From positions 14,364,990-14,428,989 of the forward strand of contig CM067302.1 in NCBI GenBank assembly GCA_034231615.1: 64,000 nucleotides of DNA, given 5' to 3'. Positions 1-64,000 of the stretch are shown here, piece by piece. Each line of letters begins with the position of its first letter. Positions within the stretch are counted from its first letter, which is position 1. The notes beneath the pieces were generated by a model that had not been told where the DNA came from, made no database searches, and saw nothing but the letters and a program-made list of their open reading frames with translations. The DNA comes from Meghimatium bilineatum. Its lineage: Eukaryota; Mollusca; Gastropoda; Stylommatophora; Philomycidae. The translations under genes were made by a program, and so were the position numbers.

Positions 1-1
1 T

Positions 2-1373
2 ATCCTGAGAAAACTAAGTGGAACCACATGGGGAGCCAGTGGAAATATACTCAGTAAAGTTTACCAGCAAGGCATAAGACCACACCTGGAATACGGTTCA
101 GCTGCGTGGTGTCCTGCATCAAACACCACATTACAAGATCTAGATAAAGTGCAAAACCAGGCACTTAGAATAATGTTGGGAGCAATGAAATCAACACCCA
201 TAGCAGAGATGCAGAAAATGGGAAGAATGCAAACACTTGGCGAACGCAGAGACACAAAAGTACTAATTCAAGCAGAAAAGTTTCAGTGTATGCCAAGCCA
301 TCCAATGAAGGAAAGATTCCAAAATCTAGCAATGGGACGACTGAAAAGGAGCAGCTTTATCCATCAAGCTAAACGACTCCGTAGACAACTTACAGACCTA
401 CCTGAAGTTGACAGCCCCTTAAGGTCTGTACCAGAGCAAACCCCGTGGAGTGAAAGCCATGGAATGCCAATATACATTCAGACCCATGTGAAAGGAATAC
501 TAAGCGAGGACGAACAGAACAGTGTGCAGCGAATGACAGTCACCCTCAGTTTCCTGGATGAGGAATATCCACAAGATATATGGGTCAGAGTGTACACAGA
601 TGGGTCAGCACAGAATGCTGTGAGGAATGGAGGTGCAGGTGTATATATAGAATATCCACACAAGCCTAGAGATACAATCAGAACACCGACAGGAAAATTC
701 TGCAATAATTATGATGCAGAAATCCAGGCAATTAGTGTGGCAGCTAAAAAACTGCTGAACTCCAACTCTGACCTACAGCCTGTGGTATTCCTGACAGATG
801 CAAGGTCAGTGCTTCAAGCTCTCCAGTCTGGAAAACTAACAGACTTAAAAAAACTACTTAGCGAATTGTCTTACCAGTATAGGGTAACCATGCAGTGGAT
901 ACCCTCTCACTGTGGAATACCAGGAAATGAAAAAGCAGACAAACTGGCTAAGGAAGGTGCTGCCGAAGACCAACCAGATATACCAATCACCTACCATCAG
1001 AAAAAACAGATGATAAAGTCAATAAGAAAGCCACAAACACCAACACAAGATGACTATCACAATATGAACAGATCAGAACAAGTTATAATTCTACGTCTCA
1101 GAACAGGACACAACCGACTCCGCAGTCACATGTATACAAAGTTCAAGATTGGCAACACGGCCATGTGTACATGTGGACAGGCAGCACAGAGTGCCAAACA
1201 TATACTTCAAGAGTGTTCTGAGCATGAAACGCTGAGGCAGACATATTGGCCAGAGGAAACAACACTGGAATCAAAACTCTATGGGACACTGTATGAACTA
1301 CAAAAGACAGTGAGTTTTATTAAGGAGACAGAATTACAGATATAGACATGTTTCAAGTGAACGAAAGAAGAAG
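2..1373 (+). mobile_element. LINE 3' part: RT tail, RNase H, C-terminal zinc motif
   Basis: The frame is open from the left edge to the stop at 1343-1345. It begins in the end of a reverse transcriptase (GIRPHLEYGSAAW type) and continues into an RNase H domain. All four RNase H acidic positions are visible: D in YTDGSAQNA (about 595), E in YDAEIQAI (about 715), D in FLTDARSVL (about 795) and D in GNEKADKLAK after the conserved WIPSHCGIPG. A CxC...H...C cluster (CTCGQAAQSAKHILQEC) follows, as is usual at the C-terminus of I-like and related LINEs. The 3' UTR is very short and ends in GAACGAAAGAAGAAGAAG at about 1358-1376. The 5' part lies outside the window. This copy has no break inside the window and so looks young. 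The clade (I, Nimb or Ingi-like) is inferred from the RNase H and zinc layout. Confidence 0.85.
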
Positions 1374-1857
1374 AAGAAAATATATATTGCAATAAATAAA
1401 ATTTGGGTACATAACAGTCTAATGTGTCTCTTTTTTTACAAAATAAACCATACATCATTTAGCGAAACAAGCTATCGCTACAGGCTCATACAATGCAGCA
1501 ATCGTCAATCTGCATGCAACGTACTTTGAGGCCTCTTTCCCCCCCCCCCAGGGAAGACTCTTGGGGGAGGAAGGGAATCAGTGCTTTTGTGCACATATCG
1601 AATGATCGGTAGCAGACTCTCCATGTTTTTTTATATCCATGTAATGGAAGCTGTATGTAATCAAACCTAATATTAAGAAGCTGGAATATATTCGCAGTGA
1701 CCAAAAATTTAAACCAATGTTTGTATTTTAATTAAAAAATTAATCATATGGTCTATACCATCTCAAATTCACACATAAAATTTCAATTATAAACGTTACA
1801 TATTTGCTGAGATACATCATTTTGAAGTTAGGCAAGGCTAGAGAAATGTGCTGCAAA
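1374..1857. other. non-coding spacer
   Basis: AT-rich sequence between the LINE tail and the large array. It contains a C-run near 1540 next to a G-rich stretch, giving a short inverted repeat (about 1538-1570). I recognise no gene or element here. Confidence 0.5.
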
Positions 1858-4800
1858 TATGAAGAGAGAGATGAAGATGAAGATGAGAGAATAAAATGAA
1901 GATGAGAGAAGAAGATGAAGATGAGAGAAGAAGATAAAGATGAGAGAAGAAGATAAAGATGAGAGAAGAAGATGAAGATGAGAGAAGAAGAAGAAGATGA
2001 GAGAAGAAGATGAAGATGAGAGAAGAAGATGAAGATGAGAGAAGAAGAAGAAGATAAAGATGAGAGAAGAAGATAAAGATGAGAGAAGAAGATGAAGATG
2101 AGAGAAGAAGATGAAGATGAGAGAAGAAGATGAAGATGAGAGAAGATGAAGATGAAGATGAGAGAAGAAGATAAAGATGAGAGAAGAAGAAGAAGATAAA
2201 GATGAGAGAAGAAGAAGATGAAGATGAGAGAAGAAGATGAAGATGAGAGAAGAAGATGAAGATGAGAGAAGAAGATAAAGATGAGAGAAGAAGAAGAAGA
2301 TGAAGATGAGAGAAGAAGATGAAGATGAGAGAAGAAGATGAAGATGAGAGAAGAAGATAAAGATGAGAGAAGAAGATAAAGATGAGAGAAGAAGATAAAG
2401 ATGAGAGAAGAAGATGAAGATGAGAGAAGAAGAAGAAGATAAAGATGAGAGAAGAAGATAAAGATGAGAGAAGAAGATAAAGATGAGAGAAGAAGATGAA
2501 GATGAGAGAAGAAGATGAAGATGAGAGAAGAAGATAAAGATGAGAGAAGAAGAAGAAGATGAAGATGAGAGAAGAAGATGAAGATGAGAGAAGAAGATGA
2601 AGATGAGAGAAGAAGAAGAAGATAAAGATGAGAGAAGAAGATAAAGATGAGAGAAGAAGATAAAGATGAGAGAAGAAGATAAAGATGAGAGAAGAAGATA
2701 AAGATGAGAGAAGAAGATAAAGATGAGAGAAGAAGAAGAAGATGAAGATGAGAGAAGAAGATAAAGATGAGAGAAGAAGAAGAAGATGAAGATGAGAGAA
2801 GAAGATAAAGATGAGAGAAGAAGAAGAAGATGAAGATGAGAGAAGAAGATAAAGATGAGAGAAGAAGAAGAAGATAAAGATGAGAGAAGAAGATGAAGAT
2901 GAGAGAAGAAGAAGAAGATGAAGATGAGAGAAGAAGATAAAGATGAGAGAAGAAGAAGAAGATGAAGATGAGAGAAGAAGATAAAGATGAGAGAAGAAGA
3001 AGAAGATGAAGATGAGAGAAGAAGATAAAGATGAGAGAAGAAGATAAAGATGAGAGAAGAAGAAGAAGATGAAGATGAGAGAAGAAGATAAAGATGAGAG
3101 AAGAAGAAGAAGATGAAGATGAGAGAAGAAGATAAAGATGAGAGAAGAAGAAGAAGATGAAGATGAGAGAAGAAGATAAAGATGAGAGAAGAAGAAGAAG
3201 ATAAAGATGAGAGAAGAAGAAGATGAAGATGAGAGAAGAAGATAAAGATGAGAGAAGAAGATAAAGATGAGAGAAGAAGAAGAAGATAAAGATGAGAGAA
3301 GAAGATAAAGATGAGAGAAGAAGAAGAAGATGAAGATGAGAGAAGAAGATAAAGATGAGAGAAGAAGAAGATAAAGATGAGAGAAGAAGATGAAGATGAG
3401 AGAAGAAGATGAAGATGAGAGAAGAAGAAGAAGATGAAGATGAGAGAAGAAGATGAAGATGAGAGAAGAAGATAAACATGAGAGAAGAAGATAAAGATGA
3501 GAGAAGAAGATAAAGATGAGAGAAGAAGATAAAGATGAGAGAAGAAGATGAAGATGAGAGAAGAAGATAAAGATGAGAGAAGAAGAAGAAGATAAAGATG
3601 AGAAGAAGATAAAGATGAGAGAAGAAGATGAAGATGAGAGAAGAAGAAGAAGATGAAGATGAGAGAAGATGATGAAGATGAGAGAAGAAGATAAAGATGA
3701 GAGAAGAAGATGAAGATGAGAGAAGAAGAAGAAGATGAGAGAAGAAGATGAAGATGAGAGAAGAAGATGAATATGAGAGAAGAAGAAGAAGATGAGAGAA
3801 GAAGATGAAGATGAGAGAAGAAGATGAAGATGAGAGAAGAAGAAGAAGATAAAGATGAGAGAAGAAGAAGAAGATGAAGATGAGAGAAGAAGATGAAGAT
3901 GAGAGAAGAAGAAGATGATGAAGATGAGAGAAGAAGATGAAGATGAGAGAAGAAGATGAAGATCAGAGAAGAAGAAGAAGATGAAGATGAGATAAGAAGA
4001 TGAAGATGAGAGAAGAAGATAAAGATGAGAGAAGAAGATGAAGATGAGAGAAGAAGAAGAAGATGAGAGAAGAAGATGAAGATGAGAGAAGAAGATAAAG
4101 ATGAGAGAAGAAGATGAAGATGAGAGAAGAAGAAGAAGATAAAGATGAGAGAAGAAGATGAAGATGAGAGAAGAAGAAGAAGATAAAGATGAGATAAGAA
4201 GATGAAGATGAGAGAAGAAGATAAAGATGAGAGAAGAAGATAAAGATGAGAGAAGAAGATTAAGATGAGAGGAGAAGGTAAAGATGAGAGGAGAAGGTAA
4301 AGATGAGAGAAGAAGATAAAGATGAGAGAAGAAGATGAAGATGAGAGAAGAAGATAAAGATGAGAGAAGAAGCAGAAGATAAAGATGAAGAAGATGAAGA
4401 TGAGAGAAGAAGAAGAAGATGAGAGAAGAAGATGAAGATGAGAGAAGAAGATGAAGATGAGAGAAGAAGAAGAAGATAAAGATGAGAGAAGAAGAAGAAG
4501 ATGAAGATGAGAGAAGAAGATGAAGATGAGAGAAGAAGATAAAGATGAGAGAAGAAGATGAAGATGAGAGAAGAAGATGAAGATGAGAGAAGAAGATGAA
4601 GATGAGAGAAGAAGATGAAGATGAGAGAAGAAGAAGAAGATGAAGATGAGAGAAGAAGATGAAGATGAGAGAAGAAGATGAAGATGAGAGAAGAAGATGA
4701 AGATGAGAGAAGAAGATGAAGATGAGAGAAGAAGATGAAGATGAGAGAAGAAGAAGAAGATGAAGATGAGAGAAGAAGATGAAGATGAGAGAAGAAGATG

Positions 4801-7800
4801 AAGATGAGAGAAGAAGAAGAAGATGAAGATGAGAGAAGAAGATGAAGATGAGAGAAGAAGAAGAAGATGAAGATGAGAGAAGAAGATGAAGATGAGAGAA
4901 GAAGATAAAGATGAGAGAAGAAGATGAAGATGAGAGAAGAAGATGAAGATGAGAGAAGAAGATAAAGATGAGAGAAGAAGATGAAGATGAGAGAAGAAGA
5001 TAAACATGAGAGAAGAAGAAGAAGATGAGAGAAGAAGAAGATAAAGATGAGATAAGAAGATGAAGATGAGAGAAGAAGATGAAGATGAGAGATGAAGATG
5101 AAGATGAGAGATGAGATAAGAAGATAAAGATGAGAGAAGAAGATGAAGATGAGAGAAGAAGATGAAGATGAGAGAAGAAGATGAAGATGAGAGAAGAAGA
5201 TAAAGATGAGAGAAGAAGATGAAGATGAAGATGAGAGAAGAAGAAGAAGATGAAGATGAGAGAAGAAGAAGAAGATGAAGATGAGAGAAGAAGATGAAGA
5301 TGAGAGAAGAAGATGAAGATGAGAGAATAAGATAAAGATGAGAGAAGAAGATAAAGATGAGAGAAGAAGATAAAGATGAGAGAAGAAGATAAAGATGAGA
5401 GAAGAAGAAGAAGATAAAGATGAGATAAGAAGATGAAGATGAGAGAAGAAGATGAAGATGAGAGAAGAAGATAAAGATGAGAGAAGAAGATAAAGATGAA
5501 GATGAGAGAAGAAGAAGAAGATGAGAGAAGAAGATGAAGATGAGAGAAGAAGATGAAGATGAGAGAAGAAGATAAAGATGAGAGAAGAAGAAGAAGATAA
5601 AGATGAGATAAGAAGATGAAGATGAGAGAAGAAGATAAAGATGAGAGAAGAAGATGAAGATGAGAGAAGAAGATAAAGATGAGAGAAGAAGATAAAGATG
5701 AGAGAAGAAGATGAAGATGAGAGAAGAAGATAAAGATGAGAGAAGAAGAAGAAGATAAAGATGAGAGAAGAAGATGAAGATGAAGATGAGATAAGAAGAT
5801 GAAGATGAAGATGAGAGAAGAAGAAGAAGATGAAGATGAGAGAAGAAGAAGAAGATGAAGATGAGAGAAGAAGATGAAGATGAGAGAAGAAGATGAAGAT
5901 GAGATAAGAAGATGAAGATGAGAGAAGATGAAGATGAAGATGAGAGAAGAAGAAGAAGATGAAGATGAGAGAAGAAGAAGAAGATGAAGATGAGAGAAGA
6001 AGATGAAGATGAGAGAAGAAGATAAAGATGAGAGAAGAAGATAAAGATGAGAGAAGAAGAAGAAGATAAAGATGAGAGAAGAAGATAAAGATGAGAGAAG
6101 AAGATAAAGATGAGAGAAGAAGATAAAGATGAGAGAAGAAGATAAAGATGAGAGAAGAAGATGAAGATGAGAGAAGAAGATGAAGATGAGAGAAGAAGAT
6201 AAAGATGAGAGAAGAAGATAAAGATGAGAGGAGAAGATGAAGATGAGAGAAGAAGATGAAGATGAGAGAAGAAGATGAAGATGAGAGAAGAAGATAAAGA
6301 TGAGAGAAGAAGATAAAGATGAGAGAAGAAGATGAAGATGAGAGAAGAAGATGAAGATGAGAGAAGAAGATGAAGATGAGAGAAGAAGATGAAGATGGGA
6401 GAAGAAGATGAAGATGAGAGAAGAAGATAAAGATGAGAGAAGAAGATAAAGATGAGAGAAGAAGATGAAGATGAGAGAAGAAGATGAAGATGAGAGAAGA
6501 AGATGAAGATGAGAGAAGAAGATAAAGATGAGAGAAGAAGATGAAGATGAGAGAAGAAGATAAAGATGAGAGAAGAAGATAAAGATGAGAGAAGAAGATG
6601 AAGATGAGAGAAGAAGATAAAGATGAGAGAAGAAGATGAAGATGAGAGAAGAAGATGAAGATGAGAGAAGAAGATAAAGATGAGAGAAGAAGATGAAGAT
6701 GAGAGAAGAAGATGAAGATGAGAGAAGAAGATAAAGATGAGAGAAGAAGATAAAGATGAGAGAAGAAGATAAAGATGAGAGAAGAAGATAAAGATGAGAG
6801 AAGAAGATGAAGATGAGAGAAGAAGATGAAGATAAGAGAAGAAGATAAAGATGAGAGAAGAAGATAAAGATGAGAGAAGAAGATAAAGATGAGAGAAGAA
6901 GATGAAGATGAGAGAAGAAGATGAAGATGAGAGAAGAAGATGAAGATGAGAGAAGAAGATAAAGATGAGAGAAGAAGATAAAGATGAGAGAAGAAGATGA
7001 AGATGAGAGAAGAAGAAGATAAAGATGAGAGAAGAAGATTAAGATGAGAGAAGAAGATGAAGATGAAGATGAGAGAAGAAGAAGAAGATGAAGATGAGAG
7101 AAGAAGAAGAAGATGAGAGAAGAAGATGAAGATGAGAGAAGAAGATGAAGATGAGAGAAGAAGATAAAGATGAGAGAAGAAGAAGAAGATAAAGATGAGA
7201 TAAGAAGATGAAGATGAGAGAAGAAGATAAAGATGAGAGAAGAAGATAAAGATGAGAGAAGAAGATGAAGATGAGAGAAGAAGATAAAGATGAGAGAAGA
7301 AGATAAAGATGAGAGAAGAAGATGAAGATGAGAGAAGAAGATAAAGATGAGAGAAGAAGAAGATAAAGATGAGAGAAGAAGATGAAGATGAGATAAGAAG
7401 ATGAAGATGAAGATGAGAGAAGAAGAAGAAGATGAAGATGAGAGAAGAAGAAGAAGATGAAGATGAGAGAAGAAGATGAAGATGAGAGAAGAAGATGAAG
7501 ATGAGATAAGAAGATGAAGATGAGAGAAGAAGATGAAGATGAAGATGAGAGAAGAAGAAGAAGATGAAGATGAGAGAAGAAGATGAAGATGAGAGAAGAA
7601 GATAAAGATGAGAGAAGAAGATAAAGATGAGAGAAGAAGAAGAAGATAAAGATGAGAGAAGAAGAAGAAGATGAAGATGAGAGAAGAAGATTAAGATGAG
7701 AGAAGAAGATGAGAGAAGAAGATGAAGATGAGAGAAGAAGAAGAAGAAGATGAGATAAGAAGATGAAGATGAGAGAAGAAGATAAAGATGAGAGAAGAAG

Positions 7801-10702
7801 ATAAAGATGAGAGAAGATAAAGATGAGAGAAGAAGAAGAAGATAGAGAGAAGAAGAAGATGAAGATGAGAGAGAAGAAGATGAGAGAAGAGAGATAAAGA
7901 TGAGAGAAGAAGAAGAAGATAAAGATGAGAGAAGAAGATAAAGATGAGAGAAGAAGAAGAAGATAAAGATGAGAGAAGAAGAAGAAGATGAAGATGAGAG
8001 AAGAAGATGAAGATGAGAGAAGAAGATGAGAGAAGAAGATGAAGATGAGAGAAGAAGATTAAGATGAGAGAAGAAGATGAAGATGAGAGAAGAAGATGAA
8101 GATGAGAGAAGAAGAAGAAGATAAAGATGAGATAAGAAGATGAAGATGAGAGAAGAAGATAAAGATGAGAGAAGAAGATAAAGATGAGAGAAGAAGATTA
8201 AGATGAGAGAAGAAAATAAAGATGAGAGAAGAAGATTAAGATGAGAGAAGAAGAAGAAGATGAGAGAAGAAGATAAAGATGAGATAAGAAGATGAAGATG
8301 AGAGAAGAAAATGAAGATGAGAGAAGAAGATGAAGATGAAGATGAGAGAAGAAGAAGAAGATAGAGATGAGAGAAGAAGATGAAGATGAGAGAAGAAGAT
8401 GAAGATGAGAGAAGAAGATGAAGATGAAGATGAGAGAAGAAGAAGAAGATAAAGATGAGAGAAGAAGATGAAGATGAGAGAAGAAGATGAAGATGAGAGA
8501 AGAAGATGAAGATGAAGATGAGAGAAGAAGAAGAAGATAAAGATGAGAGAAGAAGAAGAAGATGAAGATGAGAGAAGAAGATGAAGATGAGAGAAGAAGA
8601 TGAAGATGAGAGAAGAAGATAAAGATGAGATAAGAAGATGAAGATGAGAGAAGAAGATGAAGATGAGAGAAGAAGATGAAGATGAGAGAAGAAGATGAAG
8701 ATGAGAGAAGAAGAAGAAGATAAAGATGAGAGAAGAAGATGAAGATGAGAGAAGAAGATAAAGATGAGAGAAGAAGAAGATAAAGATGAGAGAAGAAGAT
8801 GAAGATGAGAGAAGAAGATAAAGATGAGAGAAGAAGATAAAGATGAGATAAGAAGATAAAGATGAGAGAAGAAGATAAAGATGAGATAAGAAGATAAAGA
8901 TGAGAGAAGAAGATAAAGATGAGATAAGAAGATAAAGATGAGAGAAGAAGATAAAGATGAGAGAAGAAGATTAAGATGAGAGAAGAAGATAAAGATGAGA
9001 TAAGAAGATGAAGATGAGAGAAGAAGATGAAGATGAGAGAAGAAGATGAATATGAGAGAAGAAGATGAAGATGAGAGAAGAAGAAGAAGATAAAGATGAG
9101 AGAAGAAGAAGAAGATGAAGATGAGAGAAGAAGATGAAGATGAGAGAAGAAGATGAAGATGAGAGAAGAAGATAAACATGAGAGAAGAAGATAAAGATGA
9201 GAGAAGAAGATAAAGATGAGAGAAGAAGATAAAGATGAGAGAAGAAGATAAAGATGAGAGAAGAAGATAAAGATGAGAGAAGAAGAAGAAGATAAAGATG
9301 AGAGAAGAAGATAAAGATGAGAGAAGAAGATAAAGATGAGAGAAGAAGATAAAGATGAGAGAAGAAGATAAAGATGAGAGAAGAAGATAAAGATGAGAGA
9401 AGAAGAAGAAGATAAAGATGAGAGAAGAAGAAGAAGATAAAGATGAGAGAAGAAGAAGAAGATAAAGATGAGAGAAGAAGAAGAAGATAAAGATGAGAGA
9501 AGAAGATAAAGATGAGAGAAGAAGATAAAGATGAGAGAAGAAGATAAAGATGAGAGAAGAAGATAAAGATGAGAGAAGAAGATAAAGATGAGAGAAGAAG
9601 AAGAAGATAAAGATGAGAGAAGAAGAAGAAGATAAAGATGAGAGAAGAAGATAAAGATGAGAGAAGAAGATAAAGATGAGAGAAGAAGATAAAGATGAGA
9701 GAAGAAGAAGAAGATAAAGATGAGAGAAGAAGATAAAGATGAGAGAAGAAGATGAAGATGAGAGAAGAAGATGAAGATGAGAGAAGAAGAAGAAGATAAA
9801 GATGAGAGAAGAAGAAGAAGATAAAGATGAGAGAAGAAGATAAAGATGAGAGAAGAAGATAAAGATGAGAGAAGAAGATAAAGATGAGAGAAGAAGATAA
9901 AGATGAGAGAAGAAGATAAAGATTAGAGAAGAAGAAGAAGATAAAGATGAGAGAAGAAGAAGAAGATAAAGATGAGAGAAGAAGAAGAAGATAAAGATGA
10001 GAGAAGAAGAAGAAGATAAAGATGAGAGAAGAAGATGAAGATAAAGATGAGAGAAGAAGAAGAAGATAAAGATGAGAGAAGAAGATAAAGATGAGAGAAG
10101 AAGATGAAGATGAGAGAAGAAGATAAAGATGAGAGAAGAAGATAAAGATGAGAGAAGAAGAAGAAGATAAAGATGAGAGAAGAAGATGAAGATGAGAGAA
10201 GAAGATAAATATGAGAGAAGAAGATGAAGATGAGAGAAGAAGATAAAGATGAGAGAAGAAGATTAAGATGAGAGAAGAAGATGAAGATGAGAGAAGAAGA
10301 TAAAGATGAGAGAAGAAGATTAAGATGAGATAAGAAGATGAAGATGAGAGAAGAAGATGAAGATGAGAGAAGAAGATTAAGATGAGATAAGAAGATGAAG
10401 ATGAGAGAAGAAGATAAAGATGAGAGAAGAAGATAAAGATGAGAGAAGAAGAAGAAGATAAAGATGAGAGAAGAAGATGAAGATGAGAGAAGAAGATGAA
10501 GATGAGAGAAGAAGAAGAAGATAAAGATGAGATAAGAAGATGAAGATGAGAGAAGAAGATGAAGATGAGAGATGAAGATGAGATAAGAAGATGAAGATGA
10601 GAGATGAAGATGAGATAAGAAGATAAAGATGAGAGAAGAAGATGAAGATGAAAGAAGAAGATGAAGATGAGAGATGAAGATGAAGATGAGAGAAGAAGAA
10701 AA
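1858..10702. repeat. 8.8-kb GA-rich tandem array (19- and 25-bp units)
   Basis: The basic unit is 19 bp, GATGAGAGAAGAAGATRAA. A common 25-bp variant carries one extra AGAAGA. The + strand is almost free of C: reading through, I noticed only about five. Three of these fall in the same variant, ATAAACATGAG, near 3475, 5003 and 9177. Flanking order around the 3475 and 9177 copies is the same, which points to duplication of larger blocks inside the array. Both unit lengths are 1 modulo 3, so three units make a 57-bp or longer reading period. All three reverse frames therefore stay open over long distances, giving false proteins of LIFIFFSHLHLLL type. It is best read as a minisatellite or satellite, not a gene. 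Blocks near 6100-7000 and 9180-9950 are locally more uniform. Confidence 0.93.
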
Positions 10703-10752
10703 TAGAAAACACATTTCCTTTAATATACTAAAACTGATGTCTGACAATTCAC

Positions 10753-11760
10753 AACATGCTAACTTACCACTAGTTGTGAACAATTGAACATGCTAACTTA
10801 CCACTAGTTGTGAACAATTGAACATGCTAACTTACCACTAGTTGTGAACAATTGAACATGCTAACTTACCACTAGTTGTGAACAAATGCTAACTTACCAC
10901 TAGTTGTGAACAATTGAACATGCTAACTTACCACTAGTTGTGAACAATTGAACATGCTAACTTACCACTAGTTGTGAACAATTGAACATGCTAACTTACC
11001 ACTAGTTGTGAACAATTGAACATGCTAACTTACCACTAGTTGTGAACAATTGAACATGCTAACTTACCACTAGTTGTGAACAATTGAACATGCTAACTTA
11101 CCACTAGTTGTGAACAATTGAACATGCTAACTTACCACTAGTTGTGAACAATTGAACATGCTAACTTACCACTAGTTGTGAACAATTGAACATGCTAACT
11201 TACCACTAGTTGTGAACAATTGAACATGCTAACTTACCACTAGTTGTGAACAATTGAACATGCTAACTTACCACTAGTTGTGAACAATTGAACATGCTAA
11301 CTTACCACTAGTTGTGAACAATTGAACATGCTAACTTACCACTAGTTGTGAACAATTGAACATGCTAACTTACCACTAGTTGTGAACAATTGAACATGCT
11401 AACTTACCACTAGTTGTGAACAATTGAACATGCTAACTTACCACTAGTTGTGAACAATTGAACATGCTAACTTACCACTAGTTGTGAACAATTGAACATG
11501 CTAACTTACCACTAGTTGTGAACAATTGAACATGCTAACTTACCACTAGTTGTGAACAATTGAACATGCTAACTTACCACTAGTTGTGAACAATTGAACA
11601 TGCTAACTTACCACTAGTTGTGAACAATTGAACATGCTAACTTACCACTAGTTGTGAACAATTGAACATGCTAACTTACCACTAGTTGTGAACAATTGAA
11701 CATGCTAACTTACCACTAGTTGTGAACAATTGAACATGCTAACTTACCACTAGTTGTGAG
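10753..11760. repeat. 34-bp tandem array, about 30 copies
   Basis: The unit contains CATGCTAACTTACCACTAG followed by TTGTGAACAATTGAA, 34 bp in all. Copies are almost identical; one near 10882 is shortened by a few bases. Uniformity implies recent amplification or active homogenisation. Each unit contains the palindromes ACTAGT and CAATTG. Confidence 0.95.
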
Positions 11761-11960
11761 CATCGAACAAATATCGTCTCAGCCATTTCAAGTATCTCTA
11801 GCTCAGTGTCACTGAGATACCCTGTCGAATATGTCCTATTAATTAAAATATAAAACACATAGATAGACCTCCTTCAAGACAAGAAATCTCTTAAATGTAA
11901 TTAAGATCAGATCAGAAATGCATATAAAAGAAAATTTTCAAATGTAAATAAAAACTGGTT
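11761..11960. other. unique AT-rich spacer
   Basis: Short non-repetitive stretch between two arrays. No gene or element recognised. Confidence 0.4.
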
Positions 11961-11964
11961 AAAG

Positions 11965-12735
11965 TGTAATAAAAACAGACACGGAACTGCTATTTCAACA
12001 GAAAATAGATGAACTACTATTGGTACAAAAAACAGAGAAGAAACTACCATTGCTATTAAAAAACAGAGAAGGAACTACTATTGCTATTGCTATTAAAAAA
12101 GACACAGAACTAATATTGCTATAACAGTCAAGGAACTAATATTGGTATAAAATGAACTAATATTTCTATAACAGGAAAAAGGAACTTCTTCTTCAGCGTT
12201 CATTCTCAAACTCCCACTGGATTTCTCTTGTAGTAGGACAATGGTCCTACAAGATTTCCAGTTGAATGTAGTCCAGAGAATGGAAATGCGTTGTGTTGCC
12301 GTTTTATTTGCGCCAATGGCCCAACACATCCATCTTCAGCGGAGAAAAAGGAACTAATATTGCTATAAAACATACAAGGAACTAATATTGCTACAATGCA
12401 GACAAGAAACAAATATTGCCATAAAAACATACAAGGAACTAATATTGCTATAACACAGACAGGGAACTAATATTGTTACAAAACATAACATGAACTAATA
12501 TTGCTATAACACAGACAAGGAACTAAAATTGCTATAACAAACAGGGAACTAATATTACTATAAAAGATAAAAGGAACTAATATTGCTATAAAACATACAA
12601 GTAACAAATATTGCTATAACACAGACAAGCAACTAATATTGGAATAAAAAATAAACAAGGAACTAATATTGCTATAACAATGGACAAGGAATAACCTTGT
12701 TGTAAAAAACAGACAAGGAACTACTATTACTACTT
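11965..12735. repeat. degenerate 28-30-bp array (GGAACTAATATTGCTATAA)
   Basis: About 25 diverged units around the core GGAACTAATATTGCTATAA, followed by an ACA/GACAAG linker. The array is split by a SINE at 12187-12343. Much more degenerate than the 34-bp array beside it, so probably older. Confidence 0.85.
12187..12343 (-). mobile_element. SINE-B copy with 12-bp target-site duplication
   Basis: A 157-bp insertion in the 29-bp array, flanked by perfect copies of GAAAAAGGAACT (12175-12186 and 12344-12355). Read on the minus strand it starts CCGCTGAAGATGGATGTG and ends AATGAACGCTGAAGAAGA. The same sequence recurs at 41817-41979, 47768-47915, 48276-48776 (three tandem copies) and 56294-56448. 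No coding capacity. It is non-autonomous, and its 3' tail matches the RNase H LINE at the left edge. I could not identify a clear tRNA, 5S or 7SL head. Confidence 0.8.
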
Positions 12736-12855
12736 GAAAAGGGAGATGGGGTGACAACGTGAGAAAATATTAGACAGTTTGAAAATCTGGCACAAAAGGG
12801 AAATAGCAACGATATTGATACATAATACTGTAGACAGAGAGCCACGATTTAGCAC
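12736..12855 (+). mobile_element. LINE C-terminal fragment
   Basis: Related to 61960-62200: both contain GACAACGTGAGAAAATATTAG and then a TTGATACATAATACT block. Together these look like the 3' coding end of a LINE (REKILDSL...NKDIDT). Too short and broken to classify. Confidence 0.4.
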
Positions 12856-12857
12856 AG

Positions 12858-13100
12858 TAATTTATTGTAGAAAACTGAATTAACCAAGGTAATTTATTGT
12901 AGAAAACTGAATTAACCAAGGTAATTTATTGTAGAAAACTGAATTAACCAAGGTAATTTATTGTAGAAAACTGAATTAACCAAGGTAATTTATTGTAGAA
13001 AACTGAATTAACCAAGGTAATTTATTGTAGAAAACTGAATTAACCAAGGTAATTTATTGTAGAAAACTGAATTAACCAAGGTAATTTATTGTAGAAAACT
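12858..13100. repeat. 32-bp tandem array, about 7.5 copies
   Basis: The unit is AACCAAGGTAATTTATTGTA followed by GAAAACTGAATT, nearly identical between copies. A single inverted remnant (AAATTACCTTGGTTAATT) lies at about 13793-13810. Confidence 0.9.
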
Positions 13101-13394
13101 GCCTACCAGTTTCTCTCAATAAGGCCATATGTATAAAGTACTTCTTGCCAGACCTCCGGCACATTGTATTGCACACCAAATAAAAATGGGCACAGTGCCA
13201 TCTGTAACATTTTTTGCTTTTGTTCTTGAAGGTATTGTGGAGAATTTCGCAGCCATACTGAAATATGATCTCCTGAAAATACACAAACAGGGAAGAATTA
13301 ATATAGGATAATATGTAAATTATCTAACACTAAATATCTAACACTACTATAAGAGAGGAAAGCAAACAAACCTATATATATCTTCCTTCATTAG

Positions 13395-13680
13395 ACAAAG
13401 GCGTTGGACTTACATCGGCCATGTTCTCAGAATGAACAGCCTAAGAATTCCCCAGCAATCATTATATTGGGTGCCACCTGGAGTAAGAAGAAGAGGGAGA
13501 CCTAGAGAAACTCTACGAAGAACCATTAATAGAGAAGGCATGTCAATTAACCTAAACAACACGCAACAATTGAAAGACCTGGCAACACAAAGACAGACAT
13601 GGAAAGCTATGGTTTCTGCCCTATGAGCCGCCTATGGCCCTGGAGGAACATAACATAACATAACATAACATAACATAACA
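13395..13680 (+). mobile_element. LINE C-terminal end with AACAT tail
   Basis: One frame reads IGHVLRMN-like sequence, then PPGVRRRGRPRETLRRTI and AMVSAL, ending at the stop at about 13624. This is the typical C-terminal tail of APE-type LINEs (RTE/CR1/Jockey-like). It is followed by about eight copies of AACAT (13648-13686), the likely 3' tail of the element. 5'-truncated. A diverged relative lies at 45260-45545. Confidence 0.7.
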
Positions 13681-13965
13681 TAACAATATGTAAATATGAA
13701 GTTAATTATAAAGGTTACTGAATATAGCCGAACTATGAATAATAGTTAAGTCACCCTCTGTCTCTGTGGTCTTCAATCTTTTAATAATAAATAAATTACC
13801 TTGGTTAATTAATGTGTTCCTCCTGTGGTTAGGTAATCTCCTTTTTCAACTCCTCTTATTTGTCTGGTTACTGCGGTACTTTCTGGTTTGTCTGACATCC
13901 TCCGATATTTTGGTTATGTATATAGGATAATATGTACTCACTGCAGTAAAACTGAAATCAAACAG

Positions 13966-14400
13966 TCAGTTAGTTAGTCATTGGATCATCATCACTGCAC
14001 TCCAGACAAGTCCATAAGTGCTCAGATCTCTCCTTGAGTGTAGCTGCCATTACACGTTGACTGACGGTCCCAGTACGCAGTTGATTGACCATCATTCTTT
14101 CGTGCCCACGAAACCGCTCCTTTCTAGTGCCACCACATTTGAAACCAAATTCCTTTATTTTTGTCATGGAACAAGAGTCATCATCACTTATACAGTAATT
14201 TGTTTGTGCGTTTTCCCGTAGGGTGTTCAAAATGTCTGCACGATACATTGCTCCACCAATAGCCTTGGTAGCAACGTGTGAAGCCAACCTATCTGCTCTC
14301 TCATTACCCCGGACTCCCGCATGTCCCGGCACAAAAATGAAAGTCACTTTACACACACAGGAATTCTTCACTGCATCCATCCACAGAGAAACTTGGAACA
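13966..14400 (-). mobile_element. LINE RNase H C-terminal fragment
   Basis: On the minus strand this is open for 136 codons ending at 13970. It contains FVPGHAGVRGNERADRLASH, the last RNase H motif, and then ERSEHLWTCLEC, a C-terminal cysteine motif. The first RNase H motifs are missing, so it is 5'-truncated. It differs from the RNase H LINE at the left edge. Relatives lie at 59790-59890 and 61090-61400 and in the 3' part of SINE-D (15092-15461, 51589-51987). Confidence 0.7.
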
Positions 14401-14935
14401 GGGTAAAGATGTTTGGTTAATCACTGGAACCACACATAACACACACAGATCGACACTTTTACCAATATGCCTTTATCAAGACCACATTCACAACATAATA
14501 CAACACGTAAGAAAGGCACAATTGATGTTCACATTCACATGGCAGAGCTAAATATAAATTTAACACAGAAGAGTAAAAAACTTGCAGATCTGAGGTGAAA
14601 CAAAACAAACAAAAATAGAAAAAAGACATTCAAATATCAATGAAACAAAAAACACGAACAATGACAGAACAACTAGATATCATCCTTAGGAGTGCTAGAC
14701 ATTGATCCCAAAAGGCTCAATCATGCCAAATTTATATATATATATATATACACATAACATTGCACAAAATACAGAGGGATATTCTTACTAGGCAACACAG
14801 GAACATTTTTAAACAAAATATTAGAACGATTATGATCATACATTGAACCACAATTTAAAAACATTCAAATGGGCTTCCAAAGAACAAAAGTTGTATAGAT
14901 GTTATCTTTACACCTAGATAACTAAAACAGAAAGA
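14400..14935. other. non-coding spacer with a TA run
   Basis: AT-rich; a (TA)n microsatellite lies at about 14730-14750. No gene recognised. Confidence 0.4.
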
Positions 14936-16385
14936 GCCACAGAAAACAACAAAGAATTATACATCGCATTCGTTGTCCAAGAAAAAGTTTTCGACAAAGT
15001 AGACAGACAACAACTATGGAAAACACCATCAATATACGGAGTACCAGAACATTTAATCAATATATGCAAGGGCATTTATACTAATAACCAATTCTTGATT
15101 AGAAACTGGCCTCACAGCACGAGGGACATTCCCATAAGTGCTCCACCCTCTGTTCCAGCAGCCATGTGATTCAAAGGTGCTTCGAGTCTAATGCTGCCGA
15201 AACAGACGTCAACATCAGGGCACAACTCTTCTTTGTTTCTGTAGAAGTTTCTTTGTTGTTCTGCTCACCCACGCTGTGCCCGTAACTAGTTAAAGCACAA
15301 CATCGGCCTGTCGGAACAACATGGTAACTGTTATCGAAGGTTATGACTACGGGATGAAGCCATGAAGCTTCTGTAAGAAGATAACCTTAATATAAAGGCA
15401 TGTCATCGACTAAGGTTTTCTGTTGCATGGTTGGTTTGTCTAGTGAGCCATTGGTGAGATTAAGAAACAATGTGAAGTAAGAACGAATGCAGGAGTGTCC
15501 AATAAGTTACAAATTCAATCAGGAGTTCGCCAGGGGTGTGTCCTATACCCTCTAATTTTTATAACAAATATCGACCACATCTGTAAAATAAGTACCAACA
15601 AAGAAGGTAACATAAAAGACAATTTGAACGAACTGCTCTTTGAAGACGACCAAGTACTATAGCAACATCAGAAGAACAATTGCAAGAACAAATTAACAGA
15701 CTCCACACAACATGTCAGAAATTCAACATAATAATCAATATTGAAAAGACCGAAATAAATGCAATAGCAAAGAAAGAAAGAAATATCACTATCTCCATCG
15801 ATAAAAACAGATGAAACAGGTAAATGAGTTCACTTAGTTAGGAAGCATTATATCGAGTGAAGGGAAAAACAGTAAAGAGATGCAAAATAGATGCAAAAAA
15901 ACATACCAGATCCTAGGACAGATGACACATATTTTTAAGAACAAAAATGTAAACATAGACACTAAAGTTGCATTATACAAGACTATTATTATCCCATCTC
16001 TGTGCTACCCATGCCAAACCTAGATAATGACAGCAGAAGACAAAGAAAAATAGTGACAGCAGAAATGACATGTCTACGAAGAATACTTGGAGTGTCATTA
16101 AGAGATAGAATTAGAAACGATAACATCAGACAGATAACCAAAACAATATCAGTACTGGAACATATCAAAAGACAACAGATCAAATGGTTTTCATTTTCAC
16201 AGACTTCCAGACTACCAACAGACAGCATGCCACAGGTGGCCATGACACATAGACATCACAGCTATAAAGCCAGAGGCAGACCATGTAAAAGATGGAACAC
16301 AGAAATAAAAGAAGCCAGAGGAACAAGCTTACAAACAGCACACATGAAGACCATCTCCAGAGAACTCTTCTACCTCTGATGCTGC
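14935..16385 (+). mobile_element. LINE reverse transcriptase relic, split by an insertion
   Basis: The first part (14940-15091) reads LYIAFVVQEKVFDKVDRQQLW, an RT palm motif. The second (15471 onward) reads SGVRQGCVLYPLIF and LLFEDDQVL, where a normal RT has an ADD box, then KTEINAIA and an E-G-K thumb region. The C-terminal part (16002-16379) contains RGRPCKRWNTEIKEA and ISREL. Frames shift several times, stops are present, and the ADD box is changed to EDD, so it is inactive. The 15092-15461 segment is a separate insertion. A related RT relic lies at 29400-29870. Confidence 0.8.
15092..15461 (-). mobile_element. SINE-D (LINE-derived 3' end) inserted in an RT gene
   Basis: A 370-bp insertion interrupts the RT frame between YTNNQ and CEVRTN. 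Flanks AATAACCAA (15083-15091) and AAGAAACAA (15462-15470) agree at 7 of 9 positions, a probable decayed target-site duplication. The same element at 51589-51987 has a perfect 13-bp duplication. Read on the minus strand, its 3' half encodes an EHLWECP-like LINE C-terminus, while its 5' half contains an 11-bp inverted repeat (GATGACATGCC-type). It is therefore a SINE-like element with a LINE-related 3' end. Confidence 0.7.
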
Positions 16386-16539
16386 ATGGCAAACAAGGGT
16401 CACAGTGTATAAATATACAGATAAATAGAACTTAATCTACTTTTTTGTCACTTTTGATGAACAAAGATGGTTGGTGAGACATCTCTGTGCATTTTTTAAA
16501 TAACTAAATAAGTTTACTGGTATGTTTCTATTTAACCAC

Positions 16540-17215
16540 AGTTAAGACAGGTCCCCATTTAACCACAGTGAATAAGTTCCCTATTTAACTACAGTCAATA
16601 AAGTTTTCTATTTAATCACAGTGAATAAGTTCCCTATTTAACTACAGTCAATAAAGTTTTCTATTTAATCACAGTGAATAAGTTCCCTATTTAACTACAA
16701 TCAATAAAATTTTCTATTTAATCACAGTGAATAAGTTCCCTATTTAACTACAATCAATAAAGTTTTCTATTTAATCACAGTGAATAAGTTCCCTATTTAA
16801 CTACAATCAATAAAGTTTTCTATTTAATCACAGTGAATAAGTTCCCTATTTAACTACAATCAATAAAGTTTTCTATTTAATCACAGTGAATAAGTTCCCT
16901 ATTTAACTACAATAAATAAAGTTTTCTATTTAATCACAGTGAATAAGTTCCCTATTTAACTACAATCAATAAAGTTTTCTATTTAATCACAGTGAATAAG
17001 TTCCCTATTTAACTACAATCAATAAAGTTTTCTATTTAATCACAGCGAATAAGTTCCCTATTTAACTACAATCAATAAAGTTTTCTATTTAATCACAGTT
17101 AATAAGTTCCCTATTTAACTACAGTGAATAAAGTTCCCTATTTAACCACAGTTAATAAAGTTCCTTATTTAATCACAAGTGATAGTTCCCTATTTAACCA
17201 CAGTTAAGATAAAAG
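16540..17215. repeat. 53-bp tandem array, about 12 copies
   Basis: Unit: AGTTCCCTATTTAACTACAA, then TCAATAAAGTTTTCTATTTA, then ATCACAGTGAATA. Nearly every unit carries AATAAA. Edge units are more diverged (16540-16600 and 17100-17215). Confidence 0.92.
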
Positions 17216-17966
17216 GACTTTAATATTTAGCTGTGAGCAGGTAGCTCTTGACAGACCATAGTCTTTCTGACAAAATCACAGGTTTTTATCAGTGGTTAAC
17301 TGAGGTGACATCCAGACTCATAAAGGTTGTCTCAAAAAACATGGTTGAGTAAGGGATGTTTATTTAGTCGCCAGATGGAGACATTCCAGTGTGCTAGTAT
17401 TCCAGGTTTATTAAGTCTTGCCAGGGGCACAGCACACACTTCTGGGAAAACTAGCTCATAATGGGACAAGATTGTTCAACTTGAGTACATGCTTTACTGC
17501 CAAACATGTGGTGATACTCAGACTTGTGTAAGGGGTTCACAATGTCAGTGAAAGACACCTCGGCTAAGAAGGTGAAAGAGCCCTGGTCCAAATCTTCTGT
17601 CAAGTTCTTCCTAAACAGGAACCAGGCTCGTGGATGAGAAAAGGTTCAGTACCCAATGGGCACAGGCACAAAAAAGCCAATTGCACAAGACAAGTTCCCT
17701 GGCTGCAGAAAATCTCATGTGAAAAAGACATGAAAAAAAATGTCCCAGCAAAGAGTCGGTACAGATAGGCAGGCTGTCACATGTTAAGGAAGCCGACTAC
17801 ACGAATTAAAGGCATGATGAAATGGATGTGCTGGGTCTCGAATGTCCAGGCCACAAAGTGAGTCAGCTGAGGTGCAAAAAACAGTTCTACTGTGGAACTT
17901 GCAGTACAACATACCTCACGATCCCCTGTGGAAATCACATGATTTATTCATGGTGGTTACCTGAGA
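17216..17966. other. unassigned sequence, perhaps body of an AGAAGA-tailed element
   Basis: No coding frame recognised. It ends in GAGTGAACGCAGAAGAAG at about 17967-17983, the same 3' tail as SINE-A and SINE-B, so part of this stretch may be the body of another non-autonomous element. The left boundary is not visible. Confidence 0.35.
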
Positions 17967-18350
17967 GTGAACGCAGAAGAAGAAAAACTAACTCATCATT
18001 CTTCTGTTAGATTTGTTGACACATCTGTAATGATGGCACACTTAGGAGCCTGACACAAAAGGACAAAGGTGCAATGTCTGCTGGCCTGCATCTCTTTGCC
18101 ATCCACAGGGATTATTTGATAGAAAAGAAATTGGGACAAGATCTGACGATGATTTTTCACAGGTGACAGGTTGTCAGCGCATTCCCCCAACTTTCCTTAG
18201 CTGCCTCCTAACCATGCCTTTGAGAGGACCTTGGAGAGAAGGTAGTAGCCCTATTATTTACACCCTGAACGAGGTAAAAGTCCATGCCCCAGTTTCTACA
18301 CTGGCATATTACTGGAGGTAATTATAGAACTGGTAATAAGATACATTACC

Positions 18351-18623
18351 ACGCCTGTGTTTTGCTGGGGCCCGAAAGGGGAGCAAAGAATAGCAACACG
18401 ATTTACCTTCCACGAATGTCGTAAAAGGCGACTAAGGAGGTTATGGGATGGAGTTGGTTGTCCCATCCCATATAGGGTCAGTGACCCAAAGCCATGCTGA
18501 AGTCGGATGTGTCCGGCTGAAAGGCGTAGATATCGCAGCAATGCTGTAAACCATGACACGCATTCTGTTCTCCGGACTACATCCTGCTAATCTGCAGGAG
18601 TTTGAGAACGAACACAGAAGAAG
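18351..18623 (+). mobile_element. SINE-A copy with 13-bp target-site duplication
   Basis: 273 bp flanked by perfect AAGATACATTACC (18338-18350 and 18624-18636). The head contains GGCCCGAAAGGGGAGCAAAG. The middle contains a 9-bp perfect stem (ATGGGATGG ... CCATCCCAT) and a second stem GGGTC-AGT-GACCC. The tail is GAGAACGAACACAGAAGAAG. Other good copies are 43423-43697 and 54923-55199; partial ones are at 23758, 42527, 42935, 43225, 47895, 51450, 52599 and 55598. It has no ORF and is non-autonomous. Confidence 0.82.
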
Positions 18624-18639
18624 AAGATACATTACCCAA

Positions 18640-19100
18640 ACAATCAGTCCAATGCTCAAAATCTGAGTCAGCAAGTACAGGGAGATCATTTTGTGACATA
18701 ATAGTTTCCATATTTCACAAATGTCAATTTCTTCAAATCTGTGGAAATAAAGCAGAAAATATTATGACAACTAGCACAAAGATGTATCAGTGCCACTTTA
18801 TTTATTACCCTTATATAAATTTATCCACCTTCCAGCCACCTTCAAAGCACAGGTTACCAACAAACACCTTCTATCTTGTCTTATCTTTAACAATTTTCTG
18901 AAAAAATAAGTATATAATTTTCATTTTATACCCTTCATGGCGAACTCAGACAATTTGTTGAATGTCTTGATGTTTCAGTAATACAGTAACTATAGAGGAA
19001 GTATTAGTAAAAATTGCTTATTGGGAATACTAAGTTATTCCAATATTTTCCAATATTATTACCCACGAAATGGAGTGTTTTAACCTGGTCTGTGGGTGAA
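18640..19100. other. non-coding AT-rich sequence
   Basis: No gene or known element recognised; short ORFs look random. Confidence 0.4.
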
Positions 19101-19114
19101 TCCTGTAATTATTT

Positions 19115-19320
19115 CAATTGTTTGCAGGTGAAATTGTTTGATCGGTTGAAAGTGTATGATCAGATGAAAATGTTTGATCTGTTGTAATTGTTTGATCTGC
19201 TGAAATTGTTTGATCAGTTGAAATTGATCAGTTGAAATTGTTTGATCAGTTGAAAGTGTTTGATCAGTTGAAAGTGTATGATCAGATGAAATTGTTTAAT
19301 AATTTGAAATTGTTTCATCT
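19115..19320. repeat. 18-bp tandem array (TTTGATCAGTTGAAATTG)
   Basis: About eleven diverged copies of TTTGATCAGTTGAAATTG, each with the TGATCA palindrome. It directly precedes the larger AT-rich satellite. Confidence 0.85.
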
Positions 19321-19344
19321 GAAGATTAGCACAATGTAATCAAC

Positions 19345-21600
19345 AGATGTGTCTTGCTTTTACGAACACAAAAATATACATTTTCTGTGGTATTTAATTA
19401 TATTCAATAGTTCGATAATTTAGTTTCATTTTAATTACGCTAATTTGCTGTCATTTTTAATATTAATTAGTTCTGCTCGCACCTAAAAATTATAGAAATA
19501 GGATCAACAGATGCGTCTTCTCTTCGTCAATACAAATATATATAATTTCTGTGGTATTTAATTATATTTAATAGTTTGATAATTTAGTTTCATTTTAATT
19601 ATGCTAATTTGATGCCATTTTTAATATTAATTAGTTCTGTGCGCAACTAAAAATTATAGAAATAGGATCAGCAGATGCGCCTTCCCTTGCCAACACAAAT
19701 ATATATAATTTATGTGGTATTTAATTATATTGATTAGTTTCATAATTTATTTTCATTTTAATTATGCTAATTTGATGCCATTTTTAATATTAATTAGTTC
19801 TGCTTGCACCTAAAAATGATAGAAATAGAATCAACAGATGCGTCTTGCATTTGCGAACTCAAATATATATAAGTTATGTGGTATTTAATTATATTCAATA
19901 GTTTGATAATTTGCTGCGATTTTTAATACTAATTAGTTCTGCGCGAACCTAAAAATTATTAAATAGGATCACAAGCTGCGTCTTGTCCTTGCCAACAAAA
20001 ATATATATAATTTATGTGGTATCGAATTATATTCAATAGTTTCATAATTTATTTTCATTTTAATTAAGCTATATTGCTACCATTTTTAATATTAATTAGT
20101 TCTGCTCGCACCTAAAAGTTATAGAAATAGGATCAACAGATGCGTCTTCTCTTCGTCAATACAAATATATATAATTTCTGTGGTATTTAATTATATTCAA
20201 TAGTTTGATAATTTAGTTTCATTTTAATTATGCTAATTTGATGCCATTTTTAATATTAATTAGTTCTGTGCGCAACTAAAAATTATAGAAATAGGATCAG
20301 CAGATGCGCCTTCCCTTGCCAACACAAATATATATAATTTATGTGGTATTTAATTATATTGATTAGTTTCATAATTTATTTTCATTTTAATTATGCTAAT
20401 TTGATGCCATTTTTAATATTAATTAGTTCTGCTTGCACCTAAAAATGATAGAAATAGAATCAACAGATGCGTCTTGCATTTGCGAACTCAAATATATATA
20501 AGTTATGTGGTATTTAATTATATTCAATAGTTTGATAATTTGCTGCGATTTTTAATACTAATTAGTTCTGCGCGAACCTAAAAATTATTAAATAGGATCA
20601 CAAGCTGCGTCTTGTCCTTGCCAACAAAAATATATATAATTTATGTGGTATCGAATTATATTCAATAGTTTCATAATTTATTTTCATTTTAATTATGCTA
20701 ATTTGATGCCATTTATATTTATTAGTTCTGCTTGCACCTAAAAATGATAGAAATAGAATCAACAGATGCGTCTTGCATTTGCGAACTCAAATATATATAA
20801 GTTATGTGGTATTTAATTATATTCAATAGTTTGATAATTTGCTGCAATTTTTAATATTAATTAGTTCTGCGCGAACCTAAAAATTATTAAATAGGATCAC
20901 AAGCTGCGTCTTGCCCTTGGCAACAAAAATATATATAATTTATGTGGTATCGAATTATATTCAATAGTTTCATAATTTATTTTCATTTTAATTAAGCTAA
21001 TTTGCTGCCATTTTTAATATTAATTAGTTCTGCTTGCACCTAAAAATGATAGAAATAGGATCAGCAGATGCGTCTTGCATGTGCGAACTCAAATATATAT
21101 AATTTATGTGGTATTTAATTATATTCAATAGTTTGATAATTTGCTGCAATTTTTAATATTAATTAGTTCTGCGCGAACCTAAAAATTATAGAAATAGGAT
21201 CAGCAGATGCGCCTTGCCCTTGCCAACACAAATATATATAATTTATGTGGTATTTAATTATATTGATTAGTTTCATAATTTATTTTCATTTTAATTATGC
21301 TAATTTGATGCCATTTATAATATTAATTAGTTCTGCTTGCACCTAAAAATGATAGAAATAGAATCAACAGATGCGTCTTGCATTTGCGAACTCAAATATA
21401 TATAAGTTATGTGGTATTTAATTATATTCAATAGTTTCATAATTTATTTCCACTTTAATTATGCTAATTTGCTGCCATTTTTAATATTAATTAGTACTGC
21501 TCGCACCTAAAAGTTATAGAAATAGGATCAACAGATGCGCCGTGCCTTTGCCAACACAATATAATGTCTGTGGTATTTAATTAAATACTTATAAATACCT
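19345..21600. repeat. AT-rich satellite, about 163-bp monomer, 629-bp higher-order unit
   Basis: About 13 monomers around TTAATATTAATTAGTTCTGC, then AAATAGGATCAACAGATGCG, then CAAATATATATAATTT. Aligning GGATCA in successive monomers gives steps of 164, 163, 138 and 164 bp. The block 19501-20129 then repeats almost perfectly at 20130-20758, a four-monomer higher-order repeat of 629 bp. Later monomers follow the same order with more changes. Confidence 0.9.
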
Positions 21601-22480
21601 AAAAATTACAGAAATGGGAACAATTTTGAATAGATTTGTTGTCTTCATGAACAAAAAAATGTACAGTTTGTGGGTTGTAATACTTGTATTATTGAACAAA
21701 TTGTATTATTGAAAATAACAAAGATAATTGAGAAATTATCAGCTTAGCTACATTTTGTAGTCACAAGTTTTATTTATATTTTCCTATATTTATATGTTTC
21801 AATTTTCATGTAAAATATTTTGATGTGAAATTAATTCGAAAAATATACGTTATCTTTTTTTCAGGGTTGACATACAGACGTGATTGAGGTATCGTTGAAT
21901 TGCATTTGTTAAGGGCTATCTAACTATATTATTTGTAATTATGTAGCACAATTCTTAAAATTCTGTACAAGCACCTAACTATCAGTAGTGCAGTCTATAA
22001 CAAATTGAAATTATTGTTATGACAAATAATTCTAGAAGATTTCCCATGTCTCTCGTTTGATTAAAATATGCTTTAGATCTTCTTTGTCGAATTAAATAAG
22101 CTTGAACGAATCATGATGCAAATATGGAAATCCTTGAATCCATTTCAGTAACACAGATATTTAATTTTTACGATATTAATATGTTAAAGATCAACGAGTT
22201 CTTGATTTAGGAAAACAAAAACATACCTCCATTATTTGAACCGGAAGTTAAAGATAGTAGCATTTATTTACCAAGGGACATAGCCGGGCATACACTCCAA
22301 AATCAAGGGTGGTAATAAGTACGAGATATTAATAAATCATGAAAACACAATATTTTGATCTGACAATTGGCAATATCATTTAAATGAACAACTATAATTT
22401 ACTTTGCGAGATTTTATGTAACTTTTCCCCGTTCTCCTATTTATAAAAACGTTTTTTGAAAGCAATATGCGCGACATTCT
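21601..22480. other. AT-rich non-coding sequence
   Basis: No coding frame or recognisable element on either strand. Confidence 0.45.
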
Positions 22481-22499
22481 TCCCTCACTGTTGTCATGG

Positions 22500-22935
22500 G
22501 TAACAAAATGTGTGGCACATATACTTTTGGATGTTAAGGGATAATGTCCGTATAAGGTTCAGGTTCCCCGCGGAACTTATACAAAAGTTGGCTCTTGACT
22601 TTGTATGGGAACTAGTGTCAGTAGTCCGTTCACATGTCTTAGACTCCACCGCGGGGTCAAGGTTCAGCCAGTGTCGAGTCAGCTCGCTCGTCACAGTACC
22701 GCTTGGGATCTAGGCTGGTTCCTCCCCATATGACATGTTAAGACAGGACGAAGTCACCGGGGTGAAGTTTTCGGTCGTACGGAATGTTAACAGCATAAAC
22801 GTGCTTAGCTGAGTGGTGAGCTGTACTCAGCGTCCGAGTGGCTTTCGATTGCGGCGCCTTCTATGTCATACCGCCTCGAGAGAGGATTACGGGGGTATAG
22901 GAGAGCTGCGGAGAAAGTGCTTCACTCGACTTTTT
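22500..22935 (+). other. GC-rich island with tRNA-like A and B boxes
   Basis: This stretch is clearly richer in G, C and CpG than its surroundings. TAGCTGAGTGG (22806-22816) matches a pol III A box, and GGCTTTCGATTGC (22840-22852) resembles a B box, with normal spacing. No 7-bp acceptor stem closes around them, so this is not an intact tRNA gene. It may be a tRNA-derived SINE head or a degenerate tRNA. No second copy was noticed in this window. Confidence 0.35.
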
Positions 22936-23755
22936 TGACATGAAATTATCTAAATTTTAATATTATTTGTATTTACACGGTTACACTTAAACGTATTTTT
23001 GATTTAACATTTGGATACTGTTATTTATTGGAAAGAATAAACTATTTTGATACAAAGTAATAATATAGTCTTACAGTTTTTATGGCCATAGTTCTTAATT
23101 CGTAATTTAAAAGATCTAATTATAATTTCGTTAACACAAGAAAATAAATTTAGTATTCACGAGGAAAAAAATGGAATTGCAATTTGTGAGTTTTAAAATC
23201 TTCATTTAAAAAAATGTAAACTCAAAATATTTTGACTTGATAAACATTGCTTACTAAAATTGCGGAAATATACATTTGTTTATGTTAATGGCACATATGT
23301 ATTGTAATTGTATGTATTGAGTGCAAAGATGTGTCCAGGTCTGACAGAGATTGTCTTGGTTTTATAACGCTGACTTATATCTCGCCCTGTTTTGCCTATG
23401 TCCCAGTTTCTGTAACAGTTTACAAATATAACGAATCTGTTACGTATTCGAATCAACACACTTGGTAACCCTAAATGCGGTGGAGTTTGAAGACTTTGAT
23501 TTATTTATACATAGATCAGTGGTCATAAGGTATTTTCTATAGACGTATTAATTAATTCACAGTACTATGTGATTGCCATGTGTCTTCTGTCACGGAGATC
23601 ATCCAATAAATAAATTAAATTTCCAACACAGCTGACCCGTGTTCTTTGTTATAATTAAAAAGATATAATCTCTTCAAGAATCTGTTTCTAGTAAACAAAA
23701 ATCTGAACGTAGTGATAGTTAGATAAACTTAATTTCCAATAGAAATCGTCTTTGG
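22936..23755. other. AT-rich non-coding sequence
   Basis: Nothing recognisable on either strand. Confidence 0.4.
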
Positions 23756-23757
23756 TT

Positions 23758-23885
23758 GGCGGGTCTGAAAGGGGAGCATGGGGAGCTAAACTGTTACCTG
23801 TCAAGCATATCGTAAGCAGCAACTAAGAGGAATTTAAGGTGGAGTTTGTTGTCCCATAATGGCCCGTAGATAAGGAGGTTGTAGG
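23758..23885 (+). mobile_element. diverged SINE-A 5' part
   Basis: GGGTCTGAAAGGGGAGCATG and the downstream TAAGCAGCAACTAAGAGG and GTTGTCCCAT blocks match SINE-A in order. 3'-truncated. Confidence 0.6.
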
Positions 23886-24585
23886 GTTGAGATATTCAAT
23901 TTCCCGTCCTTTAGCAAATCAGAATAGGTCTATGTCTTTTAGCATTAGAAATTTGGCCAAAATGCGGGTAAAAAGTCTCTCGTCTCCCCCCCCCCCCCCC
24001 ACGTAGAAATTGTCACAAACGGAACATCACAATTCACATTAAGAAGATCTGATACACGAAAACACACGAATGACATTTTTTAAGGGAATTACTCCTCCCC
24101 CCCCCCCCTTCACCTACTTTATAACATATTTATAACACTGGTCTCACCCACAGTGTAAAATTGACATAGAGGCTATGCTGAAGTTCGATTTGTCAGTTAA
24201 GCTGTCAATTATGGCACAACTTTTATCTTGAGATTGGATACAGAAGATGAAACAAGAAGTTGAAAAGATGTTTACACCAGAAATCCATCTCCAGCCTTGA
24301 GCTACACTTTTGACTAAGATATCCTTTGACTTCTGGATCACTGGATCACTTGACCGTCTATGAAATGGATTAGCCAACTCAACCCTAAAAACGTTCTTAG
24401 TCCCCATTTACAATGTGCATGTCAGATAACAGTGCAACTAATATTTACTCAATTTTCTGGTTCCCGCACCACACGGACTGACCACTGTTCTATCTTACAT
24501 AGCACAGTCAGTGGTTTTACGTTTGCGATCAAAGGGAGATAATAAGAACAATTGTCAATAAATTTGTTTTAACGAATTATTGCCC
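23886..24585. other. non-coding spacer with C-runs
   Basis: Two C-runs (about 23986-24000 and 24097-24108). No gene recognised. Confidence 0.4.
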
Positions 24586-24587
24586 CC

Positions 24588-24735
24588 TTATTAGTTGTCA
24601 TCCCACTGTGGCATACCAGTAAATGAAGAGGAAGATAGACTGGCAATGGATGGAGCAACACAGAAACAAAAAGACCAAGAAATTTTTACCGGTAATACTT
24701 CGAAACTAAAACAAAGGTCGCTGTGAAGAGTTAAT
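24588..24735 (+). mobile_element. LINE RNase H fragment
   Basis: Reads SSHCGIPVNEEEDRLAMDGA, a diverged copy of the SHCGIPGNEKADKLAKEGA motif of the LINE at the left edge. Only this motif is left. Confidence 0.6.
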
Positions 24736-25084
24736 CCGTAGTTGAGCCAAAATAAAATGGTAATGAATTTATGAGGAAAGGTCAAACAAGTTTGAGTTAT
24801 TCTTGAAAATATCACTCAATATGTAAAGAATCATTGGGTAGGCCTAATACATTTCTTGAAAAAAATATAAACATACAGTGGCCTTAATAAACATTACGAA
24901 ATAAGCAGCAATAAAATAAAACAACCATAATTGAAGACAGAGACATGTCAATCAAAATTAGTATAGACTGCTAAAAAAAAGTAAATAAAAAATAAAAGAC
25001 AGACGAGACAGAACCAAATTCAGCGGTGACCGACTCAACTGAGTCATAGTATTATATACTAATACTTATGTCTTTCGTTTTAAA

Positions 25085-25690
25085 GTTAGATTCACCTTTA
25101 TTGTTATTATCATCATCAAGTGCCGTCTCAGCAACGAATGTTGGCTGCAACGTATCTCCAACATCACCTGTCTCTTGTATTGGTGGTGCACTCTGCTAGA
25201 CTGTAACCTGTCCATTGTGTGATGTTACTCTCCCACTTGTATCTCTGCCTACCACTTGCTCGCTTCCCTTTAACTTTACCCTCAAGTAAGGTCTTCAATA
25301 AGGTGTCATGTCTTTTAATGTGTCCAAAGTATTTTATTTGCCTGATCTTTTAATGTGTCCAAAGTATTTTATTTGCCTGATATTTATTTCTCTTAGTAGT
25401 TCCTTCTTCATATTAAGTGTCTTTAGTATCTCTTTATTTGTTTTCTTCTCTTTCCATGATGTTCTCCCTATTCTTCTATATATCCACATCTCAAAGGCAT
25501 CAATTTTGTCTTCTAATTGTTTATTTAGTGTCCATGTTTCTGAGTCATACATTAATATGGAATAGATGTAGCATTTTATAATTCTCATTTTTAATTTGTT
25601 TGTAATTTGTTTCAATATTAATAATTTCCTCATGTAATTGAAGGTACATTTAGCCATTCCTATTCTCCTTTTAACTTCTTTTTCACATCT
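25085..25690 (-). mobile_element. LINE C-terminal region (family Y) with GATGAT tail
   Basis: The minus strand reads LMYDSETWTLNKQLEDKIDA, then MWIYRRIGRTSWKEKKTN and IRQIKYFGHIKR, the usual region after the RT thumb of APE-type LINEs. The frame then decays toward RGRQRYKWESN-like sequence and a 3' tail of ACTTGATGATGATAA (about 25105-25120, read in reverse). A short duplication of 43 bp (about 25311-25353 and 25348-25390) breaks the frame. It is the best uninterrupted relative of the copy hit by piggyBac at 36109. Confidence 0.75.
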
Positions 25691-25949
25691 GCCATCTGCT
25701 ATGTGTTATAGTACGTAATAAATGCTAAATGCTTCTTGAATAAACGTTAAGAAGTATAAACAATGCATGTGGTTACTTGTTTTCATTAAATAATTAGTGA
25801 TTTCTATTTTAGCCATCAATGATAAAAATATAGTATCCTGATTTTTAAAGTAAGAAGCAATTGTTTATATACCGAGGATGTAGTGACAGAATTACATGAA
25901 CCGAGATTTTTTCCTATTTTTTTATGGTCATAAGTTATAGTCTAACACA

Positions 25950-26230
25950 ACTGGATGTAGTTGGGAGGTAGCCAGAGATGTAATGTGCATAACTGGGGAG
26001 GGGGAAACTGCATTGTTTTCCAAAGGCTGAGGCCCATCATAGGGATACAGTGACTCAGGGCATGCCAACCTTTTTGTCTTGAACATTTGGTTGCATTCCT
26101 GGAGTCATAGAGAAGTTCGACATAATCAGAAGGCAATCGGTGACTGGGGAATGGACACAAAGACACTGAAACACACATATCAGTACATACTATCCATGCC
26201 TGTAAGTGCACCAAATGCCGTGGCATAATT
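25950..26230 (-). repeat. interspersed repeat E
   Basis: Inverse of 60580-60800: shared blocks include GGTAGCCAGAGATGTA, GTGACTCAGGGCATG and TGAACATTTGGTTGCAT. No coding capacity recognised. Probably a short interspersed element; ends not defined. Confidence 0.6.
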
Positions 26231-26289
26231 ACCTATATCAGGAACATTAGGGACATGTTACCCAGCTAACAGCCCATCCCACAGACATG

Positions 26290-27175
26290 CAGAAAGTGAC
26301 CATCTGGCACACTGCAGGAAAATACACTATCTTCATCGTAAACAGACCACGCCTCAGACAACATGCAACTTACCGGACATCCATGCAACAAAATTTCTCA
26401 AAAAAATACTTGCTAGTGACTTTAATGGCTACTCACCCCATTGGAGTTACTAGAACCACAATAAGACAGAAAATAATATGGAGGAGCTGTGTGAAACAAT
26501 AAACCTGTCAGTCCTTCAGGATGGAAAGTCTGTACCGACATTTCTGCATAGGAATCATCTATCTCGCAGTTGACCCGACCTGACTATCTGTTCATCTGAT
26601 ATAATAGACTTAAGCTCTCTTGAAATTATTGATGATATCGTAAGTGACCATAGACCAATCCTCACCACATATCTTCTTCCAACAAAGCATATTTCAAACA
26701 GAAAATTCGCTGGAATTTTGGCAATGCAGATTGGAAACTACTCCAAGAAACATCAGTTTTCCTGCTGTGCAACATCAACAGCGATGATATGGAAATATTT
26801 ACTAATGTGGTGACAAAAACTATCCTTCCAGCAGCATCACAAAGAATCCCAAGGGACAGTAGAATATCTTATAAACCATTTTACAATAAAGAAATGCAAT
26901 CTGGTATTCTTTGAAGAAAAAAAAGCAAGAAAAGCCCTTGAAATTACGCTATCACAAGAAATTGCAACAAAACATGTGCTAAAGTAAAACTGATAGTGAA
27001 GAAGACCAAATACCACAAATGGGCAAAAACATGTACTAATTTAGATCTATGAAAAAATAGTAACAAAACTCGGACACTGAGCAACAATTTGACCGGGGGA
27101 AAAAAAGGAAGAACAAATGATAAGCCTGTAATGGATGCAGAACAATCACTAAAGAACAAAAAAAAACCAGAAAAC
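26290..27175 (+). mobile_element. LINE apurinic endonuclease relic
   Basis: Shifting frames read RPRLRQHAT, DFNGYSPHWSY, then PDLTICSSDIIDL and VSDHRPILTT. These match the GDFN, PDLT and SDHRP motifs of APE endonucleases of non-LTR retrotransposons. ADWKLLQE and KPFYNKEMQ follow, as in the linker before RT. Frameshifts and stops make it inactive. No RT follows; a tRNA-like SINE comes next. Confidence 0.75.
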
Positions 27176-27199
27176 TGTAACAGTTGTTTTGCCAGTGTG

Positions 27200-27505
27200 A
27201 ACAGGGGAGCTGTCCGAGGCTGACAAGTAGAGCGTATACCTACTGAAGCATATGAAACGTGATTTGCACACTGGCCTCGCACATGAGTGATAGTGGATTC
27301 ATTCCCCAGTTAAGGCGGAAATATTTTTTCAGATCGCAACGGTCCCCTGGTCGACCCATCATTAATTTGGTACCGAATTAATCTGGGAAGTAAATACTGC
27401 GAGGGAGAGGAGATTGTTACCGTCCTCATATAGCAGAGCAACTGAAATGTAAGAATGCTAACATATCAAACATATACGGCCTTAATAAATGCTGTGTGTT
27501 AACTT
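27200..27505 (+). mobile_element. probable tRNA-derived SINE
   Basis: CTGACAAGTAGAGCGTA resembles an A-box arm. CTGGCCTCGCACATGAG and GTGGATTCATTCCCC resemble anticodon and T-arm/B-box sequence, with an insertion between. The body (27375-27505) containing ATACTGCGAGGGAGAGGAGA is shared with 44340-44480, so the sequence is repetitive. No ORF. Confidence 0.5.
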
Positions 27506-27780
27506 TACTAACTTATCTATGGGCAGGAGCGTGTTGTGATCTGATGCAGAGAGGCGGCCGCATCAGGTGGCACCAATCAAAATACATTGTCGGGGGCGAA
27601 ACCATTTAAGGGGGTGACATTTCGAAGACTTGCATCATACTGAGAAAATCTACCGAATGGTTCTGTCTATACGATAGAGTAGTCTAACCTCACTTCCAAA
27701 ATCTCATACGTAGTCTCTTACGACATGCATGACATATATGAGTGTTACTATTCATTGCTCTCTTTTCATGCTCCGGCAAC
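27506..27780. other. non-coding spacer
   Basis: No gene or element recognised. Confidence 0.4.
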
Positions 27781-27784
27781 TTAT

Positions 27785-28215
27785 GGATACCATCCACCAT
27801 CTACGAACAAATATAAGCATACAAGATAACAGTAACTATCTACTAACAAACGGGGATAAACAGGATAACATTAACCATCTACGAACAAACGGGGACATAC
27901 AGGATAACATTAACCATCTACGAACAAATATAAGCATACAAGATAACAGTAACTATCTACGAACAAACACAGACCATACAGGATAACATTAACCATCTAC
28001 GAACAAACGGGGACATACAGGATAACATTAACCATCTACGAACAAACACAGACCATACAGGATAACATTAACCATCTACGAACAAACGGGGACATACAGG
28101 ATAACATTAATTATCTACGAACAAACGGAGACCATACAGGATAACATTAACCATCTACGAACAAACGGGGACATACAGGATAACATTAATTATCTACGAA
28201 CAAACATATATACAT
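27785..28215. repeat. 39-bp tandem array, about 11 copies
   Basis: Unit: AACCATCTACGAACAAACGG, then GGACATACAGGATAACATT, with two or three variant linkers (GGGGACATA, CACAGACCATA, TATAAGCATA) alternating. Followed by a (CATC/ATCC)n run at about 28285-28335. Confidence 0.9.
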
Positions 28216-28339
28216 GAATATAATACAAATTTAACAAGGTGTTGTAACAAATAGTTGTAATCAGTTGTGATGGATGAACAACAACATTCTATCTATCCAT
28301 CCATCTATTCATCTATCCATCCATCCATTCATAAACCCA

Positions 28340-28785
28340 TAACCCATTAGGGTCGTTTTCGGAGGTTTAATGGAGTTTACCCCTGTGCAACATTGAACTC
28401 TTCAACGCACTGCTTTCACAAACGATTTCGATCTCTTGACGTTTCGGCTGATTGTACACAAATCTGGACATATCCAATCTTTACTATTGTCTGGTCCTTC
28501 CCTACTTTCTGCTTTAACTATACCCTTCCCTCCTGCATTATCGTCTTTGACATGGAAGCATGTTGTATACGTGTCAAAACAATGCAACGTTTCATCTTGT
28601 TACTACTGATGAAATAACTTTAACACGGATGTGATATTTCGACACTCAATGTAGATACGTAAAAAATAATTCAGGCTTTTGAAAACCAGCAATACAAGCG
28701 TGTCTTTAAAAATTAGCTATATAGAACACAAGACAAATATATTCGTCCCGAAGCAAATAAACAAACTTAAGCCAGGTTATCAAGA
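28340..28785. other. non-coding spacer
   Basis: No recognised gene; short ORFs lack any known motif. Confidence 0.4.
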
Positions 28786-28789
28786 ACCG

Positions 28790-29240
28790 CTTTTGGCAGT
28801 GGTGAAAGTCGTACACTTATTTGGTTTGGACATGTAACAAGATACGACTGACTTTCTCAAATTGTTTTACAAGGAACAGTCGAGGGTGGAAGGAAAAGAT
28901 AAGAAATTATCCTGGATTAATAACATCAAGAAATAGTACGGAAATGAATTGTGTACACGCCTCCGAATGAATAAGAATACAGTTGTGCTGATGCTTTCAG
29001 TGTCGAAAACCTACGACACTGACGAGTTATTTTTCTTATTATTTCTCTATCTATCTACTGTCTTTTCTCTGCTCATGCTGTTCGGCGTCGCTGGATTGAA
29101 TGACGATCGATTTTCAGGCTATTGCACGTTTTGTCGCTTGATATGCAGTAATACTGTGCCGAGTCATAACTCCTTCAATCCACCTTCTTCTTGGTCTTGC
29201 TGTTTCCATTTTCATGGTGTTTTTTCTTGATGCTGGCGAA
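28790..29240 (+). mobile_element. LINE C-terminal fragments
   Basis: Frames read WFGHVTRYD, then IVLQGTVEGGRKR, the conserved C-terminal tail of APE-type LINEs. An opposite-strand fragment with a RPRRRWIEG-like motif lies at about 29150-29230. A related minus-strand copy is at 34870-35080. All broken. Confidence 0.5.
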
Positions 29241-29399
29241 TAAGGATTCATTCTAATTAGGTGGACGAACAATTGTATTCTTTATTTATCAATATCTATC
29301 ATAAGCCACACAGGAAAAATCTATAGCAAGATACTAGAGAGAAGGATGCACGCATATATAGAAACACGGCTCAACAACACGCAATTGGTATTTTGAAAA

Positions 29400-29870
29400 A
29401 AAATAAAAAGTTGAACAGGTTCAATCTTCGCCCTCAAGCAACGTTCAGAAAGAGCGACAGAACATAATCAAAGCTTATATTTGGCTTTCGTGGACCAAGA
29501 TAAAGTTTTTGGCATAGTGGATAGAGCACAACTATGGATAATACTGCAGACATATGGAGTTCCCCAACATCTGAAAATCCTATGTCATAACATATACGCC
29601 GATAGTCAATACGCATTTAGAACTAGCACAGGTACATCCGATAATTTCCAAATACAGTAGGGAGTGAGACAAGAGATATGTACTAGCCCCCACCCCCTCT
29701 TTATTGTTCATAACAAAGATCACATCAGCTAAGTAGCAAAGACAACGGAAGAAACAATCTGAATGATAACTTAAACGAATTGCTATTTGCAGAAGATCAA
29801 GCAATAGTAGTATAGCATCATCAGAAGAGCAACTACAAAGACAAACAGACAGATTACATCAAACATGCAT
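29400..29870 (+). mobile_element. LINE reverse transcriptase relic
   Basis: Reads ERATEHNQSLYLAFVDQDKV, DRAQLW, YGVPQHLKIL, then a stop before GVRQE and finally LNELLFAEDQAIVV. This is the same family as 14935-16385, with the active-site box changed to AED. It ends abruptly at 29870 where a minus-strand LINE begins. Confidence 0.75.
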
Positions 29871-29874
29871 TTTT

Positions 29875-30320
29875 TATCATCATCAGGTGCCATGCCGGCC
29901 GGCGTAGGCGGTCATGACTTTCCACAGCTCTCTGTCCACAGTATTATGTATCAAAGTCACTGTTGTTTCCTTATCGTGCCAGGCTGTCAAACTGTCTAAT
30001 ATTTTCTCACGTTATCGCCCTCAGTCTCAGTTGCCTTCAATTTTGCCTGTTGTGACTATGTTCTCTAAACCTGCTTGTCTCATGAAGTGGCAAAAAAAAA
30101 TAAGATTGCCTTTTTCTTATATTGTTGATTAAGGTCCGTATCGTAATTGACTCTTTCAACACCTCTACATTAGTTTTTCTGGCAGTCCATGGTATTCTCG
30201 GCATTCTTCTGTAGAACCACATATTGCCTCTAATTTCCCACTTTCCAGTTTGTTTATTGTCCAAGACTCGCACCCATATGTTAGTACAGGTGTTATATAG
30301 CACTGCTGTCACACTTTTGT
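29875..30320 (-). mobile_element. LINE C-terminal fragment with TGATGATGA tail
   Basis: The minus strand reads NMWFYRRMPRIPWTARKTN, then IRKRQSYFF and HETSRFREH, and ends in CACCTGATGATGATAA (about 29876-29891 in reverse). This is the standard C-terminal layout of APE-type LINEs. Its relative on the + strand is 44800-45215. Confidence 0.7.
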
Positions 30321-30522
30321 GGACAAGCCAACCAGACTTCAGAACAAATCCTTCAAGAATGTGCAAACTATGACACATTAAGATGCACATACTGGCGTTC
30401 TGATACACCGATGAATGTTAAACTTTATGGTACAAAACAAGAAATGGAAAACACTGTCCAATTTATACAAGAAACAACACTGCAGATATAGACATTATTA
30501 GCGAACGAAAGAAGAAGAAAAA
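30320..30522 (+). mobile_element. 3' end of an RNase H LINE (same family as 2-1373)
   Basis: Reads TSEQILQECANYDTLR, then VKLYGTKQEMENTVQFI and ETTLQI-stop, closely matching the C-terminus of the copy at the left edge. The 3' UTR has ATAGACATTATTAGCGAACG and then the AAAGAAGAAGAA tail. 5'-truncated. It lies only about 120 bp upstream of the MRPL39 start codon. Confidence 0.8.
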
Positions 30523-30643
30523 CTACTTTATTCAACAGGGATTGTAGTTCTTGCTCGTTTCCTACAAAGTTAACTTCTTAATATCAAACTTTGTTACAAT
30601 TCAAAGGTATGTAACTCTCGGTCATTTTCAGTACTGTAGCAAA
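30523..30643 (+). promoter_or_regulatory. putative MRPL39 5' UTR and proximal promoter
   Basis: 121 bp between the LINE tail and the start codon. No TATA box is seen. The ATG is in a good context (AGCAAAATGGCC). The transcription start cannot be placed from sequence; it could lie within or upstream of the LINE tail. Confidence 0.4.
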
Positions 30644-30719
30644 ATGGCCGCTGTTAGCCAATATTCAAGGGTATTACAGCGGTGTTTTAATTCCCACAGA
30701 CTTCTACAACATCATTTAC
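30644..30719 (+). CDS. MRPL39: MRPL39 exon 1 (targeting peptide)
   Basis: 25 codons plus one base. Starts MAAVSQYSRVLQRCF. Donor is C|GTAAGT at 30720. The split codon makes Arg with exon 2. Confidence 0.88.
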
Positions 30720-33700
30720 GTAAGTATAGATTAGCTAACAGTTAGTACTAGCTTATACTAGCTGAGAATTCATTTAAACGGTTCTAGAGGTGCAATAAGA
30801 CCATGGATGATCCTTCGTGCGTAAAGGCACCACCGTCTATTTGTTCGGCATGTGGAAGTCTGGAAGTGTTGTGAGACGCCCTACTTTAGCTGGTGGTGAC
30901 AACGCAACTACGTAGGCAAGCAGAGTGTTTTTAATTTTGTCGTTGATTGTTAATGTTGATAACTGTTATTAGTAAATACAACTCTATGAAAAATGAAATG
31001 TTTTTTAGGTTAGGTCTGTGACTTACTAGCTAAATAGTTTAAAGTCAAGTTTAGCTCATAATCATCATAGTCATTTTATCTATCTTACTATCAAAATCAA
31101 CATCATTATGATATGATGATCATATTATCACACATAGTAGTCAGTTGTAGTAGTATGAAATAGGTAAGTTATAGTTATATTATTCCTACTTAATTCATAA
31201 GTTAGGCTACCTACTTAAGTAGCCTAACAATAATAGTTAGTAAGTAAATATTAGAATTAGTAGAATCATCACTTGTAATGGATGAATGACAATGAACTTC
31301 TTATCTGTCTTTCATGTTGTGATAGTTTCAAACAAACAATTGGAAGACAGAATTGATGCCTTTGTGATATGTGGTTATATAGAAGAATTGGGAGAACATC
31401 ATGGAAAGAGAAGAAACAAAGATGTTCTAACAACACTTAATATGAAAAAAGAATTATTAAGGGAAATAAAGATCAGGCAAATAAAATATTTTGGATACAT
31501 TAAAAGACATAACACCTTGTTGAAGACTTTACTTGAGGGTAAAATCGAAGGGAAGCGAGCAAGAGGTAGGCAGAGATATAAGTGGGAGAGTAACATCACA
31601 AGATGGACAGGTTACAGTTTAGCAGAGTGCACCATCAAAACAAGAGACAGGGGATGTTGAAGGTCTGTTGCAGCCAACCTTGATGATATAAGACATGCTG
31701 TACTGTTTAAGTTTTCACTGGCATGAGATCTATTTTCATTTGTTATTTTGATCTTTTCATCCAAAAGAACCTATAGGACTGAGATTTCCTGCTCATGTCG
31801 GACATTTAGTTGTCAATAGAATGTGTATATACATCTGGAAAGAATGTTATGTCATTAATACATGTATATTTATTTGCAGGTTCATTATCATCTCAGAATT
31901 TGACAAATGCAGAAGTGCGCAAGAAGCGCATAGACTTGTTCGAAAAGGAAAAACAAAGGCAACTTGCGTTGGTGACAAGGATTGAGAAAATTCAAGTCAA
32001 ATACATTGGCGTTCCAGAAAAATGTACTCTTATTATGAACAAATATTTGTCGACGCCATTCAACTGTGCAATGCGTAAGTATGTTCTTCTTTCTTAAATT
32101 GTGCCATGTATTTCTTTAATTGTGCCATGTATTTCTTTAATTGTGCCATGTATTTCTTTAATTGTGCCATGTTTTTCTTTAATTGTGCCATGTGTTTCTT
32201 TAATTGTGCCATGTATTTCTTTAATTGTTCCATGTTTTTCTTTAATTGTGCCATGTATTTCTTTAATTGTGCCATGTATTTCTTTAATTGTGCCATGTAT
32301 TTCTTTAATTGTGCCATGTATTTCTACTTTGATGTTTTGTTTATAAAGAGGATTTTTTCTGAGTTTTGTGGAGATTATCGATTTAAGCTATGAAGTTACA
32401 TGCTGTTAATTAGTATGCCAGTTTGCTGAGAGGGATGGAGGACATATGTGTTAACCAGAGTACAGTGACGTCAACCCCTATGATTTTTCAACCTTTTTTC
32501 AACTGGATCACTTGAGGACATAGAATCTGGTGCAGATTGGGAGAAAAATGCTATCAGAATAATTTAATGCCATTTCAGTATGCATAAAGTCTTGACAGAG
32601 AGTGCTGCAGAGCCCATTGTGTGTGAGAGCAGAGGTGTAGGCTTTAGTTCATAAGAGCTCCTTTAAGGAAAGTATAGTAATTTATACAGATGGATCTGTT
32701 GTTCTGAATGTCCGCAACCCATGGGCCCAGGACTGTCATATTTATGGGATGTACCTGGACTAGTTAGTAGACTAGGGACCTGAATTGAAGATATTTTCTT
32801 TAAAAATAATTAAACAGTTGTGTACCAATATTGTTTCAGACATGCAAGAGTTACTAACAACTAGATCTGCGCTAGCATTGGTCAACGGTGAACCATGGGA
32901 CATGCACAGACCTTTAGTTGAAGACTGTGAGCTCAACTTTGTACATTTTGAGGAAGAGGATCCAAGAGTGGTCAATAATGTAAGTCATCATGTGACATAT
33001 TTTTTCCAGAACATAGTCTTCTAAATTAATTCTCTGAACACTTCACGACTCTGGCCGAGTTGACCTGCCGCAGCTAGATATATGTTTAAACAATCTGATA
33101 TACCACTGCACCACCATCATCTTGGGCGTCCTCTTCCCATGTTGCTGTTAACTCTGCCTTCAGCTATTAATCTTTCCATGCTATGTCTCATTGTATGACC
33201 CCAAAAAAACAACTCAGCTTTCAGATGTTGTTAAAGAGCCAGATGTCTATGCCTGATAACCGTATATTGCCAGTAGAAATACGATGTTCTGATCATACAT
33301 AGTTTGGCTATGCTGCTGGTACCTCGCCATAGATTTTTAATTTGGGCAAATTTCAAAGGCACTGTTGAAATTCTTTTCTTGCTTTCTACAGCGCATTCTC
33401 TTGAGCTATTTATGTTTGTGCCCAAATTCTAAAAAATAATATAAGTATCCACAATCATATTAATTGATTGTAGTAGGTTTGCAACATGCTATGTTTCTTC
33501 ACTTGATCAAATCAACTTTGGTTTAGTCTTCATATTGAAATTTGGCTGCAATAAGTTTTCCAATATGTGGCTGTAATAGGTTTGCAAAAAGGTAGCTGTA
33601 ATAGTTCTCCAATATGTGACTGTAATAGGTTTGCAATATGTCATGTTTCTTGACATCAAATCAAGTGTGATCTTCATATTGAAATTTGACTGTGTAATAG

Positions 33701-36700
33701 GTTTCCATTATATTTCTGTAATAGGTTTTCATCATATTTCTGTGATAGGTTTCCATCATATTTCTGTGATAGATTTCCATCATATTTCTGTAATAGGTAT
33801 TCAGCTTGTTACATATCTTGATGATTTCATGAACATGGATAGATGACAGAGGAATACTAGAACACCAAGGCTGCACTATGTTAGCGGCATCACAGTTAAC
33901 AAAAGATAGAGGAATTTGGCTCTCCATGACGCCTAGCGGCACACATGGATAAGACAAGACAAGATATTTCTTGATTTGATATAATAAAACCCTGTGGGGA
34001 GATATGTTCTAACTATGAAGCTGAAATAACAGCACTAGAAGTTGCCTTGTACCACCTGAAGACCATATTTGATGCCTTCCCATAAAAAATCCAAAATATT
34101 GTTATTTTTACAGACTCTATGTCTGCTCTTCAAGCACTAGAATGTGATGGGCATTGTAAACCTGAGCTACCTGAAATATATCACCATGCCAACCAGCTGC
34201 TTACATCTTATGATGTCAACATTGTTATGCAGTGGATTCCTGGTCACTCAAACACACCTGGCAATGATAAGGCAGACAGACTAGCAAAGATTGGAGCACA
34301 ACCAGAACAGTTTTATACAGAAACAACCTTGCACACAGTTAAAATGATTTTGAAATCTGTGAACAAAGAAAATTGGATGAAATTGGATTGAATTGGCCAA
34401 GGGAAACACTGGGAGGGAAAACTATAAATACATGACCAGCCCAAATCCTAAAGACAATATCAACCTCCTGGAAAGATAAGACCAGAGTATCATATTCTGA
34501 CTGGGCACACAAAATGTGCAGCTTAACAATCACCTGAACAGAATACAACCACAACACACTCCAGGGTGCCGGCTGTGCACTCATCCATATGAAACTGTTG
34601 ACCACCACCTTTTTGAATGTCCAGCGCTGGATAACATCAGGAAAATGTTTCTCCCTCCAGGGCCAGATAAATGGAACACATTATATGGAACAAAACAACA
34701 GCTCACAAACACATACATATATCACACAATGGCATTGGGTCAAAGGGCGTGAGCCCATGGACCACTGGGTCAGCAACCAACCAATCCATATACTAAAACC
34801 CATAGCCTGTCAGCGTCGTAGGATGTGTCACACTGGATACATCAGCACAAAAAGTACGTCTCTATTCTCAGCCATTCGGAAGAGCATAGAAAAATCATGG
34901 ACAGACCATTCCTTGATGTTATCAATACATAATTTTCTCTGTCTTCCTCATTTTCTTCCACTCTTGAGTGTTACTTGTAAAATAATTTTAGAAAGCGATT
35001 TGTGTCTCATTACATGTCCAACCCAAACAAGTTTATGCCATTTCAGCACTGCCAAAATTGGTTCTTGTAATAAAAGGATTTAATAATGAAATAATATAAT
35101 AAAAGTGATTTAATAATAAAATAAGCTGTAACACAACAATATATTTAAATGAAATTATCTAACAAAGTGATTTATCAATTAAGTAATCTGTAACAAAAGT
35201 GATTTATAAATTAAGTAATCTGTAACAAAAGTGATTTATCAATTAAGTAATCTGTAACAAAAGTGATTTATCAATTAAGTAATCTGTAACAAAAGTGATT
35301 TATAAATTAAGTAATCTGTAACAAAAGTGATTTATCAATTAAGTAATCTGTAACAAAAGTGATTTATAAATTAAGTAATCTGTAACAAAAGTGATTTATC
35401 AATTAAGTAATCTGTAACAAGTGATTTATCAATTAAGTAATCTGTAACAAAAGTGATTTATCAATTAAGTAATCTGTAACAAAAGTGATTTATCAATTAA
35501 GTAATCTGTAACAAAAGTGATTTATCAATTAAGTAATCTGTAACAAAAGTGATTTATCAATTAAGTAATCTGTAACAAAATTGATTTATCAATTAAGTAA
35601 TCTGTAACAAAATTGATTTATCAATTAAGTAATCTGTAACAAAAGTGATTTATCAATTAAGTAATCTGTAACAAAAGTGATTTATCAATTAAGTAATCTG
35701 TAACAAAAGTGATTTATCAATTAAGTAATCTGTAACAAAAGTGATTTATCAATTAAGTAATCTGTAACAAAAGTGATTTATAAATTAAGTAATCTGTAAC
35801 AAAAGTGATTTATCAATTAAGTAATCTGTAACAAAAGTGATTTATCAATTAAGTAATCTGTAACAAAAGTGATTTATCAATTAAGTAATCTGTAACAAAA
35901 GTGATTTATCAATTAAGTAATCTGTAACAAAAGTGATTTATCAATTAAGTAATCTGTAACAAAAGTGATTTATCAATTAAGTAATCTGTAACAAAAGTGA
36001 TTTATCAATTAAGTAATCTGTAACAAAAGTGATTTATCAATTAAGTAATCTGTAACAAAAGTGATGTAGAAGTGAAGTAGAATTATAAAATGCCACATCT
36101 ATTCTACATTAACACTTACGAGACGGGACCATAATAAAATCGTATACATTGTTACGATGATTTGGAAAATATCAAAAAATATTTTTCTTCACTATTTCAG
36201 TAAAACATTATAATTGTATTATAGAAAAAGGTTATATTAATATAGAAACTTCAATACAATTTCAAAATTTAGATTTTGATATTTTAAAATTATTTTAGAA
36301 ATCTCGTATTAATAATTTTACAAGGAATCTTTGCCGCTATGTTACTACTATTACGTGTATTACGAGAATATAGATCTAACTATTTTTTTCACTATTTCAG
36401 CAAACCATTATAACTTTGTTTTAGAAAAATGGTTATACTACCTATAGAAACTTAAAAACAACGTCAAAAAATTGATTTTGATATTTAAAATTATGTCCAA
36501 AAACTCGCGAGAAATAATTCGGCCAGGAAGCGTCATACGCCATTTTACTACTTTGTTCTTGCTTGTCACCTTCAGAAGCTCTATCGCAATTTATCACTAA
36601 TTTGAACATACAAAATGGATATTAGCAGTGATTCTTCACAAAGTAGCTGTTATTCTAGTGAATCTGATGTTTCTGATGTCTCTGTCACGTCCGATGACTC

Positions 36701-39700
36701 GAATTACGATGATACTCCAATTTCAACACCTAGGTAGGTCTGGCTTTCATTTTCTAGTTTCAGTTTCCCGATAGTTTACAATATAAATATAATTTTTTAT
36801 TTAGTATTGCTTGTAATGGTTATTTGTAATAATTAGTAGGCCTATATTTAAAATAGTATTCTATATTCATAATCTTAAGACTATTTATAAATTAGATATA
36901 ACCATAATAGGAATTTATGTGTTTTGAAACTTGTACCACCTTAGACTAAGGCTTAGTAAACAAGTGATCAGCTGTTCTCTGTTTACATTTTCTGTGAAGT
37001 ATAATTTCGTGATAATATGCTCTTTATCCCTTTTTTTGCAGTATATGTAAGTATAATTGCAACAATACTTGAGTGATGTTTTATACTATAATTGTACTTG
37101 TAAATAATTGGTCTCTATAAATACTATAATATTCAAAACTATTTTCTTTATATTACGTTCACAGGTGTTATGGATACAGTGACTCAGATGAGAGACCACC
37201 ATCCAAGCCACCCAATTTTTTGCCTGAGAGAGTGCCTGGACTGCAGCTATCAGAAGTTCTCACTAGGGAGGATGCCAGACAGTTTACAAGTCCTGTGGAC
37301 TTCTTTAAGCTGCTGTTTACATTTGATGTTGTAACATATATTTGTAAATATACTAATGATTATGCAAGCCAACATGGACCAAACCGTCCCACAGTATATT
37401 CTGGCTGGTACGACCTTACACCTGCAGAATTCTATAGATTCTGTGGTTTACTTATGTATGCAGGACTAATAGATCCCCCAAATGCCAACCTTTTCTGGTC
37501 AAAAAAGTCTTTGTGGAATGGGTTATGGGCTAGATCTTTTATGTTTAGGGATAGATTCAAGGCAATTTTGAGTTTTTTGAAAGTGTCTGATCCAGCCGAG
37601 GAGAAATCAACTGATAGACTGTGTAAAGTTAGGATGCTTGTAACATATATTAGAGCAAAATGTAAAAAATTATATCAGCCTAATCAGAATATTGCTATTG
37701 ATGAAAGAATGGTTAGAAATAAGGGGAGATATCCATTTAGGCAGTACATGAAGGATAAACTGACAAAGTGGGGGATAAAGTTATGGGTATTAGCTGATTC
37801 TATTAGTGGGTATACATATGATTTTGAAATTTATTTGGGAAAGAATAACAATAATACAAATGTAGGTGGGTTTGGTTTAGCACATGGGGTAGTAAAGAAT
37901 TTGATAAAACCATTAGTTAGGCAGGGGTATAGGGTTTACTTTGATAATTTTTATACTTCGGTGCAGTTACTGAAAGATTTATGGAAAGTAGGCGTACTTG
38001 CTTGTGGGACTATGTTACGCAATAGGAAAGGTTTCCATGTAGAACTGAAAAATATAAAAGAATTTGAAAAAGGTAATACAAGAGGGGCTATGAGGTGGAT
38101 GAGGAATAGGGAACAATTAATAGTACAGTGGATAGATAATAAAACAATTTCATTAATTTCGACAATCCATAAAGGAAATAAATTTACATATATAAAGAGG
38201 AGAACAAAAGTAAATGGGGTTTTTAGGGAGATTCAAGTCAGGCAGCCTAATGTTGTTTAAGATTACAATAAGTACATGAAGGGGGTAGATAAAAGCGATC
38301 AGCTGATAGGTAAATACAACTGTCTTAGGAAAACAAACAAATACTGGAAAACTATATTTTTCCATCTCATTGATATAGCTAGAGTAAATGCTTATATATT
38401 GTTTCAAGATTGTTGAAGAAAGAATCCAAATATAGAAGATTTAAAAAGACCAAATAGATATAATCAGTTAAATTTTACAGAAGAATTAGTTAGGGGATTA
38501 GGTAATTTAGGATTATATGATGATGTTCCTGTCGCAGGAAAGCCGGCTACTTTCTCGCGCCATTCAATGGATCCAGAATTTACAAGTACACAGAGAAATT
38601 GTAAACTTTGTTATAAAAATTCAAAAATTGAAAGAAAGAGTAGAGTTAGATGTAAAGTCTGTGATACATATTTATGTTTCAATAATAAGAGAAACTGCTT
38701 ATCAGAGTATCACAGAGCCTAACTATTTGTCAAATCATTATGTATACTGAACTCCTAATTTCTTTCATTCATCAGAGTTGAAATAAAATAAAATCACAAT
38801 AACATTACTATAAAAATAATAGAAACTCACCACTGTATTAATTGATCTTTAAATAATATGTATGCCATAATGTTTTCAAAATGAATGATAAGTAACTAAA
38901 GTATCCATTTTTTAAAAAAACTAAAAATATCCCAGCGCACATATACTTTTTTTTTATATGTGGGCTGTATTTACATTTCTTGCTCTATTGGTGTAAATTT
39001 CTTAATATGTTTTGCATAAATGCATTAGATACAATAAAAACTAACTTCTATATGATTTTCATTTCATATTAATTTTTTTTGTTCTTTGTCATTGTGCCAT
39101 TTATATAATTTCAGCACAATTTTGTATTTCAAATTACAAATTTAATTTTAAACTATGGACTAACCCTTTATTGAAAGATGACATTTGTGATAAGGATAGA
39201 TAGGCAATTGTATACTGAATAAATAGATGTATGATACATTCCTGTATCATTTAATTTAAATTTTTAACAATTTTTTTACTAAAATGACTCCAGAATTATT
39301 TTTTAAATGGCCAAAAAGTCATGTCTGTTAAGAGTTAATGTATGACTCAGAAACATGGACACTAAACAAGTGTTTTAGATAACAAAATTGATTCCTTTGA
39401 GATGTGGGTATATAGAAGCATAGGGAGAACATCATGGAAAGAGAAGAAAACAAAGAGGTTCTAAAACACTTAATATGAAGAAAGAATTATTAGGAGAAAT
39501 AAAAATCATATTATAAGATATACAATACTATTCACATTCTGGATTACACCTGGAGGAAGATATTTCTATATTACATCATAAGAGAAGTGTCTAAAGTGGA
39601 TAAGTGCAGTAATAAGTTTACAAAGTGAATATGTAAACAACGGTGGAGAAGATAACAAGTATGGCCATGAACAGCTAGTGGCTAGCGAGGGGAAATGGGC

Positions 39701-42700
39701 AATCCCGAGTAAACTTACTACACAGCCCTTAACCTGTGACTGACCTAGCACGTCGACAAGGGATACACAAAGTGCTCAAAAAGAAACTTAAATGGAGAGG
39801 AAGGCACATCAAGGGCAAAAGACCGTACACTCACTCTCCCCTCAACACCGAAAGGTACATGAGGACAGAAAGAAGAAGAAGAATAAAGATCAGGCAAATA
39901 CAATTTTTTAACACATTAAAAGACATGACACCGTGTTGAAGACCTTACTTGAGGGTAAAGTCAAAGGGAAGCGAACATGAGGTAGGCAGAGATAGAAGTG
40001 GGAGAGTAACATCACAAGATGAACAGGTTACAGTCTAGCAGAGTGCACCACCAAATCAAGAGATGGGATGTTGGAGGTTTGTTGCGGTGACATCACTTGA
40101 TGATGATGAACAAAGTGATTTATAAATGAATTCTGTAACAAAATGATTTATAAATGAATTCTGTAACAAAATGATTTATAAATGAATTCTGTAACAAAAT
40201 GATTTATAAATGAATTCTGTAACAAAATGATTTATAAATGAATTTTGTAACAAAGTGATTTATAAATGAACTCTGTAACAAAATGATTTATAAATGAATT
40301 CTGTAACAAAATAATTTATAAATGAATTCTGTAACAAAATGATTTATAAATGAATTCTGTAACAAAATGATTTATAAATGAATTCAGTAACAAAATGGTT
40401 TATAAATGAATGATGTAACAAAATGGTTTATAAATGAATTCTGTAACAAAATGATTTATAAATGAATTCTGTAACAAAATGATTTATAAATGAATTCAGT
40501 AACAAAATGGTTTATAAATGAATTCTCTAACAAAATGATTTATAAATGAATGATGTAACAAAATGGTTTATAAATGAATTCTGTAACAAAATGGTTTATA
40601 AATGAATTCTGTAACAAAATGATTTATAAATGAATTCTGTAACAAAATGATTTATAAATGAATTCTGTAACAAAATGATTTAGAAATGAAAGGTTTAATG
40701 TGTTGTTCGTTCTACAGGCCTTTTGGAAAACATGTTCCTTTATACTGGGACATGTCCTAGAGACAGCATTGGAGGATAAATATTATGTTGAGTTATGTAG
40801 CTTTCCACCACCAAATGGCAAGTATATATTTGAATCTGCCTTGTTTCCTTTAGAGCATAGATCAGTGATTTGTCAATCTTTGATGATATTTGTTTTCTGA
40901 CTGACTTTGTAAGCTTTATTTGTAAAACATTTATACTTTATCTTGTTAGCTGCATCAAGGGCATACCTTAACATAACTAACAATGATCGCTACAGGAATG
41001 TTTAGAAACTGGCCAGCCCATTTTGATGTTTAACACTTTGCACACTAGCAATCCAGAGCATACTTGTCCGCCATTACCAAGGGTGCACGCAAAATTTTAT
41101 ACATTGACATTCACCGTCTTTAAAAATCTATAAAATCGATCTAGCGCGAGAAAGCCTTGAAACTTTCTATGTGTTGTAACGACTGTTTGCACTTTCTGCA
41201 TGAATTTGAATGCTCCAGAGTTATTTCAAGTACAAAATGCTACTTATCATAATGCTAGGCCTAGATTTACATTAATTTCTATATAGCATACATTTCCTTC
41301 GAAATCTCCGATATTTCTTGATTAAAAACTCACCTACTGTGTCGATATCCTTATTCCCGACATTCCGCCATTTTTACAGAACATAATTTCTTGGAAACAC
41401 TATTTTTAGCACATTATTGTAATGGGTATTCCAATTTTTCTGATCTATCATAGCGCATTCGACTAGCGTCGAACTTGGTCAGCAAGGTTCTGTAACGAAA
41501 TTCGACTAGCTTCTAAATTGATCAGCAAAGTGTTAATGGTTGTAATACTTCTTTGTCTTTTTTGCTGTTCATGGTATATACAAAGTTTTCTGTAGCATCT
41601 CAATTCGAAGGCAGCAATTTTCATTGCCACTGTTTTATTAAGAGCCCAAGCGTCTCAGCTTCACAACAGGGAATACATATGTTCTTATTCTTCTTCTGCG
41701 TTCAGAATCTGTGGTCATGCTATATCGTTCTTATCATACACAGTTTTATTTTGCTACTGATAGCGTGTCAGAGATTTTTCATTAATATATAATATATCTC
41801 TCTTGTATAAATAACCACAGCCGAAGACGGATGTGTTGGGTCATTGGCGCAAATAAAACGGTGACACAACGCATTCCCATTCTCTGGACTACATCCTGCT
41901 GGGAATCTAGTAGGACAATGGTCCTGCTACAAGGGAGATCCAGCGGGAGTTTGAGAATGAACACTGAAGAAGAAGAAGTATAAATAACCAAAATGCCAGA
42001 AGATATCCGACACAGTGGAGAGTTCCACAGTAATGAAACAAATAAGTGCTAATTACTAATTGAGTTATAATGTTACGGTAGACCTATTCTAAATATAAAA
42101 TAGAAAAATGAATAAATAACTAAACAAAAGTACAAAAATGTTTTCTCCACGTTACGGCCAAAGTGGGGCCTTTTTCAAGAAACATTTAAACAAAAAAAAA
42201 CAACACAGAAATTAATCGAAATATTTAAGTCTGATCACTTAGGTATGTTCTTCTCACTGCAGAGTTTTGTGGTCTACTGTAACATTATAACTCAATTAGT
42301 AATTACCTCTCTTGTAACCGAAATATTTAAGTCTGATCACTTAGGTATGTTCTTCTCACTGCAGAGTTTTGTGGTCTACTGTAACATTATAACTCAATTA
42401 GTAATTACCTCTCTTGTAACAGGATCACTGTCGTACTAGATTTCCAACATATATGTAGTTCAGAGAATGCGTTGTGTCACTGTTTTCTTTGCACCAGTGC
42501 CCGACACATCCATCTTCAGCGGAAGTTGGTGGGGTTTGAAAGGGGAACAAAGAATAGCGACTGCAAGCCGATATATCATAAGACGTGACATAGCAGATTT
42601 TGGGTTGGATTGGCTTTCCATTCCCATATATGGTCATCTCGATATGGGAAGCAGCATAGACAAAGAAAATTGAAGCCGATTGCTTGTTGGTTGGTTGGTT

Positions 42701-45700
42701 GGTTGCTGACCCAGCGGTCCATGGGCTCACGCCCTTTGACCCAATGCCATTGTGTGATATATGCATGTGTTTGTGAGTTGTTGTTTTGTTCCATATAATG
42801 TGTTCCATTTATCTAGCCCTGGAGGGAGAAGTATTTTCCTGATGTCATTCAGCGCTGGACATTCAAAAAGGTGGTGGTCAACAGTTTCATATGGATGAGT
42901 GCACAGCCGGCACTCTAGCCGATTGCGTGTGTTTTGATAAGACTTGAAAGAGGAGCAAAGAATAGAGAGACTGTTATCTGCCATGCATGTTGCAAAATAT
43001 GCATTCTGGCCTTTCGGCCACTCCCTCAACTCGCTTGCCAGTTATGTCATCCCTGCTCATCGTTTTTAGATGTATATGTGTATGTAACCCTGATAAAGGC
43101 CTTTTGGTTGAAACGTTGATTTGTGTGTGTGTCTAGTTATTAGCAAAACTTATTACTCTATTTCAAACTTTCCTGTTGGATTTCAGTTTTGCACAGTGAG
43201 CACATTTTATTGATGTTGTAAAAAGGAAGTTTTGGGGTTGGCTGTCCCATTGAATAGAGGGTAAAAGTGACCCAGAATCAATGCTAAAGTCAGACAATGT
43301 GTCATGATGAAAGGTGCAGATATTGCAGTCAAGCTGTAAACCACAACACAACAAATTCCTTTCTTTGTCTGGATCTTGCTAGCCAGCTGGCATTTAAGAA
43401 CAAATGCAGAAGAAGAAGAGTCGCCCGTGTGTTGCTGGGGCCCGAAAGGGGAGCAAAGAATAGCAACACTTTACCTTCCATGCATGTCGTAAGAGGCGAC
43501 TAAGGAGGTTATGGGATAGAATTGGCTGTCCCATCCCATATAGGGTCAGTGACCCAAAGCCATGCTGAAGTCGGATGTGTCAGGCCGAAAAGCGCAGATA
43601 TCGCAGCAATGCTGTAAACCATGACACAACGCATTCTGTTCTCCGGACTACATCCTGTTAATCTGCAGGAGTTTGAGAATGGATGAAGAAGAAGAAGAAG
43701 AGTCCCCAACTGCTACAACACATTCTCAAATCTCAGTTTCCAATGTTACTATCAATACAATGTAACTGCGTGAAATGTAACAACAATTAGACTTACGTAA
43801 AACACAGGTTTATATAATCGCTTCAATCAGACACGACAAACTATAAGTAAAACTAGTTTCCAATGTTGAGATTTATTTATAACTACTAATATTGTTTTGT
43901 TTCTCTCTCTAGTTTCCAGTGGCAGTTTTGTCTATGACGCTGATCTTAAAGTTGGTGACAGGCCGTTCACTCAGGTATGAGAAATTCTGTCCGTCTTCGT
44001 GTTATACCCCTTAATGCTTTGCAGAGACAATGGTAGAAGAGTTCTCTGGAGACTGTCTTTTTATGTGCTTCACATATTTTTGTTTTCATTGAGTCTTTTA
44101 TTTCTGTAACCCATCTTTTGTATGGTTTGCCCGTGGCTTGTTATCCATAATTTATATTGATTGTCATCTCCTGAGAACACTTCATGTTTCCTAACGAGCG
44201 GTTTAGTTAAATTTATGTTAATTTTGCCAAATATAAAAGTGAAAAAAATGTATAATTAAAACAGACATTCACAAGCTTGGAAGAAAAGAATAAGGAATCA
44301 TTTTTAGATTGAGAACAGGCCACAACAGACTCAAAATGGGTACTGGATTAATCCGGGAAGTAAAGACTGCGAGGGAGAGGAGATGGCTACCGGCCCTCAT
44401 TTGCAGAGCCTCTGAAATGTGAGATCGCTAACATCTCACACCCCTACTGCATTAATAAATGCTACGAGTTACTTTACTTTTTTTTTTTCAACAGACACAA
44501 ACAAGACACATACCCATATATGAGATTTGGAATTCGCGATTATGACATGTGGACAATCTGCAGAAGTCAGAACTACCCACTGTACCACACACAACACACC
44601 ATATGAAGAAAGCTATGACCATCAGAAATAGTTCTCATGGATGACCATCAGAAATAGTTCTCATGGTCAAGCTCTACAACCCTGTCATTGGGCTGACAAT
44701 CGCTACAGTTCATTGAGGACATGCATACCAGCATCTGACTCTGACAAGAGAACGAGGAAAAATAATAATTTATGTTTAGCATTTTGTCTCATAAAATTAA
44801 CACAAGTTACAAAGGTGAAATATCTTGGCACCATGTTAACAATAGAAGGTAGATGTTCAAGTGAGATAAAGAGCTGAACAGCACAAGCAAAATCAGCATT
44901 CCGAAAAATGAGAACCATTTTATGCAATTGAACACCATCAATGCAGACCCGAATTTGAGTGCTGAGATGTTATATCAAGTTTATTTTTTATGGAAGTTAA
45001 GCATGGACTGTAAACACAAAAATTCAAAAGGAACTGGTGGGTACAGAGATGTGGTTTCTGAGAAGAATGATGAAAATACCATGGACAGCTAATAAAACTA
45101 ATTCAGATGTTCTCATTTATGCTTGCGTAAAAAAATCAATCATATCAAATATCAGGGGCAGGCAGTCAAAATTTCTAGGGCATGTGCTGAAAACACAGCT
45201 TGAACACTTTCGGCCTCGCACTTGATTGATTGATTGAGTTTGCCTTATGTTTGGAAGAAATTCAAGTCAAACATGCAAGTAACAGAAGACACCAAACAGC
45301 AATATGTTTCTACAACAATAAGAAGAAAATGATGGACTTATATCGAGCATTTGCTTAGAATTAATGAAAACAGATTACCTACCACTACAAGCATTAAAAT
45401 GGGTACCAGATGATAAAAGAAAAAGAGGAAGACCAAGAGAGACTCTTGCAGAACAATCATCAAAGAGGGTATCAAGACTGTGGGTCTCAAGAACATGCAA
45501 GAGTTATACACAGTAGCATCACATCGCTCAAACTGAAGAGATCTGGTTTCTGCCCTATGTGCCGTGTTCAGCGCTGAAGTAATAGATTATCATCATGTAA
45601 CATATTATTTCCAGAATGTTGTCTTTGTAGTTTATGTCCTGAACCAGACTCTATCCTGTGCCAATCTGCCTACCTCCTCCAGTGAACGCCTTCATACAGT

Positions 45701-48700
45701 CTTTGATGTAATCTGTCCCTCTCTTTCTAGGTCTACCGTTTCTTCTACTTCCCGGAATTCTTCCCTCTAATATTCATCTTTCCATGCCATTGTGTTATAT
45801 GTCCGAAATATTTCAGTTTTCTATGTAAAATTGTATTCACCAGCCATCCTTCCTCTACATTCAGCATATTCAAAACCTCACTGTTCCTTATCTTTTCTGT
45901 CCAGGAATTTCTTAACCGTTAGGCCCCTACGGTCGCAACATTGCGCCTTGCGTGTGCATCCCGTAGTGCCTGTTGTCGCAATCACGCAACATACGATATC
46001 ACTCAATTCCCGAGTACGTAACTTCACGAAGTTAAAGCTTATATGACGTAGAATTCCCGCAACACGAAGCTAGGAATACGTCACAGTTTAAAGGTCAAAT
46101 TCCTTTACTCATTACGATTGTAAGAGAGAGAAAGCCGGTTGAATATGTCAACGCATTTCTAGAGCGACTTTAGCCATTTTCGGCCGTATTTTACTATCAA
46201 ATTGAGTACCGCGTGGCATGGGTAAGTGATCGTGACTACATGTTCTAATTGTTGTTTTTTGTGTTTAATATGTTGTTATTTGATAAGAATGTGTGTGTAT
46301 TCATTAAAAAGCACAAAAATAATATGTATCAGGGGTGACACGTGTGTGCATGGACAATAATTACGCTGCGTGTCGGCATAGACCTAGTGTTGACCGGACG
46401 GACGTTATATGCAATTTCTTCACGTTTTATTAGTCTTTTTAGTTCATATTATATTAGTTTTGATATAAAACAATACATATACAATAAGTATAGGTATTTA
46501 TGAGGATTTTATCAATGTTGCCACACATTGCTCATGTATTAGGGTCGTCACGAAGATATATTTGCGATTTTGAAAATGACGTTTTGCGTTTTTCGCCAGA
46601 ATTTTCAACTTCAAAACGTGCTCACAACTGTCATATCACACATACAACAACAACAAAAAACACGATAATATTCACTATTCACTCCTTTATTTAGATGTGC
46701 AAAAATTATTTTGATATCTTTTAAAACAAAAAAGTTATGACGTTTTCAAAACACCCACCATCAATAACGCAAATTTTCCAAAAAATAAGTCAGGCCCTGG
46801 GGGAAGTTTTGTAATTTTAAGCCAGGGCTCTAAAGGTTAATATTGCCCTATAACACTTCCGTTCGAAATCTGATATTCTTATTAGTTTTATTTATTGCTC
46901 AAGTCTCACAGCCGTAAGTTGCAACTAGAAAAATGAATGATTTAAGAACTATAACTTTTGTCTCTTTATAACAGGAACATTGATGGATATTGTCTCTTTA
47001 TAACAGGAACATTGATAGATGGATGGATGGATATTGTCTCTTTCTAACAGGAACATTGATAGATATTGTCTCTTTATATAACAGGAACATTGATGGATGG
47101 ATAGATATTGTCTCTTTATATAACAGGAACATTGATGGATGGATAGATATTGTCTCTTTATATAACAGGAACATTGATGGATGGATGGATATTGTCTCTT
47201 TCTAACAGTTTATAATAGGAACATTGATAAACGACATTGTATTGTCTCTAGTCCAATAACAACCCAAAAAAATAATTACGTCCAACAACAACAAACAAAA
47301 TAATTATGTCCAACAAAAAAAAAAAATTTACGTCCAACAACAAATAATAAAAAACCATATTCTTTTTTTTTGTAAACTTTAGACAGAGCTCAACTGTTTC
47401 AGTAGAATTGGTCTACGTCTGAGCTATGAAGAGCTCAAGTTTGAGAGACTAGATGTCCCAGTTTCTCTGGTCCATGAGATGTTTGCTGACAATAGGTTTA
47501 AGAGATTGCAGGTTTCAGCAATTGCAGACAAGTCTAAATCTGGCTCATCTGTGACTGTCTACAGAATGGGAGATCACATTGATATGAGCTCTGGTCCATT
47601 TATCTCAAATACTTCACAGATTGGAAGATATTCTGTGTGTGCAGTAAGTACTTTTGCTTTCTTTGTCCAACTGTGTGTGCAGTAAGTACTTTTGCTTTCT
47701 TTGTCCACCTGTGTCTTGCCAGGGTGTGAAAATATAGGAAAGAACAGTGACACTGTTAATTGCCATGTATCCCTCTGAAGACGGTTGTGTCGGGCTGTTG
47801 GCGTAAATATAATGACAATGGATTTTCATTTTCTGGACTATATTCTTTTGGAAATCTAGTAGGATCATTGCATTGTTACGAGAGATACAGCATAAGTTTG
47901 AGAATGAATGTTGAGGAACTGCCATGCATGTTGTAAGTGGTGACTAAAGAGGTTTTGTAGTGGAGTTGGCTATCCCATCCCATAGAAGGTCAATGTGATC
48001 TAGAAACCATGCTGAAATCGATTTGTTAGACTGAAACGCACAGATATTGCAGCCGAGCTGTAAACCATGAAAGTACATTCCGTGCTCTGAAGTACATCCT
48101 GTTAATATGCAGGAGTTTGAGAACAAACACAGAAATTTCTTTTGTCTTCTTCTCTGTTCCATGTTTCCTGTCTCTGATTTCTGTTCTGTGCCTCCTGCCT
48201 CAGACTTCAGTATTTATTTCAGGAGTAAAATCAACCTGCTGTTCATTGATTAATGATTTTCTGAACTGATGTCATCAGCCGAAGATGGATGTTTCAGGTA
48301 ATTGGCACAAATAAAATGACAACACAACACATTTCAATTCACTGGATTACATCCTGCTGGAAATCTAGTAGGACTGTGGTCATGCTTCAATAGAGACCCA
48401 GTGCGATTTTGAGAATAAGTGATGACGAAAAAGAACTGATGTCATCAGCCGAAGACGGATGTTTCAGGTAATTGGCACAAATAAAATTACAACACAACAC
48501 ATTTCAATTCACTGGATTACATCCTGCTGGAAATCTAGTAGGACTGTGGTCATGCTTCAATAGAGACCCAGTGCGATTTTGAGAATAAGTGATGAAGAAA
48601 AAGAACTGATGTCATCAGCCGAAGACGGATGTGTCAGGTAATTGGCACAAATAAAATTACAACACAACACATTTCAATTCACTGGATTACATCCTGCTGG

Positions 48701-51700
48701 AAATCTAGTAGGACTGTGGTCATGCTTCAATAGAGACCCAGTGCGATTTTGAGAATAAGTGATGAAAAAGAAGAAGAACTGATGTCGGAATACTCCGAGC
48801 ATCACTATAGGAGTTCCGTCTCTTTTAGCAGATGGCGAAGGGTATGTATGTTGATAGTTCCCATAACACATTGGCTGTATAGCTACTTCATCCTACCCCT
48901 TACCTTAATCATTCTGCTCTATTATCTGCCTAATTTCTTATTAAAATAAGTAGCTCTTATTCTGACTCTGTGGAACAGAACATGTCAGCGATAGCCAAGG
49001 TACAGGGTTTGAATCCTGCCACAGGCAATTGTACATCCGTACCATGAGAAAGCAATGGCAAATTACTGAACATATTTATATTGCATAGAAAATCACTACA
49101 GCCAAAAAATGTTGGATTTAAAGCTCCATCCTTAATAGGATACGTTACCAATTTTTAATTCTAAGCAAAAAAAATTCTTCAATCTATATGCTAAGCCTCC
49201 TTCACCATATTGTCTTGGTCCAAATGTCACACGCATCTGCCCTGACCCCTCCCGTGCTCTTGAAGTCAGTCTCAGCTTTTTTATCACCCTGAACTTCATC
49301 TGTAGAGCAATGAAGCCCATAGGTGTCAGGTAAAGTGTGTTCATCAATAGTTGATCACAGGTATAGTCTATTATCTCCAAAGTTACTGAGTGTATGAGCC
49401 GCATATTTTGCATGAGTGTGTTATTTAGTAACCACGCTAAAGATTTATGATTAATTGTTATCTAGACTGAACGACTTACAGTAGTCGCCACGAATTTTCG
49501 TTTTTAAGGTAGCAATACTTGTTTGTTGATAGCCATAAAATAGACGGGTTTACAGTACAAATTACCATATTTTCTGTCACTGAGGGGAAATATGTCTTAT
49601 TTGTATATTTTTTTCTTCTCTCCAGCTCTTCATTGGCTGTTAGGCAAATTATAAATACATTTGCCAATTAAAAGCACAATAAAATAAGAAGACGTCATTA
49701 TTTATTGAATTATATTGCAGTGAAATGCGTATTAAATAGCTTAATGTTAGAATGGAAATTAATTTTTTAATGAGTGCGGCATTAAGTAAGCGTTTTATTT
49801 ATTTTTAGAGATTTCTTTGTAATATCTTAAAATAATAGCTAAACTCGTTTCCTCAAAGGTGTATCTCATATTCAACGTTTTTTTATTGTGGTGTCTTCAA
49901 CATATCAAGTTTTTGTAATTATTTACAGCGTATCATAAAGCAGCATTTACAACTATAATATAGCCATATTTTTGAAAGTTAAAATCATTACACTGAAAAG
50001 TATAGCTGTTAGATTGCAAACACTATGCTCTCCGCCATTGACAAAGAAGGTTGAAAGTGGAAGAAGAATATTGGCAGAAAGGTGCTTCATTCAAGCAACT
50101 ACAATTATCGATCTTTACGATACATTGTATTATTAATAGAAAAATAAGAAGAATTCGAAACAAGGACAGGAGAAGACAGAGAAGAAGGATTTAGATAACA
50201 TCAATATAATAGTGAACATATCAAAACAACACTGCCGAAGTGGCATATCTATCATTGTAAAGACATGATATTTATATATAATATATATCCTCGCTGGACA
50301 ACAAGACCATACTGGCAATGGTTAAACATAGTAAACTGTTGTGATTTAGTAATTTGATGAGAAGTGAAGTTCTCTCTAGAACAGTCACGCAGAGCAAAGT
50401 AGGTGTACAGAGAAAAGGTGGCCAACATAAGGTCTGGACTGATAATATTAAAGGCCGGACACTTTTGAATTTCGCCGCATTGTAGAGTGAACTCAGAAAA
50501 TGTTTATGTTAAAGATTCCAGAATACCAACACTAGTACTTAGAATGTTTATACTAGGATGATGATGACTATGGTAAGTACTGAATGTTTATTTTAAATTC
50601 TCAAGAATGTAAATAATACAATTTCATAAACGTTTAATTGTTAACTTTATATCTTGTTGCATATAATCTCAACACAGCGAAAGAAAAATATTACATTCTA
50701 CATATTTCATTTTACCCATGTTACAACAAATGGAGATACGCCTATACCAGCAATTACTGTAAAATTTCTTTTCCACATACAATAAAATCATTGCTACCTT
50801 AAAAACGACATTCATAGCTACTGCTGTGTTAAATCCATTCAGTCTAGATAATAAATAATCATAAATCTTTAACGTGGTTATGAAATAATACACTCATACA
50901 AAATATGAAGCTCAGTAATTACGGAGATAATAGACAATATCAATGATCAACTATTGATGAATGCACTATAGCACGGATTTTCTGTATTAAAAAGATTTTG
51001 GGTCCCCAAAAACTCCCATTAAAAAAAGGTCACTTGGTGTTAAATTATTACTTATGCTGACATTTTATCTCGCACGCTCATATTTAGGGGCAAAAATAAA
51101 TTTGTGTGGATTTTTGTGTTTTGGTGCTAAATACGGACGTTTTTATTGCAATACGGAAATAAATTGTTAAATATATGGATTTATGGAAAAATAAATTGTA
51201 GCTATGGAAACCTCAATATTGATATATTTCTAACGGATGCCCACGTATGTGTTTTATTACTTATAATGTTTGTTTTATGTGCATCATCAGATACATACCA
51301 TTGAGAGCCAGACTTTCGGCAAGCTGCACAGGGTTCAGGGCCTTGCGTTGCCGTCACAACTAACTGTAAGTATAGCCAGGATTAAAGAAGGCATTTCTTT
51401 GGTTGTTTTATGGTGGTCTAATTTCTCATTTCCATAAAATGCTGTTGTGTTAGAGGGCTTGAAAGGAAGAGCAAAGAATAGTAATACTGTTAACCAACCA
51501 TGCATGTCGTAAGAGGTAACTACAGAGGTTTGAGGGTGAAATTTATTGTACCATTCCATAGGTTAAAGTGACTTAAAAGTCATGCTGAGTCTTGATTAGA
51601 AAACTGGCCTCACAGCACGTGGGGCATTCCCATAAGTGCTCCGCCCTCTGTTTCAGCAGCCATTCGACTTGATGATGTTTGGAATCCAATGCCGCCGAAA

Positions 51701-54700
51701 CAGATGTCGACATCAGGGCACATCTCTGGCCTTTGCGACAGGTTTCTTTGTTGTTCCGCCCACTCATGCTGTACCCGTAACGAGTTCAAGCACAACGTCT
51801 GCCTGTCGGAACAATATGGTAACTGTTATCGAAAGTTACGACTACGGGATTGTATAGATGACATGCCATGAAGCTTCTATACAAGATAACCTCAATATAA
51901 AGGCATATCATCTACTAAGGTTCTCTGTTGCATGGTTTGTTTGTCTATTGAGTCATTGGTGAGACCCACAGACACAACCACATGCGCAAAGTCATGCTGA
52001 AGTTGGATATGTCATGCCAAAAGGTTCCAGATATTGCAGTCAAGCTGTAAAATCATCATATAACACATTCCATTCTCCGGATTACATCTTACTGATTAGT
52101 AGGGGTTAGAGAAGGAATACTGAAGTTTTAGGCTTTGGGTCTATGGACCGCTGGATCAGCAACCAACCAGTTTCAGAACTTGTGGTATCATAATGTTACT
52201 TCTGTGTAATGTATGATACATTTTTGCACATGTGAGACACTTTGACCCTCTATGGGATAGGACAGTCAACTACTTCCCCCCCAATCTCCTCAGTCACTTC
52301 TTGCAACATGCATGGCAGATATCATCTTCATCAAGTGCTGTCACCACAACAGACCTCCAACATCCCATCTCTTGTTTTGGTGGTGCACTCTGCTAGACTA
52401 ACCTGTCCATCGTGTGATGTTACTCTCACAATTTTATCTCTGCCTAACCTCTTGCTCGTTTCTCTTTGACTTTGCCCTCAAGTAAGGTCTTCAACAAGGT
52501 GTTATATCTTTTAATGTGTCCAAAATAATTTTTTTTGCCTGATCTTTATTTCTCTTAGTAATTCTTTCTTCATATTAAGCGTTTTTAGCATCTCTTTCGC
52601 CCATGTGTTGTCCGGGCCTGAAAGGGGATCAAAGAATACCAACACTGTTTACCTTCCATGCATGTCGTACTAGGTGACTATGGTGGTTATGGGATGGTGT
52701 TGGCTGTCCTATCCCATATGGGGTCAGTGACCCAAAGCCATACTGAAGTCGGATGTGTCAGGCATTTTATAAAGACTGATGGGGCACGGTTAAAAAAAAA
52801 GCTTGGGAAACACTGTTCTAGCATGAAAAATTGAATATTGTCAGTGATAGTGACTACCCACATCTTTTCATTGGATCTTCTCCAGATTTCTGACAGTTAT
52901 ATACGCAAAATAAACAATAGTGACGTCTACACAGGAATAAATTATAATGGACATCGCTTTTTATTTGACACAAAAAAAAAGAACATTAATTTATGTGTAA
53001 ATGTTTGTTTCATCATTTGCCGTTGTGAACTTTCAGCTACACTCATGGACTTACGACACGATTCTGAGGCCGAGGGCAGCAAAAATTGTGAGTAGATTTA
53101 TGATTCTTTAATGTCAGCTTATCTATCGTTCATTCTCAAACTCCCACCAGATCTCGGTTATATCAGGACAATGGTCCTACTAGATTTCCAGCAGGATATC
53201 CTCGAAAGAGTTCATCTCCAAAGGCAGGTTACTGCAATGGGACATACCTATACTGTTGCCTATTAAAATTTGACTTTAAATAAAACAATAGCAAAGAGAA
53301 TTTCTGCTTTCAAAATGAGAAACTACAGATGAATGTTGCGTATACTATGGAAAGCTAAAAGGACAAATCAAGAAGTGTTAGATCAATAAACGTTAAAGTG
53401 TGCTGGCTCCTTAACAACATTCTAACAAGAAAGCTCTGTGTTTTTGGTCATATAAAGAGACATAACAACATGGAAAGATTAATAGCTGAAGGCAGAGTTA
53501 ACACGGCAACAGGGAAAGAGGGTGCCCAAGATGACGATGGTGCAGTGATATATCAATTTGTTTAAACATCTCTAGCTGCGGCATGTCAACTTGCCCAGAA
53601 TCGCAGAGTTTTCAGAGAATCCATAAGGAATACCACATTCTGGAAAGAATGTCATATGATGATAATTAGAAGTGAGTTCATATGAATATCTTGAAATTTT
53701 CTGTAATGTATGTCAAATGTACTTACCAACTAGGCCACTTTGACATATTTTCCACATGTGAGTAATTCTTTAGACAACCCATACACATCATACTCATATT
53801 TTTATTAAAATGTTGCAAATAACAAAGTTAACACTTTGCTGACCAATTTTGACACTAGCCAAATTTCCGTTACAGAACCTTGCTGACCAAGTTTTTGCTA
53901 GTCGAATGCGCTATGATAGATCAGAAAAATGGGAATACCCATTGCAATAATGTGCTAAAAAATAGTGTTTCCAGGAAAGTATGTTCTGTAAAAATGGTGG
54001 CATGTCGGGAATAGCGATATAGACATAGTAGGTGAGTTTTTATCAAGAAATATTGGAGATTTCGAAGGAAATATTGTATGCTATATAGAAATTAATGTAA
54101 ATCTAGGCCTAGCATTATGATAAGTAGTATTTTGCACTTGGAATAACTCTGGAGCTTTCAAATTCATTCAGAAAGTGCAAACAGTCGTTACAACGCATAG
54201 AAAGTTTCAAAGCATGTAATATATTTTGGTAGAGTTAGGGGCATGTAATATATTTTGATAGAATGTAATTCAGATACTAAAATGCATTTCATGGCTTATA
54301 ACTTGGCTGCAATATCTGTGCATTTTTGGTGTAATACATCTGATTTCATCGGGGCTCAGGGGTGTGGATAGATGTGCAGGATAGAACAGTTCACATGACT
54401 AATGCCAAAACATCTGTACTCCTGCGACATGCATGAATGGTCAAAGTGTTATATTCTTTGCTCCATTTTCAGATCTTGACATCACACAGTATATTAACAC
54501 TTTTCTCACCAGCAATCCACAGCGGACTTATCCGCCATTACTGGGAGTGCACGCAAAATTTTATACATTGATATCGCCGTCTTTAAAAATCCGTATAAAA
54601 TCGATCTAGTGCGAGAAAGCCTTTCTATGTGTTGTAACGACTGTTTGCACTTTCTGCATGAATTTGAAAGCTCCAGAGTTATTTCAAGTGCAAAATGCTA

Positions 54701-55962
54701 CTTATCATAATGCTAGGCCTAGATTTACATTAATTTCTATATATCATATGATATTACCTTTAAAATCTCTGATATTTCATTATTTAAAACTCATCTACGA
54801 TGTCTATATCGGTATTCCACAAGTGCCGCCATTTTTACACAACATAATTTCACGGAAACGCTATTTTTAGTCACATTATTTCAATGGGTATACCCATTTT
54901 TCTGATCTATCATAGCGCTTTCCGCCCATGTGCTGCCGCGGCCCGAAAGGGGAGCAAAGAATAACAACACTGTTTACCTTCCATGCATGTCGTAAAAGGC
55001 GACTAAGGAGGTTATGGGATGGAGTTGGCTGTCCCATCCCATATAGTGTCAGTGACCCAAAGCCATGCTGAAGTTGGATGTGTCATACCGAAAGGCGCAG
55101 ATATCGCAGCAATGCTCTAAACCATGACAACGCATTCTGTTCTCTGGACTACATCCTGTTATCTGCAGGAGTTTGGGAACGAACGCAGAAGAAGCAGATA
55201 GCACTTTCGACTACTGTCGAAATTGGTCAGCAAGGTTCTGTAACGGAAATTCGACTGTCGCCGAAATTGGTCAGGAAAGTGTTAATTAGTGTATACTAGG
55301 GTTGCCAGAATTAGGCCACTTTATGGCCAGATTTCACTAAATTTTTGCCAATTTAAAGTGTCAATGATAGTTTGAAAATGCCATTCTGCCATATTTTTTC
55401 TATTTGTCAATTAGAAAATGTAATAAAAGTTAGGAGTGGTCATTTTTGGCAATATTTTACTTGAAATTTTATGTAAAAAAATGTATTTAAACACCCTGAC
55501 AACCCAGGGTATATTCAATACTGGCAATGTGAAACATGCAATCTTAAATGTTTCTGAAGTAAGTTTCTAACATAGTCTCTCAGAATCTGCACATGCCCAA
55601 GTGTTGACGGGCCGAAAAGGGGAGCAAAGAATATCAACTCTGCGACTTGCCATGAAGGTAGTAAAAGGCAGCTACGGAAGTTTTGGGGAATAGGGATGCT
55701 GCCTCACTCCATAGAGGATCAAAGTGATCCAGAAGTTGAAGTTGGATGTATCTGACCAAAAGGTGCAGATGTAATCAATGTGTAATCATGATACAACACA
55801 TTCCTTCTTTATTCAACATTCTACAGGAGTTTGAGAATGAGTGTAGAAAGTGAGAGAGTTTGTGTTGATTTTATATTAAGTTTTATTTTCTGACTCCAGA
55901 ACCAAGGCCCTAAACCAGAACTGAAAACCAAGAAATCAACGACGATGCAGCTGACGGTGTAG
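30644..55962 (+). CDS. MRPL39: 39S ribosomal protein L39, mitochondrial (nine exons)
   Basis: CDS joined from 30644-30719, 31880-32074, 32840-32979, 40718-40817, 43913-43974, 47383-47643, 51291-51365, 53037-53087 and 55900-55962: 1023 nt, 340 codons plus a frame-consistent TAG. mL39 is a structural protein of the mitochondrial large ribosomal subunit, with a fold related to the N-terminal part of threonyl-tRNA synthetase. The first 30 residues have several Arg and no Asp or Glu, as expected of a mitochondrial targeting sequence. Conserved family blocks seen in order: RKKRIDLFEKEKQRQLAL, NKYLSTPFNCAMH, ALALVNGEPWDMHRPL, ILGHVLETALEDKYYVEL, SGSFVYDADL, YRMGDHIDMSSGPFI, RVQGLALPSQL and LRPRAAKI. 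Length is close to that of vertebrate MRPL39. No stops or frame breaks occur in the exons, so the gene appears functional. Assignment is from remembered family sequence; boundaries are from splice signals and frame. Confidence 0.92.
30720..31879 (+). other. MRPL39 intron 1 (holds a LINE fragment)
   Basis: GTAAGT...TTGCAG. Contains unassigned AT-rich DNA and a family Y LINE fragment (31315-31720). Confidence 0.85.
31315..31720 (+). mobile_element. LINE family Y C-terminal fragment
   Basis: Reads NKQLEDRIDAF, NMKKELLREIKIRQIKYFGY, then RARGRQRYKWESNITRW and a TTGATGATATAA remnant of the 3' tail. Same family as 25085-25690 and 39339-40106. 5'-truncated. Confidence 0.75.
31880..32074 (+). CDS. 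MRPL39: MRPL39 exon 2
   Basis: 195 nt after TTTGCAG, ending ATGC|GTAAGT. Encodes residues 26-90, including NAEVRKKRIDLFEKEKQ and STPFNCAM, the start of the conserved N-terminal domain. Phase 1 on both sides. Confidence 0.92.
32099..32325. repeat. 21-bp tandem array in intron 2, about 11 copies
   Basis: Unit TTGTGCCATGTATTTCTTTAA. Being 21 bp, it keeps frames open and yields false 7-residue repeat proteins on both strands. It begins 25 bp after the exon 2 donor. Confidence 0.93.
32840..32979 (+). CDS. MRPL39: MRPL39 exon 3
   Basis: 140 nt after GTTTCAG, ending AATAAT|GTAAGT. Residues 91-137, with ALALVNGEPWDMHRPL and ELNFVHFEEEDP. Ends in phase 0. Confidence 0.92.
32984..33440 (-). mobile_element. 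LINE C-terminal fragment beginning at the exon 3 donor
   Basis: Minus strand reads HSMERLIAEGRVN and then MGRGRPR, followed by ISSCGRSTRPES and a CATGATGAC-type tail that ends within a few bases of the exon 3 splice donor. A + strand relative at 53330-53660 contains the same LIAEGRVN and ISSCGM blocks. Decayed. Confidence 0.65.
33540..33800. repeat. two short arrays (about 30 and 24 bp)
   Basis: 33540-33640 repeats GGCTGTAATAGGTTTGCAA. 33700-33800 repeats TAGGTTTCCATCATATTTCT about five times. Confidence 0.75.
33985..34800 (+). mobile_element. RNase H LINE 3' part (second family)
   Basis: Reads ICSNYEAEITALEVAL (catalytic E), IFTDSMSALQALE (D), then WIPGHSNTPGNDKADRLAKI (H and D). The first RNase H motif is missing. 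After a stop and a frameshift it continues as CRLCTHPYETVDHHLFEC, a C-terminal zinc motif, then KWNTLYGTKQQL and HTMALGQRA. A 3' tail with GACCACTGGGTCAGCAACC follows. 3' ends of the same family occur at 42690-42925 (minus) and 60372-60435 (minus). Inactive. Confidence 0.8.
34870..35080 (-). mobile_element. LINE C-terminal fragment
   Basis: Minus strand reads LVWVGHVMRHKSLSKIILQV and DNIKEWS, the same C-terminal tail type as 28790-28945. Truncated at both ends. Confidence 0.55.
35085..36070. repeat. 32-bp tandem array, about 30 copies
   Basis: Unit GTGATTTATCAATTAAGTAA then TCTGTAACAAAA. Variants are TATAAATT for TATCAATT, one copy lacking four bases at about 35420, and two with AAATTGATTT. 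Related to the 28-bp array at 40107-40690 on the other side of the nested insertions. Confidence 0.93.
36109..39338 (+). mobile_element. piggyBac element, 3.23 kb, TTAA-bounded
   Basis: The left end is TTAACACTTACGAGACGGGA (36109). The right end, read inward from 39338, is TTAACTCTTAACAGACATGA. These terminal inverted repeats agree at 16 of 22 positions. Both ends coincide with TTAA, the piggyBac target. The flanking LINE joins seamlessly across one TTAA, as shown by the empty-site relative at 25548. It contains one transposase gene. About 600 bp of AT-rich DNA follows the gene before the right end. Confidence 0.9.
36615..38722 (+). pseudogene. piggyBac transposase with one intron and two in-frame stops
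   Basis: Exon 1 is 36615-36733 (acidic, Ser-rich N-terminus starting MDISSDSSQSS). The intron is 36734-37164 (GTAGGT...TCACAG) and exon 2 is 37165-38722. The DDE domain (DDE_Tnp_1_7 type) shows the three catalytic Asp contexts: IAIDERMVRNKG, VYFDNFYTS and DYNKYMKGVDKSDQL. A C-terminal Cys/His zinc motif (NCKLCY, RCKVCDTYLC) precedes the stop at 38720. In-frame stops lie at 38258 (TAA, just before DYNKYM) and 38414 (TGA). There are no frameshifts. Total length of about 558 codons is normal for the family. The element is therefore recently inactivated, unless the stops are assembly errors or read through. Confidence 0.88.
39509..39881 (+). mobile_element. SINE-C, AGAAGA-tailed insertion
   Basis: 373 bp inserted in the LINE fragment, flanked by AATAAAAATCA (39498-39508) and AATAAAGATCA (39882-39892), 10 of 11 identical. 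Ends ACAGAAAGAAGAAGAAG. The body does not match SINE-A or SINE-B and has no recognised ORF. Confidence 0.65.
40107..40690. repeat. 28-bp tandem array, about 21 copies
   Basis: Unit ATGATTTATAAATGAATTCT then GTAACAAA. Differs from the 32-bp unit at 35085-36070 mainly by loss of four bases and by TATAAATG for TATCAATT. Ends about 30 bp before exon 4. Confidence 0.92.
40718..40817 (+). CDS. MRPL39: MRPL39 exon 4 (GC donor)
   Basis: 100 nt after TTCTACAG. Residues 138-170, AFWKTCSFILGHVLETALED and YYVELCSFPPPN. The only donor that keeps the frame is AATG|GCAAGTA, a GC-AG intron. Using the GTATAT four bases downstream would bring in a stop early in exon 5. Confidence 0.88.
41030..41536. mobile_element. 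TTAA-type MITE (piggyBac-like), 507 bp, copy 1
   Basis: Ends are TTAACACTTTGC in inverted orientation, with TTAA at 41030-41033 and 41533-41536. No ORF. Near the right end the sequence TTGCTGAYCAA...GCTAGTCGAAT is present twice, a subterminal direct repeat. Relatives lie at 53828-54454 (inverted) and 54496-55284. Non-autonomous. The terminal bases are similar to, but not the same as, the piggyBac element in intron 3. Confidence 0.82.
41687..41712 (-). mobile_element. AGAAGA tail of an unidentified minus-strand element
   Basis: Reverse strand reads TCTGAACGCAGAAGAAGAAT, the common SINE tail. The body to the right is not recognised. Confidence 0.4.
41817..41979 (+). mobile_element. SINE-B copy
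   Basis: Complete copy from CAGCCGAAGACGGATGTGTT through GGACTACATCCTGCTGG to GAACACTGAAGAAGAAGAAG. Same family as 12187-12343. Confidence 0.78.
42048..42422. repeat. 102-bp direct duplication with an inverted arm
   Basis: ATATTTAAGTCTGATCACTT and 82 further bases repeat with a period of 102 bp (42221 and 42323). TAATTACTAATTGAGTTATA (42050-42087 region) is the inverse of the end of each copy, so the block can fold back. Confidence 0.75.
42424..42680. mobile_element. SINE-B (minus) followed by diverged SINE-A (plus)
   Basis: 42424-42525 is a minus-strand SINE-B lacking its AGAAGA tail. 42527-42660 matches the SINE-A head (GGTTTGAAAGGGGAACAAAG) and its central hairpin region, diverged. Confidence 0.6.
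42690..42925 (-). mobile_element. 3' end of the second RNase H LINE family
   Basis: Minus strand reads CRLCTHPYETVDHHLFECPA, then KWNTLYGTKQQL and HTMALGQRA. Nearly the same as 34560-34750. 5'-truncated. Confidence 0.75.
42935..43420 (+). mobile_element. SINE-A head fragment and diverged SINE-A 3' part
   Basis: 42935-43010 carries AAGAGGAGCAAAGAAT and CCATGCATGTTG. 43225-43420 carries GTTGGCTGTCCCAT, ATTGCAGTCAAGCTGTAAAC and ends AACAAATGCAGAAGAAGAAG. About 210 bp of unassigned DNA lies between, so these may be one split copy or two. Confidence 0.6.
43423..43697 (+). mobile_element. SINE-A copy inserted in the tail of another SINE-A
   Basis: Head GCCCGTGTGTTGCTGGGGCC, tail ATGGATGAAGAAGAAGAAG. 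It is flanked by AGAAGAAGAGTC on both sides, the left copy being the tail of the preceding SINE-A. Central hairpin present with one mismatch. Confidence 0.75.
43913..43974 (+). CDS. MRPL39: MRPL39 exon 5
   Basis: 62 nt after CTCTCTAG, ending CTCAG|GTATGA. Residues 171-191, SSGSFVYDADLKVGDRPFTQ. Completes the codon split at the GC donor. Confidence 0.9.
43985..44145 (-). mobile_element. LINE C-terminal fragment
   Basis: Minus strand reads GKPYKRWVTEIKDSMK and VSRELFYHCL, matching the KARGRPCKRWNTEIKEA...ISREL end of the LINE at 14935-16385. It begins about 10 bp after the exon 5 donor. A + strand relative is at 58150-58465. Confidence 0.6.
44275..44720 (+). mobile_element. RNase H LINE C-terminal remnant split by a SINE body
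   Basis: FRLRTGHNRLKMG, then after 44340-44495 KFGIRDYDM and CGQSAE, match the LRLRTGHNRL...CTCGQAAQS end of the LINE at 2-1373. The split is caused by the SINE body shared with 27375-27505, which ends in a T-run. Confidence 0.6.
44795..45215 (+). mobile_element. LINE post-RT fragment
   Basis: VTKVKYLGTMLTIEGRCSSE, then AKSAFRKMRTIL and TEMWFLRRMMKIPWTANKTN and RGRQSKFLGHVLK are typical C-terminal RT-linked motifs. Several stops and shifts. Relative of the minus-strand copy at 29875-30320. Confidence 0.7.
45260..45545 (+). mobile_element. LINE C-terminal fragment
   Basis: RRWTYIEHLLRINENRLPTT, then ALKWVPDDKRKRGRPRETLA and FLPYVP: a diverged relative of 13395-13680, without the AACAT tail. 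Confidence 0.6.
45550..46965 (-). mobile_element. LINE post-RT fragment split by a TTAA element
   Basis: Minus strand from 46965 reads SFIFLVATYGCETWAINK. After the insertion at 45912-46840 it continues KDKEQ-like, LNVEEGWLVNT, HRKLKYFGH and MNIRGKN. The tail ATGATGATAATC at about 45585-45600 is in reverse. Decayed. Confidence 0.6.
45912..46840. mobile_element. TTAA-type non-autonomous element, 929 bp
   Basis: Left end TTAACCGTTAGGCCCCT; right end, read inward, TTAACCTTTAGAGCCCT; 14 of 17 match, and both start with TTAA. Higher GC near the ends than in the middle. No transposase motif found; possibly an internally deleted piggyBac. Different family from the 41030 MITE. Confidence 0.7.
46968..47235. 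repeat. 42-bp tandem array, about 6 copies
   Basis: ATTGTCTCTTTATATAACAG, then GAACATTGATGGATGGATAG, with variable GGAT counts. Followed by ACGTCCAACAACAA repeats to 47345. Confidence 0.88.
47383..47643 (+). CDS. MRPL39: MRPL39 exon 6
   Basis: 261 nt after AACTTTAG, ending GTGTGTGCA|GTAAGT. Residues 192-278, including LSYEELKFERLDVP, VHEMFADNRFK and YRMGDHIDMSSGPFI, the most conserved C-terminal block. A second copy of the donor lies 38 bp downstream. Confidence 0.92.
47636..47720 (+). repeat. 38-bp tandem duplication containing the exon 6 donor
   Basis: TGTGTGCAGTAAGTACTTTT and the following CTTTCTTTGTCCA are repeated with a period of 38 bp. The second GTAAGT is at 47682. Confidence 0.9.
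47768..48130 (+). mobile_element. diverged SINE-B followed by diverged SINE-A
   Basis: 47768-47915 matches SINE-B (GAAGACGGTTGTGTCGGGCT to AATGAATGTTGAGGA). 47916-48135 matches SINE-A from the CATGCATGTTGTAAG block to GAGAACAAACACAGAAA. Confidence 0.65.
48264..48776 (+). repeat. 171-bp tandem triplication of SINE-B
   Basis: Three copies, starting at about 48264, 48435 and 48605, each AACTGATGTCATCAGCCGAA to GAATAAGTGATGAMRAAAAAG. Copies differ at only a few bases. A fourth start (AACTGATGTC) begins at 48777 and then diverges. Looks like a SINE-B plus flank amplified in tandem after insertion. Confidence 0.88.
48790..51285. other. MRPL39 intron 6, unassigned AT-rich part
   Basis: About 2.5 kb without recognisable gene, array or known element. 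Short ORFs look random. Possibly old elements beyond recognition by eye. Confidence 0.45.
51291..51365 (+). CDS. MRPL39: MRPL39 exon 7
   Basis: 75 nt after CATCATCAG, ending CAACTAACT|GTAAGT. Residues 279-303, IHTIESQTFGKLHRVQGLAL. In phase 0 on both sides. Confidence 0.9.
51450..52125 (+). mobile_element. diverged SINE-A split by SINE-D
   Basis: 5' half 51450-51588 (TTGAAAGGAAGAGCAAAGAA, CATGCATGTCGTAAGAG). 3' half 51988-52125 (GTCATGCTGAAGTTGGATAT to GAATACTGAAG). The insertion between them is at 51589-51987. Confidence 0.7.
51589..51987 (-). mobile_element. SINE-D with 13-bp target-site duplication
   Basis: 399 bp flanked by perfect AAAGTCATGCTGA (51576-51588 and 51988-52000). On the minus strand the 5' part has GTGGGTCTCACCAATG and a GATGACATGCC inverted repeat; the 3' part reads QRAEHLWECPTCCEAS, a LINE C-terminus. 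The 5' part alone recurs at 56562-56700 and 60849-60985. Confidence 0.8.
52300..52595 (-). mobile_element. LINE family Y C-terminal fragment
   Basis: Minus strand carries the NMKKELL, IKIRQKKLFW and RLGRDKIV blocks and the CTTGATGAAGATGA tail. Interrupted or truncated at 52598 by SINE-A. Confidence 0.65.
52599..52765 (+). mobile_element. SINE-A 5' part
   Basis: GCCCATGTGTTGTCCGGGCC to GTCGGATGTGTCAGGC; 3' end missing. Central hairpin (ATGGGATGG ... CTATCCCAT) and the GGGTC-AGT-GACCC stem are kept. Confidence 0.75.
53037..53087 (+). CDS. MRPL39: MRPL39 exon 8
   Basis: 51 nt after CTTTCAG, ending AAAATT|GTGAGT. Residues 304-320, LHSWTYDTILRPRAAKI, matching the conserved HF.IWDKLL.RSRK end of the family. 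Confidence 0.88.
53127..53215 (-). mobile_element. SINE-B fragment
   Basis: Minus strand CCAGCAGGAT and GGAAATCTAGTAGGACCATT... blocks to GGGAGTTTGAGAATGAACG; 5' part missing. Confidence 0.55.
53330..53660 (+). mobile_element. LINE C-terminal fragment
   Basis: Relative of 32984-33440: TTAATAGCTGAAGGCAGAGT, then SGMSTCPESQ-like sequence, ending GTCATATGATGATAATT. Decayed. Confidence 0.6.
53828..54454. mobile_element. TTAA-type MITE copy 2, long variant
   Basis: Starts TTAACACTTTGCTGACCAAT and runs inverse to copy 1 until about 54215. It then continues with unrelated sequence containing a short duplication (GCATGTAATATATTTTG twice) and ends near GGTCAAAGTGTTATA, a decayed inverted end. Confidence 0.65.
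54496..55284. mobile_element. TTAA-type MITE copy 3, split by a SINE-A
   Basis: Starts TTAACACTTTTCTCACCAGC and ends GTCAGGAAAGTGTTAA. Same order of internal sequence as copy 1. A SINE-A (54923-55199) sits inside. Confidence 0.8.
54923..55199 (+). mobile_element. SINE-A copy nested in MITE copy 3
   Basis: 277 bp flanked by AGCGCTTTC (54914-54922) and AGCACTTTC (55200-55208), 8 of 9 identical. Head CGCCCATGTGCTGCCGCGGC, tail GAACGCAGAAGAAGCAGAT. Both hairpins are largely kept. Confidence 0.85.
55598..55850 (+). mobile_element. diverged SINE-A
   Basis: CCGAAAAGGGGAGCAAAGAA to GAGAATGAGTGTAGAAAG. Lies just before exon 9. Confidence 0.6.
55900..55962 (+). CDS. MRPL39: MRPL39 exon 9 with stop codon
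   Basis: 63 nt after CTGACTCCAG. Residues 321-340, NQGPKPELKTKKSTTMQLTV, then TAG. A poorly conserved, basic tail is usual for this protein end. The acceptor and frame fit; the exon itself is too short to prove by similarity. Confidence 0.78.
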   Translation, partial: NQGPKPELKTKKSTTMQLTV

Positions 55963-56293
55963 TAGATAATTCTATGGACTATATTCAAAGGAGAAGATTT
56001 CAGTTGTAAACGTGTACTGTACAAATATTGCTCGTTATTGAAAAAATGATACGTGCTGTTTATGTGTGTTTGGCATTGCATCACTAATTTCCAATGTCAT
56101 TTGAAGTATGTTGATATAAGATGTGCACATCATTTCTGTTTGATGTATCTTGAAGATCATATGTTTGTATAAGTTTTGTACTAACCTGTATAAGAAAGTT
56201 CTAAGACTATTTGATTTGAGCAATGTTTAACAAATGAAATAGTAACAGGAGAAATCACTGCTCAAAAGTCACCTGAATTGAATTAGTGTACTC
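55963..56293 (+). other. MRPL39 3' UTR (end not defined)
   Basis: No AATAAA is seen before the SINE-B that follows; the first AATAAA is inside that SINE at about 56325. The real polyadenylation site is unknown. Confidence 0.4.
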
Positions 56294-56448
56294 TGCTGAA
56301 GACGGATGTGCCGGGCCATTGGTACAAATAAAACGGCAACATTTCCATTGTCTGGATTACATCCTGATGGAAATCTAGTAGCACAATAATCCTTATAAAA
56401 GAGAGATCCAGCGGGAGTTTGAGAATGAAGGCTGAAGAAGAAGAAGAA
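56294..56448 (+). mobile_element. SINE-B copy
   Basis: CTGAAGACGGATGTGCCGGG to AATGAAGGCTGAAGAAGAAG. Contains CAAATAAAAC near its start, a possible polyadenylation signal for the gene upstream. Confidence 0.75.
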
Positions 56449-56561
56449 TTAGTGTGCATAGTGGCTGTGTCATATGGCTAGTACACATGCTTTAAAAATC
56501 TGAACTGTGTACTTCCTTTAAATGATGAATGTCCATTTCAAACAAAGTATCTGAATGTGAT

Positions 56562-56710
56562 TGCATCTGTGGGTCTCACCAATGGCCCAGTAGACAAACC
56601 CCCCCCCCCCCCCCCCCCCCATGCAACAGTAAGTCTTAGTAGATGACATGCCGTTATATTGAGGCTCTCTTATGGAAGCTTTGTAGCATGTCATCTATAC
56701 ATTTATAGAC
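56562..56710 (+). mobile_element. SINE-D 5' part with a 22-C run
   Basis: TGTGGGTCTCACCAATGGCC, then a run of about 22 C (56599-56620), then ATGCAACAGTAAG and the GATGACATGCC inverted repeat. The other copies have a short ACCAACC in place of the C-run. Confidence 0.6.
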
Positions 56711-57420
56711 CTCTCTTAGAATAGGCATTGTACTAAGCCGGAAGCTGAAATCTCATGGGTAATAAAGAAAGCTCAGAAAAACCACCCAACTACACATAGG
56801 AAGTAAGAGCTAATCTTTTGCAATTACTGGAGTTCTCAAACAAACATACCGGTAAAGTCTTTCTGAAGATAAAAATACAGACAGAAAACAAGCAATAAAT
56901 ATAATAGTAAAATCAGAAAATTGTCTGTTCTCTGTTTATGTGAATTCTTCTTGAGTCAGAAAATTGTCTGTTCTCTGTTTATGTGAATTCTCCTTCAGTA
57001 AGAAAATTGTTTGTTCTCTGTTTGTGTAAAGTCTTCTTGAGTCAGAAAATTGTTTGTTCTTTGTCTGTATTCTTCTTGTGAAATACCTCATGGTTGAAAC
57101 ATTGATTTACTCTGTTTTTGTAATTTCATGTTTATTTTTCCATGTTTCTTAGTCTGATAGTCTGTAAGCAGTAAAAAAAAAACTCCCATGTGTTCTGTAT
57201 GAATACCTTCTTGGTTATATAGTTTCTTTGCAGTTTCATTCATTGATTGTAATTTATTTTAAAAATCCCACAAATTACACATAAAGGTTTGCTACTGTGA
57301 TGAACTTGATCTTTTCTAGAAAGTAGTTATTGGGGGAGGGAGAGGGTGGGTGGGCTGAAAGTTAATATCAAATAAAATTGGAATTTTTTTATACTTGAAT
57401 TTGTTTTTATTTGTGTGGAG
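56711..57420. other. spacer with a short AGAAAATTG repeat
   Basis: 56915-57070 has four diverged copies of GTCAGAAAATTGTCTGTTCT. Nothing else recognised. Confidence 0.5.
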
Positions 57421-57423
57421 TAT

Positions 57424-57926
57424 GATTTGTGTGGATTATATATGTGAAGAATGTTGTCAAATTTACAACCTGTCATTTGTGTGGATTATATATGTGAAGA
57501 ATGTTGTCAAATTTACAACCTGTCATTTGTGTGGATTATGTATGTGAAGAATGTTGTCAAATCTACAACCTGTCATTTGTGTGGATTATATATGTGAAGA
57601 ATGTTGTCAAATTTACAACCTGTCATTTGTGTGGATTATGTATGTGAAGAATGTTGTCAAATCTACAACCTGTCATTTGTGTGGATTATATATGTGAAGA
57701 ATGTTGTCAAATTTACAACCTGTCATTTGTGTGGATTATATATGTGAAGAATGTTGTCAAATTTACAACCTGTCATTTGTGTGGATTATATATGTGAAGA
57801 ATGTTGTCAAATTTACAACCTGTCATTTGTGTGGATTATGTATGTGAAGAATGTTGTCAAATCTACAACCTGTCATTTGTGTGGATTATGTATGTGAAGA
57901 ATGTTGTCAAATCTACAACCTGTCAT
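57424..57926. repeat. 50-bp tandem array, 10 copies
   Basis: Unit GTGGATTATATATGTGAAGA, then ATGTTGTCAAATTTACAACC, then TGTCATTTGT. Two unit types (TATA/ATTT and TATG/ATCT) alternate in blocks. Copies otherwise nearly identical. Confidence 0.95.
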
Positions 57927-58145
57927 ATTCTGTTCTTCAACGTGGCACTGGTTTGGAGCGTCAAGATAATATAGAGCTTCTGGCTTAAAGGCAGCAGATG
58001 CCTGGCTAGAGCCTTGATTCACCACATTGCAGGAAATCAAATTAATGAACTTGTCTGGCTAATGAAGTACAGAACAATATGATCTCTGCTATGGTGAAGT
58101 CTGATGGATTGTTTGACTGATGTGAAGAATGGAGCCAAATACCTA
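57927..58145. other. unassigned spacer
   Basis: No gene or element recognised. Confidence 0.4.
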
Positions 58146-58149
58146 CAGC

Positions 58150-58465
58150 GAGGTTGAAAAATAATGTAACAATAAAAGACAGAATCAGGTGCGTAAACAT
58201 CAGAAGACTAATAAACACAATGCCAATCCTGGATTACATAAGAATACAATAGATTAAGTAGCTTTTCGCATGCTTCCAGATTACCATGTCCCTCAAAATG
58301 CATTACTATACAGACACGATGGTTACAAAGCCAGGGACAGACCTTGCAAATAATGGATTACAGAAATAAGAGTCAACGAAAACATAGATATATGAAGCAC
58401 ACAAAAAAAACCATCTCCAGAGAACTACCTCTCACACTCCAAGGCATAAAGGGGTATAAAACGAA
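58150..58465 (+). mobile_element. LINE C-terminal fragment
   Basis: KARDRPCK, a stop, then WITEIRVNENI and PSPENYLS-like sequence match the end of 14935-16385. Decayed. Confidence 0.55.
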
Positions 58466-58835
58466 AAGAAAGAAGATTGTTGCAAAATAATCACAGCAAC
58501 CGCCTTCCCCCCATCCATTGTATGAAGTTGCACATTTTCAGACATGCCCTGTCTGAAGTTGCATTAATTCAAGTTGTCGTTAAAAGTTTACTCTGGAGAG
58601 TACATTGGAATTCTGTTATAACAACGTGGTTCTAATCGATGAAATATGGATGGTATAAAAGATATTCGTTGTATACCAGTACAAACAATAACGAATAAAT
58701 ATAATTAGGAATTTTTAAAATTATTGTTATATAGGGAAATTTGTTATAAAAGGATGCTCTATAATGGATGCACTTCCACCGTATTCTGTCCAAAATTAAG
58801 GAGAGGTGATAGAATGTTGATGATGTCATGATCAT
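58466..58835. other. spacer with possible pogo/Tigger-like remnant
   Basis: 58600-58750 has TTCTGTTATAACAACGTGGT and later TTGTTATATAGGG, reminiscent of mariner/pogo-type non-autonomous elements. No clear ends. Confidence 0.3.
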
Positions 58836-58837
58836 TA

Positions 58838-59780
58838 TTTCATGTTGTCATTATTTCATGTTGTCATTATTTCATGATCATAATTTCATGTTGTCATTAT
58901 TTCATGATGGTGCTGATGTATTAATGGAAGTCATGATGTCATGATCATAATTTCATGTTGTCATTATTTCATGTCATTATTTCATGTTGTCATTATTTCA
59001 TGTTGTCATTATTTCATGTTGTCATTATTTCATGTTGTCATTATTTCATGTTGTCATTATTTCATGTTGTCATTATTTCATGTTGTCATTATTTCATGTT
59101 GTCATTATTTCATGACGGTGCTGATGTATTAATGGCAGTCATGATCATAATTTCATGTTGTCATTATTTCATGTTGTCATTATTTCATGTTGTCATTATT
59201 TCATGTTGTCATTATTTCATGTTGTCATTATTTCATGTTGTCATTATTTCATGTTGTCATTATTTCATGACGGTGCTGATGTATTAATGGCAGTCATGAT
59301 GTCATGATCATTATTTCATGTTGTCATTATTTCATGTTGTCATTATTTCATCACGGTGCTGATGTATTAATGGCAGTCATGATGTCATGATCATTATTTC
59401 ATGTTGTCATTATTTCATGTTGTCATTATTTCATCACGGTGCTGATGTATTAATGGCAGTCATGATGTCATCATTATTTCATGTTGTCATTATTTCATGT
59501 TGTCATGATTTCATGTTGTCATGATTTCATGTTGTCATGATTTCATGTTGTCATGATTTCATGTTGTCATGATTTCATGTTGTCATTATTTCATGTTGTC
59601 ATTATTTCATGTTGTCATTATTTCATGTTGTCATTATTTCATGTTGTCATTATTTCATGTTGTCATGATTTCATGTTGTCATTATTTCATGTTGTCATTA
59701 TTTCATGTTGTCATGATTTCATGTTGTCATTATTTCATGTTGTCATTATTTCATGTTGTCATGATTTCATGTTGATGTTT
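58838..59780. repeat. 16-bp array (CATTATTTCATGTTGT) with a longer spacer unit
   Basis: About 45 copies of CATTATTTCATGTTGT or the CATGATT variant. Interrupted five times by GGTGCTGATGTATTAATGGC then AGTCATGATGTCATGATCA, giving a higher-order layout. Open frames here are artefacts. Confidence 0.93.
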
Positions 59781-59789
59781 TGATAGTGT

Positions 59790-59890
59790 TGATATCAAGA
59801 TGGTGGTTAGTTAGTCGTTGGAATATGATCATTGCACTCCAGACATGTCCATAAGTGCTCTGATCTCTACTCGAGTTTATCCACCATTAC
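59790..59890 (-). mobile_element. 3' end of an RNase H LINE
   Basis: Same as 13966-14050: CACTCCAGACATGTCCATAA and the preceding TTAGTTAGTCGTTGGA. Truncated by the array that follows. Confidence 0.6.
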
Positions 59891-61050
59891 ATGATGGTAC
59901 ACGGCACGTGTTACAGGATGGTAGATGATGGCACATGTTACAGGATGGTAGATGATGGTATATGGCACGAGTTACAGGATGGTAGATGATGGCACATGGC
60001 ATGTGTTACAGGATGGTAGATGATGGCACATGGCATGTGTTACAGGATGGTAGATGATGGCACATGGCATGTGTTACAGGATGGTAGATGATGGCACATG
60101 GCACGAGTTACAGGATGGTAGATGATGGCACATGTTAAAGGATGGTAGATGATGGTATATGGCACGAGTTACAGGATGGTAGATGATGGCACATGGCATG
60201 TGTTACAGGATGGTAGATGATGGCACATGGCATGTGTTACAGGATGGTAGATGATGGCACATGGCACGAGTTACAGGATGGTAGATGATGGCACATGGCA
60301 TGTGTTACAGGATGGTAGATGATGGTACATGGCATGTGTTACAGGATGGTAGATGATGGCACATGTTACAGGATGGTTCGTTGGTTGGTTGCTGATCCAG
60401 TGGTCCATCATGCCCTTTGACCTAATGCCATTAAATGGCATTATATTGCAGGGAAGTCTGTGGATTTTCGGCCCACCCCGGGACAGAGCCAGAGAACAAC
60501 TATCACACCTCCAGGAAGGTAGGTTTAAACCTATACACTGCTCCTAACCACTGTAGCCAAGATAGGGTTCACTGTGCTCATTCCCCGCCACCAATTGACT
60601 ACTGGTTATGCCGAAATTCTCTATTGCTCCAGGCATGCAACCAAATGTTCAAGTCAAAAGGATTGTCATGTCCTGAGTCACTGTGCCTCTATGATGGGTT
60701 TCAGCCATAGGAAAAAACAGTGCTGTCAGTTTCCTCCTCCCCAGTACTGCAGAGTACATCTCTGGCTCCCTCCCAACCACAGAGGGTGCATACATATATA
60801 TTCAGGTAAACATGAAACACAATTCAACAAAAAAATAAAAGCATAATTGTATAGATGACGTGCCATGAAGCTTCTCTAAGAAAATAACCTCAATATAACG
60901 GCATGTCATCCACTAAGATTTTCTGTTGCATGGGTGGTTTGTCTAGTGAGCCATTGGTGAGACCCACAGACGCAACCACATGCGTTTACAGGATGGTAGA
61001 TAATGGCACATGTTACAGGATGGTAGATGATGTTACATGGCACAGTTTAC
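59890..61050. repeat. 34-bp array (ACAGGATGGTAGATGATGGC) interrupted by inserted repeats
   Basis: 59890-60372: about 15 copies of ACAGGATGGTAGATGATGGC, then ACATGGCATGTGTT, with shortened variants. The array resumes at 60987-61050. Between are a 3' end of the second RNase H LINE (minus, 60372-60435), interspersed repeat E (60580-60800) and the SINE-D 5' part (minus, 60849-60985). Confidence 0.85.
60580..60800 (+). repeat. interspersed repeat E, second copy
   Basis: Inverse of 25950-26230, with ATGCAACCAAATGTTCAAGT, CCTGAGTCACTGTGCC and ACATCTCTGGCTCCCTCCCA. Confidence 0.6.
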
Positions 61051-61089
61051 ACAATGGCTGACTGTTCTAGTTCTCCGTTGGCTCACATC

Positions 61090-61400
61090 ATTCTAAGCTC
61101 AAAGTAGTACTAATTTCTGGCAAAGTCATATTTCAGGTCCATTTCTTGTGTTCTGGACATTGAAACAGAATCATCACCCACATTAATTTAATTTGTTCGT
61201 GTTGTATCTTGTAATGAGTTCAAATATCAGGCAGATCAGATCATTTCTTTACCGCCTGAGACATTGGCAGTGTGAGCCAGCCTATCTGCTCTCCCATTCT
61301 TCTGAATACCCAAATGACAAGGTATGAAAATTTAACATGACACATTCCAACTTTGGCTTCTGCATTGCCTCAATCCACTGTTAACGAACCATTTTAATTT
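61090..61400 (-). mobile_element. LINE RNase H fragment
   Basis: Minus strand reads FIPCHLGIQKNGRADRLAHT, the last RNase H motif with the second G replaced, then decays. Relative of 13966-14400. Confidence 0.6.
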
Positions 61401-61499
61401 CTCTGACCACAGTCATTGAGACACTGAGGATATAGGTTGCTTTTTGTGCACTCATTTAGATCATGGTCTTGGTCTTCTTCTTCTTTCCGTCCTCTTTTA

Positions 61500-61770
61500 C
61501 CCTTTACGGATGTCGAGGGGGATACAATGTTTTTGTTCTCGCTTTTCTGGCAGCTTCAGATAATGTTATTCGGTGTTCTTGTAATGTCCCTTTGATGTTG
61601 TCGATCCAGCGTACTCTAGGTCTACCCTTGGCTCTTCTTTCTGCTTCTCCTATTTTCGTATATGCTTTATAAACTAAAAAATTATGGTCTTGGTCACTAA
61701 CATAAGATGAAGTTATGGTACTTGTGTGTAAGATGGTGGTAATGATGACAAATAAAATACGAATGGGCAT
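61500..61770 (-). mobile_element. LINE C-terminal fragment
   Basis: Minus strand reads YKAYTKIGEAERRAKGRPRV then RWIDNIKGTLQEH, a C-terminal LINE motif. Related in type, not in sequence, to the other LINE ends. Confidence 0.5.
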
Positions 61771-61959
61771 ATTTAAAACTAAGCTGAATCAGCATGATGT
61801 TATTCTACCCTACAGAACATCATCATCTTGTTGAACCTGTATTCGACTGCTTCCTGCAATAAAAGCCACAAATTGGCAGTTATTACAACACGGTTATTTC
61901 AAGATAGAGAGTCCACATTTATTTCTCAATTAGCTTGAGTTATTTGAACATTTTAATGA

Positions 61960-62210
61960 AATAATATAAGAAAAGGACAATCTTCATTTTGTGACTACGT
62001 TATGAGATGAGGATGTTTGGAGAACATAGTCACAACAGGCAATTATTAACGGCAAAAGAGACAGAGAGCGACAACGTGAGAAAATATTAGACAGTTTAAC
62101 AACTTGGCAGGGAAACAACAAGGATATTGATACATAATACTTGAGATATAGAGCTGTGGAGAGCCATCATCTCCTACTCCAGCCTGCATGGTACCTAATG
62201 AATGAATAGT
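61960..62210 (+). mobile_element. LINE C-terminal fragment
   Basis: RQREKILDSLTTWQGNNKDI and RAVESHHLL; relative of 12736-12855. Confidence 0.45.
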
Positions 62211-62219
62211 CCATACAGT

Positions 62220-62570
62220 GTGGCATTGGTTATAATGTATGTCTTTCCACAGCCTGCTATTTCTTGTGTTGTTAATCATTTACGATGTTCTCCCATGCCA
62301 CAATGTTAGGTTGTCAAGCATCTCTCATGGCCTTCCCCTACCTCACTTGAACTTGCCATTTGTTACAATGTGTTCTATCTTTTCTCTTCTCATGTGTCTA
62401 AAATTGTGGACTGTCTCATTTTGATGCAGGTAAGCAGTTCTCTTTTTTTAAATTATTTTTTTTCTCAAGATATCTTGATTACGCTTTTTATCTGTCCATG
62501 GTGTTCTAAATATTCTTCTAGACAACCACATCTCTGATGGTTCAATCTGTCCGCTTCTGTCCATAGTCTG
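62220..62570 (-). mobile_element. LINE post-RT fragment
   Basis: Minus strand reads EMWLSRRIFRTPWTDKK in shifting frames, then ILR and, after decay, RMEKIEHIVTNGKF-like sequence. Same motif class as 29875-30320. Confidence 0.55.
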
Positions 62571-62880
62571 CTTGCCGCACATTCACGTAACCCTAATCGG
62601 GGGAGGGGATAGGTGGTTTCTACGCAGGTATTCAATCTCTGACTAGAGGTGTCCCGCAGGCTAGCAGAGGGAAGGGGGCGCCTTATATCTCCTGGGTAGT
62701 TTGTTAAGCAGGATATTATGTAAGGAGACATACCGAAACTAGTTTAGTACATTTCGGGGGGAGGGGGGATCTACCCTTTTTTTGCTTTTTTCCTAGTACT
62801 AATTGTCATGATCTGACTTCTTAAGCGAAAGAAACACCCTACCACCCCCTTATCAACGGACTTGACCCCAAACAAAACAA
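62571..62880. other. unassigned spacer with G-runs
   Basis: Contains GGGGGGAGGGGGG near 62755-62768. No gene recognised. Confidence 0.4.
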
Positions 62881-62882
62881 TC

Positions 62883-63090
62883 TACAGTAGAAGACCTTTG
62901 TACTTAATTAATTAGGACTTCATTCGTTACAATTTTTTTAAATTATTGTCATTATTTGTATACTTGGCGTCGCATGCCAAAAATAGCCAGGCGACTCCAA
63001 GTATATAAATGGTAGCCAGCGAACAGCACGGTAATAATAAGACACGTAACGAATGACGTCCTAATTAATTATGTAAAGAGGTCTTCTGTA
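62883..63090. mobile_element. fold-back element (possible Tc1/mariner-type MITE)
   Basis: Arms 62883-62930 and 63046-63090 are inverted copies (TAATTAATTAGGACTTCATT against AATGACGTCCTAATTAATTA). Outer ends are TACAGTAGAAGACC and GGTCTTCTGTA. An inner 14-of-15-bp stem, TATACTTGGCGTCGC with GCGACTCCAAGTATA, makes the whole 208 bp a long hairpin. TA at both ends and CAGT next to it suggest Tc1/mariner. Confidence 0.6.
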
Positions 63091-63264
63091 CCATATAGGG
63101 TCGTTTCCCAGAGCACATACTACAGAACTGTTTTAGCTTGTGACAAAAACTCGGCACAAAATATTCACGAATTTCTGTATTTAATTAACAAAGTTACAAC
63201 TTTTTTCCCAACACTAGCACCAAAAATATGGAAACGATTGCGCGGAACCAATAATGAAAACGTC

Positions 63265-64000
63265 GGAATCGCTTGTAGTTGCAGCATCTTCATGTTCTAC
63301 TAAGACGAATGAACAAGTGAAATATAGTTGGCCGTCCTGTTGGACAATGGAGCAAACGAATGATTTCTGGGAAAGAAATGTTTGGTTACTAACAAAGCGA
63401 ACAGCAAAATATGTTGCAGTGCTTGCAGCATAATTCAAACACTCGGAACGGAGGCTAAAATGGGATCTAAGATTTCAAAAGAATGAGCAAACCGTGAAGT
63501 AACTTATTTTATCAAAACTCAGGAACAATATCTTTACAAATACAAATATTGAAACATAAAGCAAACGATGGCCACACACTTTTCATAACAATATTAGAAG
63601 ACGCGAAGAAAAAGACACTTAAACGGTATCCCTAAAATTTCAATCACGCCAAAAAGAAACAACTACAAAGGTGTTTCACAAAGTCTATATAATTGCAACA
63701 ACAAAAATCAGTCATTCAATACTTTTGAAATGGAAATTAATCTGCAAGAACTTAACGGCGTTGATATGGGACGGATACTTCGCTCTACAAATGATTGCGT
63801 TAATATTATACATCATATTAGCAAGGAGATGAAAACTAAATTGATCAATACGATTGTAAATATAAAATCAAGATTTTCATTAATCATCGACGAGGCGATA
63901 ACAATCAGTCAGAATATCTACGTTATTGTGTATATTCGCGCAATAATTTCAGGTTGTGAAATGATCAGACTAGTGAATTCATTTATTCACTTAGCTGAAC
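63265..64000 (+). pseudogene. hAT-like transposase-derived gene (KIAA1586/ZBED type), decayed, runs off edge
   Basis: First segment (about 63265-63430) reads SWPSCWTMEQTNDFWERNVW then a stop. The next has KISKE-stop-ANREV and KTQEQYLYKYK in another frame. From 63600 to the window end a frame stays open with GVDMGRILRSTNDCVNIIHH, ISKEMKTKLI, FSLIIDEAITISQN and VIVYIRAI. The last part resembles the start of the catalytic region of hAT-derived proteins such as KIAA1586-like and SCAND3-like (LIIDEATTLS motif). At least two frame changes and a stop indicate a pseudogene, unless introns hide between segments. Assignment is from remembered family motifs. Confidence 0.5.

Follow-up and report, generated by a model that had tools for sequence, protein, structure and literature searches.

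Which LINE copies the short retroposons of this locus? The window, that is, the whole stretch of DNA analysed here (C5:14364990-14428989, 64 kb of a 1.61-Gb genome in 32 contigs), carries several short elements whose 3' ends resemble that of a LINE with RNase H. We refer to the short families as SINE-A, SINE-B and SINE-C, names assigned in this analysis; the sequence-only reading that raised the question gave no coordinates for them. Our reading, to which we give a probability of about three in four, is that SINE-A, SINE-B and probably SINE-C form one superfamily of non-autonomous retroposons that would be copied by the machinery of a LINE that we call LINE-beta, or by that of a closely related or closely ancestral LINE.

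Tail variants in the window and in the genome

The LINE 3' ends previously claimed for the window were borne out at 1359-1378 (GAACGAAAGAAGAAGAAGAA) and at 30503-30520. The first belongs to a copy of LINE-alpha (2..1378, plus strand), whose 5' part lies outside the window and whose frame, open to 1345 and containing RNase H (PF00075 RNase_H, E 2.9e-16), is followed by a short 3' UTR and the tail GAACGAA(AGA)n at 1359-1378. The second is the 3' end of LINE2 (30285..30522, plus strand; tail GAACGAAAGAAGAAG), a relative of LINE-alpha at 56% on the amino acid level over 57 residues. Shared tails expected near 17967 and 41687 were likewise found, as GAACGCAGAAGAAG at 17969-17982 (+) and 41690-41703 (-), and the same sequence recurs at 55181-55194 (+). 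LINE-alpha ends in GAACGAAAGAAG, whereas the SINEs end in GAACGC[A/T]GAAG, and we set apart four tail variants: GAACGCA, GAACGCT, GAACGAAA and GAACGATG.

All three tails counted across the genome are very frequent. GAACGCA(GAA)n, searched as the 20-mer GAACGCAGAAGAAGAAGAAG, was found at 12,851 places (6430+6421; reversed control 0+0), GAACGCT(GAA)n (GAACGCTGAAGAAGAAGAAG) at 11,342 (5539+5803; reversed control 0+0), and the alpha-type tail GAACGAAA(GAA)n (GAACGAAAGAAGAAGAAGAAG) at 8,677 (4354+4323; control 2+2). Within the window, with the satellite array excluded, GAACG stands no more than 15 nt upstream of 7 of the 39 AGAAGAA runs against 0.11 expected from the local rate, several of the seven being homologous copies and thus not independent. 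A long satellite-like array of AGAAGATGAAGATGAGAG-type units, at about 1861-10520, raises every count of GAA tails made over the window. At 10751-11769 a unit of about 34 bp is repeated in tandem, and other short arrays follow up to 12732.

Owners of each tail

We assigned owners to the GAACGCA places by reading the sequence at 40 of the first 41 matches listed, all on contig C1 (place 2497942 was left out), with truncated or deleted copies included in the SINE-A type. The SINE-A type owns 26 of these places, SINE-B five, LINE-beta seven and other sequences two, the pairs L028/L029 and L039/L040 being duplicated regions. The first 32 matches listed for GAACGCT, again all on contig C1 and including the duplicated pair L071/L072, belong to SINE-B (28) and SINE-C (4), and a LINE with this tail was found in none of the 32 places. 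The LINE share thus stands at 7/40 for the CA tail versus 0/32 for the CT tail (p 0.015). Since these 32 places hold no LINE with a CT tail, most SINE-B and the genome copies of SINE-C are left without a matched helper.

In contrast to the CA tail, all of the first 20 matches listed for the alpha-type tail are owned by LINEs, 17 of the alpha type and three of the LINE2 type (L104, L112, L114). The assignment follows from a protein match in 19 places and from a 27-nt identity in L113, so that the alpha type comprises 16 protein matches plus L113. In L106, 29 nt of SINE-B lie antisense at the far end, outside the LINE and in its flank. SINEs hence own 31/40 of the CA tails versus 0/20 of the alpha tails (Fisher p 2.4e-9, for places sampled from one end of contig C1, duplicates of each other among them). 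Because no SINE is found among the 20 alpha-tail owners, the CA-tailed SINEs carry the ending of LINE-beta and not that of LINE-alpha, though both LINEs have the GAA run.

An identical GAACGCA(GAA)n end is therefore present on SINE-A, on part of SINE-B and on LINE-beta. The sequence-only reading had proposed modular SINEs borrowing the tail of one RNase H LINE, and the shared GAACGCA(GAA)n end supports this; agreement limited to the simple GAA run, which would have spoken against it, was not what we found, as the GAACGCA part is identical too. The proposal that the short elements share the tail of an RNase H LINE is thus supported for LINE-beta, and not for the LINE that it had named, the alpha copy at 1340-1380, whose type of tail is LINE-owned in 20 of 20 places.

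The classes also differ in divergence from their consensus sequences, which amounts to 2.8% for LINE-beta (n=6, without L024), 5.0% for SINE-A (n=20), 4.3% for SINE-B with the CA tail (n=5) and 7.7% for SINE-B with the CT tail (n=26). SINE-C with the CT tail, at 4.8% (n=3), is not older than the CA classes. LINE-alpha, at 0.9% over 14 copies (six of the 20 were left out, namely the three LINE2-type copies and L098, L107 and L113), has the lowest divergence among the classes measured and is the younger LINE.

The matching LINE

The 3' end of LINE-beta reads ...TATAGCATGACCACATGCTGAACGCAGAAG. Its domains were each recognised in a different copy: Exo_endo_phos_2 in L017 (1.6e-19), RVT_1 in L024 (3.4e-24) and RNase_H in L023 (1.5e-13). 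Judged by this predicted domain content of endonuclease, reverse transcriptase and RNase H, LINE-beta is I-superfamily-like. Its C-terminus is 36 to 43% identical to that of the window alpha copy where the two can be aligned (L015, L017, L019, L023). The seven LINE-beta copies show the graded lengths of 5' truncation and are 91 to 97% identical, apart from one pair at 85%. Clear TSDs flank two of the seven (L024, L032); none was found for L015 and L017, and the TSD matches of L019, L023 and L026 fall in repeats or far from the end.

LINE-beta is represented in the window as well. The end near 41687, previously listed among the short elements, turned out to be a 5'-truncated LINE-beta 3' end of 38 nt (41689..41726, minus strand) with the tail GAACGCAGAAGAAG and the TSD ATAAGAAC at 41727-41734 and 41681-41688; its stretch TATAGCATGACCACAGATTCTGAACGC differs from the beta copy L023 at 1 of 27 nt in a comparison by eye. 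Upstream of GAACG, the LINEs of the window, this fragment included, show no similarity to SINE-A or SINE-B. At the 3' end, LINE-beta and the SINEs are identical only in GAACGCA and the GAA run, and a blastn search with the SINE consensuses recovers no more there than the final 16 to 20 nt of LINE-beta. A tiny insertion in L039 and L040 (tail at 451) consists of about 22 nt plus a GAA tail, ends in GATGCTGAACGC and has an imperfect TSD by eye; it is possibly an extreme 5' truncation of LINE-beta.

Structure and copies of the three SINE families

SINE-A measures about 277 bp and SINE-B about 155 bp, each with a fixed 5' end and flanked by short TSDs. They behave as SINEs in being short, TSD-flanked and, by the tail counts, of high copy number. 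At E 1e-5, the A model gave 76 hits and the B model 62, with cross-hits between them, in a sample of 274,620 bases made up of the window and L013-L052, loci picked for holding the tail. A TSD score of at least 8 was reached by 17/23 SINE-A and 15/18 SINE-B copies, compared with 8.7% and 7.8% of mismatched flanks, in a set that kept only full-length hits exceeding a score cut-off (23 of 28 A and 18 of 41 B hits, the dropped B hits being mostly A copies) in which three B copies form one tandem array and L028/L029 is a duplicated region.

Three SINE-A copies in the window are full-length, all on the plus strand: 18352..18629 with the TSD ATACATTACC (18341-18350); 43422..43702, for which the tail of an older SINE-A served as target and whose TSD includes AGAAGAGTC; and 54923..55198, with the TSD ATAGCRCTTTC (one mismatch) and the tail GAACGCAGAAGAAG. 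The older, diverged copy is found at 43188..43418 (+; tail GAACAAATGCAGAAG; nhmmer E 4.6e-28), and a copy at 52598..52763 (+) is without its 3' part (nhmmer 1-166, E 1.3e-49). At 47706..48136 (+), a SINE-B insertion (47771-47918) splits a SINE-A, with A-model hits 3-66 and 56-269 around the B hit and a possible TSD TGCCATG. Two further old copies on the same strand lie at 51440..52131, in two pieces (51455-51589 and 51985-52125) with other repeated sequence between them, and at 55594..55855 (E 2.9e-32).

Single SINE-B copies were located at 12185..12343 (-; tail GAACGCTGAAGAAG, TSD GTTCCTTTTTC), 41817..41976 (+; TSD GTATAAATAACCA) and 56292..56446 (+; TSD GAATTAGTGT). Three tandem SINE-B units at 48275..48776 (+), near-identical by eye, each followed by the repeat GAACTGATGTC and set apart by their target-site repeat, are probably a local duplication of one insertion. 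SINE-C was recognised from the genome copies L059, L066 and L071, has long and short forms, and is present in the window as a long form at 17570..17985 (+), which aligns with these three copies, has its tail GAACGCAGAAGAAG at 17969-17982 and ends at 17985; its 5' end was not located.

The short elements had been called unrelated, which does not apply to SINE-A and SINE-B. With the tail removed, the whole of SINE-B aligns with the 3' half of SINE-A (0/1000 shuffles), interrupted only by an enlarged hairpin and by a gap of some 15 nt, and the apical hairpin is much larger in SINE-B. The start of SINE-B maps to position 143-145 of SINE-A, where short A copies start too (L041, L024), from which it follows that SINE-A is a head joined to a unit of the SINE-B or short-A kind. 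The two families were thought to share about 60 bp and to differ in their heads; the shared part is about 130 nt, and SINE-B is without the head of SINE-A rather than having another one. SINE-C is probably related to SINE-A, as suggested by their sequence similarity (2/1000 shuffles for A-C; 2/300 for the window C copy, among about 35 pairs compared), and the similarity of B and C alone is not significant (165/1000).

We searched the SINE heads for a known RNA gene origin. ARAGORN found no tRNA-like head in the window and six loci, an Rfam search gave no tRNA, 5S or 7SL match, and a scan for A and B boxes did no better than shuffles (170/200 and 98/200). The best Rfam match of the SINE-A head, a Giardia snoRNA model at E 0.98, was rejected, and so was TeloSII_ncR30 at E 3.3 for the SINE-C locus L066. 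Among seven folded SINE-A and SINE-B copies, four (A43, A54, B41, B12) form a bulged stem directly ahead of the tail, whose basal pair is G-C in the A copies and A-U in the B copies. A different fold was obtained for A18, B56 and B48, and the folding of alpha and LINE2 was poor. For LINE-beta a small hairpin, GCATGACCACATGC, was noted by eye only, and its sequence is unlike that of the SINE stem.

The SINE core and the start of LINE-beta ORF2

Less certain than the shared tail is a resemblance of about 75 nt of the A/B core to the start of LINE-beta ORF2 (blastn E 0.06 with A, 0.009 with B). When 4 kb of a single beta copy served as subject, the match was reached in 1/400 shuffles for the A core and 0/400 for B, and with a 399-nt majority sequence of 14 beta copies in 1/1000 for each, the two being no independent tests because A and B are homologous; a value of 0/1000 for the core alone was not counted, its bounds having been chosen from the match. 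SINE-C gave no significant match to LINE-beta (754/1000). The core stretch occurs exactly at 158 places in the genome (73+85; control 0). In LINE-beta it sits upstream of the endonuclease within a frame that is open; of 1016 candidates 150 were scored, and most of these are free of stops. The stretch is internal to the element, as the alignment continues further upstream in 13 of 14 copies (across a deletion in L015), L089 alone being the exception.

The match could mean that the SINE core came from the LINE, or the reverse. In the former direction, we tentatively suggest, while thinking it rather improbable, that the ORF2 start of a beta-like LINE may have supplied the A/B core (TGCYGAAGWCGGATGTGTC..GGCGCARATA..ACACAACGC, which is the 5' end of the headless SINE-B) and the tail of that LINE the 3' end, and that a change of one or two letters in the tail (GAACGCA vs GAACGAAA) may separate two co-resident LINE families of which the SINEs follow only one. 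If true, these SINEs would be bipartite parasites put together from pieces of the helper. Their origin would be RIME/SIDER-like, and the genome would offer a natural experiment on tail recognition.

Other parts of the SINEs were compared with LINE-beta as well. The SINE-A head gave no significant match (83/400; 132/1000 anchored; 346/1000 local), nor did it when anchored over 60, 80 and 143 nt (122/2000, 319/2000 and 831/2000), and the middle of A and B beyond the core gave 850/1000 and 519/1000, again not significant.

Discussion

In the mechanism that we propose, the LINE protein would recognise the 3' end of the SINE RNA, GAACGC[A/T] plus GAA repeats, because that end equals or nearly equals the LINE's own; it would then nick the target and carry out target-primed reverse transcription of the SINE RNA. 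The beta protein is the most likely helper judging from the tails, and we infer that the feature recognised is the GAACGC part, as opposed to the preceding hairpin or the GAA run alone. Since each SINE copies its tail from its own RNA, the tail is a record of descent and selection and no proof of the enzyme behind any single copy. LINE-alpha could also act on the SINE tail.

One alternative is that any LINE of the clade mobilises the SINEs, that only the GAA repeat matters, and that GAACG is shared by old descent. In its favour, GAACG precedes the GAA run in alpha, LINE2, beta and the LINE of L022 (GAACGATGAAGAAG) alike, a LINE type that lacks GAACG ends in GAGGACRGAAAGAAGAAG, and the CT-tailed SINEs met no identical LINE tail in 32 places. 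Yet the CA-tailed SINEs agree with a single LINE in every letter of the tail and SINEs were absent at 20/20 alpha tails, and we regard the alternative as unlikely; as the tail is inherited within the SINE, this evidence speaks against the alternative without deciding the matter. Convergence, in which the tails match by chance or by microsatellite slippage into GAA with no common machinery, draws on the shortness of the non-repetitive match, only about 7 nt. It strikes us as very improbable in view of an exact 7-nt junction in beta, SINE-A, part of SINE-B and the window copy of SINE-C while the other 3' sequence differs, and in view of GAA tails and TSDs in both the LINE and the SINEs. The donor originally named, LINE-alpha, is a related LINE with the same GAACG, the same GAA run and the lowest divergence (0.9%), but its tail differs (GAACGAAAGAAG) and none of its 20 sampled owners is a SINE, so that a loan from LINE-alpha can be given hardly any credence.

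A LINE-SINE tail partnership, as we propose for LINE-beta, is of an already known kind. The MetaSINEs and 'jigsaw' SINEs of gastropods and bivalves are modular SINEs with common middle parts and LINE-derived tails; our SINEs would resemble them in this build, with the difference that the search for a tRNA-like head was negative. For two zebrafish LINEs, ZfL2-1 and ZfL2-2, Hayashi et al. 2014 (PMC4176376) report that the LINE proteins strictly recognise their cognate 3' tail, and 3' stem-loops are described for several stringent LINEs, eel UnaL2 and others, in PMC5135761. The stringent pairs and ours have in common the SINE/LINE 3' end and co-resident LINEs that keep different tails. They differ in that no more than about 7 nt of non-repeat sequence are shared in our case, that beta and the SINEs appear to have unlike hairpins, that the LINE has RNase H, and that our pair is proposed from sequence; the common end exists, in short form, for the CA tail and is missing for CT-tailed B and C (0 LINE in 32). 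In trypanosomatids, according to PMC4035085, the short elements NARTc, RIME and SIDER keep sequence from both ends of the endonuclease-RT-RNase H LINEs L1Tc/ingi. The SINEs of the slug would share the two LINE-derived parts only if the core match holds (here the CA-tail 3' end is that of the LINE, and the core reaches 1/1000 each for A and B and 754/1000 for C), and they differ in that the LINE-like core is internal to beta, in the open frame before the endonuclease, and not at the 5' end of beta.

Our literature searches found no description of these SINE and LINE families, a point that PMC11203168 and PMC10294476 do not settle. Relatives in viral contigs were neither found nor confirmed, and four prokaryote records (L001-L004) from a pattern search of genome contigs were taken as chance matches. 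Copy numbers in this partnership are very high, and two related LINEs stand side by side with tails a letter or two apart; in the sample, only one of them has SINEs with its tail, making alpha a natural control. The minimal sequence needed for a LINE protein to recognise its RNA thus becomes directly testable, and this in an RNase H LINE as opposed to the zebrafish LINEs of the assay study. Should the core match hold, a SINE would have been assembled from pieces of its own helper.

Other repeats of the window

LINE-G, at 61472-61690 (-) and 39700-39882 (+), has a C-terminus with GRPRVRWIDNIK and ends in GAGGACRGAAAGAAGAAG without GAACG, and its copy at 61690 has the TSD GACCAAGACCAT. Over the last 50 nt it showed a resemblance to SINE-A (4/1000 shuffles, in a comparison of 36 pairs) and a similar fold; as a tail donor, LINE-G (tail GAGGACRGAAAGAAG) was set aside, not disproved, after the exact tail was found on LINE-beta. 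A second RNase H LINE type, at 33981-34784 (+) and 42695-42916 (-), enters CCAACCAA repeats and not GAA at its 3' end. Outside the window, a further RNase H LINE in L022 (about 3170-4515, minus strand) seemingly has its stop codon inside the tail motif GAACGATGAAGAAG. A common repeat of about 140 bp occurs at 27369-27509 and 44339-44478, one copy beside an RNase H LINE fragment. Finally, a 376-aa open frame at 37130-38260 (+) matches DDE_Tnp_1_7 (Pfam, E 7.4e-68), which we take to be piggyBac-type.
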